From positions 1 to 49,501 of the forward strand of contig JANQPU010000064.1 in NCBI GenBank assembly GCA_028285315.1: 49,501 bases of DNA. The letters are read 5' to 3'. This document shows, in pieces, positions 1-49,501 of this stretch; position 1 is the stretch's first letter; each line of letters opens with the position of its first letter. The stretch is from Acaryochloris sp. IP29b_bin.176 (GTDB lineage Bacteria; Cyanobacteriota; Cyanobacteriia; Thermosynechococcales; Thermosynechococcaceae). The position numbers were made by a program, and so were the translations under genes. The notes beneath the pieces were generated by a model. The model did not search any database. It worked only from the letters and a program-made list of their open reading frames with translations, and was not told the origin of the DNA.

Positions 1-74
1 CAATGCTCTTTCCAAAAAGGTAGTGGCTTCACTCACGGGATATTCTTATATCTTGGATGCTTTAGCTATGCAGG

Positions 75-494
75 TCACCTAATAGGTGAATTGGTATCAT
101 AAATGGATTTGGGAAACGGATTGGGCTTTTGAAAAATCATGCCAATGCGTCGTCGCACTTCCACTGGGTCAACCTGCTGGGCATACAAATCCTGATTACG
201 AAGGGTGATTCTGCCCGTCACCCGTGCGGTTGGAATCAAATCATTCATCCGGTTCAAGCATCGCAGCAATGTACTTTTACCGCATCCAGATGGACCAATA
301 AACGCCGTTACTTGCTGCTGTGGAATGTCTAAGAAAATATTTCGGACTGTTAGGGTATTGCCATAGTAAACACAAGTGTTCTGAACTTGAAAAATGGCTT
401 CTGGAACGGTTGGTTGGTCAGATATCCTTTCGAGATCCGAGGGTTTGGTGTAACGCCTCGGTATTAGGTGATTGTCCTCAATGTGTCCATTCAT
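75..494 (-). pseudogene. pstB: Truncated phosphate ABC transporter ATPase (PstB fragment)
   Basis: This is the N-terminal half of a PstB-type ATPase, the subunit that powers high-affinity phosphate import. The 139 codons include an intact Walker A (GPSGCGKST, residues about 68-76), the PstB-typical [11 protein letters not shown] stretch and the Q-loop region [13 protein letters not shown]. Homology stops there: five unrelated residues follow, then TGA. Full PstB proteins are about 260 residues, so the LSGGQ signature, Walker B and H-loop are missing and no ATPase activity is expected. The start codon overlaps the stop of the gene upstream as ATGA, so the fragment is probably still translated with that operon. 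None of the three frames beyond the break continues PstB, so I infer a rearrangement or insertion rather than a point frameshift. Confidence 0.8.
76..88. repeat. 13-bp palindrome at the pstB break
   Basis: CACCTAATAGGTG is a perfect 6+1+6 palindrome lying within about 10 bases of the point where PstB homology ends. It could be the edge of an inserted element or a small hairpin. The rest of the candidate element is outside the window, so I cannot assign it. Confidence 0.35.
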
Positions 495-1588
495 ATCGAA
501 ACCACTACATTGCCTACATTTGCATCCTGACGAGTGAGAAGGTATTCGATTTCGTGAATACCACGCTGGGTAGCGCTGTGGTCTCTAGGATTGAACACGC
601 TATAGTGCAACAGTGATTCACGCTGAACTTGATAGCGATCGCACAGTAATGCCTGATCAACTAACAGCTGCAATTGCTGGATCTGATCACAAACCTCGCC
701 ACATTGCCAGAGATAGGTCATGGACGAAACATCTGAGTTAGTTTTCAATACACCTGGCTGTGGATTGAGAAACAGCATCGGTTTATTGAAGTACAACCAT
801 TCATACCCCGCAGCCGAAATATCTCCAATGAACAGATCGGCTTGGGCATACCAAGGCATAACATTACCAGATCGGATCAGCTTAATGTTAGGGAGTTGAT
901 GCAAGCGATCGACAATCCGCTGGTCATAGAATGGGCGATCGGGATTGAAGATATTAGGATGCGGTTTAACAATCAAGTTGTACTCTTGCGTTAATTGCGC
1001 AATCACCTCTGGATGTTCCAGAAACATCTCGATTGAACTGATATTTTGTTTGCGCCAGGTGGGGCAGTAAATGAGCGTCTGTTTATCGTTCTCAAATAGA
1101 GGTGGCAGAGTGGGTGGATGATCAAATTTGGGATAACCGATCAGCGTCCACTTCATTGTTTGGTTGCAGGGAGTTTGCAGCAGGCGATCAGCCTGTCGCT
1201 GCCCCACACAAAGACAAAGCAAATAGTTGCTAAAATCTCGTTCGTAGGTAAAGGGTTTATCAGACATACCATGAAAAATCTGGACTGCCTGAGTTTGAGC
1301 GGTTCGTTCTTCAGGTCGTAAAAAGGAGGGGGTGACGACCAGATCGTAGGTATCTAAATCACAATTTGTTGTCAACAGATGGGTATAACCAGCATATTCA
1401 GTATGGTGTTGATCATCTGAACTTAGCTGGGAAACCACAAGAAACACTTGATGAATACCCTGATTACAGAAGTAGTCAAGATAGGGCTGAATAGCAGCAA
1501 AATAATGCAAATTGCCACAGGATCGTAGATAGAATGCAATCCGCTTAGGAACCGAGTTTGCTTGATCTGCTGTTGCTGATGTCTTCAT
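491..1588 (-). CDS. CDP-glycerol glycerophosphotransferase-family protein (TagB/TagF-like)
   Basis: This predicted protein of about 365 residues resembles the Glyphos_transf family, GT-B-fold enzymes that move glycerol-phosphate or a similar phospho-alcohol from a CDP carrier to a glycan. Visible family features include FHGMSDKP, a TLIYCPTWR block, the VKPHPN motif and the late [20 protein letters not shown] block, which corresponds to the conserved D-S-S/A-region before the C-terminal helix. The reading frame is open further upstream, but the ATG at 1588 has an AGGAG Shine-Dalgarno seven bases before it and leaves only 16 bases to the upstream gene, so I chose that start. It sits in an operon with a kinase-like gene and a nucleotidyltransferase upstream and overlaps the pstB fragment downstream. 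The acceptor and donor are unknown. It could also be a polysaccharide pyruvyl- or sialyl-type transferase of similar fold. Confidence 0.72.
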
Positions 1589-1604
1589 ATAAGGATCTCC
1601 TGAA

Positions 1605-2987
1605 TCATCTCTCCACGCACAATGCAGTGTGATTACCATTAGCTGGATGAAGGGGTAAAGAAACATATTCACTACACCCTGCCAGTAGCCATTCAGCTTC
1701 AGCCACTACAAATTTCAAATGGTTTTGCCAGCCAGGTGGTAACTTCCGTAAAGAGGAAATTTTGCCTCTTAAGAGTATTTGAGCAGCGATATGCCAGGCT
1801 AGACAGGTGGGATTAAGTGACCACGGAACATTAGATTCATACCCCTGTAGTAGAGCAGCAATACAAGTTCTCACGGCTTTGGCAGGTAGTTGTTCGCGTC
1901 CAGCGACATAAGTAAAGTGAGCAATCAAACGACCAATATCGTAGTGTGGATCGCCAAGGGACAACGTGTCCCAATCGACGATGCCAATTTGGTGGGCACG
2001 ATAAAGAATCTGATCACCGAAGAGATTGGCATGAATCGGGTAGTTGCTGGGAAAAGAAATATCCTGGGCTATTGCAGTTAAGCGGGTAATCGTCCGATCA
2101 ATCGATTGGCTTAAATCGGGGAGTGCCAGTTTTACAGCCGCCATTGCTTCCCTTAGGGTGGTCAGTTCCTTCGTTGCTGTCCAAACCGTGGTGGGGTGGA
2201 TAGGGGCATGGTGCAGTTCGGCTAACACTTGTCCAACTCGAACGAAAGATTCGGGCTGAACTTGGCACATTACGGTTGTAAATTGCTGTCCTGCCAATGC
2301 TCGCATTGAAAAGGTATGAGATTGGGTATCCACGGCCACTGGCTCGGGAACCTCGAAGCTCAGATGTCCTGATTGGCGGTACATCTGTTGAAAGTTTTCC
2401 ACCACTTTATGAAACTCTTTCGGATTACAGAGTTTGATGAAATAGCGTTGATTCGTATGGGGGCTGTCCCAGGTTAAAATAGCCCGTTTGAAGGGTACAT
2501 AGCGAAATAGTTGAGGCGCTGGACACGCTTCAGTTGCGGTAGGGAGATCACTGGGAGCAGCAAGCTGTGGACAAAAGTATTCTGGCTGCAAGAGTTCGGT
2601 CAGCTCAGGTAAGCAAGGAGCATGGGGAAGAGTCCAAACTACTGTTTGCCAATCGGTGATCGCAAACATAGGCAACGCTGCATTCGGGGGAACTGCAATT
2701 TGGTCGCCTTGTTCAACTTGCTGGTGGGCAACTTCAGCATCAACAAAAGCATTGAAAAATAAGTGCACTGTATTGGGTTCAACTTTATCCTCTTCTGTCA
2801 CCGTGATGGCGGCGATGATGCAGGCACGATCAAAGGGTCTGTAGTAGGTTAAGGTGGGGGTAACATCAATACTGTGGGGCTGTTTACCTAACCAATGTCC
2901 CCACTCTTTCATCAAAATGGGCCGAATAGCAGCAGGATTGCGAATTTTTTGGATGGCGTGAAACACGGGATCTATGCTGTAATTCAT
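1605..2987 (-). CDS. Aminoglycoside/choline-phosphotransferase-like kinase with novel N-terminal domain
   Basis: A protein of 460 residues with an APH/choline-kinase-like fold in its C-terminal two thirds. The catalytic-loop region reads IHANLFGDQIL, where the usual family pattern is HxDxxxxN, so the usual catalytic Asp is Asn here. It is followed by the metal-binding motif IVDWDTLSLGDPHYDIGRL. Around residues 170-200 a beta-rich segment with KRAILTW and YFIKLCNP probably carries the ATP-binding lysine. The first 150 or so residues match nothing I recognise. The ATG at 2987 is preceded by an AGGAG ribosome site. The gene lies between a LicC-like cytidylyltransferase and a TagF-like transferase, which suggests it phosphorylates a small alcohol such as choline or glycerol before activation. 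Given the altered loop, it may instead be a degenerate kinase. Confidence 0.65.
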   Translation of the reverse strand: MNYSIDPVFHAIQKIRNPAAIRPILMKEWGHWLGKQPHSIDVTPTLTYYRPFDRACIIAAITVTEEDKVEPNTVHLFFNAFVDAEVAHQQVEQGDQIAVPPNAALPMFAITDWQTVVWTLPHAPCLPELTELLQPEYFCPQLAAPSDLPTATEACPAPQLFRYVPFKRAILTWDSPHTNQRYFIKLCNPKEFHKVVENFQQMYRQSGHLSFEVPEPVAVDTQSHTFSMRALAGQQFTTVMCQVQPESFVRVGQVLAELHHAPIHPTTVWTATKELTTLREAMAAVKLALPDLSQSIDRTITRLTAIAQDISFPSNYPIHANLFGDQILYRAHQIGIVDWDTLSLGDPHYDIGRLIAHFTYVAGREQLPAKAVRTCIAALLQGYESNVPWSLNPTCLAWHIAAQILLRGKISSLRKLPPGWQNHLKFVVAEAEWLLAGCSEYVSLPLHPANGNHTALCVER

Positions 2988-3044
2988 AGGATTTCTCCTG
3001 TATCCAGGGTGAGAAAGTATCTTGTTGAGGGGAACTTAAGGGCT

Positions 3045-3797
3045 TTAACTCGCCTGGCCGTAACGCTGTACCCATTGAGGTAGGATGGCTGCTGGCAGTC
3101 GCGGCCAGATGGTCTGACAAGCCCGATGCAAATCCTCGGGAAAGTCGATTTCTACCCAAGGCAATCCGGCACCGTCAATACCTTTAATCGTTTGATATTG
3201 GGCAAGACGTGCGATCGCAGCAGGTGCCCATTGATTTTCGCCTCCCAAGGTTAGGGCAGTTTCAGCTTCTGCAAACAATGCCGCCATTCCCGGTTGAGTA
3301 AACTTCAAGAGCCCAATGCTCTCGCCTTGAGTCTCCTCCATAGAGAGTGATTTGCTAATCTTGTGCAGTCTGCCCTCTTGAAAGGCAACTTTCATATGTT
3401 CTGCCTCATTCCCCGACCAGGAATCATAAGCTAAGGCATTTCCAGAAGTCTTCAATAACCGCTGGTAGATTCTAGGATGGGCCAGAATGTCGCCATTCAT
3501 AATCAAACAATCATCCTGTACCCAATTCCGGCTTAACCACAGGGAGTAAAGGCTGTTGGTTTCACCATAACGACGGTTAAAAATGCAGTGGCAGCGATCG
3601 CTAACGGCTCGGTATACCTCGTGAGCGTGATATCCCAGGACCAGACAGACCTCTGTAATCCCCAAGGTATTAAGGATAAAGAGTTGATAGTCAATCAAGC
3701 GAATGCCAACTTCCACTTGTGCTAAACATTTGGGCTTTCCTTTCAGTACGTTTGCTAACCGAGAACCACATCCCGCGGCTAGAATAATGGCTTGCAT
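3045..3797 (-). CDS. LicC-like nucleotidyltransferase (NTP_transferase family)
   Basis: This 250-residue protein begins with the nucleotidyltransferase signature IILAAGCGSRL...KGKPKCL, which binds the NTP. Further signatures are VLGYHAHEV, the NSLYSLWLSRNW segment seen in phosphocholine cytidylyltransferases of the LicC type, and DCLIMNGDI, which supplies a metal-binding Asp. The family joins CTP (or another NTP) to a phosphorylated alcohol or sugar, giving an activated donor and pyrophosphate in the cytoplasm. The ATG has a GGGAGG ribosome site six bases upstream. It is the first gene of the operon, with a three-repeat Pho-box-like element about 94 bases ahead of the start. Substrate identity (phosphocholine, glycerol-3-phosphate or a sugar phosphate) cannot be read from the sequence. 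Confidence 0.72.
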   Translation of the reverse strand: MQAIILAAGCGSRLANVLKGKPKCLAQVEVGIRLIDYQLFILNTLGITEVCLVLGYHAHEVYRAVSDRCHCIFNRRYGETNSLYSLWLSRNWVQDDCLIMNGDILAHPRIYQRLLKTSGNALAYDSWSGNEAEHMKVAFQEGRLHKISKSLSMEETQGESIGLLKFTQPGMAALFAEAETALTLGGENQWAPAAIARLAQYQTIKGIDGAGLPWVEIDFPEDLHRACQTIWPRLPAAILPQWVQRYGQAS

Positions 3798-3890
3798 TTT
3801 TATCCTCCCGAATGTGCATAGGATTTCTTCAAGGTTTGAATGAGCAAAAAACGCTTCTAAATAATCATTTTGATTATTAATAAATCTTGC

Positions 3891-3920
3891 GTTAGCTCTT
3901 TGTTAACCTTGAGTTAATCT
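3891..3920 (+). promoter_or_regulatory. Pho-box-like element, three 8-bp repeats
   Basis: Three octamers, GTTAGCTC, GTTAACCT and GTTAATCT, start exactly 11 bases apart with 3-base spacers. This agrees with the cyanobacterial SphR/PhoB pattern (C/T)TTAA(C/T)(C/T)(T/A), except that the first base is G and the first unit is weak. It lies 94 bases upstream of the minus-strand LicC-like operon. The repeats read on the plus strand, opposite to that operon, which is a caveat. Inferred role: phosphate-starvation control. Confidence 0.6.
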
Positions 3921-4627
3921 TCCTTCAGCTCTATCCAGAAAGCATGAATAATAGATGAGATATTTCTCACATTTAACTATTTGTAGAATGAGTGACTACA
4001 CAAAATTCAAGATGTCTAAAATCCATTAAGATCTTCCTATAAAAACTTAAGAGTTTTTAACTATTCACTAGTATTGGATATAGAGTTAATTGAGGTAAAT
4101 ATTTTCTCGCTTAAAATCATGAATAAATTCTGATTCACAATGAATAGATAGGTAGAATAGCTATGAAAAGGGTTCAAAATAATACAGCCTTATCACTTAG
4201 CTATCAGAATAAAAGCACAAAACAATTCTTTCGCATGATTTTTAATAACGCTATGACACGTGCTTTTCTTATTCCAAGAATTGAAAAAATGAGATTAATG
4301 ATTTGTTTTACGACAGTTCAATATATTGAGTCTTCTACATTGAATTGCCATAAATTAATATAGTTTTTTACTGCTCAGGTTGTCTAAGTATGCATTTGAA
4401 AAGCACAGATAGATTGCCTGATATCTGACATTCAATAAGAGAATATCTTGTAATTTGTTTGTGTAGATTGCAATCAATTTTGACTGCCTGACCCAGTCCT
4501 TTCCTCAGAATTAGTAGCATGCTTGAAAGCTTTAAGCTTAGCAGTAAGCGCCTGGATAGCTACTGCTGAGGTAGCTATGATATCGGCCCTGAAAGCTAAT
4601 AGTAGATGACATAATAGTTAACGACTC
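3921..4627. other. AT-rich intergenic region between operon and MFS gene
   Basis: About 700 bases, markedly richer in A and T than its neighbours. The only open frame is a 66-codon plus-strand frame at 4163-4363 with a weak AGGTAG upstream and no recognisable motif. The stretch near the MFS stop holds two GTTAAC hexamers about 20 bases apart. I find no convincing terminator or RNA gene. Confidence 0.5.
4163..4363 (+). CDS. Possible small hypothetical protein (66 aa)
   Basis: This short basic frame has no recognised domain, signal peptide or membrane helix. An AGGTAG stretch lies about 10 bases before the ATG, and the gene would be on the correct strand to be read outward from the Pho-box-like repeats at 3891-3920. 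Its composition is as AT-rich as the surrounding non-coding DNA, so chance is a fair explanation. Confidence 0.2.
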   Translation: MKRVQNNTALSLSYQNKSTKQFFRMIFNNAMTRAFLIPRIEKMRLMICFTTVQYIESSTLNCHKLI

Positions 4628-5902
4628 TCACCGACTGTTAACAATCTTCGGTTGGTGAACTCCGTCAAGCGAACGACTCAGATAAACTGTATAAACTTCA
4701 GTCCCTATTGCTAGCAGAACCCGGACACCTAACATTGCTGTTAACCCCCAACTACTCCAAAGCAAACCTGCTAGTATTGGCCCAGCGATCGCCCCAGCAT
4801 CTTCCCCGATCAACATCCAGCTCATGGTTTGTGCGCGACATTGAGGGGAATAGCTAGCAACGTGAGACATCATTGTCCCCCAAGCAGGACGAAAGGCAGC
4901 TTTACCCGTATCATCCGACAACTTTCCGATCGCAAACCCAACGAGATTCGGAGCCAGAATATACACAACCGATGACAGGATATTGCCAAAACTCCGCACT
5001 AACAGCACCAAATCCTGACGACCTTGATCGGCAAACCAACCAAAAATAGGACCAGAGAAGAGCACAATCACTGTTGAGATTGTGTAGATCAAACCCGTTT
5101 GTGCTTCACTCAAACCCGCATACTCCGTTGCCAGAATTGGGAAAAGCCCTCTCAGCATCTCAGCAGTGCCATTGATAGCAAAAGATAACAGACTGAACGA
5201 TACAATCACCGATTTAGAACCAGGGGGCAGAGAGTAACGATTTTCGTCCTCAATTACAGATGATTGAAGTGGCTCAGCATTAACCAGAGCAGATGAATGA
5301 ACTTCTTTAGGCTTATCCGCTTTAACGTATCGAACCACGCTATAGAGCGATAGCAACGACAAGAGGAACGCAATATTAAAAACGAAGGAAAAGTTAGAAG
5401 CAGTGAGCGTTAGCAAAATTCCTGCGATTGCTTTTCCCATCGAGCCCGCCATAATTTTGGCTGTGTGATACCAGGCAAAGGCTGATGCGATCGCTTTTTT
5501 CCCTCCTTGCTCGGCAATCAGGGCATTTGCTGCTGGGTCCCGCAGTGCTTTGGAGCCCCCATGCACAGATTTAATGGCATAAAGTTGCCACGGTGACTGG
5601 GCAACCACTAAACACAAGGCGATCAAACTGCGGACACCAATGGATATTGTGAAGCTGCGCTTTAAACCAACATGATCAGCGACCCAACCCATTGCAGGTT
5701 TTAGCCCCATGGCCACGACTTGATTCAGCGTCATTAACACACCGATTTCAAATAGACTAAATCCCAAGCGATGGGCATAGATCGGCAGAGCAAAGCTAAT
5801 GATGCCAAAACTCAAGCGAGACAAGAACCCCTCAGCAACAATGGCAATCATTGCTGGATTCATAGCAGAAGTTGGCGATTGACTATGAGTCATGAAATAC
5901 AA
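4628..5902 (-). CDS. Major facilitator superfamily transporter
   Basis: A 424-residue membrane protein with the twelve-helix MFS layout: two blocks of hydrophobic segments separated by a polar central loop at about residues 195-230 (KADKPKEVHSS onward). The loop between helices 2 and 3 contains GWVADHVGLKRS, a close form of the MFS signature GxxxDRxGRR, and a second copy, GWFADQGRQD, occurs in the C-terminal half, as expected from the internal duplication. The substrate is unknown. ATG codons at 5902 and 5893 are both possible and neither has a strong ribosome site. A perfect-spacing Pho-box-like triplet lies 65 bases upstream, and the neighbouring operon has the same kind of site, so a role in phosphate stress or in export or import of a phospho-compound is plausible but inferred. 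Confidence 0.8.
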   Translation of the reverse strand: MYFMTHSQSPTSAMNPAMIAIVAEGFLSRLSFGIISFALPIYAHRLGFSLFEIGVLMTLNQVVAMGLKPAMGWVADHVGLKRSFTISIGVRSLIALCLVVAQSPWQLYAIKSVHGGSKALRDPAANALIAEQGGKKAIASAFAWYHTAKIMAGSMGKAIAGILLTLTASNFSFVFNIAFLLSLLSLYSVVRYVKADKPKEVHSSALVNAEPLQSSVIEDENRYSLPPGSKSVIVSFSLLSFAINGTAEMLRGLFPILATEYAGLSEAQTGLIYTISTVIVLFSGPIFGWFADQGRQDLVLLVRSFGNILSSVVYILAPNLVGFAIGKLSDDTGKAAFRPAWGTMMSHVASYSPQCRAQTMSWMLIGEDAGAIAGPILAGLLWSSWGLTAMLGVRVLLAIGTEVYTVYLSRSLDGVHQPKIVNSR

Positions 5903-5966
5903 GGTTATGGTTTAGAGTAGGAAAAACAATCTCTGCATTGACACCAGACTCAGTCTTGATAGGAGA

Positions 5967-5996
5967 TTTAACCTGACTTTAATGTTTAGTTAACCT
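5967..5996 (+). promoter_or_regulatory. Pho-box-like element, three 8-bp repeats
   Basis: TTTAACCT, TTTAATGT and GTTAACCT are spaced exactly 11 bases apart. The first two fit the (C/T)TTAA(C/T)(C/T)(T/A) pattern closely and the third differs only in its first base. It lies 65 bases upstream of the MFS gene. As with the other copy, the repeats read on the plus strand while the gene is on the minus strand. The downstream plus-strand DNA holds only transposon debris, so the MFS gene is the only sensible target. Confidence 0.6.
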
Positions 5997-6252
5997 TGGC
6001 ATTGTGAAGTTTAAATGAACTGTCCATGAGAAACTTCTTATGGCATCAACCACTCTTTATGGATTCTAGGGATCGACGTGAGCAGAGAGACTTACAGGAA
6101 GCGATGAGGGAAATCAATTAAGCGATTTAACTTGATCCCTCTCTGGCAGAAGCATACATGCTCCGAGAAGTTCTCTTTACGGGCGATAAGAAGCATCGGT
6201 CGTAAATCAATAAAGTGTGGGTTTGCTAAACCTATAGGGCACTTCGAAAAAA

Positions 6253-6635
6253 AGGATTGTGAATGCCGAAGGAATAACCGCCTGTCACCATTGGCAAACG
6301 GAAGATTGGGAAGGGTCCTCACGACAATTACCAGATCAGGTCATCTATGAAGTGAGTAAAGCCCGAACGTAACAGTTAGCCTTTCGGCTCCGCTCAAGGC
6401 TAAAGCTGAGCGCAGTCGAAGCTTTAGAGCGGAGCAATGGCATATTGCGCCAACAGACCGGGCGTTGGCATCGACGGCAGAACAAATTTGGCAAAGTCTG
6501 GCAACAAAGTGCAATGACCTTAAGACTGGTGCTGACCTATTTCAACTGGATTTGGTGAGGAACACGGCTGCACAACGAGCAGGACTGACGGAGCATCCCT
6601 GGGAATGACAAGACTTGGCTACTTATCCCAGTTAA
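6253..6635 (+). pseudogene. Decayed IS1-family-like transposase (C-terminal part)
   Basis: Reading from about 6253 gives HHWQTEDWEGSSRQLPDQVI, then after a stop codon LERSNGILRQQTGRWHRRQN and KFGKVWQQSAMTLRLVLTYF, ending after a frame change with NTAAQRAGLTEHPWE and DLATYPS. These are typical of the C-terminal catalytic half of IS1-type transposases common in cyanobacteria. There is a TAA near 6370, a TGA at 6556, a shift of frame at the same point, and another TGA near 6606, so the gene is dead. The N-terminal half and the terminal inverted repeats are not visible. The remnant runs into the stop codon of the lactate-permease-family gene on the other strand. The family name rests on remembered sequence patterns. 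Confidence 0.6.
6381..6421. repeat. REP-like palindrome inside the transposase remnant
   Basis: CTTTCGGCTCCGCTCA and TGAGCGCAGTCGAAG form an imperfect inverted repeat of about 15 pairs around a 10-base loop. The type (GCGCTCA...TCGAAG) resembles dispersed palindromes found in many bacterial genomes. It sits between the codons for KART and ERSNG of the transposase, keeps the same reading frame on both sides, and looks like an insertion into the gene. No second copy was found in this window. Confidence 0.5.
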
Positions 6636-8344
6636 TGCACAATCCACTGGATGCTAGCAAAAACACCAAACTTTGGAGCTAGCAGTACGATTAATCCTCC
6701 CAAGAATCCAGCAAAGATCAGATAGTAAAGAGTGGGCACTAGGACTTTCCGAATTAGCAGCCCTTCACATCCTGCAAGACCAACCGTGGCTTCAGCGGTG
6801 ACGATATTGGACACACAGATAATGTTGCCTGCAGAAGCCCCCACACATTGCAACCCCAAAACCACTGCAGTGGGCACCCCAATTTGTGAGGCTACCCCGA
6901 ATTGAAACAGCGAAAACATCATATTGCTAACGGTGACGCTCCCTGCCACAAAGGACCCCACCATGCCCACCATGGGTGCAAAAAAAGGCCAGGTTCGTCC
7001 AACTAGGGTTGCCATGCCATCTGCTAATGCCAGGGGCATGCTCGTCAGACCTGCAGAATTGACGCCTGTGTTGATAAATACCCGCGCCATCAGGACTGCT
7101 GCACCCAAGGCCAAAACCGTTTTTTGCAAAATCGGGAGCGTGCGCATCACGGCCCGTTGCATTGATGGCAGAGACATCCTATGCATAAAAAACGTGATGA
7201 TCACTACTAGGATAAATACCGTCGGAGGTAGGTAAAGGGGCTGCGTAGCAGCATTGACTTCTGTCCCTAAAATATGGGTCCAAGTCAGAGATAGAGACTG
7301 CAGTCCCCTGCGAATAGGTAAAAACTCCAGACGCGATAGTAATAAGAACAGCCCCAACAATACATAAGGCAACCAGGCTTGGCGGGCAGTTAAGATGCGT
7401 TTGGGTTGGGTGTTAGACAATGCAGATAGCCTAGCCTGATGCTTAGAGTGGTGAGGGAAATCCCAAAGGGTTTTAGGCACTAAGAACCCTCTCCGAGCAG
7501 TGGGAACCACGATGCCCAGCCCCACTAAGCCTCCGATCAAGGTGGGGAATTCTGGTCCAAGGTAGAAGGCAGTCAGAGTATAGGGAATGGTAAATGCTAA
7601 TCCTGCAAATAAGGCAAATTTCCAAGCCGCTAGTCCATCGGTGAAGGATTTACGACTGCCAAACCCTGCTGTGATCACCATAACCAACACAAGGGGCAGG
7701 AAAGCCCCCACAATGCCGTGGAGCGCACCCGCCCATCGCCCAATGAGCGCTAGATAGTCTGGTTGAGTTAAACCCACAGCGGCCAGTTGTTGGTCCACAG
7801 CAGGTACACCATCTAAGCCAGCGTCAATGCCAATAATAATCGGCGTTCCGACTGCGCCAAAGGTAGAAGGCGTGCTCTGAATAATCAAAGCAGCAACTAC
7901 GGCTGCCATCGCTGGAAAACCAATGGCAACGAGTAGTGGCACCGTAATCACTGCAGGAGTGCCAAACCCCGAAGCGCCTTCAATAAAACTGCCAAATAAC
8001 CAGGCAATAATGATCACCTGTACTCTGCGATCGCGCGAAATACCTAAGAGACTCTGACGAATAGCTGCGATCGCACCCGATTCTTGCAGGGTATTGAGGA
8101 GCAAAATGGCTCCAAAAACGATATACAAAATCTCTGCCGCTGCCACCAATCCCTGGACACTAGAGGCTGCGATCTCCACCAATGGAACACGCCAAACCCA
8201 TAATGCGATACCCGATGTAACTAGATAAGACAAAGGCATCGCTTGACTTGCAGGCCGTCTTGCAATCACCAATAACAAGAACACCGTTGCAATAGGAATC
8301 AAAGCAACTAATGAGTATAGGAATATCACTTGATAGGTGGACAA
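6632..8344 (-). CDS. L-lactate permease family transporter (LctP/LldP-like)
   Basis: A 570-residue polytopic membrane protein of the lactate permease family, which moves lactate or glycolate with protons across the cytoplasmic membrane. The family signature [19 protein letters not shown] lies at about residues 114-132, and a second conserved block, [20 protein letters not shown], lies in the C-terminal half, followed by [17 protein letters not shown]. Length agrees with LldP (about 550). The start appears to be TTG at 8344. No upstream in-frame ATG or GTG exists before a stop, and there is no strong ribosome site, so the N terminus is uncertain. In a cyanobacterium glycolate or lactate transport is plausible. 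The stop codon abuts the decayed transposase at 6635. Confidence 0.85.
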
Positions 8345-8445
8345 TAAACGTGGAGAGGATAAACTGACATCACTAGATCATGCATCTGATCATTATCTCC
8401 CCTTTTAAACCAGATCTGAATCGCGACCAGCCTCTTCGAACCTGA

Positions 8446-8883
8446 TTATATATTTGCGTAATTTCCAAGAATTTGGGCCAATCCAGGAACGGCTTCTTCC
8501 ACATCACCTTTCACTGACCGACGTACTTTTTTATAGGTGGCAATCACAATCTTATTCTTAGCTTTACTCAGTTTTTGATCAGTCACACCCAACAATACAT
8601 CTGCCGTCTCCGCAGAATTCTGACTCAGGTGTTCAACCGGATCTCCTGCCTGTACTCCGGCCGTCCACATCGGATCAAGGGCATCTAAAGCTTGTGGGAC
8701 TAAGCTTTTGAGGGCTCTAGGAATATACCCTGGGCCAATTCCCTTCAAGGCCCGGTAAGCCGTCTTCAGGGCTAGGCCGGAAATCCCCGTTTTTGTCGCG
8801 ACTTGCTCATCCATGAGCTTGGCGCAATCCGCAGCAATGCTGACCTGGGTTTCTTCATCTTTGACCTGATCTCTCAACCCCAT
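8446..8883 (-). CDS. DUF6918-like conserved protein
   Basis: A soluble 145-residue protein of unknown function. The segments IAADCAKLMDEQVATKTGIS, GLALKTAYRALKGIGPGYIP, ALDALDPMW and TADVLLGVTDQKLSKAKN match my recollection of the DUF6918 family (also frequent in actinobacteria), where they form a helical bundle. No signal peptide, membrane helix or catalytic motif is visible. It lies alone between a permease and a response regulator, with gaps of about 100 and 310 bases, so it is probably monocistronic. The family assignment is from memory. Confidence 0.6.
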   Translation of the reverse strand: MGLRDQVKDEETQVSIAADCAKLMDEQVATKTGISGLALKTAYRALKGIGPGYIPRALKSLVPQALDALDPMWTAGVQAGDPVEHLSQNSAETADVLLGVTDQKLSKAKNKIVIATYKKVRRSVKGDVEEAVPGLAQILGNYANI

Positions 8884-9197
8884 AATTTCGATTCCTTATT
8901 CCGAAGTGTTGTTCTAGATGAATTTTGCCTAGGATAGCAAACCATTGTATCTTTCGGAGTACTTGGCACTTAAGATGATTATTCAAGATTCAAGGCAGGA
9001 GCTAGCCTTCTGTTTGTTGCTCAGGTCCAAACCACTATAGCCAGGCTCCCTAAGGATTTTCAAGAAAGCATATAAAATCGAAAATCCTGCGGGTAAATCA
9101 TCTTAAATACAGTATTTGCAGTTAAGGAAACTGTTTTTTGATATTCGTATAAATCCCACAGCTTTAGCATCAGGAGTGTGGAGTATGGCTGATAAAG
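8884..9197. other. Intergenic region with an inverted repeat
   Basis: This stretch separates the DUF6918-like gene from the response regulator. It contains an exact 9-bp inverted repeat, AGGATTTTC at 9053-9061 and GAAAATCCT at 9080-9088, with an 18-base spacer. There is no T run on either side, so it is not a clear terminator. Operator or RNA stem roles are possible. I see no gene. Confidence 0.4.
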
Positions 9198-9947
9198 CTA
9201 GCACATCACTTGCTCAGGAGATTTTTTTCTCATTTTTTGAAAAAAATAGCCAATCCCCCAATCGGTATGAATATACTCGGGTTGTCTAGAGCTGTCACCA
9301 ATCTTGGAACGGAGTCGGGATACATTCACGTCTACCACCCGTAAATCAGCGTAATGATTGGCAGAATAGCCCCAAACTTGCTGCAAGATATCTGATCGGG
9401 ATACGGTTTGTCCTGCTTTGGACACCAATAATTTGAGGACATCAAACTCTATCCCTGTCAGTTGAATGCGCTGACCATGCAGATAGACTTGACGCTTATG
9501 CGTTTCTATTCGTAGTGGCCCGATTTCCATAATCACCTGATCGGCATGGCGATTAGCACCCCTACTACCCTGACTAGAAACTGTACGTCTCAAGATGGCT
9601 TGAATTCTACTTTCTAGCTCTTTCGGAGAAAATGGTTTCGGTAGATAATCGTCTGCTCCCAATTCTAATCCTTTGATGCGATCGCTGACTTCTCCTAGAG
9701 CCGTGAGCATGATAATGGGGACACCTGTGGTCTCCCGCAAGGTTTGACAGACCTGTAACCCATTCATTTTGGGCATCATCACATCTAAAACGATCAAATC
9801 TGGTTTTTCAGCTTCAAATTGTTCAAGCGCTTCTATCCCATCAGCGGCAACAACAATTTCATATCCCACCATCGATAAGCGGGTTGCCAAAATACAACGA
9901 ATTGTCGCTTCATCATCAACAATCAGAATTTTATGTTGCCTACCCAA
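9198..9947 (-). CDS. OmpR-family response regulator, RpaB/Ycf27-like paralogue
   Basis: This is a DNA-binding two-component regulator of 249 residues. The receiver domain (residues 6-118) has the acidic pair D11-D12, phospho-acceptor D55 in LIVLDVMMPK, T82 in IIMLTALG and K104 in LPKPFSPKE. The winged-helix effector follows from about 140, with LTGIEFDVLKLLVSKAGQTV and RSDILQQVWGYS, strongly recalling RpaB, which controls high-light and photosystem genes. The C-terminal wing reads TDWGIGYFFQK where RpaB proteins have a TARGTGYLFQ-type hairpin, so this is probably a diverged paralogue, not the housekeeping copy. The only possible start is TTG, with GGAG 11 bases upstream and an in-frame TAG just before. 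No histidine kinase is adjacent. Confidence 0.85.
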   Translation of the reverse strand: MGRQHKILIVDDEATIRCILATRLSMVGYEIVVAADGIEALEQFEAEKPDLIVLDVMMPKMNGLQVCQTLRETTGVPIIMLTALGEVSDRIKGLELGADDYLPKPFSPKELESRIQAILRRTVSSQGSRGANRHADQVIMEIGPLRIETHKRQVYLHGQRIQLTGIEFDVLKLLVSKAGQTVSRSDILQQVWGYSANHYADLRVVDVNVSRLRSKIGDSSRQPEYIHTDWGIGYFFQKMRKKSPEQVMC

Positions 9948-10392
9948 GGGACCTAAATCTCCAGACTACTGTTAAAGTGAGTTAATCAGCCACAGCAATA
10001 CCAACTGCAGCCACTCAATTGAGACGCTGCTGACAAAGTGGATTAAGGGGAAAATGGTTATAAGTAATTATAATTTATAATATAAGTTAACATTACGCAA
10101 GGATTCCCTTATACTGCTGTGCTAGGCCTCTATCCGCTACAGCCCTCTATATCAAAGGATTCCAGGACTTAACTACACAAGCGTGGTTGCCTGCAAGCCC
10201 CGGTTTACTATTACTGAATTATGAAAATTTTGTCTAGGTAGACTCCCAAATCCTCTAGGGATGCCAATCCGATATTAGACAACTTGGGAATCCTATTACA
10301 CCGAGTTGTTAATATTCTCCAAACTCAAAGGAATGCAAGAATTCATCGTGATGGAGGGCTAAAAGCGATAGCCATCACACACTGAGCAGTAA
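9948..10392. other. AT-rich upstream region of the response regulator
   Basis: A non-coding stretch with a very AT-rich core around 10060-10095. GTTAAAGT and GTTAATCA occur 10 bases apart at 9971-9988, a spacing like that of the RpaB-bound HLR1 element but with several mismatches to GTTACA(T/A)(T/A). I see no gene here. The downstream end meets the truncated IS630 transposase. Confidence 0.4.
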
Positions 10393-11165
10393 TCAGCCTG
10401 TTTCTAACCCCTTTTTGAGGATTGGATTGAACCGATTGGCTATATATTCCTCATATGTGACCACAACATCGCTGGTAATACTCTGCTCGAACACATCGCT
10501 ATCAAGCGGTCCTTGTCGATGCAGACAAGCGAAGACAGTCAGCCTAGGACTGCGCCGACTCGGTCCTCCTAAGGTCTCACCAACGGATTGCCAAGCATAG
10601 GAAATTAGAGGCATCAGCGTAAACCCACTTTCATCCGTGTAATAAAGCTTGATCTTGCCACTCGCATCTAGGGTTTTGAGACTATCTAGTGCCGAGCGTT
10701 TACGCTGATACTCAGCACTCAATGGGCGATGAGGAGTGACACGACGCATAGGAGGCCATCGCATCTTGACACTCTTGAGAAGTCGCTTTAAGGTATCTCG
10801 ACTGATGGTGATATCCCAGGTGGATTTGATCTGCTCCAGCACAGGTTTAAGATTCCACGGAGACACTGTTACCCAATCTTTGACTTGGGCTTGTTGCGCC
10901 TCGGTCAATTGCGATTGACGACCCCGACCGGACGCTTATAAAGCCCCATGAGACTCCTATCATTCCAAGCATTGAACCAGTTGTAGAGTATGTTTTCACT
11001 CACTGGGAAAATGGCACGTCATTCAACAGGCTTCATTCCTTGACTATGCAGCAGTAGACCATGGACGCGTTGACGCACCCGATGATGACGGCTTTGACGA
11101 TAAATCCGAGTGAGTAAGTTTCGACGATCAAGTTTATTTTGGAAAGGTGCCATATGTTCAGTCAT
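10393..11165 (-). pseudogene. Broken IS630-family transposase
   Basis: Starting at an ATG at 11165 the minus strand encodes MTEHMAPFQNKLDRRNLLTR, then a TGA, then ILYNWFNAWNDRSLMGLYKR, then a one-base frame change into GRGRQSQLTEAQQAQVKDW. From there a long frame continues through SRDTLKRLLKSVKMRWPPM and KIKLYYTDESGFTLMPLISY to GLETG and a stop at 10393. The helix-turn-helix N terminus, the WPPMRR region and TDESGF (first catalytic Asp) are typical of IS630/Tc1 transposases. The second Asp and the Glu of the DDE triad are missing because the C terminus is cut off. With one stop, one frameshift and one truncation it cannot be active. Confidence 0.75.
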
Positions 11166-11216
11166 AAGAGCTGACAGCGCCATCACGGGGGAACACAATC
11201 AACAACAAGCTAACCG

Positions 11217-12779
11217 ATGAGTCCGTTCTCCATCTTCACCCTGCTATACATGACCGCCTTCCTGCTAGAAATGCAGGAAAAGTGGAAAGATCCAGGCTTT
11301 GCCCTAGCCTTTTTGGGATTAGTCACGGTCTTCGTCTTCACACGAATGACCCGAATCAAGTTTTTTACCTTCCTGGTTCTCTCCACTGCCTATTTCCTAA
11401 TTTTCCGATTCCCCGACGTCGCCAACCACGTCAACTTCCTGATCTACCTCAACCTAGTGCTTATAACGGGTATGGTCTACGTCTGGATCAAACGGGCCAG
11501 CGCCGACCACTACTACGCCATAATGTGTCCCGTACTCAGAGCCTCCCTACTTGGCGTCTACTTCTGGGCAGGATTCCATAAACTCAATACCGACTTTCTC
11601 AATCCTCAAGTATCCTGCTCCAGCATGATGCTGTATCGCATTTTGGATATGGTCCAATCCAACCTCTTGGGCATTCCAGTGATGCTGATTGTGATTGCCC
11701 TTGCCCTCTCAGGACTATGGCAAGGACTGATCCGCCCCAAACTCAAATCCTCGCAACTCCAAAAAATCCTACTGCTCGCCTCACTCTCCTGCGGTGGTAT
11801 CCTGCTCTACACCTTCGGATTTGCCTATCGAGATTATGTATTGCTACCCGACGTAATCTTGCAAGCGAATATTTACTTTGTCCTAGCTTGGGAATTGCTC
11901 GGTAGTATCTTACTGTTTGTGCCCAGATTGCAGGTTCCAATCTTGCTGCTCTCATGGCTGATGCATGCCTTTATCGCCATGATTGGCTTTGTTGATTTTA
12001 GTGCTCTAGCCGGGAGCTTACTCTTTACCTTTATTCCTGACCACTACCTACAACGCTGGCAAGAACAATCCGAGATCTCCCTTTGGGGACAAAAGATTCA
12101 CCGGGTGCGACTGTACTTTGCCATCAATGCCTTTGCAGGTCTATTTTCTGCCCTGTATTATCTCGCCTATTTAGATTTCGATATCAAAGCGACCGCAGGG
12201 GCCATTTTCAACCTCGCCTCAGTCATCTTTCTTTGGCCAATTCTCACCCAGCTGTTTACCCCTAAAAATAGACCCGCTTGGAAAGGCCTTTCGGTTTTAA
12301 ACTCATCCATGCCCAAATTTATGGCGGTGTTTTTAATTGGGCTTTGTTGTTTTGGCTTCATGCCCTACTTAGGACTTCGCACTGCCGGGACCTTCTCCAT
12401 GTTCAGCAATCTCCGCACCGAAGGTCCTCGCTCCAATCATTTATTAATGGCCAGTAATCCCCTTAAACGGTGGAGGTATCAAGAAGATGTGGTTTGGGTC
12501 CTGGACTTGCCCGCAGAGGTGGTTGAAATGGACTCTAAAAATGCAGAGTTAGAGGGCAGTGCCCTTCCCGTCGTTGAGTTTAAGAAGATAATCTATGAAT
12601 GGACCCAAATGGGCCAAACCGTGCCCGTGGTCTTTGAATATCAGGGGCAAACCTACGACAGTCCCAATATCATTCAGGATCCCCAATGGCAAACGCCCCA
12701 CCGCAATTGGGAAATGTATTTGATGGATTTCCGGGTGATTGAACCTGAAAATTCTGGTCCTAACTTATGTCGATGGTAG
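11217..12779 (+). CDS. HTTM / gamma-carboxylase-like membrane protein
   Basis: A 520-residue integral membrane protein with about ten to twelve hydrophobic segments up to residue 400 and a soluble tail of about 110 residues. The segment VYFWAGFHKLNTDFLNPQVS resembles the conserved GxHKLN...FL signature of HTTM-domain proteins (horizontally transferred transmembrane domain, related to vitamin K-dependent gamma-carboxylase). A loop PYLGLRTAGTFSMFSNLRTE near residue 385, followed by a beta-rich tail, is also seen in long HTTM-like proteins. The biochemical activity of bacterial members is largely unknown. The gene starts 52 bases after the IS630 remnant, on the opposite strand, and has no operon partner. 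Confidence 0.6.
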   Translation: MSPFSIFTLLYMTAFLLEMQEKWKDPGFALAFLGLVTVFVFTRMTRIKFFTFLVLSTAYFLIFRFPDVANHVNFLIYLNLVLITGMVYVWIKRASADHYYAIMCPVLRASLLGVYFWAGFHKLNTDFLNPQVSCSSMMLYRILDMVQSNLLGIPVMLIVIALALSGLWQGLIRPKLKSSQLQKILLLASLSCGGILLYTFGFAYRDYVLLPDVILQANIYFVLAWELLGSILLFVPRLQVPILLLSWLMHAFIAMIGFVDFSALAGSLLFTFIPDHYLQRWQEQSEISLWGQKIHRVRLYFAINAFAGLFSALYYLAYLDFDIKATAGAIFNLASVIFLWPILTQLFTPKNRPAWKGLSVLNSSMPKFMAVFLIGLCCFGFMPYLGLRTAGTFSMFSNLRTEGPRSNHLLMASNPLKRWRYQEDVVWVLDLPAEVVEMDSKNAELEGSALPVVEFKKIIYEWTQMGQTVPVVFEYQGQTYDSPNIIQDPQWQTPHRNWEMYLMDFRVIEPENSGPNLCRW

Positions 12780-12932
12780 GTTGTTGTTGTGGGATGAGAT
12801 CGCACCCATCACTACAAAGGAGTTAGCTTTGACAGCCAGCATGCGGCCCAAGTCAGGAACTAAAGGGTGATTAGCCCTATAAATACCCCTAAACAGACTA
12901 AGGAATTAGAAAAAACAGGACTTTGCCGTTAT

Positions 12933-13748
12933 TTAGTTAAGGGCTAACTGTTGGAGCTCTTTCAATGCTTGAAAATACTTCTCTCCGGCGACCTGTGGGA
13001 AGTTATTATGACCAGCCCCTGCAACCCACAGCGATCGCTTGGGGCCAGACGCGGCCTCAAAAAGTTGATGACCCTGTTGGATGGGAATTAACTGATCTTC
13101 TTCTCCATGCATCACGAGTACGGGTGCTTTCACCTGCTTGATCCTGTCCAAATTAGTGAACTTATCAAAGGGCAAAATTGGAAACGGCAGTACGATCCGA
13201 AAGGCTGAAGTAAATGTGCTTTCCAAAATCACCCCTGCGACTGGATACTGTGCCGCTAAATACACCGCGGACCCGCCCCCTAGAGAGCGACCATGCACGA
13301 GTAGTCGATTAGGCTTCACTTCCAGCTCTTGGGTTAGGTAGGCATAGGCTTGCTTTGCATCCTTGTAGGCATTCCTTTCACTGGGTTGACCATCACTGGT
13401 GCCATATCCACGATAATCATAGGCAAATACACTGAGGCCAGATTGTTGTAGCTGCTCTAGCCGAGGTCGAATATCCCCCAGGTCTTCCGCATTGCCGTGG
13501 ATGTAGAGTAACGTGAACGTCGCATTGGGATTGGGCAAGTAGAGGGCCGAGATCTTCTCTGTGTCAGTGACGGGGAGCTTCAGTATCTCATCCGTGTCCT
13601 GGTAACTCGTGGGTTGAGGCAGAAAAATCATGCTATCCGCCTTGAAAAAGACATACAGGGCAAAGCAAACGTAGATAAGGAGAGGTGACAGAATCAGTCT
13701 CTGCCAACTGAAAGACCCCAGCAAAATTTGCCGATAGTTTTGTCTCAC
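12933..13748 (-). CDS. Alpha/beta hydrolase, BEM46/ABHD17-like, membrane-anchored
   Basis: A serine hydrolase of 271 residues. One hydrophobic segment near residues 18-35 probably anchors it in the membrane. The oxyanion-site HGN is at 84-86, the nucleophile elbow GRSLGG carries Ser155, HGEEDQLIP carries Asp218 and GAGHNNF carries His247, so the whole triad is present. The fold and the YDYRGYGTSDG segment match the BEM46-like family, whose members include depalmitoylases and esterases of unknown substrate. The start is GTG at 13748 with an AGGA-type ribosome site in the GAGGAGCAAGGATC leader. It is convergent with the HTTM-like gene, with about 150 bases between them. Confidence 0.85.
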   Translation of the reverse strand: MRQNYRQILLGSFSWQRLILSPLLIYVCFALYVFFKADSMIFLPQPTSYQDTDEILKLPVTDTEKISALYLPNPNATFTLLYIHGNAEDLGDIRPRLEQLQQSGLSVFAYDYRGYGTSDGQPSERNAYKDAKQAYAYLTQELEVKPNRLLVHGRSLGGGSAVYLAAQYPVAGVILESTFTSAFRIVLPFPILPFDKFTNLDRIKQVKAPVLVMHGEEDQLIPIQQGHQLFEAASGPKRSLWVAGAGHNNFPQVAGEKYFQALKELQQLALN

Positions 13749-13848
13749 GATCCTTGCTCCTCAAGCATTTGATGGGGATGGCCTTGTTCAACGTTTCTAG
13801 TCTAGGCAATTAAGCTATGGTTGAAACGTCAGTAACGCTACTAGACCT

Positions 13849-14343
13849 ATGAAACTCAGTCGTGAAGAATTAAGCCATCGCTATGCAGCCGGGGAACGTC
13901 AATTTGCCGGGGCAGACTTAACGGCATTAGACCTCCATCAGCTTGACCTGAGCCAAGCTGATTTTAGTGGAGCCGAGTTCTGTAGATGTGATCTGAGTGA
14001 GGTTAACCTCAGCGCAGCAGATTTGAGTGGGGCTGATCTGAGTGAGGCCAACCTGAGCCAAAGCGATCTACACAAAGCAGATTTGAGTGGCGTGGATTTA
14101 AGCGCTGCCAATCTGACAGCAGCCAACCTTAAGGATGCCGACCTCAGCGGGGTGGATCTGAGTGAAGCCAATCTGACCGATGCCGACCTCCAGAATGCTG
14201 ACCTGAGTGGTGTGGATCTGAGTGACTCCAATCTACAGGGGGCCAACTTGCGAGGGGCCGATATGAGTGGTGCCGATGTCAGTAATAGCCGCTATTGCCA
14301 AACCATCTTTCCCAGCGGCAAAATTCGCAACGACCATTGTTGA
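13849..14343 (+). CDS. Pentapeptide-repeat protein with 20-residue superrepeat
   Basis: A soluble protein of 164 residues, almost wholly built of A(D/N)LSx pentapeptides from about residue 20 to 146, expected to fold as a right-handed quadrilateral beta-helix. Residues 77-136 show a higher-order unit of 20 residues, ADLSGVDLSxxNLxxAxLxx, repeated three times and partly a fourth, which matches one turn of the helix and suggests recent 60-bp duplications (14077-14256). No signal peptide is seen, so it is probably cytoplasmic. The cysteine-containing turn at 44-48 (EFCRCD) and the tail Cys are unusual features. Function is unknown; such proteins in cyanobacteria are abundant and diverse. Confidence 0.85.
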   Translation: MKLSREELSHRYAAGERQFAGADLTALDLHQLDLSQADFSGAEFCRCDLSEVNLSAADLSGADLSEANLSQSDLHKADLSGVDLSAANLTAANLKDADLSGVDLSEANLTDADLQNADLSGVDLSDSNLQGANLRGADMSGADVSNSRYCQTIFPSGKIRNDHC

Positions 14344-14344
14344 A

Positions 14345-14374
14345 CGCCTCGTCCAATTTCGTGAGGCGAGTTTT
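14345..14374 (+). terminator. Rho-independent terminator-like hairpin
   Basis: CGCCTC at 14345-14350 pairs with GAGGCG at 14363-14368, followed by AGTTTT. It lies directly after the stop of the pentapeptide-repeat gene. The T run is short, so efficiency is uncertain. Confidence 0.5.
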
Positions 14375-14492
14375 GCCATACCCCAGCCAGGTTCATTAGC
14401 AGCATGCCATTCCGAAAAGATCAGCATGATTTCAGGACCTTATCATGTTGTCCATTCAATAATGAGTGAGGTGCAAGATTGCCTTCTCTAAG

Positions 14493-16430
14493 ATGCTGTA
14501 TCGACAACCGCTCAGGCCCGTTCAATCCTTTCTCATTCTTTTTTTCAGTATTACCCTCTTAATGACTGGACTTGCCCTGCCATCTCAAGCAGAGATTACC
14601 CTTGGCCGCAGCTCCGATACCGCTCCGATTGTGCTAGATGGCAAGGTACTGTTTCAGGTCAGCAAACTCACTCAATTCTCTGCCAAGGACCGGGCCAAAC
14701 AAGCCAACAATAGCTTAGCGCAAGCGATACGGGACTTTGCTGCAGCGCAGGATTCTTCCTCAGTTCCCACTGTGGAGGTGGTACCAGGGCCGCTACCGAC
14801 CTTGCGCTTAGCCGACCGTCACCTATTAACCGTGACCGATCGCGATGTCATGTTGGGCAAGCAACCGATTGACCAGGCGGTTGAGTGGCAAACCGCTATC
14901 AATGATGCCATTGGCATAGGTCTAAAAGAGCGGACTCCGACCTATCGACGCAAAGCGATCCTCAATAGCGGAGTGGCCGTGCTGTTGGCCATTATTCTTC
15001 ACTGTGGGATTCAATGGGTGCGGTTGCGCTGGCGACGACAGCAGTTACGGACCATGCAGGATACCAAACGCCCTCTAGTGCTCTTGGGATTGACGGGGTT
15101 GCAACTCTTGGTTTGGGGCGGTGTAGGGTACTACGTCTGCGACTTATTCCCCCAGTCCCGCACCTTGCTGTACTTGGTACTACGGAGTTTTGATGAACCC
15201 ATCTTCTCCTTGAATCAGCAGGAGTATGGCATCGTTGACCTGTTGATTGTGATGGGTTTGATTCTGGGCTTGTGGGCGATTGTCCGGGGATTGACCCTAC
15301 TACTCAAATCCAAGATCTTGCAGTTGTTGGGGGTAAATCGGGGATTGCAAGATGCGATCGCAATTCTCACCCAATATGTCCTCACGGGCTTAGGCGTAAT
15401 TGTGATCCTCCAAGTTCTAGGGGTCGATCTGAGTGCCTTGTTAATTGTCGGTAGTGCTCTGGGCTTGGGGATTGGGTTTGGTCTCCAAAATATCGTCAGC
15501 AACTTTATTAGCGGCATCATCCTGCTCCTCGACCGTCCCATCGAAGCCGGGGATTTCGTCAACGTTGGAAATTTAGTCGGCACCGTCGAGAAAATTGGCA
15601 CTCGCAGCACCGAACTGCGCACCCTTGATGAGGTCACGATTATCATCCCTAACGCCCATTTCTTAGAAAAAGAAGTGGTGAACTGGAGTCACAGCAGCCC
15701 TGTCTCTCGTTTGCATCTGCCCGTCGATGTGGCCTACGGATGCGATGTCGAGCGAGTCCAAGCCGCCCTAATTGAGTCTGTCAGCCATCATCCTGAGGTG
15801 CTAGCTTATCCGCAACCCCAAGTCCAGTTCCTTGGATTTGGGGAGAGTGCCCTCAACTTTGACGTCTTGGTCTGGTTCCGAGAACCTCGCCAGCAGTATT
15901 ACCTCAAAAGCGAACTCTTCTTTCGTATTGAAGCGATGCTGCGCCAGTACAAAATTGAAGTACCGTTTCCCCAGCGGGATTTGCATGTGCGATCGCCCCA
16001 CCTCGACCAATTGATCGATTTGCTCGTGCAGCAGCGAACTGAGGATGCCCCTCACTTGTACTATCCAGACTCCGTGCGATCACACCCCCCCAACCAGTCC
16101 ATCAGTTCCCCCCCCAAACCTATGCCCAAAGTCATCTCGCGGTCCCTATCCCCAGACATCGATCTCGCCGAACTAGTGGCCCAGATGAGGGGAGAGCAGG
16201 GGCTCGATATTCAAGATCGTCGCCATCGGTTGAATATTTATCCCCAATGCTTTGTGGGTTCGGAAGCCGTGATTTGGCTGATGAAAACTCAGCGAGCCAC
16301 TCGCAAAGAGGCCACCCGTATTGGTCAATTACTGGTACAAAAACGCATCATTCACCATGTGCTGGATGAGCATCCCTTCGATGACGCCTATCTGTTCTAT
16401 CGCTTCTATGAAGATGAGCAGCATGAATAA
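14493..16430 (+). CDS. MscS-family mechanosensitive channel with C-terminal DEP domain
   Basis: A membrane channel protein of about 645 residues. A signal peptide (LILFFSITLLMTGLALPSQA) precedes a periplasmic region of about 130 residues containing a (R)LADRHLLTVTDRD motif like that in cyanobacterial MscS proteins. Several membrane helices follow, then the MscS core: the pore helix ALGLGIGFGLQNIVSNFISG, the beta domain DRPIEAGDFVNVGNLVGTVE and RSTELRTLDEVTIIIPNAHF. The final 85 residues (LAELVAQMRGEQGLDIQDRR through FVGSEAVIWLMKTQRATRKE) look like a DEP domain, which normally binds membranes or signalling partners. An ATG at 14493 gives a clean signal peptide; a GTG at 14466 in the same frame is an alternative. 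Predicted role: osmotic release valve with a cytoplasmic DEP regulatory tail. Confidence 0.82.
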   Translation: MLYRQPLRPVQSFLILFFSITLLMTGLALPSQAEITLGRSSDTAPIVLDGKVLFQVSKLTQFSAKDRAKQANNSLAQAIRDFAAAQDSSSVPTVEVVPGPLPTLRLADRHLLTVTDRDVMLGKQPIDQAVEWQTAINDAIGIGLKERTPTYRRKAILNSGVAVLLAIILHCGIQWVRLRWRRQQLRTMQDTKRPLVLLGLTGLQLLVWGGVGYYVCDLFPQSRTLLYLVLRSFDEPIFSLNQQEYGIVDLLIVMGLILGLWAIVRGLTLLLKSKILQLLGVNRGLQDAIAILTQYVLTGLGVIVILQVLGVDLSALLIVGSALGLGIGFGLQNIVSNFISGIILLLDRPIEAGDFVNVGNLVGTVEKIGTRSTELRTLDEVTIIIPNAHFLEKEVVNWSHSSPVSRLHLPVDVAYGCDVERVQAALIESVSHHPEVLAYPQPQVQFLGFGESALNFDVLVWFREPRQQYYLKSELFFRIEAMLRQYKIEVPFPQRDLHVRSPHLDQLIDLLVQQRTEDAPHLYYPDSVRSHPPNQSISSPPKPMPKVISRSLSPDIDLAELVAQMRGEQGLDIQDRRHRLNIYPQCFVGSEAVIWLMKTQRATRKEATRIGQLLVQKRIIHHVLDEHPFDDAYLFYRFYEDEQHE

Positions 16431-16584
16431 TTCGTCCATGAAAATCATGTTTCTCTAGCTTTAGCCGTAGAAATATCTAGATTTTTCGCTGTACAAAGCT
16501 ACTCAGCACAGAAGATCAATAGTTTTACTGATGTCGATCAGGCTGAATTTGAAAGAGTATTGTAACGATGCGACCTCATGAGCC

Positions 16585-19281
16585 GTGCCAACAGACACTA
16601 ATGACCCGCAAAGAAAAATCAGGCATCTCTTAATCCTTGAGGACTTGGATGGCTTTCGCCTAGTTCCTTTGGAGGAGTCTTCCTATTTCTTAGGTCGAGA
16701 CCTCACCAATTCCATTGTCGTCCGCTCCCAAGGGATTTCTCGTCAGCACGCCCTATTCTTACGAGTCACGAATGCTGATCCCAATAGTTATGGGTTCATG
16801 CTCATCGATGGCAACTTGCAAGGAGAACCCAGCACGAATGGGACTTCCATCAATGGTGAAAAATGTGTGTCTACTAAGCTCAATCATGGCGACATAATTG
16901 TTTTTGGTCGCCAAATGAAGGCAAAGTATTTAATCCTAGGAGCGCTGACAGATCTCGAATTTGCCGACTTTTGCCAGAACTTTGACTTCGAAGAAGCCAT
17001 TACGCGAGACATTAACCCAAGGGAAACTTTTGTTCATGAAGCCGACGAACCACCCAGTTTTGCAGCCACTTCTCTAGTCCGCTTGGCTTCTTTTCCCGAA
17101 ATTTTGCCTAGCCCGATGTTTGAAATCAATCTCAAAGGAGATTTGACCTACATCAATCCCGCTGCCTACAATGCCTTCCCGAATCTACAAATTTTGGGAA
17201 TGGATCATCCTACCGTCCAGGGTCTGATTACCTTAACCCAATCTTCTAAGCAGAAAATTCTCAGTCGAGAAGTGACGGTCAATTACCGAGTTTATGAGCA
17301 ATCCATTCACTTCATTTCGGAGAATGGCCTCATTCGCTGTTGTTTCTCCGACATCACCGAACGGAAAAAAGTTGAGGCTGAATTATTTAAGCGCGATCGC
17401 TTGTTGCAAAGTGTCGCCGAAGCCACCACCCACCTTTTAGCCAATGTGAGTTATGAGGAAGCCATTGATGCGGCATTAGCTCGATTTGGTACCACTGCAG
17501 GGGTCGATCGCATCTGCATTAGCGAGAACCATATGCATGCGGAGACTCATCGGTTAGCTACTAGCATTCGCTATGAATGGATGGGATCAGATATCGCTTC
17601 GATTCGCCACTTTGAGCATCGGCAAAATCATCTTTATAGCCATCCTTCTCTGCAACGCTGGTATACCACTTTAGCGGGAGGAGCTGCAATTTGCGGGGTC
17701 ATCCCAGACTTTCCAATGGCTGAGCAAACGATGTTGTGCCAAGAGAATGTTCAGTCAGTCTTGGCTGTCCCCATCATCGTCAGAAACAACTTTTGGGGCT
17801 TTGTTGAACTCCATAACTGCAGTGAGCATTACCACTGGTCCGACCAAGAAGAAGCGATTTTGCGGACAATGGCGGCGAGTGTGAGTGCTGCCTTGGAGCG
17901 GCAAGATAAGGATGAAATCATTCATCAACAAGCTTTTCATGATGCGCTGACCGGATTACCCAATCGGGTATTATTTGCAGAACGCTTGGATCAGGCTCTG
18001 ACGGATGCCCACCGCAACCAAGATAACTTAGCGGTTATGTTTATGGATCTGGATAAGTTCAAAACCATTAATGACACCTTGGGCCATTCGGTTGGGGATG
18101 AATTGCTGAAAGAAGTGGCTAATCGGTTGCAAAATTGCCTGCGGGGAGGAGATACTGTCGCTCGCTGGGGAGGAGATGAGTTTACGCTTCTATTGCCAAG
18201 TATCCGCAGTATGGACGATGCAACGGGGACTGCCCAGCGTATTTTGGATGCCTTTAAGGCAGTAGTGGAAATTGATCACCATGAAATCTACGTTAATGCC
18301 AGCATTGGCATTGCCTGCTTTCCAGATGACGGTCAAGAAGCAGAGGTGTTACTACAAAATGCTGATGTTGCGCTGTATCAATGTAAAGAACAGGGTCGAG
18401 GGATTTATCGGGTTTATGATGCAGGCATGAACTCGGAAGCAACGGAGTTGTTTGCCCTTCAGAATAACCTTCGTCATGCTTTAGAACGCCAAGAATTCCT
18501 GTTGTATTACCAACCCCAGGTCAATTTGCAATCGGGACAAATTACGGGTTTAGAAGCCCTGATCCGTTGGCAACATCCTGAGCAGGGCTTAATTTCCCCT
18601 GCCACTTTTATCCCCCTAGCCGAAGAGTCGGACTTAATTGTGCAAATTGGGAAATGGGTGTTAGAAGTTGCCTGCCAACAAGTCGTGGAGTGGCAGCAGA
18701 TGACAGGGATGCCGCTGACCATGTCCGTCAACTTATCGGCACGACAATTTTATGATCCTACTTTGGTCGAAACGATTGACCAAGTTTTACGGCAAACGCA
18801 ACTCAACCCCAAATATTTGGAACTGGAAATTACCGAAACCATTGCCATTAAAAATATTTCTCTTACCCAAGAAGTGCTCAAACAGCTTCAAAGTATGGGC
18901 ATTAAGATTGCAATGGATGATTTTGGCACTGGTTTTTCGTCCCTCAACTATCTCACTCAACTGCCTCTAGATACCCTCAAAATTGATCAATCCTTTATTA
19001 AACGCTTGACCTCTGATGCTAAAGAGCTAGAAGTGATCAATGCAGTGCTATCTCTGGGTCGTGGGTTACATTTAAGTGTCGTCGCAGAAGGAGTTGATAC
19101 ACCTGAGCAGCTAGAGTTGCTAAAATCTTTGAACTGTGAAACCGTACAGGGTTTCCTGATCAGCCCCCCCCTCCCTGCCCTGGCCGCAACCTCTAAGCTA
19201 GAAGCTAATGGGCTACAGTATCAAGAGCAAAAAAACGATATTAAACAGACGCTGCCTCAACCTGCCTTGCTAGTTAATTAA
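16585..19281 (+). CDS. FHA-PAS-GAF-GGDEF-EAL cyclic-di-GMP signalling protein
   Basis: A cytoplasmic signalling protein of 898 residues. Domains in order: FHA (about 20-118) with GRD at 37-39, SRQH at 52-55 and NGT at 85-87; PAS (about 165-260, EILPSPMFEINLKGDLTYIN); GAF (about 275-440); GGDEF (about 450-610) with an intact GGDEF motif at 529-533; EAL (about 640-880) with EAL at 657-659 and the loop DDFGTGFSSLNYL. Both output motifs are intact, so it could both make and degrade c-di-GMP. The FHA domain, which binds phosphothreonine peptides, points to input from Ser/Thr kinases. The start is GTG at 16585; the ATGs just upstream are in other frames. Its stop overlaps the next frame as TAATG. 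Confidence 0.9.
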   Translation: MPTDTNDPQRKIRHLLILEDLDGFRLVPLEESSYFLGRDLTNSIVVRSQGISRQHALFLRVTNADPNSYGFMLIDGNLQGEPSTNGTSINGEKCVSTKLNHGDIIVFGRQMKAKYLILGALTDLEFADFCQNFDFEEAITRDINPRETFVHEADEPPSFAATSLVRLASFPEILPSPMFEINLKGDLTYINPAAYNAFPNLQILGMDHPTVQGLITLTQSSKQKILSREVTVNYRVYEQSIHFISENGLIRCCFSDITERKKVEAELFKRDRLLQSVAEATTHLLANVSYEEAIDAALARFGTTAGVDRICISENHMHAETHRLATSIRYEWMGSDIASIRHFEHRQNHLYSHPSLQRWYTTLAGGAAICGVIPDFPMAEQTMLCQENVQSVLAVPIIVRNNFWGFVELHNCSEHYHWSDQEEAILRTMAASVSAALERQDKDEIIHQQAFHDALTGLPNRVLFAERLDQALTDAHRNQDNLAVMFMDLDKFKTINDTLGHSVGDELLKEVANRLQNCLRGGDTVARWGGDEFTLLLPSIRSMDDATGTAQRILDAFKAVVEIDHHEIYVNASIGIACFPDDGQEAEVLLQNADVALYQCKEQGRGIYRVYDAGMNSEATELFALQNNLRHALERQEFLLYYQPQVNLQSGQITGLEALIRWQHPEQGLISPATFIPLAEESDLIVQIGKWVLEVACQQVVEWQQMTGMPLTMSVNLSARQFYDPTLVETIDQVLRQTQLNPKYLELEITETIAIKNISLTQEVLKQLQSMGIKIAMDDFGTGFSSLNYLTQLPLDTLKIDQSFIKRLTSDAKELEVINAVLSLGRGLHLSVVAEGVDTPEQLELLKSLNCETVQGFLISPPLPALAATSKLEANGLQYQEQKNDIKQTLPQPALLVN

Positions 19282-19337
19282 TGCAATCCTGGCACCTGTT
19301 AACCCCACTCTCAGGCTCACAGCACCTCGACCATAAA

Positions 19338-19868
19338 ATGCAGATCCTAAAAACAGAACGGCTGCGGCTGCGACAGTTTTGCTCAGCAGACTTAGATGCC
19401 TATGCTTCAATACTGGCGGATCCTGAGGTCGTGGCTTATATCGGTTCTGGAGAAACCCTATCTCGGGCTCAAGCTTGGAAGAATATGGCGATGGTGATTG
19501 GCCATTGGTCTCTACGAGGATATGGTTTATGGGCGGTGGAAGAGAAAACCTCGCAAACCTTGATTGGTCGAGTCGGTCTTTATAATCCCGAGGGGTGGCC
19601 GGGGTTAGAAGTAGGTTGGATGCTGGCGCGATCGCATTGGGGATACGGTTATGCCTTAGAAAGTGCGAAGGCAGCGGTGGATGTGGCCTTCAACCAGTTG
19701 CACTGCCCCAAATTAATTAGCTTGATTCATCCTGAGAATGTCCGTTCACAACGCGTCGCTCTGCGCTTAGGTAGCCAGAAAACAACGACGATCACCCTCA
19801 ACGGCATCACCGTCTGGCAATATGAGCTGTATCCATCTGTGGTAGACGGATCTCAAGATCTCCATTGA
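19338..19868 (+). CDS. GNAT acetyltransferase, RimJ/RimL type
   Basis: A small cytoplasmic acetyl-CoA-dependent N-acyltransferase of about 176 residues. It begins with MQILKTERLRLRQFCSADLD, typical of the RimJ/RimL/Acetyltransf_3 group. The acetyl-CoA site is in LEVGWMLARSHWGYGYALES (the V-x-W-x-L-x-x-x-x-W-G-x-G-Y-A pattern), and HPENVRSQRVALRLG forms the C-terminal part. I chose the ATG at 19338 because family members begin just before the ILxTERLxLR stretch; an in-frame ATG at 19281 overlapping the previous stop would add 19 residues unlike the family. The acetyl acceptor is unknown; ribosomal-protein or other N-terminal modification, or small-molecule acetylation, are options. Confidence 0.8.
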   Translation: MQILKTERLRLRQFCSADLDAYASILADPEVVAYIGSGETLSRAQAWKNMAMVIGHWSLRGYGLWAVEEKTSQTLIGRVGLYNPEGWPGLEVGWMLARSHWGYGYALESAKAAVDVAFNQLHCPKLISLIHPENVRSQRVALRLGSQKTTTITLNGITVWQYELYPSVVDGSQDLH

Positions 19869-19902
19869 TCATTACAATGGGGGCAATATTGCTGCGACGT
19901 CT

Positions 19903-22383
19903 ATGGGTGATTCTAATCCAGTTGTGTCCGCCTCAGGCCGCCTGCCCGATTGGGTGAGGTTACAACAGGCACTCTCCGTGGAAGCGGATCGTGGATTTTG
20001 CGACCTAGAGGGTAAGCAGTATCGCTTTAGCCAATTTCTGCAACAGAGTTTAGCCAGCACCGTCCCTCAGCATTCAGAATCTGCAATAAAGGAACGCTGG
20101 CAGTCCATGGCCCAAAAATTTGGGGGCTATGCAGAACTCACCCTCAATCAGCGCCAACATTTGGTAGCCGAGACTCGACGCCTTCTCTACGCCACCCAGA
20201 AAGATTATCGACAAGCCACCGATCCGCCACCTAAACCTCGGAAGCCTGCTACTCAAAAGCTAACGACTACTCCCCAGAAACTATCGTTGGATCTGCCCAT
20301 TTTGTCTTTGTCGGGTATTGGTCCTAAAAGCGCCCAAAAGTTGGAGAAACTGGGGCTCTATAGCGTGCGCGACTTGCTGTTTTATTATCCTCGTGACCAC
20401 ATTGACTATGCCCGACAAGTCTCGATCCGAGACCTAGAAGAAGGGGCAACCGTCACTCTCGTGGCAACGGTGCGCCGGGTCAATTGTTTTAGTAGTTCGC
20501 GCAATCCCAAGCTCACCATCTTTGAGTTGGTCGTCAAGGACGCTACGGGCCAAGTGAAGCTGAGCCGCTTCTATGCAGGCAATCGTTTTCGCAATCGGGG
20601 CTGGCAAGAACAGCAAAAGCGTCTCTATCCTCCTGGGGCTGTTGTGGCTGCCTCTGGTTTGGTCAAGAGTAGCAAGTATGGCATCACCTTGGATAACCCG
20701 GATATAGAAGTCCTCAACCATTCCGGCGACAAAATTGAATCAATGGTAATTGGTCGAGTGGTTCCTATTTATGCCCTGACGGAAGGAGTAACACCGGATC
20801 TTGTCCGTCGGGCAGTGGTGGCAGCGCTACCAGCGGCTCAAAACCTTCGCGATCCACTACCAGAGGCGCTGCGGCAGCAGAATAATCTCACGGATTTGCC
20901 GAGTGCGATCGCAGAAGTGCATTTCCCACCGGATAGTGATGCTTTGGATCGGGCTCGTCGTCGCCTGATCTTTGATGAATTTTTCTATTTACAACTAGGG
21001 ATGCTAGTGCGGCGTGAGCAGCAGCGCCAGACCCAACAGAGCGTACCGTTGAGTGTCCACGGTGAGTTAGTGGAGCGATTTTATGGCGTTTTGCCCTTTA
21101 CCCTCACCAATGCTCAACAGCGAGTCGTCCAGGATATTCTCGCCGATTTGCAATCGACCAAACCCATGAATCGCCTGGTCCAGGGAGATGTGGGTTCCGG
21201 TAAAACCGTCGTCGCCGTGATTGCTCTGCTGTCAGCGATTCAGTCGGGATATCAAACGGCCCTCATGGCTCCGACGGAAGTTCTGGCCGAGCAGCATTAT
21301 CACAAACTAGTGGAGTGGTTTAATCAACTGCATTTACCCGTCGAGTTACTGACAGGGTCAACGAAAGCAGTCAAACGCAGGCAAATTTCTGAACAGCTCA
21401 AAACGGGAGAGTTGCCTTTGCTTGTCGGTACTCACGCCCTGATTCAAGGCAACGTTGAGTTTGACCGTTTGGGCCTAGCCGTGATTGATGAACAACATCG
21501 GTTTGGGGTCCAGCAGCGGGCCATGCTTCAGCAAAAAGGCCAGCATCCCCATGTGTTGACAATGACGGCCACCCCGATTCCTCGGACGCTGGCCCTGACC
21601 TTGCATGGTGACCTCGATGTCAGTCAGATTGATGAACTGCCGCCGGGACGACAGGCCATCCAGACGACGATGCTAACGACGCGCGATCGCGCCCATGCCT
21701 ACGACCTAATGCGAAGGGAAATTGCTCAAGGCCGACAGATTTATATTGTTCTACCGCTAGTGGAAGAATCAGAGAAACTGGATTTGCGATCGGCAGTGCA
21801 AGAACATGAACGCCTCCAGAACACTATTTTTCCTAACTTCCAAGTTGGTCTATTGCACGGACGCCTTACTTCTGCTGAAAAAGACGAAGTGATTTCCCAG
21901 TTCCGTCAACATACGCTGCATATCCTGGTCTCGACCACCGTGGTCGAAGTGGGAGTGGATATTCCCAACGCGACAGTTATGCTGATCGAACATGCTGATC
22001 GGTTTGGGTTGTCTCAACTTCATCAACTGCGGGGCCGTGTTGGTCGGGGGGCACATCAGTCCTATTGTCTATTAATGAATAGCTCAAAAACGGAAACGGC
22101 TCGCCAGCGCTTAGCGGTGCTGGAGCAGTCACAAGATGGCTTTTTTATTGCTGAAATGGACCTGCGTTTTCGGGGGCCAGGAGAAGTTTTAGGAACGCGC
22201 CAATCGGGACTGCCAGACCTAGCCTTAGCGAGCTTAGTGGATGATCAAGAAACCCTAGAATTAGCTCGACAAGCTGCCGAAAAAGTCTTGGTAAAAGATA
22301 GTACCCTAGCCACTTGGCCCCTGATGCAGTCTGAATTAAATCTCCGCTACCAAAAACTGATGGGTGGGGCAATTTTTACATAG
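19903..22383 (+). CDS. recG: ATP-dependent DNA helicase RecG
   Basis: A branch-migration helicase of 826 residues that remodels stalled replication forks and Holliday junctions. It has an N-terminal cyanobacterial extension of about 125 residues, then the wedge/OB region (LSLSGIGPKSAQKLEKLGLY, LLFYYPRDHIDYA) and two helicase lobes. Motif I is GDVGSGKTVVA, Ia is APTEVLAEQH, II is DEQHRFG, III is TMTATPIPRTL, V is VSTTVVEVGVDIPNA and VI is QLRGRVGRG. The TRG-region MDLRFRGPGEVLGTRQSG follows. All motifs are intact. The normal bacterial length is about 690-700 residues, and the difference is the N-terminal extension. It follows the acetyltransferase gene by 34 bases on the same strand. Confidence 0.96.
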   Translation: MGDSNPVVSASGRLPDWVRLQQALSVEADRGFCDLEGKQYRFSQFLQQSLASTVPQHSESAIKERWQSMAQKFGGYAELTLNQRQHLVAETRRLLYATQKDYRQATDPPPKPRKPATQKLTTTPQKLSLDLPILSLSGIGPKSAQKLEKLGLYSVRDLLFYYPRDHIDYARQVSIRDLEEGATVTLVATVRRVNCFSSSRNPKLTIFELVVKDATGQVKLSRFYAGNRFRNRGWQEQQKRLYPPGAVVAASGLVKSSKYGITLDNPDIEVLNHSGDKIESMVIGRVVPIYALTEGVTPDLVRRAVVAALPAAQNLRDPLPEALRQQNNLTDLPSAIAEVHFPPDSDALDRARRRLIFDEFFYLQLGMLVRREQQRQTQQSVPLSVHGELVERFYGVLPFTLTNAQQRVVQDILADLQSTKPMNRLVQGDVGSGKTVVAVIALLSAIQSGYQTALMAPTEVLAEQHYHKLVEWFNQLHLPVELLTGSTKAVKRRQISEQLKTGELPLLVGTHALIQGNVEFDRLGLAVIDEQHRFGVQQRAMLQQKGQHPHVLTMTATPIPRTLALTLHGDLDVSQIDELPPGRQAIQTTMLTTRDRAHAYDLMRREIAQGRQIYIVLPLVEESEKLDLRSAVQEHERLQNTIFPNFQVGLLHGRLTSAEKDEVISQFRQHTLHILVSTTVVEVGVDIPNATVMLIEHADRFGLSQLHQLRGRVGRGAHQSYCLLMNSSKTETARQRLAVLEQSQDGFFIAEMDLRFRGPGEVLGTRQSGLPDLALASLVDDQETLELARQAAEKVLVKDSTLATWPLMQSELNLRYQKLMGGAIFT

Positions 22384-22705
22384 ATTTGCAACAATGCGTT
22401 TTTATGGGTATGATAAGTGATTATCATGTGTGTGCTCCGGGGAACCGCGACTTTAGACTCCGTAATTGTCGTCTCCGGGGCAATTTATTTTTAAATTCTT
22501 GTCCTTGTGCTGTGATCTAGACCCTTCGCTTCATAGCTCAAAGCACTCTCGTTTATTTTTGGCATAAACCGTCTAAACAGCTAACCTGCATAGGTTTTGC
22601 AGATTTTTTAAGGCATGAAAAAGCAGTTGCTCATTAAAACTCAGAACTAATTTAAACCTTGTACGAAGTGCACCAGTCTAAGCAGTAGGGTTACACAATT
22701 GACTT
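22384..22705. other. Intergenic region with palindrome, direct repeat and weak terminator
   Basis: Three structures are visible. ATGATAA-GTGA-TTATCAT (22410-22427) is a 7-bp inverted repeat resembling a Fur/Zur half-site pair but with one base too many between the halves. CTCCGGGG occurs twice, at 22435-22442 and 22473-22480. CTGCA at 22586 pairs with TGCAG at 22598, followed by ATTTTTT, a weak plus-strand terminator. Together they could be the 3' end of recG plus a short untranslated RNA or the leader of the next gene. No family could be recognised. Confidence 0.4.
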
Positions 22706-22978
22706 ATGACTGAAAAATCGCTGGTTTTAGCTACTGTTTTGTTATTAAGTTCTGTAGGGATCGCGATCCCGGCTAATGCTAAACCCATTATTCGTCAAGG
22801 GCCAAAACGGACCGTAATTCATAGTCCGAAGTGGACCTTTTATAAGAGGCCAAAACGGACTGTTTATAGTGGTCCGAAGCGAACTTTTTATGACGGTCCT
22901 CAGAGAACCGTCTTCAATGGCCCTAAAGTGACGGTGGTGAAGGAGCCGAACAAAATGATTGTTAAGCCTCACCGATAA
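22706..22978 (+). CDS. Small secreted basic protein of seven octapeptide repeats
   Basis: A 90-residue protein with a signal peptide (residues 1-25, hydrophobic core LVLATVLLLSSVGIAIP, cleavage after ANA) and a mature part of about 65 residues. Residues 32-87 are seven back-to-back units of eight: GPKRTVIH, SPKWTFYK, RPKRTVYS, GPKRTFYD, GPQRTVFN, GPKVTVVK, EPNKMIVK. The pattern is (G)P(K)(R)T(V/F)(Y)x, strongly cationic with alternating aromatic or aliphatic positions, and would suit a beta-solenoid or extended cell-wall-binding ribbon. I do not recognise a family. The gene stands alone between recG and the convergent dUTPase gene. Its real expression is likely, given the signal peptide and regular repeats, but the function is unknown. 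Confidence 0.7.
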   Translation: MTEKSLVLATVLLLSSVGIAIPANAKPIIRQGPKRTVIHSPKWTFYKRPKRTVYSGPKRTFYDGPQRTVFNGPKVTVVKEPNKMIVKPHR

Positions 22979-23021
22979 TTACCTCATTGGTTTTAAATAA
23001 ATCTACCCCCTAAGCAATCAG

Positions 23022-23040
23022 TAAAAAGCTTGGCCAAGCA
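23022..23040 (-). terminator. Possible terminator for the dUTPase gene
   Basis: GCTTGGCCAAGC (23028-23039) is a perfect palindrome, and on the minus strand it is followed by TTTTTAC. The stem is short (four pairs with a four-base loop), so the call is weak. Confidence 0.3.
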
Positions 23041-23074
23041 TTCTGAAGAGTTTCCCCGCTCTGCCCTGGGGTGT

Positions 23075-23506
23075 TTATGAATATCCAGTTGATCCAAATC
23101 CCCCGTCTCCTCTTTGGGTGGCACTTAATTCAGTTGTTTCTTCAATCTCAACCCGCAAAATGGGAGCAATGACCATTTGGGCAATTTTCATCCCCTTAAC
23201 CACCTGAAAGACGTCCTGCCCGTGGTTAATTAAAATAACGCCAATTTCACCGCGATATCCCGAGTCAATGGTTCCCGGTGAATTCAAAACTGTAATGGAA
23301 TGCTTGAGGGCTAATCCACTCCGAGGGCGAACTTGAGCTTCTGTTCCGTGAGGTAACTCGATGGCAATCCCCGTAGGAATCAGTGCCGATGTTCCCGGCA
23401 AGATCTGTTGGGCTTGGATGGCAAACAGATCTAGCCCTGCATCATTATCATGACCATAACGAGGCACTTGGGCCGCTCTGCTTAACTTGATAATCTTGAC
23501 TTTCAT
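23075..23506 (-). CDS. dut: dUTP pyrophosphatase (trimeric dUTPase)
   Basis: An enzyme of 143 residues that converts dUTP to dUMP and pyrophosphate, keeping uracil out of DNA. The five trimeric-dUTPase motifs are all present: [10 protein letters not shown] (motif 1), [11 protein letters not shown] (2), [19 protein letters not shown] (3), [11 protein letters not shown] (4) and [12 protein letters not shown] (5, which closes over the neighbouring active site). Length is standard. I chose the ATG at 23506; a longer frame from a TTG at 23536 would add ten residues with no support. It lies just downstream of the TPR gene, separated by about 40 bases, and could be co-transcribed. Confidence 0.93.
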
Positions 23507-23548
23507 TGTTGGTTGCACATCAACATAGGTCAACACCGTTCAAACACA

Positions 23549-24934
23549 CTAATTTTGGCTTGCCTTGAGTCTCTCCAGATTCGCTTCAGCCACCCCAAAT
23601 GTGTTGTCAAGTTGCCAGGCCTTCTGATACATGCTGGTTGCCCCGGCTATATCCCCCTGGAGTTCTAAAGCCGTCCCCAGCAAGTTGTAGGCCCATGCCG
23701 GACGCTGGACCAATTCCTTTGTATCGCCTTGTTGCTGACTCAGGTGCGATAGCCCTTTCTGCGTCTGACTCACTGCTTCCTCTAGTTGCCCCTGAGCCAT
23801 TAGAGTCGTACCCAGCTTCAGATAAGTCCAAGGATATTTGGGATTATGCTTCAAACTGGTTTGGAAAGCAGTTTTGGCTTCTTCCATCGCCACCACATCT
23901 CCCAGTAAAAAAGCTCGATTTAGCAGGTTAATACCCAGATTCAGATGGGTAATCGCATAAGCTTCATCGATGCGGTCTTGGGGACTGTCAGGCTGAAACA
24001 AGGTATGAGGATAGATAAACGGAATTTGGTTTAGCCCTGACTTCCGATAAACTTCATCAAAAGTGGGGTTCTGGGCAACAGCGCTATAAATTTTTTGACG
24101 CAACGCTTTGTTCTGTTCTTGAAAATCCGATTCAGGCGGAAAGGAAAACCCCATTTCACATCGGGCGGAACGATACTGACGGGTTGTAACACCCATCGGT
24201 AATCCTAGAGACTGCATCGCATTTGAGGTAAAGTAGCAAGTCCCAGCATTGGCAATGTAGGGATTGATCTGAATGGCTTGTCGCAGCACTTGAACTGCTG
24301 CGGAAAAGTCTCCAATCGTATTAAATCCGTTGGCTAAAGCCCGATAATCACTTACATCCGATAGGGACTGTAATTTTTGAGGTAAAAAGGTTCGCGCGGT
24401 CTTGAGGGTGCTCTTAGCGGTGTCAATGTCCCCCATCTGAAACTGAGCGATGCTTCTGTTCGTTCTTGTTTGAAATAGACTCGGGTCTGTTGTACTGGCC
24501 TGCTCAAAGGCTTTAATTGCTGGCTTGAACTTTCCCTGGGCCTGCAGCGATTCGCCTAAGGAATTATAAACTCGCCCTGCCATATCAGTCTCAGGACTAA
24601 GCTCCAAAATTTGTCTAAATATTGCCTCTGCTTTGCTAGCGTCTCCAGCGCCTAGGGCATCGCGACCATTCCAGAACAATTCCCTAACATCGATACTATC
24701 AGCGGTCTTAGGTTCGGTGTTTTCAAGTTTGGTACCGGAGTTAGCCGATTCTGAATCGGTCACTTCTACTGCAATTTTGTTCTTGTCAACTGCTGATTTG
24801 GGGGTAAGGCTGGGTGCTATGGCAGAAAACTGTAACATTTCTGCTGTTGCAACACGCGTTTTGGGACTCATCTGTGAGCCCAGAACCAGTAACAGTAACC
24901 AACAGCTCCAATGGACACGAAAGAATGATTGCAT
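23549..24934 (-). CDS. Exported tetratricopeptide-repeat protein
   Basis: A 461-residue protein with a hydrophobic N terminus (WLLLLVLGSQM) that is probably a signal peptide or lipoprotein-like anchor, a polar linker to about residue 85, and then TPR units. Clear repeats include GRVYNSLGESLQAQGKFKPA with IKAFEQASTTDPSLF, GDFSAAVQVLRQAIQINPY, PWTYLKLGTTLMAQGQLEEA and AYNLLGTALELQGDIAGATS. A non-TPR insert of about 60 residues in the middle holds GTCYFTSNAMQSLGLPMGVT and a second cysteine in SARCEMGFSF. TPR domains bind other proteins; the partner is unknown. The gene precedes dut on the same strand. Confidence 0.8.
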   Translation of the reverse strand: MQSFFRVHWSCWLLLLVLGSQMSPKTRVATAEMLQFSAIAPSLTPKSAVDKNKIAVEVTDSESANSGTKLENTEPKTADSIDVRELFWNGRDALGAGDASKAEAIFRQILELSPETDMAGRVYNSLGESLQAQGKFKPAIKAFEQASTTDPSLFQTRTNRSIAQFQMGDIDTAKSTLKTARTFLPQKLQSLSDVSDYRALANGFNTIGDFSAAVQVLRQAIQINPYIANAGTCYFTSNAMQSLGLPMGVTTRQYRSARCEMGFSFPPESDFQEQNKALRQKIYSAVAQNPTFDEVYRKSGLNQIPFIYPHTLFQPDSPQDRIDEAYAITHLNLGINLLNRAFLLGDVVAMEEAKTAFQTSLKHNPKYPWTYLKLGTTLMAQGQLEEAVSQTQKGLSHLSQQQGDTKELVQRPAWAYNLLGTALELQGDIAGATSMYQKAWQLDNTFGVAEANLERLKASQN

Positions 24935-25064
24935 CGTTTATTCCCATATTGAGTATTACTGCATATTGCCAATACGCCATTGTGTCTCTATCAAGACGGG
25001 TGAATGGGGCAGATCATTCGATTTCATTGTGTTGTCTGAGCCTCAAACCAAACTCCCCTATTCT

Positions 25065-25355
25065 CTATTCAGTTTGAGTAACCAAAACAAAGGGCTGCAC
25101 GATCAAAGTGCTGAACTTCGTCTCTGGTTGAGCATTCCAGTCACTCAACTGTTGAGCTGAAGGCTTGTAAATCAGACTTTCGCTTATCCAATGTTGGACA
25201 GATTGGGTATTGTCACTGGCGATCGCAACCCCCACATCCAGCAAATTCAGGTGGGGGGTCACCACAATAATGGCATCTCGTTGAGAATGGGGAATCAGGT
25301 CTCGCCACTCAATATCAGCGACGTCTTCAGCTAGTTTATCTTTAATATCTTGCAT
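25065..25355 (-). CDS. DUF2288 family protein
   Basis: A small soluble protein of 96 residues. The segments VADIEWRDLIPHSQRDAIIV, VVTPHLNLLDVGVAIASDNT, VQHWISESLIYKPSA and KFSTLIVQPFVLV match the DUF2288 family as I remember it, which occurs in cyanobacteria and proteobacteria and has no known function. No catalytic motif is evident. It stands alone between the TPR gene and the ornithine-cyclodeaminase-family gene, on the same strand as both, with gaps of about 130 and 80 bases. Confidence 0.72.
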   Translation of the reverse strand: MQDIKDKLAEDVADIEWRDLIPHSQRDAIIVVTPHLNLLDVGVAIASDNTQSVQHWISESLIYKPSAQQLSDWNAQPETKFSTLIVQPFVLVTQTE

Positions 25356-25434
25356 GGTTTGCCAGCGCTGGTGGGTCAGATTGATCCATCATCTCAGGTC
25401 AGGCCAAGTTTGGGAAAATACAGGGTGAGCAAAA

Positions 25435-26493
25435 CTATAGTCGTACCCAGTTTTTCAAATAAGCATGTTCAAAGATCATTTCCTTTTGTATTCTGAGATC
25501 TTGGCCAAAGCCTGCTTGAGACGCTCTCTGGAACATGGCATAGGCAATCGCAATATCGGCATAGGCTAGACCCACGGCATTGAAGTAGGTTCGCTCGTTA
25601 GGATTGGTGCGGCCTGGTTTCTCGCTCGTCACTATTTCAACGAGATTGGCATAGATATCCTCATCCTTAAGGATCCCCTCTTTGTACATCCGGCTCAGGG
25701 TTTGGGTTCGATGCTTGACGGTTTCCCAATCATCACAGACGATCTTGTCACAAACTTTTGCGACCTCATATTCATCTTCCCAACCTCCCACATGGCTGTA
25801 GAAGGCTCCTGATTTGAACCAGTCTGCCTTGAGCAATGGCGCTTGGGCACTGGTCGCAGTGACAATCACATCCGCTCCCTCTATTGCAGCTTGCAGATTC
25901 TCCTGGGTCCCCACAATTTTGACATCCGGCAAAATGGGGGACATTTCAGCAATAAATTGTTCTTCTTCTGCCTTCGCTTTGGCCGCAACCCGGCAGTTTG
26001 TCAGAGAGGGCAGCGCTGTTTTCATGGCAACCAGATGCATCTTGGCCTGCTCACCAGCCCCAATTAAACCGATGGTTTGTGAATCGGCTCGTGCCAGATA
26101 CTTAGCTGCGATCGCACCCATGGCTCCCACGCGCAGGTTTGAGCAGAGGGTTCCTTCCATAAATGCGATCGGAAATCCATGCTCAATCTCCGACAAAATA
26201 ATGACGGCAGACAGATTTTGAATACCATGCTTAGTCGGATTAGGAGGGAAAACTGATACCCATTTGACCCCACAAATTTTATGCTTCTTAAACGTTGCGG
26301 GCAGACAATTAATCCGCTCCTGGGTATCGTCATCAAAAATCTGCACGATCTTGTCTGGGAAAATGACTTCCCCTTGATTGAACGATTTCAAGGCATCTTC
26401 AGCTGCTTGCATCGCCATGCGAACATCCAAACAGCCGGAAGCGAGTAAATCTTCCTGAGAGAAATACTGGCAATGGATTTGGTGACTGAGCAT
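25435..26493 (-). CDS. Ornithine cyclodeaminase / mu-crystallin family NAD(P)-dependent enzyme
   Basis: A 352-residue Rossmann-fold enzyme. Family landmarks are the N-terminal substrate region (CLDVRMAMQAAEDALKSFNQ, PDKIVQ), a lysine in KICGVKWVSVFPPNP, the nucleotide-binding glycine motif TIGLIGAGEQAKMHLVAM at about 140-157, and GADVIVTATSAQAPLL. Members include ornithine cyclodeaminase, alanine dehydrogenase and ketimine reductase, so the exact reaction (reduction or deamination of a cyclic or N-substituted imino acid) is open. The C-terminal third (HVGGWEDEYEVAKVCDKIVC onward) is longer than in classical ornithine cyclodeaminase. A GAGGTC ribosome site lies before the ATG. It is divergent from the HcnABC-type cassette about 680 bases away, which hints at linked imino-acid metabolism. 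Confidence 0.82.
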   Translation of the reverse strand: MLSHQIHCQYFSQEDLLASGCLDVRMAMQAAEDALKSFNQGEVIFPDKIVQIFDDDTQERINCLPATFKKHKICGVKWVSVFPPNPTKHGIQNLSAVIILSEIEHGFPIAFMEGTLCSNLRVGAMGAIAAKYLARADSQTIGLIGAGEQAKMHLVAMKTALPSLTNCRVAAKAKAEEEQFIAEMSPILPDVKIVGTQENLQAAIEGADVIVTATSAQAPLLKADWFKSGAFYSHVGGWEDEYEVAKVCDKIVCDDWETVKHRTQTLSRMYKEGILKDEDIYANLVEIVTSEKPGRTNPNERTYFNAVGLAYADIAIAYAMFQRASQAGFGQDLRIQKEMIFEHAYLKNWVRL

Positions 26494-27174
26494 TTGTGTA
26501 TGACCTCACTATTGTTATCAGCCTGGAGCGCGAAACAGTTAGGAAGGGATGCTCGGAACTAACGTCAAGGCAATTATTTCTGAATCTTTCCCTTCTGAGC
26601 TGATGATGCTTGGGGAAAGTCGCTCATGGATTGACAACTTTTGCCAGCAAATGGCTCTCTGGAACGGTGTGAACCAGGCGACCACAAGTTATCAGCCAAT
26701 CCTAAAGTATCAGATAGGGATGTTCATTTTGGGATTTGCTAGAGAAGCTTCTAGGTAGGGCAAGGCTGATTCCCAGCCTGAACGAATCCCTAGCGATCAT
26801 CACTCTATGTAAAGTTTGCATGGCTGCAACAGTGAATCAGGACTCACTGGAGCCTATCCAAAGTTATTTCTATTCTGCACAGCACCCTTTTGATGTGTTA
26901 GTCTCCACTACAGCGAACGCAGAACCAACTTTGGGCCGTCTGCTTCGCAGTAGTCATCTGATGCAGATTGCCAATGTCAGGTTGAATGATGACCCTAGCG
27001 ACCCGTTTCATCATCAATAAATGCAACACCATAGACCATCGATCTCAAGCAATGCTAAGCAAAAGGGCTCATGACTGGATTAGCTTGAAAGAGGGTGTAT
27101 GAGTATCTTGGCCTGAAATCGAAGGTGAGACTCTGATTCAGGGAGAATGGAAAGAGGCGTACAACGATTACTTT
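26494..27174. other. Divergent intergenic region
   Basis: About 680 bases between the cyclodeaminase-family gene and the oxidoreductase cassette. A 67-codon plus-strand frame from an ATG at 26820 to 27020 (AQHPFDVLVSTTANAEPTLG) has protein-like composition but no recognised family or ribosome site; it may be a fragment of a lost gene. GTACAACGATTAC near 27159 resembles an NtcA site but has seven rather than eight central bases. Confidence 0.35.
26820..27020 (+). CDS. Possible small hypothetical protein or gene fragment
   Basis: The 66-residue product includes LVSTTANAEPTLGRLLRSSH and ends in DDPSDPFHHQ. Composition looks protein-like and it runs in the same direction as the oxidoreductase cassette 150 bases downstream. 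There is no clear ribosome site and no family match that I can name, so it may be a relic. Confidence 0.2.
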   Translation: MAATVNQDSLEPIQSYFYSAQHPFDVLVSTTANAEPTLGRLLRSSHLMQIANVRLNDDPSDPFHHQ

Positions 27175-27471
27175 ATGTTTAAGCGGTTGAATGAAATAGA
27201 GGGGCATACCGTCACCGTCAATATTGAAGGGGCAGATGTTCAAGTCCCTGAAGGTGAAACAGTGGCAGCGGCCGCATTAGTCCATCATTTGGGTTACACC
27301 CGCACGACGCCCATCTCAGGAGCCCACCGCTCACCGTTATGTATGATGGGGGTCTGCTTTGAGTGCCTGATGGAAATCGATGGGTTAGCCAATCAGCAAG
27401 CCTGTCAGGTGCAGGTTAAAAACGGTATGATCATTCGCCGCCAGCAGGGAGTCGGTGGAACAGATGCCTAA
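27175..27471 (+). CDS. (2Fe-2S)-binding subunit, HcnA/opine-oxidase type
   Basis: The small electron-transfer subunit of a three-part flavoprotein dehydrogenase. In 98 residues it has the beta-grasp start VTVNIEGADVQVPEGETVAA, an SGAHRSPLC region and the cluster cysteines C-x4-C-x2-C-x12-C (CMMGVCFEC then QQAC), which hold one 2Fe-2S cluster. Length and order match HcnA of hydrogen cyanide synthase, OoxC-like subunits of opine oxidases and D-hydroxyproline dehydrogenase. The substrate is not decided by this subunit. It overlaps the next gene by eight bases, indicating translational coupling, and heads a three-gene unit. Confidence 0.85.
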   Translation: MFKRLNEIEGHTVTVNIEGADVQVPEGETVAAAALVHHLGYTRTTPISGAHRSPLCMMGVCFECLMEIDGLANQQACQVQVKNGMIIRRQQGVGGTDA

Positions 27472-28867
27472 GTCCTATCAACTCGTGGTGATTGGGGCTG
27501 GACCGGGAGGGCTCTGTGCGGCCACCACTGCCGCTCAGTTGGGCATGGATGTGGTGGTCCTGGATGAGCAACCCTCGCCTGGTGGCCAAGTTTACCGGGC
27601 GATCACCCATACTCCCGCAGGCCGATCTGCCTTACTGGGGGCAGATTACCAGCGCGGGGCTAGCTTGGTAGAAGCCTTTAAGACGAGTGGAGCTCAGTAT
27701 TGGCCCCAGACAACGGTTTGGTCTTTGAATGCCCGGCGTCAGATCGGAATCCTGCGCCAGGGCCAGGCCTCCATCATTCAAGCGGAACGGGTGATCGTTG
27801 CTAGTGGGGCGATGGAGCGCCCAGTTCCTTTTCCAGGCTGGACCTTGCCAGGGGTCATGAATGTAGGCGCTGCCCAAATCTTGCTAAAAACGTCTGGTGT
27901 TGTTCCTGCTAATGGGACGGTTATTGCTGGGACTGGACCGTTGCCCTTGTTGGTGGCTTGGCAATACCTCCGGGCCGGGGTATCTGTGAAGGCCGTCCTT
28001 GAATGCTCTCCGACAAACAACCTATGGCGTGCTGCCCCACGTTTGCCTCAAGCGTTAAGGGCTGGGGATTACATCGCCCGTGGCTTGAAATATACGCTAT
28101 CTTTGCTGAACGGTGGTGTGCCCATTTATTACGGGGTTTCTAGATTGCAGGCTAAGGGCAGCGACCGACTCGAGACGGTAGATTTTGGTTGGGAACGACT
28201 CGGAATCGCTAGACGCAAAACCCTCTCCACCGATAGTCTGTTAGTGCATTTTGGGGTGATTCCCAGAACTAATTTGACGAGATCAGCGGGGTGTCATCAT
28301 GTCTGGGATCGGGGTCAGCAATGCTGGTGTCCTCAAGTGGATGCATGGGGGAATACCAACGTGTCGGGTCTGGCGGTAGTGGGAGATAATGCGGGGATTG
28401 GCGGTGCTCGTAGTGCCGAGCACAGCGGACGATTAGCTGCCTTAGAAGCGGCCAGAAGTTTGCACCTGATCAGTAGCCAGCAGCGCGATCGCCAAGGCCA
28501 AGCGGATCTCAATTGGATGTGCAAAGATCTGCGCGTCCGTCCGTTTCTAGAGACGTTATACCGTCTACCAGACTCACTGTTAGTCCCCTCAGATGACGAC
28601 ACTATCGTCTGTCGTTGCGAAGAGATTTCAGCAGGGGAAATCCGCAACGCTGTGCGAGAAGGACATACCGATCCTAATCAGGCTAAGTTTTATCTTCGTT
28701 GTGGCATGGGACCTTGCCAGGGAAGACAGTGTGCTCCAGCAGTCGCCCATATCGTCGCTGCCGAGAACCAGCGTCCCGTGTCCGACTATACTCCGTTTCG
28801 GGTCCGTCCCCCGATCAGACCCTTGAGCATTGCCCAACTGGCTGACTTAGAGAGGGCAGAGGAATGA
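27464..28867 (+). CDS. FAD/NAD(P)-type subunit with BFD-like 2Fe-2S domain (HcnB/opine-oxidase type)
   Basis: A 467-residue flavoprotein subunit. The first Rossmann site is VVIGAGPGGLCAATTAAQLG with DEQPSPGGQ, and the second nucleotide-binding site follows near VIAGTGPLPLLVAWQYL. The C-terminal 90 residues are a BFD-like iron-sulphur domain with CRCEEIS and CGMGPCQGRQC, giving the four cluster ligands. This architecture is that of HcnB, OoxA and the alpha subunit of bacterial D-hydroxyproline dehydrogenases. I prefer the ATG at 27464 (a GTG at 27455 also fits), which overlaps the 2Fe-2S gene's stop. It overlaps the next gene as ATGA. Electrons from the substrate-oxidising subunit are expected to pass through it. 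Confidence 0.87.
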   Translation: MPKSYQLVVIGAGPGGLCAATTAAQLGMDVVVLDEQPSPGGQVYRAITHTPAGRSALLGADYQRGASLVEAFKTSGAQYWPQTTVWSLNARRQIGILRQGQASIIQAERVIVASGAMERPVPFPGWTLPGVMNVGAAQILLKTSGVVPANGTVIAGTGPLPLLVAWQYLRAGVSVKAVLECSPTNNLWRAAPRLPQALRAGDYIARGLKYTLSLLNGGVPIYYGVSRLQAKGSDRLETVDFGWERLGIARRKTLSTDSLLVHFGVIPRTNLTRSAGCHHVWDRGQQCWCPQVDAWGNTNVSGLAVVGDNAGIGGARSAEHSGRLAALEAARSLHLISSQQRDRQGQADLNWMCKDLRVRPFLETLYRLPDSLLVPSDDDTIVCRCEEISAGEIRNAVREGHTDPNQAKFYLRCGMGPCQGRQCAPAVAHIVAAENQRPVSDYTPFRVRPPIRPLSIAQLADLERAEE

Positions 28868-29976
28868 CGGCGGATGTCGTGGTTATTGGGGGCGGTTTGA
28901 TCGGGACTTCGACCGCGCTCCACTTAGCTAAAGCGGGCCAAAAGGTTATTGTTGTAGAAAAAAACAGCCTAGGTCGCCATGCTTCGGGAGTCAATGCCGG
29001 GGGGTTGCGGCGGCTGAATCGTCATCTTGCGGAGATTCCTTTGGCTGTTGTTGCTGCTGAAATGTGGCGAGATATCCATACTCTAGTAGGTAGTGACTGT
29101 GATGTTAAACTGAGCGGCCAGGTAAAGGTGGCGGAGAACGCAGCAGATCTACAGAAGCTAGAAGACCGTGCTGCCAAGGTCCGTGCCCTTGGCTTTGACC
29201 ACGAGCAAATCATCGACCGCGATCGCCTTTACCAACTGGTGCCCGATCTAGCGCCCCATTGCGTGGGTGGATTGTATACCGCTGGAGATGGCTTGGCCCG
29301 TCCGTATCATACTCTGACGGCCTTTCGGCGAACAGCCGAGGCCCTGGGCGTGGAGTATCGAACAGGCTGCCGGGTGATCGGGTTGGAGCAAGTCGGGAGC
29401 GATTGGCGGGTCGTAACGGAGCAGGCTCAATTGGATGCCTCTATCCTGGTCAATTGTGCAGGGGCTTGGGCGGGGCAAATCTGTGCACAATTGGATGAAC
29501 CCGTCCCTTTGACGGTGGGTGCTCCCATGATGATGGTGACTGAGCGTCTCCCTCCCTTTCTGGATCCGGTCGTGGGGGCTACTTCCCGTAAGCTGTCCTT
29601 TAAACAGATGCAGAACGGTACCGTGCTGATTGGGGGAGCGTATCTCGCCGATCATGATCTGGACCAAGAAACGACAGAAATCAACTTTGCCAAACTTTGT
29701 GAAAGTAGCCGTACCGTTCTAGCACTCTTTCCCAGGATGGCTCAGGTGAGAATTGTCAGGACTTGGGCTGGCTTGGAAGCCTTTATGCCCGATCACATTC
29801 CGGTTATGGGTCCCAGTGCTAAGGTGCCTAACGTTTACCATGCATTTGGCTTTTCTGCCCATGGCTTTCAACTTTCACCTGTCGTCGGGCGAATTATGTC
29901 GGAGTTGATCTTGAATCAGAAGAGTTCCCTCATGATCGAACCATTTGCTATTCAGCGCTTCCAATCTATTCCTTAA
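28864..29976 (+). CDS. FAD-dependent amino-acid oxidase subunit, HcnC/DAO type
   Basis: The predicted catalytic subunit, a DAO-family flavoenzyme of 370 residues. It has the dinucleotide motif VVVIGGGLIGTSTALHLAKA, the flavin region GRHASGVNAGGLRRLNRH, ILVNCAGAWAGQICAQLDEP in the middle and a C-terminal AFGFSAHGFQLSPVVGRIMS, which in this family contacts the isoalloxazine. Family members oxidise glycine, sarcosine, D-amino acids, imino acids or opines. It starts with an ATGA overlap on the previous gene, so the three genes are one operon. The substrate is unknown, but the divergent cyclodeaminase-family gene suggests an imino or cyclic amino acid. Confidence 0.87.
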   Translation: MTADVVVIGGGLIGTSTALHLAKAGQKVIVVEKNSLGRHASGVNAGGLRRLNRHLAEIPLAVVAAEMWRDIHTLVGSDCDVKLSGQVKVAENAADLQKLEDRAAKVRALGFDHEQIIDRDRLYQLVPDLAPHCVGGLYTAGDGLARPYHTLTAFRRTAEALGVEYRTGCRVIGLEQVGSDWRVVTEQAQLDASILVNCAGAWAGQICAQLDEPVPLTVGAPMMMVTERLPPFLDPVVGATSRKLSFKQMQNGTVLIGGAYLADHDLDQETTEINFAKLCESSRTVLALFPRMAQVRIVRTWAGLEAFMPDHIPVMGPSAKVPNVYHAFGFSAHGFQLSPVVGRIMSELILNQKSSLMIEPFAIQRFQSIP

Positions 29977-30118
29977 CTATCTCAAGCGGGCTCAATAGTT
30001 GAGTACCAACCTTGCTGGGTTAGCTCCCTGAAATGCACATGGAGACTGGATGATTTTCCTCAAGCATCAAGATCGGTCAATCGTTATAGGATTAAAGAGC
30101 CGTTGACTTAGGTATTGT

Positions 30119-31345
30119 ATGAGCAATCCTCGTCCTTACGATGTTGTCCTGTACGGGGCGAGTGGGTTTACTGGGCAACAAACGGTCGAATATTTTGCCA
30201 ATCAGGTGGACGAGCAAGTCCGATGGGCGATCGCAGGTCGGAATCGCCAAAAACTAGAACAGGTCAAAGCCAACTGTTCTGCCACAGTAGATGTCTTGGT
30301 CGCCGATAGCCAAGATCAAGAAGGACTCGATACTATTGCCGAGAGGACCCAAGTCATTCTCAATACCGCAGGCCCTTTCGCTTTGTATGGGAATGCAATG
30401 GTCGATGCCTGTGTGCGTAAGCAAACCCACTATGTCGATATTACAGGTGAAACCCCCTGGGTGAAGTCTTTAATTCAGCGATACCATGCCAGAGCCGCAG
30501 CAGATGGTACACGCATCATCCCTTTCTGTGGGTTTGATTCAGTTCCGTCTGATCTAGGTACCTATCTGCTTGTTCGCTTTATACAGCGGGAGTTGGGGGT
30601 TTCTTGTCTGCAGGTAAAAGCTTACTTCCAAGCGGCAGGCGGATTTAACGGAGGCACCTTAGCCTCTGCCATTAACTTGATGCAGTCGGGACAAGCCTCT
30701 CAAATGGCTGACCCTTTTTTGCTCAATCCGCAGAAAGATCCACCTTCGACGGTCTCACCACAAAGTCAAGACCCTCAAGTCCCTCAGTATGACAAGGATG
30801 TGAAGGCGTGGACTGCCCCCTTTTTTATGGGACCTGTTAATACCCGCGTGGTCAGACGAAGTTGCGCCTTGTTCGATCAATGGCAGGAATCCTACGGCGT
30901 CCATTTTGCCTATCAAGAGTACCTCAAATTCAATGGACCACTAGCCAGTCTTTCTGCTTTAGGGACAACTTTAGCAACGGGCTTATTTGGATTGGCATTG
31001 AGTCAAGGATGGACACGAACATTGCTACAATCTCGTTTGCCTCAACCGGGGAGTGGTCCCTCTACCCAGGTGATGGATGAGGGATGGTTTCGTTGTGAGT
31101 TAATGGGTCAAGCTACCAATGGGCAGAGGGTTCACGGTTTGATTCAGAATCAAGGAGATCCAGGCAACCGTTCAACCGTGAAGTTTTTGTGTGAGTCAGC
31201 CTTGTGCTTAGCGACCCAGTTAGAGCAATTACCAGGCAAAAATAGAGGTGGAGTGCTAACCCCGGCAACCGGATTGGGAGATGTGCTGGCCGAACGCTTG
31301 CGTCGAGCTGGAACCACTATTGAGCTTGCTGTTTCTGAGGGATGA
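30119..31345 (+). CDS. Saccharopine-dehydrogenase-like / trans-acting enoyl reductase family protein
   Basis: A 408-residue NAD(P)-binding protein. The N terminus YDVVLYGASGFTGQQTVEYF is a Rossmann glycine motif, AIAGRNRQKLEQV follows, and TQVILNTAGPFALYGNAMVD with THYVDITGETPWV and IIPFCGFDSVPSDLG are characteristic of the family that includes mycobacterial trans-acting enoyl reductases and plant/animal saccharopine-dehydrogenase-like oxidoreductases. The C-terminal half has a hydrophobic stretch (SALGTTLATGLFGLALSQGW) that may associate with membranes. The substrate is unknown; lipid or polyketide enoyl reduction are possibilities. The gene lies about 140 bases after the amino-acid oxidase cassette on the same strand and could be read through from it, though a separate promoter is equally likely. 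Confidence 0.8.
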   Translation: MSNPRPYDVVLYGASGFTGQQTVEYFANQVDEQVRWAIAGRNRQKLEQVKANCSATVDVLVADSQDQEGLDTIAERTQVILNTAGPFALYGNAMVDACVRKQTHYVDITGETPWVKSLIQRYHARAAADGTRIIPFCGFDSVPSDLGTYLLVRFIQRELGVSCLQVKAYFQAAGGFNGGTLASAINLMQSGQASQMADPFLLNPQKDPPSTVSPQSQDPQVPQYDKDVKAWTAPFFMGPVNTRVVRRSCALFDQWQESYGVHFAYQEYLKFNGPLASLSALGTTLATGLFGLALSQGWTRTLLQSRLPQPGSGPSTQVMDEGWFRCELMGQATNGQRVHGLIQNQGDPGNRSTVKFLCESALCLATQLEQLPGKNRGGVLTPATGLGDVLAERLRRAGTTIELAVSEG

Positions 31346-31409
31346 ACAGAGAGCTAATCCAATTGTTAAGCATCACAACAGCATCCTAATTTCAGAAAAA
31401 ATCTACGCA

Positions 31410-33674
31410 TTATTTGACCTTGGCGCGAAAACGAATTGCACCGTATGAAGTTGTAGGGGTACCTGATCCTATTGCTTGGGGTAGATCACCCAGGTTGACG
31501 ACAATCGCTCCATTGTCTTCTGCTTGGGCAGGGGCAGCAGCACAAGCGGCTGGCAGAGTTGAACCTGGTGGGTAATACTGAGCGGTATCCCCATCCCCGT
31601 CATTGGTGTAGGAATAGAGATTGCCATTGTACTCCACAGATATGCCGCGATTGGCACCAACACCTCCCCCCGGTGCCGCTGAAACAGCGTTAAAAGCATC
31701 AGGCACAAAAGTTTGGAAGCTAGGGACCTTATCACACAGTTGGACATCTACTGCGGTTTGATTGCCTGTAGATAGGAAATAAATGGTGTATTCAATCTCA
31801 TCACCTGGTCGTGTTTCCCCCCCGTTGTTGGCACCAATCAGGTAGGTGCTCGGATTGGGCCAATATTCTGTATCTAGCGGAGTGGGAGCAGGGTTATCTA
31901 GGGTATTGTCATCGTAAGGATAGCTGGGGTCATCCACATAGACACTAAGGTCCGTGCTGCCATTAGCTGTGAGGCCGTTGACACGAGTGATGCGCTTAAC
32001 CAGCAAAACATTGGGGTTACTGGCAACTGGAATTACAACAGCAAAATCTTCTACTTCACCATCGTTCGCAAATACTCCAGGTGTATTGGCATTAATATTG
32101 CTATCAGTTGTTATGCGGAAACGGGCATAGGTTGTTGTTCCTCCTGTCATACCATTAACCCCTGCCCCAGACCATGTTAATGCCCCGTCTGGAGTAGCAT
32201 TTCCATTTTGTACGGTTTGAGTGGTATATTCATCTGCTTCAAAAGTGCCATTCCCATCAAAGTCCAACCAGGCGTGAAGGGTTGCTGGCCCACCAGTGTT
32301 GTTGGTTACCGAGATATTGGGTGCAGGGATGGTATAGGTGGTAGCGCTGGCATTGAGGGTAGATAAGGTGACCCCATCTTCATCATCCGTACCATCACTG
32401 TCATCACCGTCGGCTCCGGCTCCAGCATCACCACCGAGTTGGGTGTCAGCTTCATTATCAGGTACAGTACTGCCTAAATAGAGACTGGGGGTAATGGTGT
32501 GGCTCGCATCACCATAACTATCAGGCGCGTCACCGAAGTCGAACGAAAAAAGCCGAAAACCAAAGTTCTGGTTCACAATTGTGCTGCCAGCTGTGATGTT
32601 AATTCCTGTAAGGGGATTTATTGTACTAATGGTAAGCCCGCTAGGAATCTGAGGATCACTCGTCACTACCTGAATCTGGTAATTACTTCCTGGTGGTACA
32701 TATGGGAAGATGAAGTCGCCACTGCCATCCGTTACCACTGTACTAAGCACTGTGCCACTGCTATTGAGCAGTTGAACCTCAATATTGGCAGGTAACCGGA
32801 GATCTCCCGTATTAAAGGTGTTATCGCTATTGGTATCTTGATAGAGGGTGCCAGCAACGCTACCCCCTTGGGGACACATAGCCTGGACTAAGGTCGCCAT
32901 TTCGGCTCCCAATGTGGCAAAGCTACTCACAGGAACATAATCGGCGGTAAATGCATTATTCCCATTGAACTCCGATGTATTAGGTCCGTCGGTTACACCG
33001 GTGAAATCGGTAATTGTGAGAGCAGGATCTTGAATACCAATGCCATAAATATGCGATCCAACTTGCTTGAGTTGAAGGGCTTCATCATCGGGGCTACCGC
33101 CATTGTTGATTTCTCCATCAGTAAAGAAAAATGTCACATCTGGACTTCCTGGTGTAATACCTAACGCAACAGCTGCTTGAAATCCAGATTCCCAGTCTGT
33201 AAGCCCTCCAAATCCATAATTATTATTCAAGGCAGTTTGAAAGGTTGACAGAGTAGCTGATGTCACATTGGTGTAGTTGATGACCGTACTGGAAGAGCTT
33301 GAAAATCGGACAATTGCTGCACGGGCTGCAATGTTATTATCCACAAAGTGATTCAACATCGTCATTACAGCATCTCTCTGCTGTTGACGTTCAGTGAAGC
33401 TAACAGAACCTGAATCATCCAGAATAAACATTAGATCTGGAGTAGTTAAGCAGAAGTTGTTGTCTATGTCTGGGTTAATATTTCCAGTTTGGGCATAAAT
33501 AGGGAGTTGATGAAAGGGAAATGAGGAAGCTGTAATAATGCTAATGATCTTCAAAGATAGTGATGAGAAATCAGCTGATCGCCGAATTTTCTGCCAAGAA
33601 TGTTGAGGTACTTGGGAAAACGTTGTTTTGTTTTTGGCAATCGTTTGTAACGCCTTGAATAAGGATTTCATCAT
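31410..33674 (-). CDS. Secreted VWA / SdrD-B / GEVED surface protein
   Basis: A 754-residue exported protein. The N-terminal 60 residues contain a hydrophobic signal segment (IISIITASSFPFHQLPIYAQ). A von Willebrand A domain follows (about 75-265) with a MIDAS in LDDSGSVSF and FFTDGEINNGGSPDD. An SdrD-B/Cna-like beta domain (about 275-370; SVAGTLYQDTNSDNTFNTGD) and a GEVED-type domain (about 375-550; FDFGDAPDSYGDAS, DSDGTDDEDGV, DGEVEDFAVVIP) come next. The last 190 residues are DUF11-like with KRITRVNG and GDEIEYTIYFLSTGNQTAVD. The acidic stretches are likely to bind calcium. This fits a cell-surface adhesin. No sorting signal is seen at the C terminus, so attachment may be through another partner. 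Confidence 0.85.
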   Translation of the reverse strand: MMKSLFKALQTIAKNKTTFSQVPQHSWQKIRRSADFSSLSLKIISIITASSFPFHQLPIYAQTGNINPDIDNNFCLTTPDLMFILDDSGSVSFTERQQQRDAVMTMLNHFVDNNIAARAAIVRFSSSSSTVINYTNVTSATLSTFQTALNNNYGFGGLTDWESGFQAAVALGITPGSPDVTFFFTDGEINNGGSPDDEALQLKQVGSHIYGIGIQDPALTITDFTGVTDGPNTSEFNGNNAFTADYVPVSSFATLGAEMATLVQAMCPQGGSVAGTLYQDTNSDNTFNTGDLRLPANIEVQLLNSSGTVLSTVVTDGSGDFIFPYVPPGSNYQIQVVTSDPQIPSGLTISTINPLTGINITAGSTIVNQNFGFRLFSFDFGDAPDSYGDASHTITPSLYLGSTVPDNEADTQLGGDAGAGADGDDSDGTDDEDGVTLSTLNASATTYTIPAPNISVTNNTGGPATLHAWLDFDGNGTFEADEYTTQTVQNGNATPDGALTWSGAGVNGMTGGTTTYARFRITTDSNINANTPGVFANDGEVEDFAVVIPVASNPNVLLVKRITRVNGLTANGSTDLSVYVDDPSYPYDDNTLDNPAPTPLDTEYWPNPSTYLIGANNGGETRPGDEIEYTIYFLSTGNQTAVDVQLCDKVPSFQTFVPDAFNAVSAAPGGGVGANRGISVEYNGNLYSYTNDGDGDTAQYYPPGSTLPAACAAAPAQAEDNGAIVVNLGDLPQAIGSGTPTTSYGAIRFRAKVK

Positions 33675-33759
33675 TACTACTTTGAATAATTCCTTGTATA
33701 TCTGTAGCCTGTGCAGGTCTATTCCACATTCAGGATGGAGTGTAATTGCACGACAGTAA

Positions 33760-34405
33760 TCAATTGTTCTTAGGTTGGACCATCGATTTAGCTAATCCAA
33801 CAGAAGACACTAAAGGCTTTTGATCTTTAGTATTTATTGCAGGCTTCCAAGTACCATGCTTTACATAGATTGCAATTGCACTCAGTCGATCACCTGGCTG
33901 TAGTTTCTTTAAGGTGATGGCGAACCATCCCTCCTCATCAGCGAGCCCCAAAGGTTCTCTCAGAGGGCCGCGCTTACCGTTTGTTGCGTTGACTTGATAT
34001 CAGGATCACTTATGCACCCGGATCAACAGTGCCATCAATAGGGACCTGACTGATTGCCCAAAATGAAGAACTCTGAGCTGAGACATTGCGGGGGATTAAT
34101 GCCACGATTAGTCGTATCTCATCAATGCTGATGGGAATTTCAAGGAGGGTTGAGATATCTCCAATTTGGTAATCTTGAACCCTCGTACTGGAGTTGGCAG
34201 CTCAACTAAGTCGGTTATTGGGTAGGCACGACAACTGACCCAGGAATCGGTTGTTGCGGGCAGTCAGATCAATGCTGTGGCCATCGAGGTTAGTAGCGCG
34301 GTTGCCCAGGATAAGGCTGCGATCGCTCGATCGAATGGTCATGCCTTCACTAGTGCTCGACCACACAGAAAATGATAGCCTTCTACAAGGCTGAAATTCT
34401 TTCAT
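33760..34405 (-). pseudogene. Decayed surface-protein / adhesin-like gene
   Basis: Several minus-strand frames each carry protein-like pieces with no single open frame. From upstream to downstream: GMTIRSSDRSLILGNRATNL with DGHSIDLTARNNRF, then QIGDISTLLEIPISIDEIRL, then SQVPIDGTVDPGA, then after a stop NATNGKRGPLREPLGLADEE with GWFAITLKKLQPGDRLSAIA. The last piece has the GTVDPGA...DEEGWFxxTLxxLQPGDxLSA pattern of bacterial Ig-like (Big) domains. I read this as a broken adhesin or haemagglutinin-type gene, possibly once part of the same surface locus as the VWA protein just downstream. The exact family cannot be fixed from so little. Confidence 0.45.
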
Positions 34406-34684
34406 TTAAGGTGTTTTGCGTTTAAAAAACTGTCTAAATCACTGTGGTAGAGCACTAGATCAATCAAAATCAATGTGATTGTGATCTTTAGTTCGCAGGT
34501 GCGTGGTCTGGTTCGGCTGGACTAAGGTTACCTTGGTTGAGGGTGCCATTTGTGGGTGAGATTGTCGGCGGTGATTTAAAATCCGCCTCAGTTATTACCC
34601 AAAAGTACTTGATTTTATGCAACTGGGTACACTAAAGGGCAACCTCAGCTTATCGTTCCACTCCTTTCTTAGCCGAATTTGGTC
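34406..34684. other. Upstream region of the REC-GGDEF-EAL gene
   Basis: About 280 bases with no recognisable gene. It is moderately AT-rich and would hold the promoter of the REC-GGDEF-EAL gene. No operator or terminator was recognised. Confidence 0.4.
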
Positions 34685-36592
34685 ATGACACTAAATACGC
34701 CATCCCAGACGGTGGATCCGCCTTCCAGTGAAGAGTCGAAAGGCTTGATTTTGATCGTTGATGATACCCCTCATAACTTGCAAATCTTATCTACGGCGTT
34801 GACCAAACAAGGCTATCAGGTGCGAGGCGCAGCTAATGGCTCTATGGCACTCATTGGGGCAAAAAATATTATGCCCGACTTGATCTTGCTGGATATCAAG
34901 ATGCCAGAGATGGATGGCTATACTGTCTGTGAGCGATTGAAAGCTGACGCGGCCACTCAAGAAATTCCAGTCGTTTTTATTAGTGCCTTAGACGATGCTT
35001 TAGATAAGGTAAAGGCGTTTACCGTCGGTGGCGTGGACTATATTACCAAGCCATTTCAACTGGCTGAGATTCTAGCTCGTGTGGAAAACCAGCTGACGAT
35101 TGGTCGTCTGCAAAAAGAGCAGCGCCAACAGAATGAGCAGCTGCAAGCCGAGGTACGCGATCGCATTGCTGCTGAAGCCCAAATTCAAGCGCTCAATGCT
35201 GACTTAGAGCAAAGAGTGATTCAGCGGACTGAACGGTTAAAACAAGAAATTGCTGAGCGGGAAAAAGCGCAAGAGCAGCTTAAATATATGGCGATGCACG
35301 ATCCGCTTACGGATTTGCCCAATCGCACCTTGTTTCTTAACTGTTTAGAGGCAACCCTTCAAGAAATCCAACAGCATCCAGACCGATCGTTTGCCTTATT
35401 GTTTTTAGATTGCGATCGCTTCAAAGCCATTAATGATTCCCTGGGACATTTGGTGGGAGATCAGTTTCTCGTTGCGATTGCCAAACGCTTTCAACGCTGT
35501 GTGGGTGATCAACTCCTTGCTCGTTTAGGCGGAGATGAATTTACAATTCTGCTTAAAGATGTTTCCAATGAGCATCAGGCCACAGACCTTGCCAATGCTA
35601 TTCAGCAAAGTTTGTTAGAACCGTTTCATATTGGGGACAATGAATTTTTTATCTCTGCCAGTATTGGCATTGTCATGAGCCACCCAGACTATCAGCAACC
35701 CACAGAGATGCTACGGGATGCGGATACGGCAATGTATCGGGCCAAAGCTTTGGGCAAAGCACGGCATATCGTCTTTAATGCCAGCATGCATGCAGATGTC
35801 CAAAGTTCACTGCAGCTGGAAACGGACTTGCGACGGGCCATCGAACGTCAAGAATTTATTCTTAACTATCAACCGATTGTGGCTCTAGAGACCGGAATAA
35901 TTACCGGGTTCGAAGCTCTTGTTCGCTGGATTAGCCCTGAATTAGGATTTGTGTCACCTGGGAAATTTATTCCCCTGGCTGAAGATACAGGCTTGATCAT
36001 CCCCTTAGGGGAGTGGGTGTTGCGAGAAGCTTGTCGCCAATTAAACGAATGGCAGACCCACAATGTGACTGATATTCCCTTGACGATGAGCGTGAATTTA
36101 TCTGTCAAACAATTCTCTCAACCCAACCTGATTGAAGTAATCGACCAAGTTTTGGCCCAAACGCAACTCCCCGCCCATTGCTTAAAGCTGGAAATTACAG
36201 AAAGCGCCATTATGGAGAACTCTGACTCCGCCGCTAAGATTCTCGATCAACTCAGAGCCCGTCAAATCCACTTGAGCATTGATGATTTTGGTACGGGCTA
36301 TTCTTCATTAAGTTACCTGCACCGTTTCCCCGTGAATACCTTGAAAGTGGATCGGTCCTTTGTTTGTCGCCTTGATGCTGCTGATGATAACGTTGCCATT
36401 GTCCAGGCGATTGTTACCTTAGCTCAAACCATGGGTATGGATGTGGTGGCTGAAGGTATCGAAACGACGGAACAACAATTGCAACTCAAAGCTCTGGGTT
36501 GTGAGTACGGACAAGGATATTTGTTTTGCAAGCCTGTCGACGCCGAAACAGTGCGTGAGATGCTGGCTAGTAAAAATTACACTTTGGGTTAA
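34685..36592 (+). CDS. Response-regulator GGDEF-EAL cyclic-di-GMP enzyme
   Basis: A cytoplasmic protein of 635 residues from the ATG at 34685 (a TTG two codons upstream is also possible). The receiver domain (20-140) has D26-D27, phospho-acceptor D70 in LILLDIKMPEMDG and K122 in ITKPF. A coiled-coil linker (about 145-200) leads to a GGDEF domain with an intact GGDEF at 282-286, then an EAL domain with EAL at 410-412 and the loop DDFGTGYSSLSYL. Both catalytic motifs are intact, so it may synthesise or hydrolyse c-di-GMP under phosphorelay control. No kinase is adjacent. It is convergent with a CslA-like glycosyltransferase, about 160 bases away, and c-di-GMP commonly activates such polysaccharide synthases. 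Confidence 0.93.
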   Translation: MTLNTPSQTVDPPSSEESKGLILIVDDTPHNLQILSTALTKQGYQVRGAANGSMALIGAKNIMPDLILLDIKMPEMDGYTVCERLKADAATQEIPVVFISALDDALDKVKAFTVGGVDYITKPFQLAEILARVENQLTIGRLQKEQRQQNEQLQAEVRDRIAAEAQIQALNADLEQRVIQRTERLKQEIAEREKAQEQLKYMAMHDPLTDLPNRTLFLNCLEATLQEIQQHPDRSFALLFLDCDRFKAINDSLGHLVGDQFLVAIAKRFQRCVGDQLLARLGGDEFTILLKDVSNEHQATDLANAIQQSLLEPFHIGDNEFFISASIGIVMSHPDYQQPTEMLRDADTAMYRAKALGKARHIVFNASMHADVQSSLQLETDLRRAIERQEFILNYQPIVALETGIITGFEALVRWISPELGFVSPGKFIPLAEDTGLIIPLGEWVLREACRQLNEWQTHNVTDIPLTMSVNLSVKQFSQPNLIEVIDQVLAQTQLPAHCLKLEITESAIMENSDSAAKILDQLRARQIHLSIDDFGTGYSSLSYLHRFPVNTLKVDRSFVCRLDAADDNVAIVQAIVTLAQTMGMDVVAEGIETTEQQLQLKALGCEYGQGYLFCKPVDAETVREMLASKNYTLG

Positions 36593-36749
36593 TCCTCCCG
36601 GCAAGCCTGCGAATATGCATATTACGCCCCAGTCAACCGGGCTGCGGTTCAGCGGTTCGGCTAAGCTCACTGCTGAAACCTTAGCACTTGGATCAGGATC
36701 TTGAAAGTCGGTTCTGCCTTGTTGTATTGCCAGGCATGTCCCCAACCCA

Positions 36750-38228
36750 TCAACGATGTTGGAACATGCTGAGGGTGAGGACGTAAATAAAGCCAATTAA
36801 GAAGAGCAATAGAAACGGTAGCGACAGATAATGGGCGTTGAATACTGCTACGGTTATCGTTAGGAGCAGATAAACAATCATTGAAAGTTCCAAGTAAGGA
36901 ACTAAGTTTTTGGCGGCGCGATATTTTCGGGTCTTCCAGTTCTCTTCGTTACTGGTGACGCCATGCTTGGGAGTACGTACAAAATCGCGCCCTACCCGAA
37001 AAAGACCATCACAAACGGCTAAGGATTGATTAATACTGAGCCCAATCCCCACACTCATCAACAAAAATAGATTCGAGGCCAGTTTCCAAGGCGATTGTTT
37101 GCCTCGTTGTTCTTCCTGAGCAACTGCATAAAAGGCTAGTAAGCTGAGGGTTGTCACGAGGAAGAGTGGCAGATGGATCGCAAGGCCATACCGCCAACCG
37201 GTTTGGGCAAGAAAGAGTTGGTATGGCAAAGACAACAGTAGCAATACCAACAGCAATAGGTAATTAAAATTATTAGTGAGATGGAAAAAGGCTTCCCACT
37301 TTACCTGCCAAGGAACCTGAGATGTCAATACTGGCATCAATAGCTTTTTAGCAACTTGGCTTGCTCCTTTGGCCCACCGAAACTGCTGGGATTTAAAGGA
37401 ATTCATTTCCATCGGCAGTTCAGCGGGCACCACAATATTGGGCAAATAAACACATTCCCACCCCTGGAGCTGCGCCCGATAAGATAGATCTAAATCCTCC
37501 GTCACTGTTGTATGTTGCCATCCCCCTGCCTCTTCGATAGTTTGGATGCGCCATATTCCAGCAGTGCCATTGAAATTGAAAAAACAACCTGAACGATTCC
37601 GAGAGGTTTGTTCGGTGACAAAATGTCCATCTAACATCAGGGCTTGGATTTCTGTGAGGATAGAATAATGGCGATTAATATGTCCCCAGCGAGCTTGGAC
37701 CATCCCGACTTTCGGGTTTGTGAAATAGTGAACCATGCTGAGCAACGTATCGGCGAACGGGACAAAATCAGCATCGAAGATCATCACCAATTCGCCTGTG
37801 GCTGACTGGAGTCCGTAAGAGAGTGCCCCAGCTTTGTATCCTTTGCGATCGCAGCGATGAATGTAGTCAATATTCATCTGGCGCTGCTTCAGCTCTTGCA
37901 CCTTTGCCTGACACATCTCTCGTGTTTCATCTGTCGAATCATCCAGCACCTGGATTTGGAGTTTATCGGCAGGATACCGCAATGCAGCGACAGCCTCTAA
38001 CAGCCGATCCACCACATACATTTCATTGAATAGGGGCAACTGAATGGTAACTCGGGGAAATTCTGATTCAGAGAACCGCTGCAACGGTTGGATGTTTTGA
38101 CTGCGTGTGCGATAGTACCGCCAAATAATGGAGATCTTATGGAAGCTGTATATGGCGATCAGCGACAAAATACTAAGGTATAGCTCAGGAATCACGCCTG
38201 AAAAACCATCAATGAAACTAATGTCCAT
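36750..38228 (-). CDS. Processive family-2 glycosyltransferase (CslA/cellulose-synthase-like)
   Basis: A 492-residue membrane glycosyltransferase. One N-terminal helix (LYLSILSLIAIYSFH), then a GT2 catalytic domain with LPLFNEMYV, the UDP/GDP-binding DDSTDE, the DAD motif in MIFDADFVPF, the catalytic TEDLDLSYR and the QxxRW-type acceptor motif QQFRWAKGASQVAKK. Three or four membrane helices follow. The set D, D, D, QxxRW is that of processive beta-glycan synthases, and the overall size and spacing resemble CslA-type glucomannan synthases rather than BcsA; no PilZ domain is visible. The product is unknown: mannan, glucomannan or another beta-glucan. The neighbouring c-di-GMP enzyme suggests regulated exopolysaccharide. 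Confidence 0.87.
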   Translation of the reverse strand: MDISFIDGFSGVIPELYLSILSLIAIYSFHKISIIWRYYRTRSQNIQPLQRFSESEFPRVTIQLPLFNEMYVVDRLLEAVAALRYPADKLQIQVLDDSTDETREMCQAKVQELKQRQMNIDYIHRCDRKGYKAGALSYGLQSATGELVMIFDADFVPFADTLLSMVHYFTNPKVGMVQARWGHINRHYSILTEIQALMLDGHFVTEQTSRNRSGCFFNFNGTAGIWRIQTIEEAGGWQHTTVTEDLDLSYRAQLQGWECVYLPNIVVPAELPMEMNSFKSQQFRWAKGASQVAKKLLMPVLTSQVPWQVKWEAFFHLTNNFNYLLLLVLLLLSLPYQLFLAQTGWRYGLAIHLPLFLVTTLSLLAFYAVAQEEQRGKQSPWKLASNLFLLMSVGIGLSINQSLAVCDGLFRVGRDFVRTPKHGVTSNEENWKTRKYRAAKNLVPYLELSMIVYLLLTITVAVFNAHYLSLPFLLLFLIGFIYVLTLSMFQHR

Positions 38229-38610
38229 ATAATGCTTTTAATTTATAAATTATGCTCAGATTTTCTGCAAAACTCCAGAACTATCACTTTTGATAAGCAG
38301 GAGGAAGCCTGTATTCTATCCCGCCCAGACGAGAGCCAGCTTAATTCAATCTGAGAGGATAATTAGTTTCTACACAATCCGTCGTGAAAGGAATAGTTGC
38401 AGAAGATATGTGTGGAAAGCTTTTGGTGAAAATCTGCCATCTACATCCCAGCAATAACTAGACAAGAATCCTAGGGGCCAAAATAGTTTCTTAGAGACTC
38501 TCTTTATAAATTGAGCTACAAGGGATAAGATATAGTACTAATGTTCTATATTGACGGAATCACTGAATATACTCGCAGTCATATTTCTGGTTTTATATGG
38601 ATGATCGAAT
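38229..38610. other. AT-rich gap before the GHKL-nuclease gene
   Basis: About 380 bases between the divergent glycosyltransferase and GHKL-nuclease genes. It is AT-rich, like the downstream gene, and should contain both promoters. No gene, repeat or recognisable operator was found. Confidence 0.4.
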
Positions 38611-40608
38611 ATGATTCTTTCTAATGCCTCTCTCTCTAAAAAATTCAGCATGCCCGATAATAATCAATTGGAATTGTTGCCAGTTAGGTATGACACAAGG
38701 TTTCTAGAAACTCATGCAGGAAACAGAATTCTTGCTGATCCTACTATTGCTGTCATAGAGCTTATAGCTAACGCATGGGATGCATATGCCTGTCATGTCA
38801 ATATAAGATGGCCTAATAAAAATAGAAATCAGACATTTTCCATTGAAGATGATGGGAGTGGTATGACTGCCGATGAGTTTCAGCAGAGATGGATGACTCT
38901 GGCTTACAACCGAAGAGAATATCAAGGAGAATATGCTGAGGCACCTCCGAACAGGTCGAATAAACCGCCACGTATGACATTTGGTAAAAATGGTTTAGGG
39001 AGACACGCAGGCTTTTGTTTTAGTGAGACAGATGAGTTTTTTGTAGAAACTGCTAAGGATGGTCAGTTAGTTAAATTTCGTGTTTGGATTCCAATTCATG
39101 GAGAATATCCCTTAGCTTGCAAGCAAATTGAACAAAAGGAAACAGATAGCACAGGGACAAAAATATATACTACAACTATCATTGATACTGGTATAGATGC
39201 AGATGAAATTCGATCGCAAATAGGATTAAGATTCCTTCGAGATCCAGAATTCCAAGTCACTGTAGATGATCAATTAGTTACTTTCTCAGATCTTCCTAAA
39301 GACAATATTCATGAAATTCCACTGCAAGTTGAAGATGTTGGTGATTTACTCATTCTTGCGATAAATACACAAAAAGCTGATAGAACCACAAAACATCATG
39401 GTATAGCTTGGCATGTTCAAGATCGATTAGTCGGAGAAGCTTCATGGAAGACCTTTAATGATAATGCTTTTATTGATGGGCGATCACGCGAAGCCAAACA
39501 ATATGGTTTTATTATTAAAGCTGATCCTCTTAAGGATTTAGTGAAATCTGATTGGACAGGCTTTAATGAAGATCATAACAATACTCAAAAATGTATTCAA
39601 TTAGTTAATGAAGAGATCAAGAAATTCTTGCTTGATCTAACACGAACAACGCGACTAACACGCACCCAAGAACTTCAAGAGACAAACAGGCATTACATCA
39701 ATGAGATGTCGTTAATGGATGCTAGTATTTGGAATAGTTTTATAAATAAAGTTCAAGAAGAATGCAATAGTATAAGACCTTCAGACTTAGATAATATTGC
39801 TTCAATACTTGCAAAGCTAGAAGCTTCAAAAAATCAATATTCTTTGTTAAATAAGCTCAAAGACATATCTATTAATGATTTTGATAAACTCGATGATATT
39901 TTAAGTCAATGGGATATTGAAACTGCTAAAACAGTTCTCAATGAGCTGCAAACAAGACTCAAACTTATTGATGAGATAAGGAAGAAGATTGACAATGATA
40001 ATGCTGATGAGATAAAAGAGCTACAGCCTCTTTTTAAAAGAGGATTATGGATATTTGGGCCAGAGTTTGAAACGATCGAATATACTTCTAATGAAGGTAT
40101 GACAAAGGTCATCCAAAAAATATTTAAGTCTGAGGGTAAAGGATCAAGAAATAGGCCCGACTTTGTTATAACGACTGATAGTACTGTAGGCATTTACTCA
40201 AGGCCGGAATATGATGATCAAGGATCTGAACTAGGCCCTAAAAATATTGTTATTGTCGAGCTAAAAGCACCTGATGTACCACTGGGTGACAAAGAAATTG
40301 AGCAGCCTTGGAAGTACATTCAAGAACTCCTGGAGAAAGGTCATTTTGATGAGGATTTTATGACTGCTAGATGTTTTGGACTTGGAAGGGATATTAAGCG
40401 ATATCAGGGTGGCAAGAGTAGTAAAATGGACGGACGTGTAGAAATATTTCCACTACGCTATGAAGATTTTCTCACTCGTGCAAGAAGTAGAACGTTAAAC
40501 CTATATAACAAAGTAAGAAAGGCCCCGTTCCTAAATCGTGAAGAAATTGATGACTTCCTAGAAAAAGGTGGAGTCAATGACGGAGTACAACAATCATTGG
40601 AGCTTTAG
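38611..40608 (+). CDS. GHKL ATPase fused to Shedu-like (DUF4263-type) nuclease domain; putative anti-phage protein
   Basis: A 665-residue cytoplasmic protein with two ends I can assign. The N-terminal 350 residues are a GHKL (Hsp90/MORC/MutL-like) ATPase: N box VIELIANAWDAYA (E50, N54, D57), G1 IEDDGSGM (80-85) and G2 FGKNGLGRHAGF (124-135). A helical linker spans about 350-475. The C-terminal 190 residues start with LWIFGPEFE (479-487) and contain RPDFVI (D517) and IVELKAP (E550, K552), then QPWKYIQ, a D...ExK...Q arrangement typical of Shedu-like nucleases. Shedu is a known single-gene defence family with varied sensor domains. The gene is clearly AT-richer than its neighbours and stands alone, consistent with horizontal gain. 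Function as an ATP-switched phage-sensing nuclease is inferred. Confidence 0.75.
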   Translation: MILSNASLSKKFSMPDNNQLELLPVRYDTRFLETHAGNRILADPTIAVIELIANAWDAYACHVNIRWPNKNRNQTFSIEDDGSGMTADEFQQRWMTLAYNRREYQGEYAEAPPNRSNKPPRMTFGKNGLGRHAGFCFSETDEFFVETAKDGQLVKFRVWIPIHGEYPLACKQIEQKETDSTGTKIYTTTIIDTGIDADEIRSQIGLRFLRDPEFQVTVDDQLVTFSDLPKDNIHEIPLQVEDVGDLLILAINTQKADRTTKHHGIAWHVQDRLVGEASWKTFNDNAFIDGRSREAKQYGFIIKADPLKDLVKSDWTGFNEDHNNTQKCIQLVNEEIKKFLLDLTRTTRLTRTQELQETNRHYINEMSLMDASIWNSFINKVQEECNSIRPSDLDNIASILAKLEASKNQYSLLNKLKDISINDFDKLDDILSQWDIETAKTVLNELQTRLKLIDEIRKKIDNDNADEIKELQPLFKRGLWIFGPEFETIEYTSNEGMTKVIQKIFKSEGKGSRNRPDFVITTDSTVGIYSRPEYDDQGSELGPKNIVIVELKAPDVPLGDKEIEQPWKYIQELLEKGHFDEDFMTARCFGLGRDIKRYQGGKSSKMDGRVEIFPLRYEDFLTRARSRTLNLYNKVRKAPFLNREEIDDFLEKGGVNDGVQQSLEL

Positions 40609-40626
40609 TACTATTAACCATAGACT

Positions 40627-40647
40627 AGAGAATATATATCTCTTTTT
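40627..40647 (+). terminator. Weak Rho-independent terminator
   Basis: AGAGA at 40627-40631 pairs with TCTCT at 40639-40643 across an AT-rich loop and is followed by TTTT. It lies just after the stop of the GHKL-nuclease gene and would end its transcript before the convergent kinase gene. Confidence 0.4.
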
Positions 40648-40709
40648 AAGAGTAATTTATTGAGGAAGAAATTAAGTAAAAGTGTTTAGGTTGGTTATTT
40701 TTTACTTCT

Positions 40710-42380
40710 CTAATCATCCTCAATCTCTAAAAGCTGATCTTGGGCAATGGCAAACCACAGTTGTTGGGCTCGTTTACCTTGAAGATCGACATCCCGATAC
40801 ATCGGTAAATCATCCACCAATTGCTCATCTACTTGCCGATAAAAGCGGCGCCTGTTGACCTTTTTTCTGCGCAACTGGTTGTCTAGACGCTGGCGATCGC
40901 GAAGACGGTATTGGCCAATGCGATCGCGCACCCCTGGATTGAGCTTGCCCATTGCCTCTAGAACTTGGAACCCCACTTCATCCCATTGCTCTCGCAACGG
41001 GGCATCCGCCTCACTCCGGGTCAAGGCTCGCCCCTCATAGTTGGGATATTCCAAGAAAAAAGCTTCATTTGTGATCTGGTTGAAATAGCTAGTAGGAATG
41101 CCCAATGCATCAATGCGCTCAAACAAGCGGGCCTTACGGGCCAACTCTTCCCGAGATAAGGGTGGTGGTTCTTTGGGTTTGGCAGGCTCTTCCTGACTGT
41201 TGGGCGTAGTGACGCTGCTGGTCTCGATCCGCTCGCGGATAGCCCAGATCACGCCGCCTAAGAGGGTTGCGATCGCACCTAGAATCAGCACCTGCTTCAG
41301 CAGGGTAATCGTCCAATTTTGGACTTTGTTGCCGACCTTGGTCACTACCCCCGGTTCTTTCACTACGGGTTCAGCAACGACCGTATGCTGCGTGATTTCG
41401 GCCTTAAACTCGGCGACATCCGTTGGGGGCGGGGGCGGGAAATCGGGTTTTGCCTGGTTCAGGGTTGGAGGTGTGGGCAATTTTTGTCCTGGCGAAGGAG
41501 TGGCCAGATGACCCAGTTGCTCTAAATCTCTTAGGGCTCGTTGGGCAGAGGGATAGCGGGCATTGGCCTGGGCAGCAACCATGGTCTCTAAAATCCGCGC
41601 CAATTCCTCATCCACGCCGATATGTCGCCACTGAAAGGTCCGGGTGTTGGCGTCATAAAATTCCTGTGGGTCTTGGCCCATCAGCATCACGAGGGCCGTT
41701 ACCCCTAGGGCGTACAGATCGCTATGCTCGTAAACTTTGCCCAATCGAATCTGCTCTTCTGGGGCATATCCTGGCTTCCCTAGAATCGTGGTCTCACCAA
41801 ATTTGCGATCGGGATTATCGGGGTCCACAAACTTGCCAAAACTAGCCGTAATTTGCTTGACGCCGCCAAAGTCAATCAGAATCGGCAACCCATCGTTTTG
41901 CCGCTGAATCAAATTATCTGGGGAGATATCTCGATGGATTAACCCTTGCCGATGGATATAGTCAAGAACCGGCAATAGTTGAGTTAAAAAGGTATAAACT
42001 TCTGACTCTGTATAGGTTTGCCCCTGGCCGACCCGCTCGCGCAGCAACGTCTGATAGGTTGCTCCTTCCACATAGTCTTGAACCAGACACAAAGACCGAT
42101 CCTGCGGTCCCATAAACCATTCTCGGAAACGCGGAATTTGAGGATGATCCAGCTTATACAGAACCGCCGCTTCACGGACAAATAGCTCTTTCGCCTTCGT
42201 CAGCAGGAGTTCACTGCTTTCACTAGCGGGGGCAAACTCCTTGAGGACGCACCGCTCATTAAACCGATGAATATCTTCAACCAAGTAGGTACAGCCAAAT
42301 CCGCCTTGCCCGAGTTCCCGCACAATGCGGTAGCGGTTAGCAATGGTTGTTGCTGGGGGATGATACTGCTGCGTTGGCAT
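40710..42380 (-). CDS. Membrane-bound Ser/Thr protein kinase
   Basis: A 556-residue Hanks-type kinase. The kinase domain (16-290) has the glycine loop GQGGFG, catalytic lysine K47 in CVLKEF, HRDISPDN (149-156), the metal-binding DFGGVKQ with D170 and a GYAPEEQ activation segment. The usual HRDLKPEN lysine is Ser here, a variant that recurs in this kinase group, so it is probably still active. A proline-rich linker (about 300-325) and one membrane helix (VLILGAIATLLGGVIWAI) follow, then a tail of about 155 residues rich in charged helices. It probably phosphorylates signalling proteins at the membrane. No phosphatase or FHA partner lies next to it, though the FHA protein at 16585 is a candidate target elsewhere in the window. 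Confidence 0.9.
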   Translation of the reverse strand: MPTQQYHPPATTIANRYRIVRELGQGGFGCTYLVEDIHRFNERCVLKEFAPASESSELLLTKAKELFVREAAVLYKLDHPQIPRFREWFMGPQDRSLCLVQDYVEGATYQTLLRERVGQGQTYTESEVYTFLTQLLPVLDYIHRQGLIHRDISPDNLIQRQNDGLPILIDFGGVKQITASFGKFVDPDNPDRKFGETTILGKPGYAPEEQIRLGKVYEHSDLYALGVTALVMLMGQDPQEFYDANTRTFQWRHIGVDEELARILETMVAAQANARYPSAQRALRDLEQLGHLATPSPGQKLPTPPTLNQAKPDFPPPPPTDVAEFKAEITQHTVVAEPVVKEPGVVTKVGNKVQNWTITLLKQVLILGAIATLLGGVIWAIRERIETSSVTTPNSQEEPAKPKEPPPLSREELARKARLFERIDALGIPTSYFNQITNEAFFLEYPNYEGRALTRSEADAPLREQWDEVGFQVLEAMGKLNPGVRDRIGQYRLRDRQRLDNQLRRKKVNRRRFYRQVDEQLVDDLPMYRDVDLQGKRAQQLWFAIAQDQLLEIEDD

Positions 42381-42753
42381 CAGATGCCCTCCACATCGGC
42401 AGACTGAAACAGAGCTGGGTCAGGAACACGTTCAAACAAGAGCGATTTTGGGGTATGGTTCAGGGCCAAGTTGAATTATTGGCATCTTAGCAAACCCATC
42501 GTTGGGAATTTTGGTTGTGACGCTTCTCGATTCTTTACAAAGACTAACAAACGCATTCGCAAGCTGGCGTTATTGCAATCACTATATCCCTGTTGGCTCA
42601 ATCACAGTCTCCGTCATCAATAGAGACGTTTCTGAACGCTCTCTAAGTTCCCAGTTTCGTCCGTTTCTGACCCAAGGATTAGGAATAGAGGTGTCAATTT
42701 AGCATCCCTCGTATACCATGTAGCCAACAGAAAGCGGGTTGTGGACAGGGTTT
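42381..42753. other. Divergent intergenic region
   Basis: About 370 bases between the divergent kinase and HerA-like genes. It would hold both promoters. A short plus-strand frame at 42502 lacks a ribosome site and protein-like features. I see no repeat or operator of note. Confidence 0.4.
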
Positions 42754-44439
42754 ATGGTTCGAGAGCAGCACAAACAGGCTACCAATGTGATTGGCACGGT
42801 CAAAGGACCTGGAGACAGCGGTAACCAGTACGTGTTCATCACCGCCGATACCCAACACATCAAAATTGGTGAGTTTGTGTCCTATCGCCTCACCCATACT
42901 GACAATATCCCCGTCGAAATTTTAGGGAAGATTTCGGCCTGCACCCTCGTCGATCACCTCCCAGATCGGATTTTTGCGGATACAGAAATCGACCCCAGCG
43001 CTATTGCCTCTCTGATCGGCTTTAAATATTCCAGTCCTGAAATCTATGAAGTGGCTGTGGATGTGATCGGTTACTTCCATCCCAATCTCGGGTTTATGAA
43101 TCCACGTCAGCCCCCCGAACCGGGGGCTAAAGTGTATCGAGCGGATGATCCAACCTTGCGACGGATTCTGAATAAGCGACAAACGGGGGAGGTTGGATCG
43201 GCCACCATTGGGTCGCTACTGTTGCGAGATCGCGATGCCGTTCCCATTAGCCTTGATGTTAAAGCGCTCGTCAGTACCCATATGGCGATTTTGGCGGGTA
43301 CAGGCTCCGGTAAATCCTACACCGCTGGCGTCCTGATCGAAGAACTGCTGCGTCCCTACAACCGGGCTGCTGTCCTGATCTTTGACCCCCACGGCGAATA
43401 TGGCACCCTAGAAGCCATGCGCGGTCATCCTGCCTTTAGCAGTGACGATGGCTATGCCCCCCAGGTGCAAATCCTTACGCCTGAGCAGATTACCATTCGG
43501 ATATCCTCCCTCAACTATGCCGATATCAAGATGCTGCTGCCAGAAATGAGTGAGCGCCAGCAAGCCATCCTCAATAAAGCCTTTAACAATCTCCAAGCTA
43601 AAAAGCGTAAAAATGCCCGTTGGGATATCAATGATTTAATCTTTGAGGTCAACGAAGCAGACATTGTTCAAGATAAGAATGGTAACGATCAGCCTGGCTC
43701 CTCGGCCCAAGCCCTGGAATGGAAATTAGAGAAACTCGCCAACTCCCCCTACTTCCACGCCTTTGAGCATCTCACCCCCCAAGATTTGTTTGAACCGGGA
43801 CAGGTCACCGTGCTGCAAATGAACGAGATTAGTCAAGAAGAGCAGCAGGTGATTTGTGCAGCCATCCTTCGTCAGGCTAACCAGGCTCGCATGAATACTC
43901 TGAAAGAGAAAATCACCGCAGAAGATGAAAACTATTTACCCTATCCCGTCTTTACTCTGCTGGAAGAAGCCCACCGTTTTGCCCCCGCCCATGAGCCTTC
44001 CCGCTGCAAAGCGGTGATCCGCACCATCCTCAGTGAAGGCCGCAAATTTGGGTTAGGCGTAGGACTGATTACCCAACGCCCTGGCAAGCTAGATTCAGAT
44101 GTCCTATCGCAATGCATGAGCCAGTTCATCATGCGCATCGTCAACCCCGTGGATCAAGACAGCCTCAAGTACGGTGTCGAAGCCGCAGGTCGAGATTTAC
44201 TCAAGGAATTACCCGCCTTGACGAAGGGACAGGTGATTATTTCAGGGATGTGTGTGAATACCCCTGTCTTGTGCCAAGTGCGGCAACGCTTAACGGCCCA
44301 CGGAGGGGAAACCTTAGATGCTCCCTCCCTCTGGCAAGCCCACTTCCAATCCCACCGCTTACGAGAGCGGGCTGCGGCTAGAGCGCCTTTGGCTGGACGA
44401 CGACAAGCGGCAACAGTGCGCGGGGTTTCGATTGAGTAG
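42754..44439 (+). CDS. HerA-like ATPase (DUF87/HAS-barrel)
   Basis: A P-loop ATPase of 561 residues from the ATG at 42754 (an in-frame GTG lies 15 bases upstream). The N-terminal HAS-barrel-like part (NVIGTVKGPGDSGNQYVFIT) is followed by Walker A in ILAGTGSGKSYTAGVL, then IFDPHGEYGTLEAM, and Walker B in VFTLLEEAHRFAPAHE with an arginine-finger-type ILSEGRKFGLG. This is the HerA/FtsK-like DNA-translocase family, which usually works with the nuclease NurA in end resection. No NurA-like gene is seen in the window, so it may act with a nuclease elsewhere or serve in a defence or repair complex. The tail (RERAAARAPLAGRRQ) is basic. Confidence 0.87.
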   Translation: MVREQHKQATNVIGTVKGPGDSGNQYVFITADTQHIKIGEFVSYRLTHTDNIPVEILGKISACTLVDHLPDRIFADTEIDPSAIASLIGFKYSSPEIYEVAVDVIGYFHPNLGFMNPRQPPEPGAKVYRADDPTLRRILNKRQTGEVGSATIGSLLLRDRDAVPISLDVKALVSTHMAILAGTGSGKSYTAGVLIEELLRPYNRAAVLIFDPHGEYGTLEAMRGHPAFSSDDGYAPQVQILTPEQITIRISSLNYADIKMLLPEMSERQQAILNKAFNNLQAKKRKNARWDINDLIFEVNEADIVQDKNGNDQPGSSAQALEWKLEKLANSPYFHAFEHLTPQDLFEPGQVTVLQMNEISQEEQQVICAAILRQANQARMNTLKEKITAEDENYLPYPVFTLLEEAHRFAPAHEPSRCKAVIRTILSEGRKFGLGVGLITQRPGKLDSDVLSQCMSQFIMRIVNPVDQDSLKYGVEAAGRDLLKELPALTKGQVIISGMCVNTPVLCQVRQRLTAHGGETLDAPSLWQAHFQSHRLRERAAARAPLAGRRQAATVRGVSIE

Positions 44440-44618
44440 TAGTGATCTAATTCAAAAGCAGAGTCTTGGAAACATGATGTGCATTTCTATTCTGTTGCCG
44501 AGTTGCCAAGTGCAGCGTCAATGGTGATGGTGCGCTCGGTCAACCTATGAGCGTTTCCTCAGCAGAATTGAGAGCTGACCTTAATTGAGTTAACCATCGA
44601 TAACGCAACATAGTGTCT

Positions 44619-45443
44619 TCAAACTGTGTGTTGAGAGAGCATTCTTTGGGCCTCCACTGCAACATTAAAAAAATCGTGTTGAGAAGGAGCAGGTTCACTC
44701 TCTCCTTGCTGGAGCCACAATAAAAACTCAATATTGCCCTTTGGACCTGGTAAGGGGGACCAGGTTAACCCTGCATAGTGCCACCCCAAGGCTGATGCAG
44801 ATTTCCAGACTTGTGCGATCGCATCTCCGTGTGCATGGGAATCTCGTACCACACCCTGTTTACCCACTCGATCCTGGCCCACTTCAAACTGGGGTTTGAC
44901 GAGGAGAACGATCTCCCGTGGAGGTTGTAAGAGCTGCCACAATGCAGGCAATATTTTGGTGAGGGAAATGAACGAGACATCAATCACGCCTAAATCAGGC
45001 ATAGAGGCTTGCTCAGCATACAAATCAGCAGGTTGAAGATAGCGAAGATTGGTGCGTTCTCTCAGAATTACCCGAGGATCAGTACGAAGTTTCCAAGCTA
45101 CCTGTCCATAGCCAACATCAATGCCATAAATCTGTTTAGCCCCCGCTTGCAGTAGACAGTCCGTAAATCCCCCTGTAGAGATGCCGCCATCTAGACAAAT
45201 TCGGTCTTGCACTTGAATAGGAAATTCAGCTAATGCCTTTTCTAACTTATGGCCACCACGAGAGACATAGGGAGACTTTTGTTTGACCTGAATATCTGCC
45301 GTTAATTGAACTTCTGTCCCTGGTTTGTCAATAATGTGGTCATTAACCCTTACTTCCCCAGCTCGGATCACCCGCTGGGCCTGCTGCCGGGAGGTACATA
45401 ACTCTAATGAAACGAGTAAGGTATCCAGTCGCTGTTTAGCCAA
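44619..45443 (-). CDS. tlyA: TlyA-family rRNA 2'-O-methyltransferase
   Basis: A 274-residue protein with an N-terminal S4 RNA-binding domain (RLDTLLVSLELCTSRQQAQR to about 65) and a FtsJ/RrmJ-like Rossmann methyltransferase. SAM-binding and catalytic regions include LDGGISTGGFTDCLLQAG, GIDVGYGQVAWKLRTDPRV, VIDVSFISLTKILPAL, LLVKPQFEVG and GPKGNIEFLLWL. TlyA proteins methylate cytidines in 16S and 23S rRNA, affecting capreomycin sensitivity in mycobacteria; some are also called haemolysin A. The start is a TTG at 45443, with a GGAG 13 bases upstream and a stop codon in frame just before it, so no longer start exists. Confidence 0.9.
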   Translation of the reverse strand: MAKQRLDTLLVSLELCTSRQQAQRVIRAGEVRVNDHIIDKPGTEVQLTADIQVKQKSPYVSRGGHKLEKALAEFPIQVQDRICLDGGISTGGFTDCLLQAGAKQIYGIDVGYGQVAWKLRTDPRVILRERTNLRYLQPADLYAEQASMPDLGVIDVSFISLTKILPALWQLLQPPREIVLLVKPQFEVGQDRVGKQGVVRDSHAHGDAIAQVWKSASALGWHYAGLTWSPLPGPKGNIEFLLWLQQGESEPAPSQHDFFNVAVEAQRMLSQHTV

Positions 45444-45562
45444 GGTGAGGGTTATTCTCCATCATTGCTTTCCCAATTCTAGAAGCCTGCTCTCCCTGAC
45501 TAACAGTCAGACCCCCTAAAATACTAGATAAGCCAGCCGTATCTACGTTAGACCTAAACCTC

Positions 45563-45955
45563 ATGTTTGGTAGTTTTCAAACGAGTAAACTCAGAATTGA
45601 AATTAATGCCTCCGAGACAGCATTGCGGAATGCGTTAACTCAGGGATCACAAATTAGACAATGGCTATGGCCCCAAACGTTTTCAGATGATTTACCCTCA
45701 ATATTAAAACCAGGGGCCGTCTTTACGAGCTGGCTTGGTCCTGTCGAAATCCAACATCACATTGATGTGGCTGATAGCAACACCCTGCGATTCATCTTGA
45801 GCAAAGGGGTGGATGGTTTTCAAGAATGGTCCTGGGGAGAAAAATGGGTGCAGTCCCGCCTAGAGGGGGTTTCATTGCTTCCTCTCAATGTGGGCCAAAG
45901 CCTGACCCTACTGCGATTAAAGGCATTTTTGGAATGGCGTAGTTCGGAAGTCTAG
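45563..45955 (+). CDS. SRPBCC-like small protein
   Basis: A 130-residue soluble protein, probably of the SRPBCC/polyketide-cyclase-like fold. The N-terminal strand LRIEINASETALRNALTQGS, the hydrophobic SWLGPVEIQHHIDVADSNTL region and the C-terminal helix LNVGQSLTLLRLKAFLEW suit a helix-grip fold that holds a small hydrophobic ligand, and the tail recalls conserved cyanobacterial proteins of this type. No catalytic residue can be assigned. It is convergent with the stress-protein gene, overlapping it by four bases at the stop codons. Confidence 0.6.
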   Translation: MFGSFQTSKLRIEINASETALRNALTQGSQIRQWLWPQTFSDDLPSILKPGAVFTSWLGPVEIQHHIDVADSNTLRFILSKGVDGFQEWSWGEKWVQSRLEGVSLLPLNVGQSLTLLRLKAFLEWRSSEV

Positions 45956-46371
45956 CGCACTACCATCACTGAGCAGGAGGCATCACTGACCACCTGGCTG
46001 CTGACAGATCGTTGAAGAATTCGAGTCACGCCTGTTAACCCTCGACTGCCAATCAAAATTAAATTTGCTTTGTAGATATTGGCTAGCCGGACAATTTCTT
46101 CGGCCGGATCACCCGTCACTATTTCTAAACTACTGTCGCAAGGAAGTGACGCTTGGTGGGTTTGTAATTCTTCTTCAATATGGCGAAATAATCCCAGTTT
46201 CGGATCGGAATAAGGGCGATCTGCAGGTTTCTCCTCACCGATTTCGTTGGTAGAAATCACGTGAGTTAGGATCACTTTCTCCACTGACTCTAGTTGAAGA
46301 CTCTTGAGGGCCTGCATGACCCGCTCAGAAAGTTCGGGGCTATCCAGGGCGACCAGGATTGTATTGAACAC
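45952..46371 (-). CDS. Universal stress protein (UspA family), altered nucleotide motif
   Basis: A 139-residue protein with the Rossmann-like Usp fold, starting ILVALDSPELSERVMQALKS. The ATP-binding motif in the family is G-x2-G-x9-G-(S/T). Here it reads GSRGLTGVTRILQRSVSSQV, so the third glycine is replaced by Arg. Nucleotide binding may be weakened. Family members promote survival under starvation, oxidative or other stress. The start is GTG at 46371, with a GAGG ribosome site immediately upstream. It overlaps the end of the convergent SRPBCC-like gene by four bases. Confidence 0.85.
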   Translation of the reverse strand: MFNTILVALDSPELSERVMQALKSLQLESVEKVILTHVISTNEIGEEKPADRPYSDPKLGLFRHIEEELQTHQASLPCDSSLEIVTGDPAEEIVRLANIYKANLILIGSRGLTGVTRILQRSVSSQVVSDASCSVMVVR

Positions 46372-46509
46372 TCAACCTCACTCCTGTTGAACTAACAATT
46401 CCTACTTTAGGGTTTTGTAGTCCCAACCAATAGACTTGCATTGTCTAGTCATACTCAGATGCTGTCAACAACAATTCTTAATTTTGGCTTGGCAAGTAGA
46501 CTGTAAAGT

Positions 46510-47151
46510 ATGCTTACTTCTGAATCGAAGCCTCGTTGCTTACTTCATCTGGATGCTAGTGCTCGCATCCAAGGATCATTGTCCCGTCAACTTACACAGG
46601 CGTTTGTCTCTCAATGGCAACAAGCGAACCCCAATCATACCCTGATCTATCGCGATCTGGGCAGCTCACCTATCCCTCATATTGATGCAACTTGGGTCGC
46701 CGCTTATGAGTCTGAACCGGAGCAGCGAACCCCAGAGATGAGGGCTGCGGTCGCACTGTCCGATACCCTGATCGATGAACTGATGGCGGCAGACTGCTAT
46801 GTGGTGGGAATGCCCATGTACAATTTAACGGTGCCTTCCAGCTTTAAGGCATATATTGATCAGGTGATCCGGCGCGATCGCACCTTGCACATCGAGAATG
46901 GTACACCGCAAGGACAATTGGCAGGTAAAAAGCTATTAGTCATCACAACCCGAAAATATAATTACCGAGTGGGTTCAGGCCGGGAAGACCGAGATTTCCT
47001 AGAACCTTATCTCAATGCAATTTTTAATGTTTTGGAGCTTATGGATATTTCATATATTCATGCTGACAAGCTAGCGTTATCCGACGCTGAAAGAGAGCAA
47101 TCTCTAGCCAATGCGACCTATGCCATTCACCAACTAGCCTTGACCTTTTGA
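46510..47151 (+). CDS. azoR: FMN-dependent NADH-azoreductase
   Basis: A 213-residue flavodoxin-like oxidoreductase. The FMN phosphate site is LHLDASARIQGSLSRQLTQA, the MPMYNLTVPSSFKAYIDQVI segment is characteristic of AzoR, and LLVITTRKYNYRVGSG contains the flavin-binding loop. AzoR-type enzymes reduce azo dyes and quinones with NADH, and in the cell probably protect against thiol or quinone stress. Length is typical (about 200). The neighbouring stress-protein gene is divergent, separated by about 140 bases. Confidence 0.9.
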   Translation: MLTSESKPRCLLHLDASARIQGSLSRQLTQAFVSQWQQANPNHTLIYRDLGSSPIPHIDATWVAAYESEPEQRTPEMRAAVALSDTLIDELMAADCYVVGMPMYNLTVPSSFKAYIDQVIRRDRTLHIENGTPQGQLAGKKLLVITTRKYNYRVGSGREDRDFLEPYLNAIFNVLELMDISYIHADKLALSDAEREQSLANATYAIHQLALTF

Positions 47152-47169
47152 TCGCTCTTTAAGCATTAA

Positions 47170-47205
47170 GGCTGGAAAGTAGATACTTTCCAGCCCCCTT
47201 GATTT
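47170..47205 (+). terminator. Strong terminator hairpin after azoR
   Basis: GGCTGGAAAGTA (47170-47181) pairs perfectly with TACTTTCCAGCC (47184-47195), giving a stem of about 11 pairs. It is followed by a CCCCTTGATTTCTTT run that is moderately T-rich. It lies 19 bases after the azoR stop. Confidence 0.65.
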
Positions 47206-47278
47206 CTTTGATTCCAGTAAGCTGTACTCCTCACCCTGCCAGCACAATTAAGGCAAAAGACTAAATCGGATGTTTTGA

Positions 47279-47641
47279 TCAGTCGTCTTGCTGCTCCAGA
47301 ATTCCTGCAAATTGCTCTTTGACACCTTCTAAGAGATTGGGTTGATCTCCATCTACCTGAGGTAACAGGCCCGCAAGCTGTTTGGACTCTTCCAACGCCA
47401 TAAACATAACGACCAGCTTTTCTTGGGTTTTCTGCACCGCCTCCGCCAGTTGTTCTCTATTTTCCGTCATATTTTCGATCTGACTCGTCAATGACGAAAT
47501 TTGATCTTGTGTTTCTTCCAGTTCTTTCTCTGAAACTTGCTGCTTAATAATTGAGCGAGATTGTAAAAAGATGATGAGAATAATAGCCCCTAAAAAGGCG
47601 AGGAACAGAAAATCTGGAGCCATGGTATCGTTCGCAGTCAT
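47279..47641 (-). CDS. Small membrane-anchored coiled-coil protein
   Basis: A 120-residue protein with one N-terminal membrane helix (LFLAFLGAIILIIFLQ, about 12-27) followed by a long predicted coiled coil (ISSLTSQIENMTENREQLAE and neighbours, to about residue 90) and a short acidic tail. No enzymatic motif is visible. The ATG at 47641 has an AAGGAAGG ribosome site upstream. It may organise a membrane complex, but no partner is evident. It lies between azoR (convergent) and ftsH, on the same strand as ftsH, after the ftsH terminator. Confidence 0.7.
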   Translation of the reverse strand: MTANDTMAPDFLFLAFLGAIILIIFLQSRSIIKQQVSEKELEETQDQISSLTSQIENMTENREQLAEAVQKTQEKLVVMFMALEESKQLAGLLPQVDGDQPNLLEGVKEQFAGILEQQDD

Positions 47642-47785
47642 ATTAACCTTCCTTGTTTATAAGTAATGCACGCGCCTATTTATGGGTTACCACTTTGTGT
47701 AATCCACTGTAAAGCGTTCACTTAGATCCTCTCAACACTATGCAAATACTCGAAATAGAAAAGTTTTTTTGCATCACATCTGGAT

Positions 47786-47815
47786 CGAAAAAGACCCCCT
47801 GCTCAGCAGGGGGCC
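47786..47815 (-). terminator. Rho-independent terminator of ftsH
   Basis: CCCCCTGCT (47795-47803) and AGCAGGGGG (47805-47813) form a strong GC-rich hairpin. Read on the minus strand it is followed by a T run (TCTTTTTCG). It lies 35 bases after the ftsH stop codon. Confidence 0.75.
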
Positions 47816-47847
47816 ACCCAAAGGAAGGATCTTCTATTGATTGAGAT

Positions 47848-49501
47848 TTAGACAGCCACTGGCTCCTGCTCCTCAGCGGGCTGGGTATGTACATCAGGAT
47901 GGACCTTGGCCAGCATTTCTCTGAGGGCATCGCCCTCAATCACCTCCGACTGCAGCAACTGCTCCGAGATCATCTCCAGCAGCGCCTTATTCCCCTTGAG
48001 AATACTCAGCGCTTCCTGATGAGCCGACTCGACAATCCCCTTGACCTCCTTATCAATCGCCTTAGCCGTCTCATCACTCACCATCCGGCGAGCATTCATG
48101 CCGCCCCCCAGGAAATTGTTCTGCTGACCCTTGTCATAGGCCAGCGGTCCTAACACCTCACTCATGCCATAGGACGTCACCATCTGCTCCGCTAAATCCG
48201 TCGCTCTTTGCAAGTCATTGGAAGCCCCCGTCGTAATACTGCCAAAGATCACTTCCTCAGCCGCTCGTCCTCCCAATAGAGTCGCAATCTGACCTCTGAG
48301 TTCAGCCTCATTCAACAAGAACCGATCTTCCGTAGGCACCTGCAGAGTGTAACCGAGTGCAGCCATTCCTCTGGGGACAATCGAAATCTTCTCCACCTGC
48401 TCCGTGCCCGACATCTTGGCCCCGACCAGGGCATGACCGACCTCGTGATAGGCGACAATCTTCTTTTCCTTATCATTGAGGACCCGGCTCTTCTTCTCTA
48501 GACCTGCCACCACTCGTTCAATGGCTTCCGCAAAATCTTGAGTTTCAACGAGTTTACTGCCTCGACGCGCCGCCAACAGAGCCGCTTCATTCACCAGATT
48601 GGCTAAGTCTGCCCCTGCAAACCCAGGGGTACGAGTCGCCATAGCCTTGAGGTCAACATTCTCCCCCAGCTTCACTTTCTTAGCATAGATTTCCAGAATC
48701 GCGAGACGACCACTGAGGTCCGGACGGTCCACGAGGACTTGGCGGTCAAATCGACCGGGTCTTAAAAGAGCTGGGTCTAGGGTTTCAGGTCGGTTCGTCG
48801 CCGCCAAGACAATCACCGTGGCATCTCCTGCCCCAAAACCATCCATTTCCGTCAAGAGTTGGTTCAGGGTTTGTTCGCGCTCATCGTTGCCCCCCACGAA
48901 GCCATTGCCTCCGGCCCGAGATTTACCAATCGCATCAAGTTCATCAATAAAGATAATGCAAGGGGCTTTCTTTTTGGCTTGCTCAAACAGGTCCCGAACT
49001 CGGGCGGCACCCGTCCCGACAAACAGTTCCACAAATTCTGAACCGGAGATACTGAAGAAGGGCACCCCGGCTTCGCCCGCAACAGCTTTGGCCATAAGGG
49101 TTTTACCGGTTCCAGGGGGTCCTACCAATAGAACACCTTTGGGAATCTTGGCGCCAATCTCGGTGAAGCGTTGGGGAGCCTGGAGGAATTCAACGATTTC
49201 TGCGAGTTCGGCTTTGGATTCTTCTACCCCAGCGACGTCATCAAAAGTGACTTTGTTGTCATCACCTTCGACATAGACTTTGGCTTTGTTTTTGGTGACG
49301 GAGAGAGCCCCTTGGGGACCGCCGCCGCCGATGCCGCCCCGACTAAAGAATTGGAAGATGGCGACGAAGATCACGGGAGGAATGACCCAACTGAGGAGGG
49401 TGGTGAACCAGCGATTTCCAGCAGGCGGGGTGGCGGCGAATTCGACGCCTTTGGATTCGAGGAGTTTGGGTAATTCTAGGTCGAAAATGGGGGTGGTTTC
49501 T
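47848..49501 (-). CDS. ftsH: ATP-dependent zinc metalloprotease FtsH (5' end outside window)
   Basis: A membrane-anchored AAA+ protease that removes damaged membrane proteins, including photosystem II D1 in cyanobacteria. The frame is open to the window edge and encodes [20 protein letters not shown], a periplasmic segment, then the second membrane helix ([19 protein letters not shown]) and GGG linker, so the true start lies beyond 49501. Walker A is GPPGTGKT, Walker B is [11 protein letters not shown], the SRH region contains [20 protein letters not shown], and the zinc site is HEVGH with the downstream acidic ligand in [18 protein letters not shown]. All catalytic residues are present. The HEVGH form and C-terminal length match cyanobacterial FtsH2/FtsH3-type proteins. 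A strong terminator follows. Confidence 0.96.

Follow-up and report, generated by a model that had tools for sequence, protein, structure and literature searches.

The window analyzed here, a stretch of 49,501 nucleotides from Acaryochloris sp. IP29b_bin.176, makes up a complete contig (C209) in a draft genome of 5.35 Mb and 438 contigs. On its + strand, an open reading frame (ORF) occupying exactly positions 38611 to 40608 begins with ATG, is intact throughout, and encodes a 665-amino-acid protein that joins a GHKL ATPase to a nuclease domain. The ORF is real, as a first-pass annotation had taken it to be, with homologues in plasmid records and genome contigs. Its GC content is 0.365 compared to 0.476 for the window, in line with the earlier description of the gene as AT-rich, and the isolation claimed at the same time is evident from the two adjacent genes, a GT2 glycosyltransferase and a Ser/Thr kinase gene, each of which lies on the opposite strand. 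Of 524 plasmid records that match the kinase, the best 12 listed are all cyanobacterial, but for the glycosyltransferase the best match is from Pseudoalteromonas. As for the weak terminator ascribed to the gene, "weak" is a fair word for what can be seen by eye at about 40627 to 40643, i.e., a 5-bp stem with two G-C pairs followed by T's, but a terminator scan found none on the + strand at the end of the gene, and the hairpin could be due to chance. Ten ORFs near the fusion gene were scanned, and these include a glycosyltransferase, a GGDEF-EAL regulator, a protein kinase, and a HerA-type ATPase; except for the last, they are not typical defense genes. HerA-type ATPases are used by some defense systems, and the one found here is located two genes from the fusion gene, within conserved DNA.

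Homologues were detected in eight plasmid records, all from alphaproteobacteria, with at least 80% of the query matched at 39 to 41% identity. Single-sequence search of genome contigs returned no matches; when the contigs were scanned with an eight-row family alignment (A1), 341 stretches were related at E ≤ 1e-3, and 80 of them were retained for closer study. The latter come from alpha-, beta-, and gammaproteobacteria, Bacteroidota, Planctomycetota, Verrucomicrobiota, and Spirochaetota, as well as from a Marinimicrobia MAG, a cyanobacterial MAG, and archaea, and viral contigs carry three more full-length relatives (L121 to L123). The eight plasmid matches and the 341 related stretches indicate that the fusion ORF is more than a chance reading frame. 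Among the 90 loci examined, 83 encode proteins of 600 to 730 amino acids, which were reduced to 62 by removal of near-copies at 90% identity and aligned with the window protein in 63 rows; the seven loci with a frame outside this length range were left out, among them L116 from a Leptolyngbyaceae MAG, which has a 312-amino-acid frame although its match covers residues 23 to 635.

The N-terminal part of the protein contains a GHKL ATP-binding domain (38743 to 39084, + strand), with residues 45 to 158 matching Pfam HATPase_c_3 with an E value of 2.1e-17. When a profile of 35 family members was compared with the PDB, Hsp90, endoplasmin, HtpG, and MutL chains were retrieved through the ATPase part, as judged from the best 60 of 153 matches. 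The three boxes of this fold are all present on the + strand: the N box from E50 to N54 (38758 to 38772), the G1 box D80xG82xG84 (38848 to 38862), and the G2 box G125xN127G128xG130 (38983 to 39000). E50, N54, D80, G82, G84, G125, G128, and G130 are found in 63 of 63 rows and N127 in 60, so that the proposal of a GHKL ATPase with intact N, G1, and G2 boxes is upheld by both the Pfam match to this part of the protein and the alignment. Downstream, alignment and a motif count place a presumed S5/transducer domain, marked by the conserved sequence GIAWxVxxRLVG (39178 to 39600, + strand, presumed boundaries), and the alignment suggests a helical linker or clamp region thereafter (39601 to 39930, + strand). 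In 59 of the 63 rows, a GhXh....Rhh stretch resembles the MORC S5 motif GhXhhpXXRhl, except that the position which is polar in that motif is hydrophobic here.

The C-terminal part contains a PD-(D/E)xK nuclease domain (39931 to 40530, + strand), which profile-profile comparison identifies as a remote relative of SduA_C. All motifs of the proposed nuclease core, LWIFG, RPD517, VE550LK552, and Q565PWKYIQ, were located in the window protein and are almost invariant in the 63 rows: D517 of RPD (40159 to 40161, + strand) is present in 62 rows, E550 of the ExK motif E550-L-K552 (40258 to 40266, + strand) in 61, with D in the other two, and K552 and Q565 (40303 to 40305, + strand) in all 63. E467, E487, D517, and E550xK552 are kept in 61 to 63 rows, and either E467 or E487 presumably supplies the first E of an E-D-ExK arrangement. 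Because the catalytic residues of ATPase and nuclease are near-invariant in the same 63 rows, both active sites are constrained together. These comparisons indicate that the gene is a member of a family of consistent build and not a chimera.

We compared the locus with those of sister genomes. The two flanking genes, glycosyltransferase and kinase, have counterparts in G001 with identities of 89% and 91%, separated by about 380 bp, and in G002 with identities of 88% and 90%, separated by about 790 bp. In both genomes, DNA similarity stops at 38370/38371 and returns at 40710, delimiting a 2.3-kb acquired segment between conserved flanks (38372 to 40709); the same place is taken by 232 bp of other sequence in G001 and 649 bp in G002. 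A third genome, G003, retains the left flank to the same base, but it is uninformative on the insertion because the kinase is not adjacent in the stretch examined. Since the content of the glycosyltransferase-kinase interval (window 38229 to 40709; about 4692 to 5340 of L166 in G002) differs between G001 and G002, it is possibly a small hot spot for insertions.

The gene is rare among relatives. No full-length homologue was found in six other genomes of the same genus (G001 to G006), G005 giving a partial match to residues 36 to 144 (E 6.7e-4), and full-length matches occurred in 2 of 145 related genomes and 2 of 386 genomes, both times the genome of the window itself and G043, a genome of the same class with a homologue at 39% identity. 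A further genome, G175, gave a remote match over residues 47 to 522 at 22% identity. In a maximum-likelihood tree built by a quick method, the window protein groups with the gammaproteobacterial L042 and L063 (SH-aLRT 96), and L002, the other homologue in the tree from the same class, falls in a different clade on a long branch; L116 is not in the tree. Altogether, the low GC content, the absence of the segment in two sister genomes, and the grouping with gammaproteobacterial homologues suggest that the fusion gene was probably acquired horizontally.

This history bears on whether the protein might be a MutL-like ATPase-nuclease of repair or recombination, with a housekeeping instead of a defense role. 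MutL models do match its ATPase domain, MutL and Hsp90 chains are retrieved by the family profile, and non-restriction functions are considered possible for some stand-alone paraMORC3 proteins in the consulted sections of a 2008 survey (PMC2292703). However, MutL scores are far below their cut-offs (23.6 bits for the TIGR00585 MutL equivalog, which has a cut-off of 180), and a full-length gene in 2 of 145 related genomes, a species-specific insertion, foreign composition, and the position in the tree are hardly those of a housekeeping gene, which makes this reading very unlikely.

The first-pass annotation had called the nuclease Shedu-like. When the window protein was scanned with Pfam SduA_C (PF14082), no match was obtained, and the PADLOC SduA model matched residues 443 to 486 with an E value of 0.0029. 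Among 35 family members, SduA_C matched eight (E up to 1), the best with an E value of 0.0029, equivalent to 18.2 bits, and none reached the curated cut-off of 27 bits; the commonest PADLOC SduA model matched seven. We then aligned 35 nuclease domains of the family (A4) and 12 hand-picked Shedu C-termini (A5) for profile-profile comparison. The direct comparison was collinear over 148 columns and weak, with a probability of 5.9% (E 0.0064) and, in the opposite direction, 10.5% (E 0.003); hhalign paired Q565 with the invariant Q of the 12 Shedu C-termini. By profile, the two are bridged by a group of sister GHKL fusions that was first found in G175: it matches the window family at 98.75% (E 1.4e-16) and the Shedu C-termini at 95.7% (E 8.8e-9). 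The window family merged with this group matched Shedu at 95.8% (E 6.8e-9), and a merged profile that included BbrUII-type domains, described below, matched at 97.1% (E 6.4e-11); these merged profiles presuppose the first links among the window family, the sister group, and the BbrUII-type domains. As controls, reversed Shedu profiles scored 0.10 to 0.37%, and 0.04 to 0.58% was obtained with a profile built from two Mrr-type nucleases. Searching solved structures with a profile restricted to the nuclease domain gave no meaningful match. Given the links through the intermediate group and the merged profiles, together with the null controls, we conclude from profile evidence that the nuclease domain is a remote member of the Shedu nuclease superfamily, outside Pfam SduA_C as curated. 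The earlier assignment is therefore retained in the sense of homology to SduA_C via the sister family, but not as a DUF4263 match, which stayed below the Pfam cut-off in 35 of 35 members (best, 18.2 versus 27 bits).

Several other GHKL fusions were seen in the course of these searches. The sister family is represented by L167:5948-7720 (- strand) and L202 to L205, mostly of about 590 amino acids; L167 has its own SduA_C match, below the cut-off (E 2.4e-4), and L203 and L204 are near-identical copies beside a divergent DEAD/DEAH helicase gene. Another GHKL-nuclease type, with the motif VVVELKHP, is found in L018 and L023 from genomes of the same class as that of the window; L018 has a weak HSDR_N_2 match, and its SduA_C scan was negative. 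A search of viral contigs with canonical Shedu gave no matches.

We also considered if the protein is a sequence-specific type II enzyme of the BbrUII/HgiDII type, with a methylase that was lost, never present, or located elsewhere. Like the window protein, BbrUII/HgiDII (NF050001) carries a GHKL ATPase and a related nuclease domain in one chain, and the nuclease domains of the two are related by profile (96.8%, E 2.6e-10). The NCBIfam BbrUII model (NF050001) matches the window protein with an E value of 4.6e-28, but with a score of 98.2 bits versus a cut-off of 550, the best of two matched stretches being residues 48 to 227; a PADLOC type II restriction enzyme model matches 35 of 35 members, in the window protein over residues 42 to 151, that is, the ATPase part. 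Unlike the window gene, BbrUII/HgiDII has a DNA cytosine methylase as a partner in three plasmid loci, and a C5 methylase lies within about 8 kb at 3 of 4 BbrUII-type loci versus 0 of 59 family loci. These numbers come from tblastn with three cytosine methylases, taken from the three positive BbrUII-type loci and partly finding each other, which detected none in the 59 family loci nor in positions 30001 to 49501 of the window. The fourth BbrUII-type locus, L009, is without a methylase match, with flanks of about 1.5 kb upstream and 0.2 kb downstream. In the tree, the BbrUII group forms a separate clade with long branches. Given the lack of a nearby cytosine methylase and the low NF050001 score (98.2 versus 550 bits), we rejected the view of the window protein as simply a type II restriction enzyme, and we regard it as quite unlikely to be an enzyme of the BbrUII/HgiDII type.

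The BbrUII/HgiDII-type proteins are of interest in their own right. In a profile comparison, the C-terminal nuclease of L009, L199, L200, and L201 matched Shedu C-termini at 97.1% (E 5e-11), with L200 having EFM where ExK is expected. This match of C-terminal domains suggests that the type II enzymes BbrUII/HgiDII and Shedu share one nuclease family, and it makes testable the idea of one nuclease controlled with and without a methylase. The Shedu-BbrUII/HgiDII link was not found in the titles and abstract openings of papers that name BbrUII or HgiDII, a search that most subscription papers fall outside.

To describe the surroundings of the family, we kept 59 of 62 loci, dropping those below 6 kb, with flanks of a median of about 8 kb on each side, and clustered up to two ORFs per side. 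The first-pass annotation had proposed a stand-alone defense system, a proposal at odds with homologues lying consistently inside a known restriction system; no such arrangement emerged, as the largest BLAST cluster of neighbors comprised at most 3 of the 59 loci. A same-strand ORF within 60 bp was present at 22 of 59 loci and absent at 37. Pfam and PADLOC scans covered 115 of 117 immediate neighbors, two of more than 1300 amino acids being dropped, and tallies were drawn from the best 25 of 107 Pfam and 363 PADLOC families. Among the matches listed for the 115 neighbors were integrases (4), AAA_21 (4), Mrr nucleases (3), and Eco57I methylases (3), and among the PADLOC matches listed were mad3 (4) and reverse-transcriptase, DISARM-like, and type IIG models (2 each). 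By these matches, the neighbors of family loci appear as in defense islands.

Six loci were picked for large or close neighbors. L063 lies beside GmrSD and type III res genes, L061 beside GmrSD_N and N6_N4 methylase genes, and L088 beside an MmeI-like gene, and the other three (L080, L042, and L055) have no type III/GmrSD, N6/N4-methylase, or MmeI-like neighbors. With a same-strand ORF within 60 bp at 22 of 59 loci and restriction genes beside 3 of the 6 chosen loci, some family members may work with partners. The window protein itself might be an ATPase-nuclease that assists larger restriction operons of the type III, GmrSD, or MmeI type and is here parted from its partners. L063 is indeed one of the two rows closest to the window protein in the tree, and the consulted sections of PMC2292703 proposed in 2008 an accessory role in restriction operons for most MORC and paraMORC proteins. 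The same sections, however, mention stand-alone paraMORC3 genes, and no BLAST neighbor cluster exceeds 3 of 59 loci; moreover, the window gene is solitary, with unrelated genes on either side. We therefore consider a parted accessory subunit improbable.

Two further arrangements were observed on plasmids. In a Rhizobium sp. B21/90 plasmid (L036:7974-11379), a gene of the window family and, 10 bp after it, a canonical Shedu gene run in the same direction; the two may form an operon with two Shedu-type nucleases. A homologue on an Agrobacterium Ti plasmid (L038:7968-9902) lies near DNA-repair and polymerase genes.

GHKL proteins such as MutL, Hsp90, and type II topoisomerases work as dimers, with N-terminal domains that come together as a clamp when ATP is bound. 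For the fusion protein, the reading we prefer, at a probability of roughly 0.72, is that it is an acquired and here stand-alone phage-restriction nuclease of the paraMORC3 or GHKL-Shedu kind. The protein would act as a dimer, and on binding ATP its GHKL domains would close at the N-terminal end, clamping onto incoming DNA or onto a structure of phage DNA and protein. Closure of the clamp would be relayed through the S5 and helical parts to the paired C-terminal PD-(D/E)xK domains, which would then cut the DNA, with ATP hydrolysis resetting the clamp. According to the consulted sections of PMC12137116, the phage protection conferred by VcSduA of Vibrio cholerae, a GHKL-DUF4263 protein reported in 2025, is abolished in the E27A and K557A variants, the host survives, and cultures were protected at all multiplicities tested; canonical Shedu, in the consulted sections of PMC12904381, is kept inactive and activated by binding of DNA ends. 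From the residue requirements and culture protection of VcSduA, the activation of Shedu by DNA ends, and the GHKL behavior outlined above, we favor a model in which the protein restricts phage DNA directly, under the control of an ATP-driven clamp.

More tentatively, the GHKL-nuclease clade of bacteria and archaea, with no cytosine methylase alongside, could be a separate, mostly unannotated defense branch missed by standard SduA models. It might belong with BbrUII/HgiDII and Shedu to a single superfamily with a common nuclease, for which the gate would be an ATP clamp that senses the shape or the ends of DNA in some members and recognition of a site, paired with a methylase, in others; we judge this reading as a whole to be possible but doubtful. 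If it is true, classical type II enzymes such as HgiDII are relatives of Shedu. As to annotation, Pfam and PADLOC see the nuclease weakly, with SduA in 8 and 7 of 35 members, respectively, and it is a type II restriction enzyme model that matches 35 of 35.

A 2021 paper reportedly deals with paraMORC ATPases and two-component elements. The earlier survey by Iyer, Abhiman, and Aravind (2008, PMC2292703), in the sections consulted, describes paraMORC3 as an N-terminal GHKL and S5 ATPase with a C-terminal nuclease bearing E-D-ExK, sporadic in distribution, in some cases stand-alone, and prevalent in proteobacteria and Bacteroidetes. The window family shares with it GHKL boxes that are intact, a C-terminal E-D-ExK nuclease, the sporadic distribution, and a stand-alone subset, a likeness of described features and not of aligned PMC2292703 sequences. 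The same sections view paraMORCs mainly as parts of restriction-modification systems and reserve the S5 motif GhXhhpXXRhl for MORCs; the near-MORC GhXh....Rhh stretch in 59 of 63 rows may set the window family apart from paraMORC3 as so described.

Compared to canonical Shedu SduA (PF14082; PDB 8ti8 and 8ti9), the nuclease domain of the window family is remotely homologous (95.8 to 97.1% with merged profiles), and a scan of the canonical Shedu of L036 gave no GHKL match, unlike that of the window protein. A similar layout is seen in VcSduA, which is classified as Shedu type I-D and restricts phage, acting alone (PMC12137116, consulted sections): both are single proteins with an N-terminal GHKL ATPase and a C-terminal Shedu-type PD-(D/E)xK domain, as judged from the description and not from sequence comparison. 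The N-box glutamate and the ExK lysine are 530 residues apart in VcSduA (E27 and K557) and 502 in the window protein (E50 and K552), and DUF4263 is assigned in VcSduA whereas it is under the cut-off in the window family. The GHKL-nuclease architecture is thus already described, in paraMORC3 (PMC2292703) and in VcSduA type I-D (PMC12137116), at least in the sections consulted. Of the GHKL-Shedu fusion first proposed as a single-gene system, the lone gene and a remote membership in the wider Shedu superfamily stand, but there is no DUF4263 match above the cut-off and the subtype is not new. What the locus adds to the GHKL-Shedu type of phage defense is a probable member from a cyanobacterial genome and, with it, a widespread and uniformly built family.
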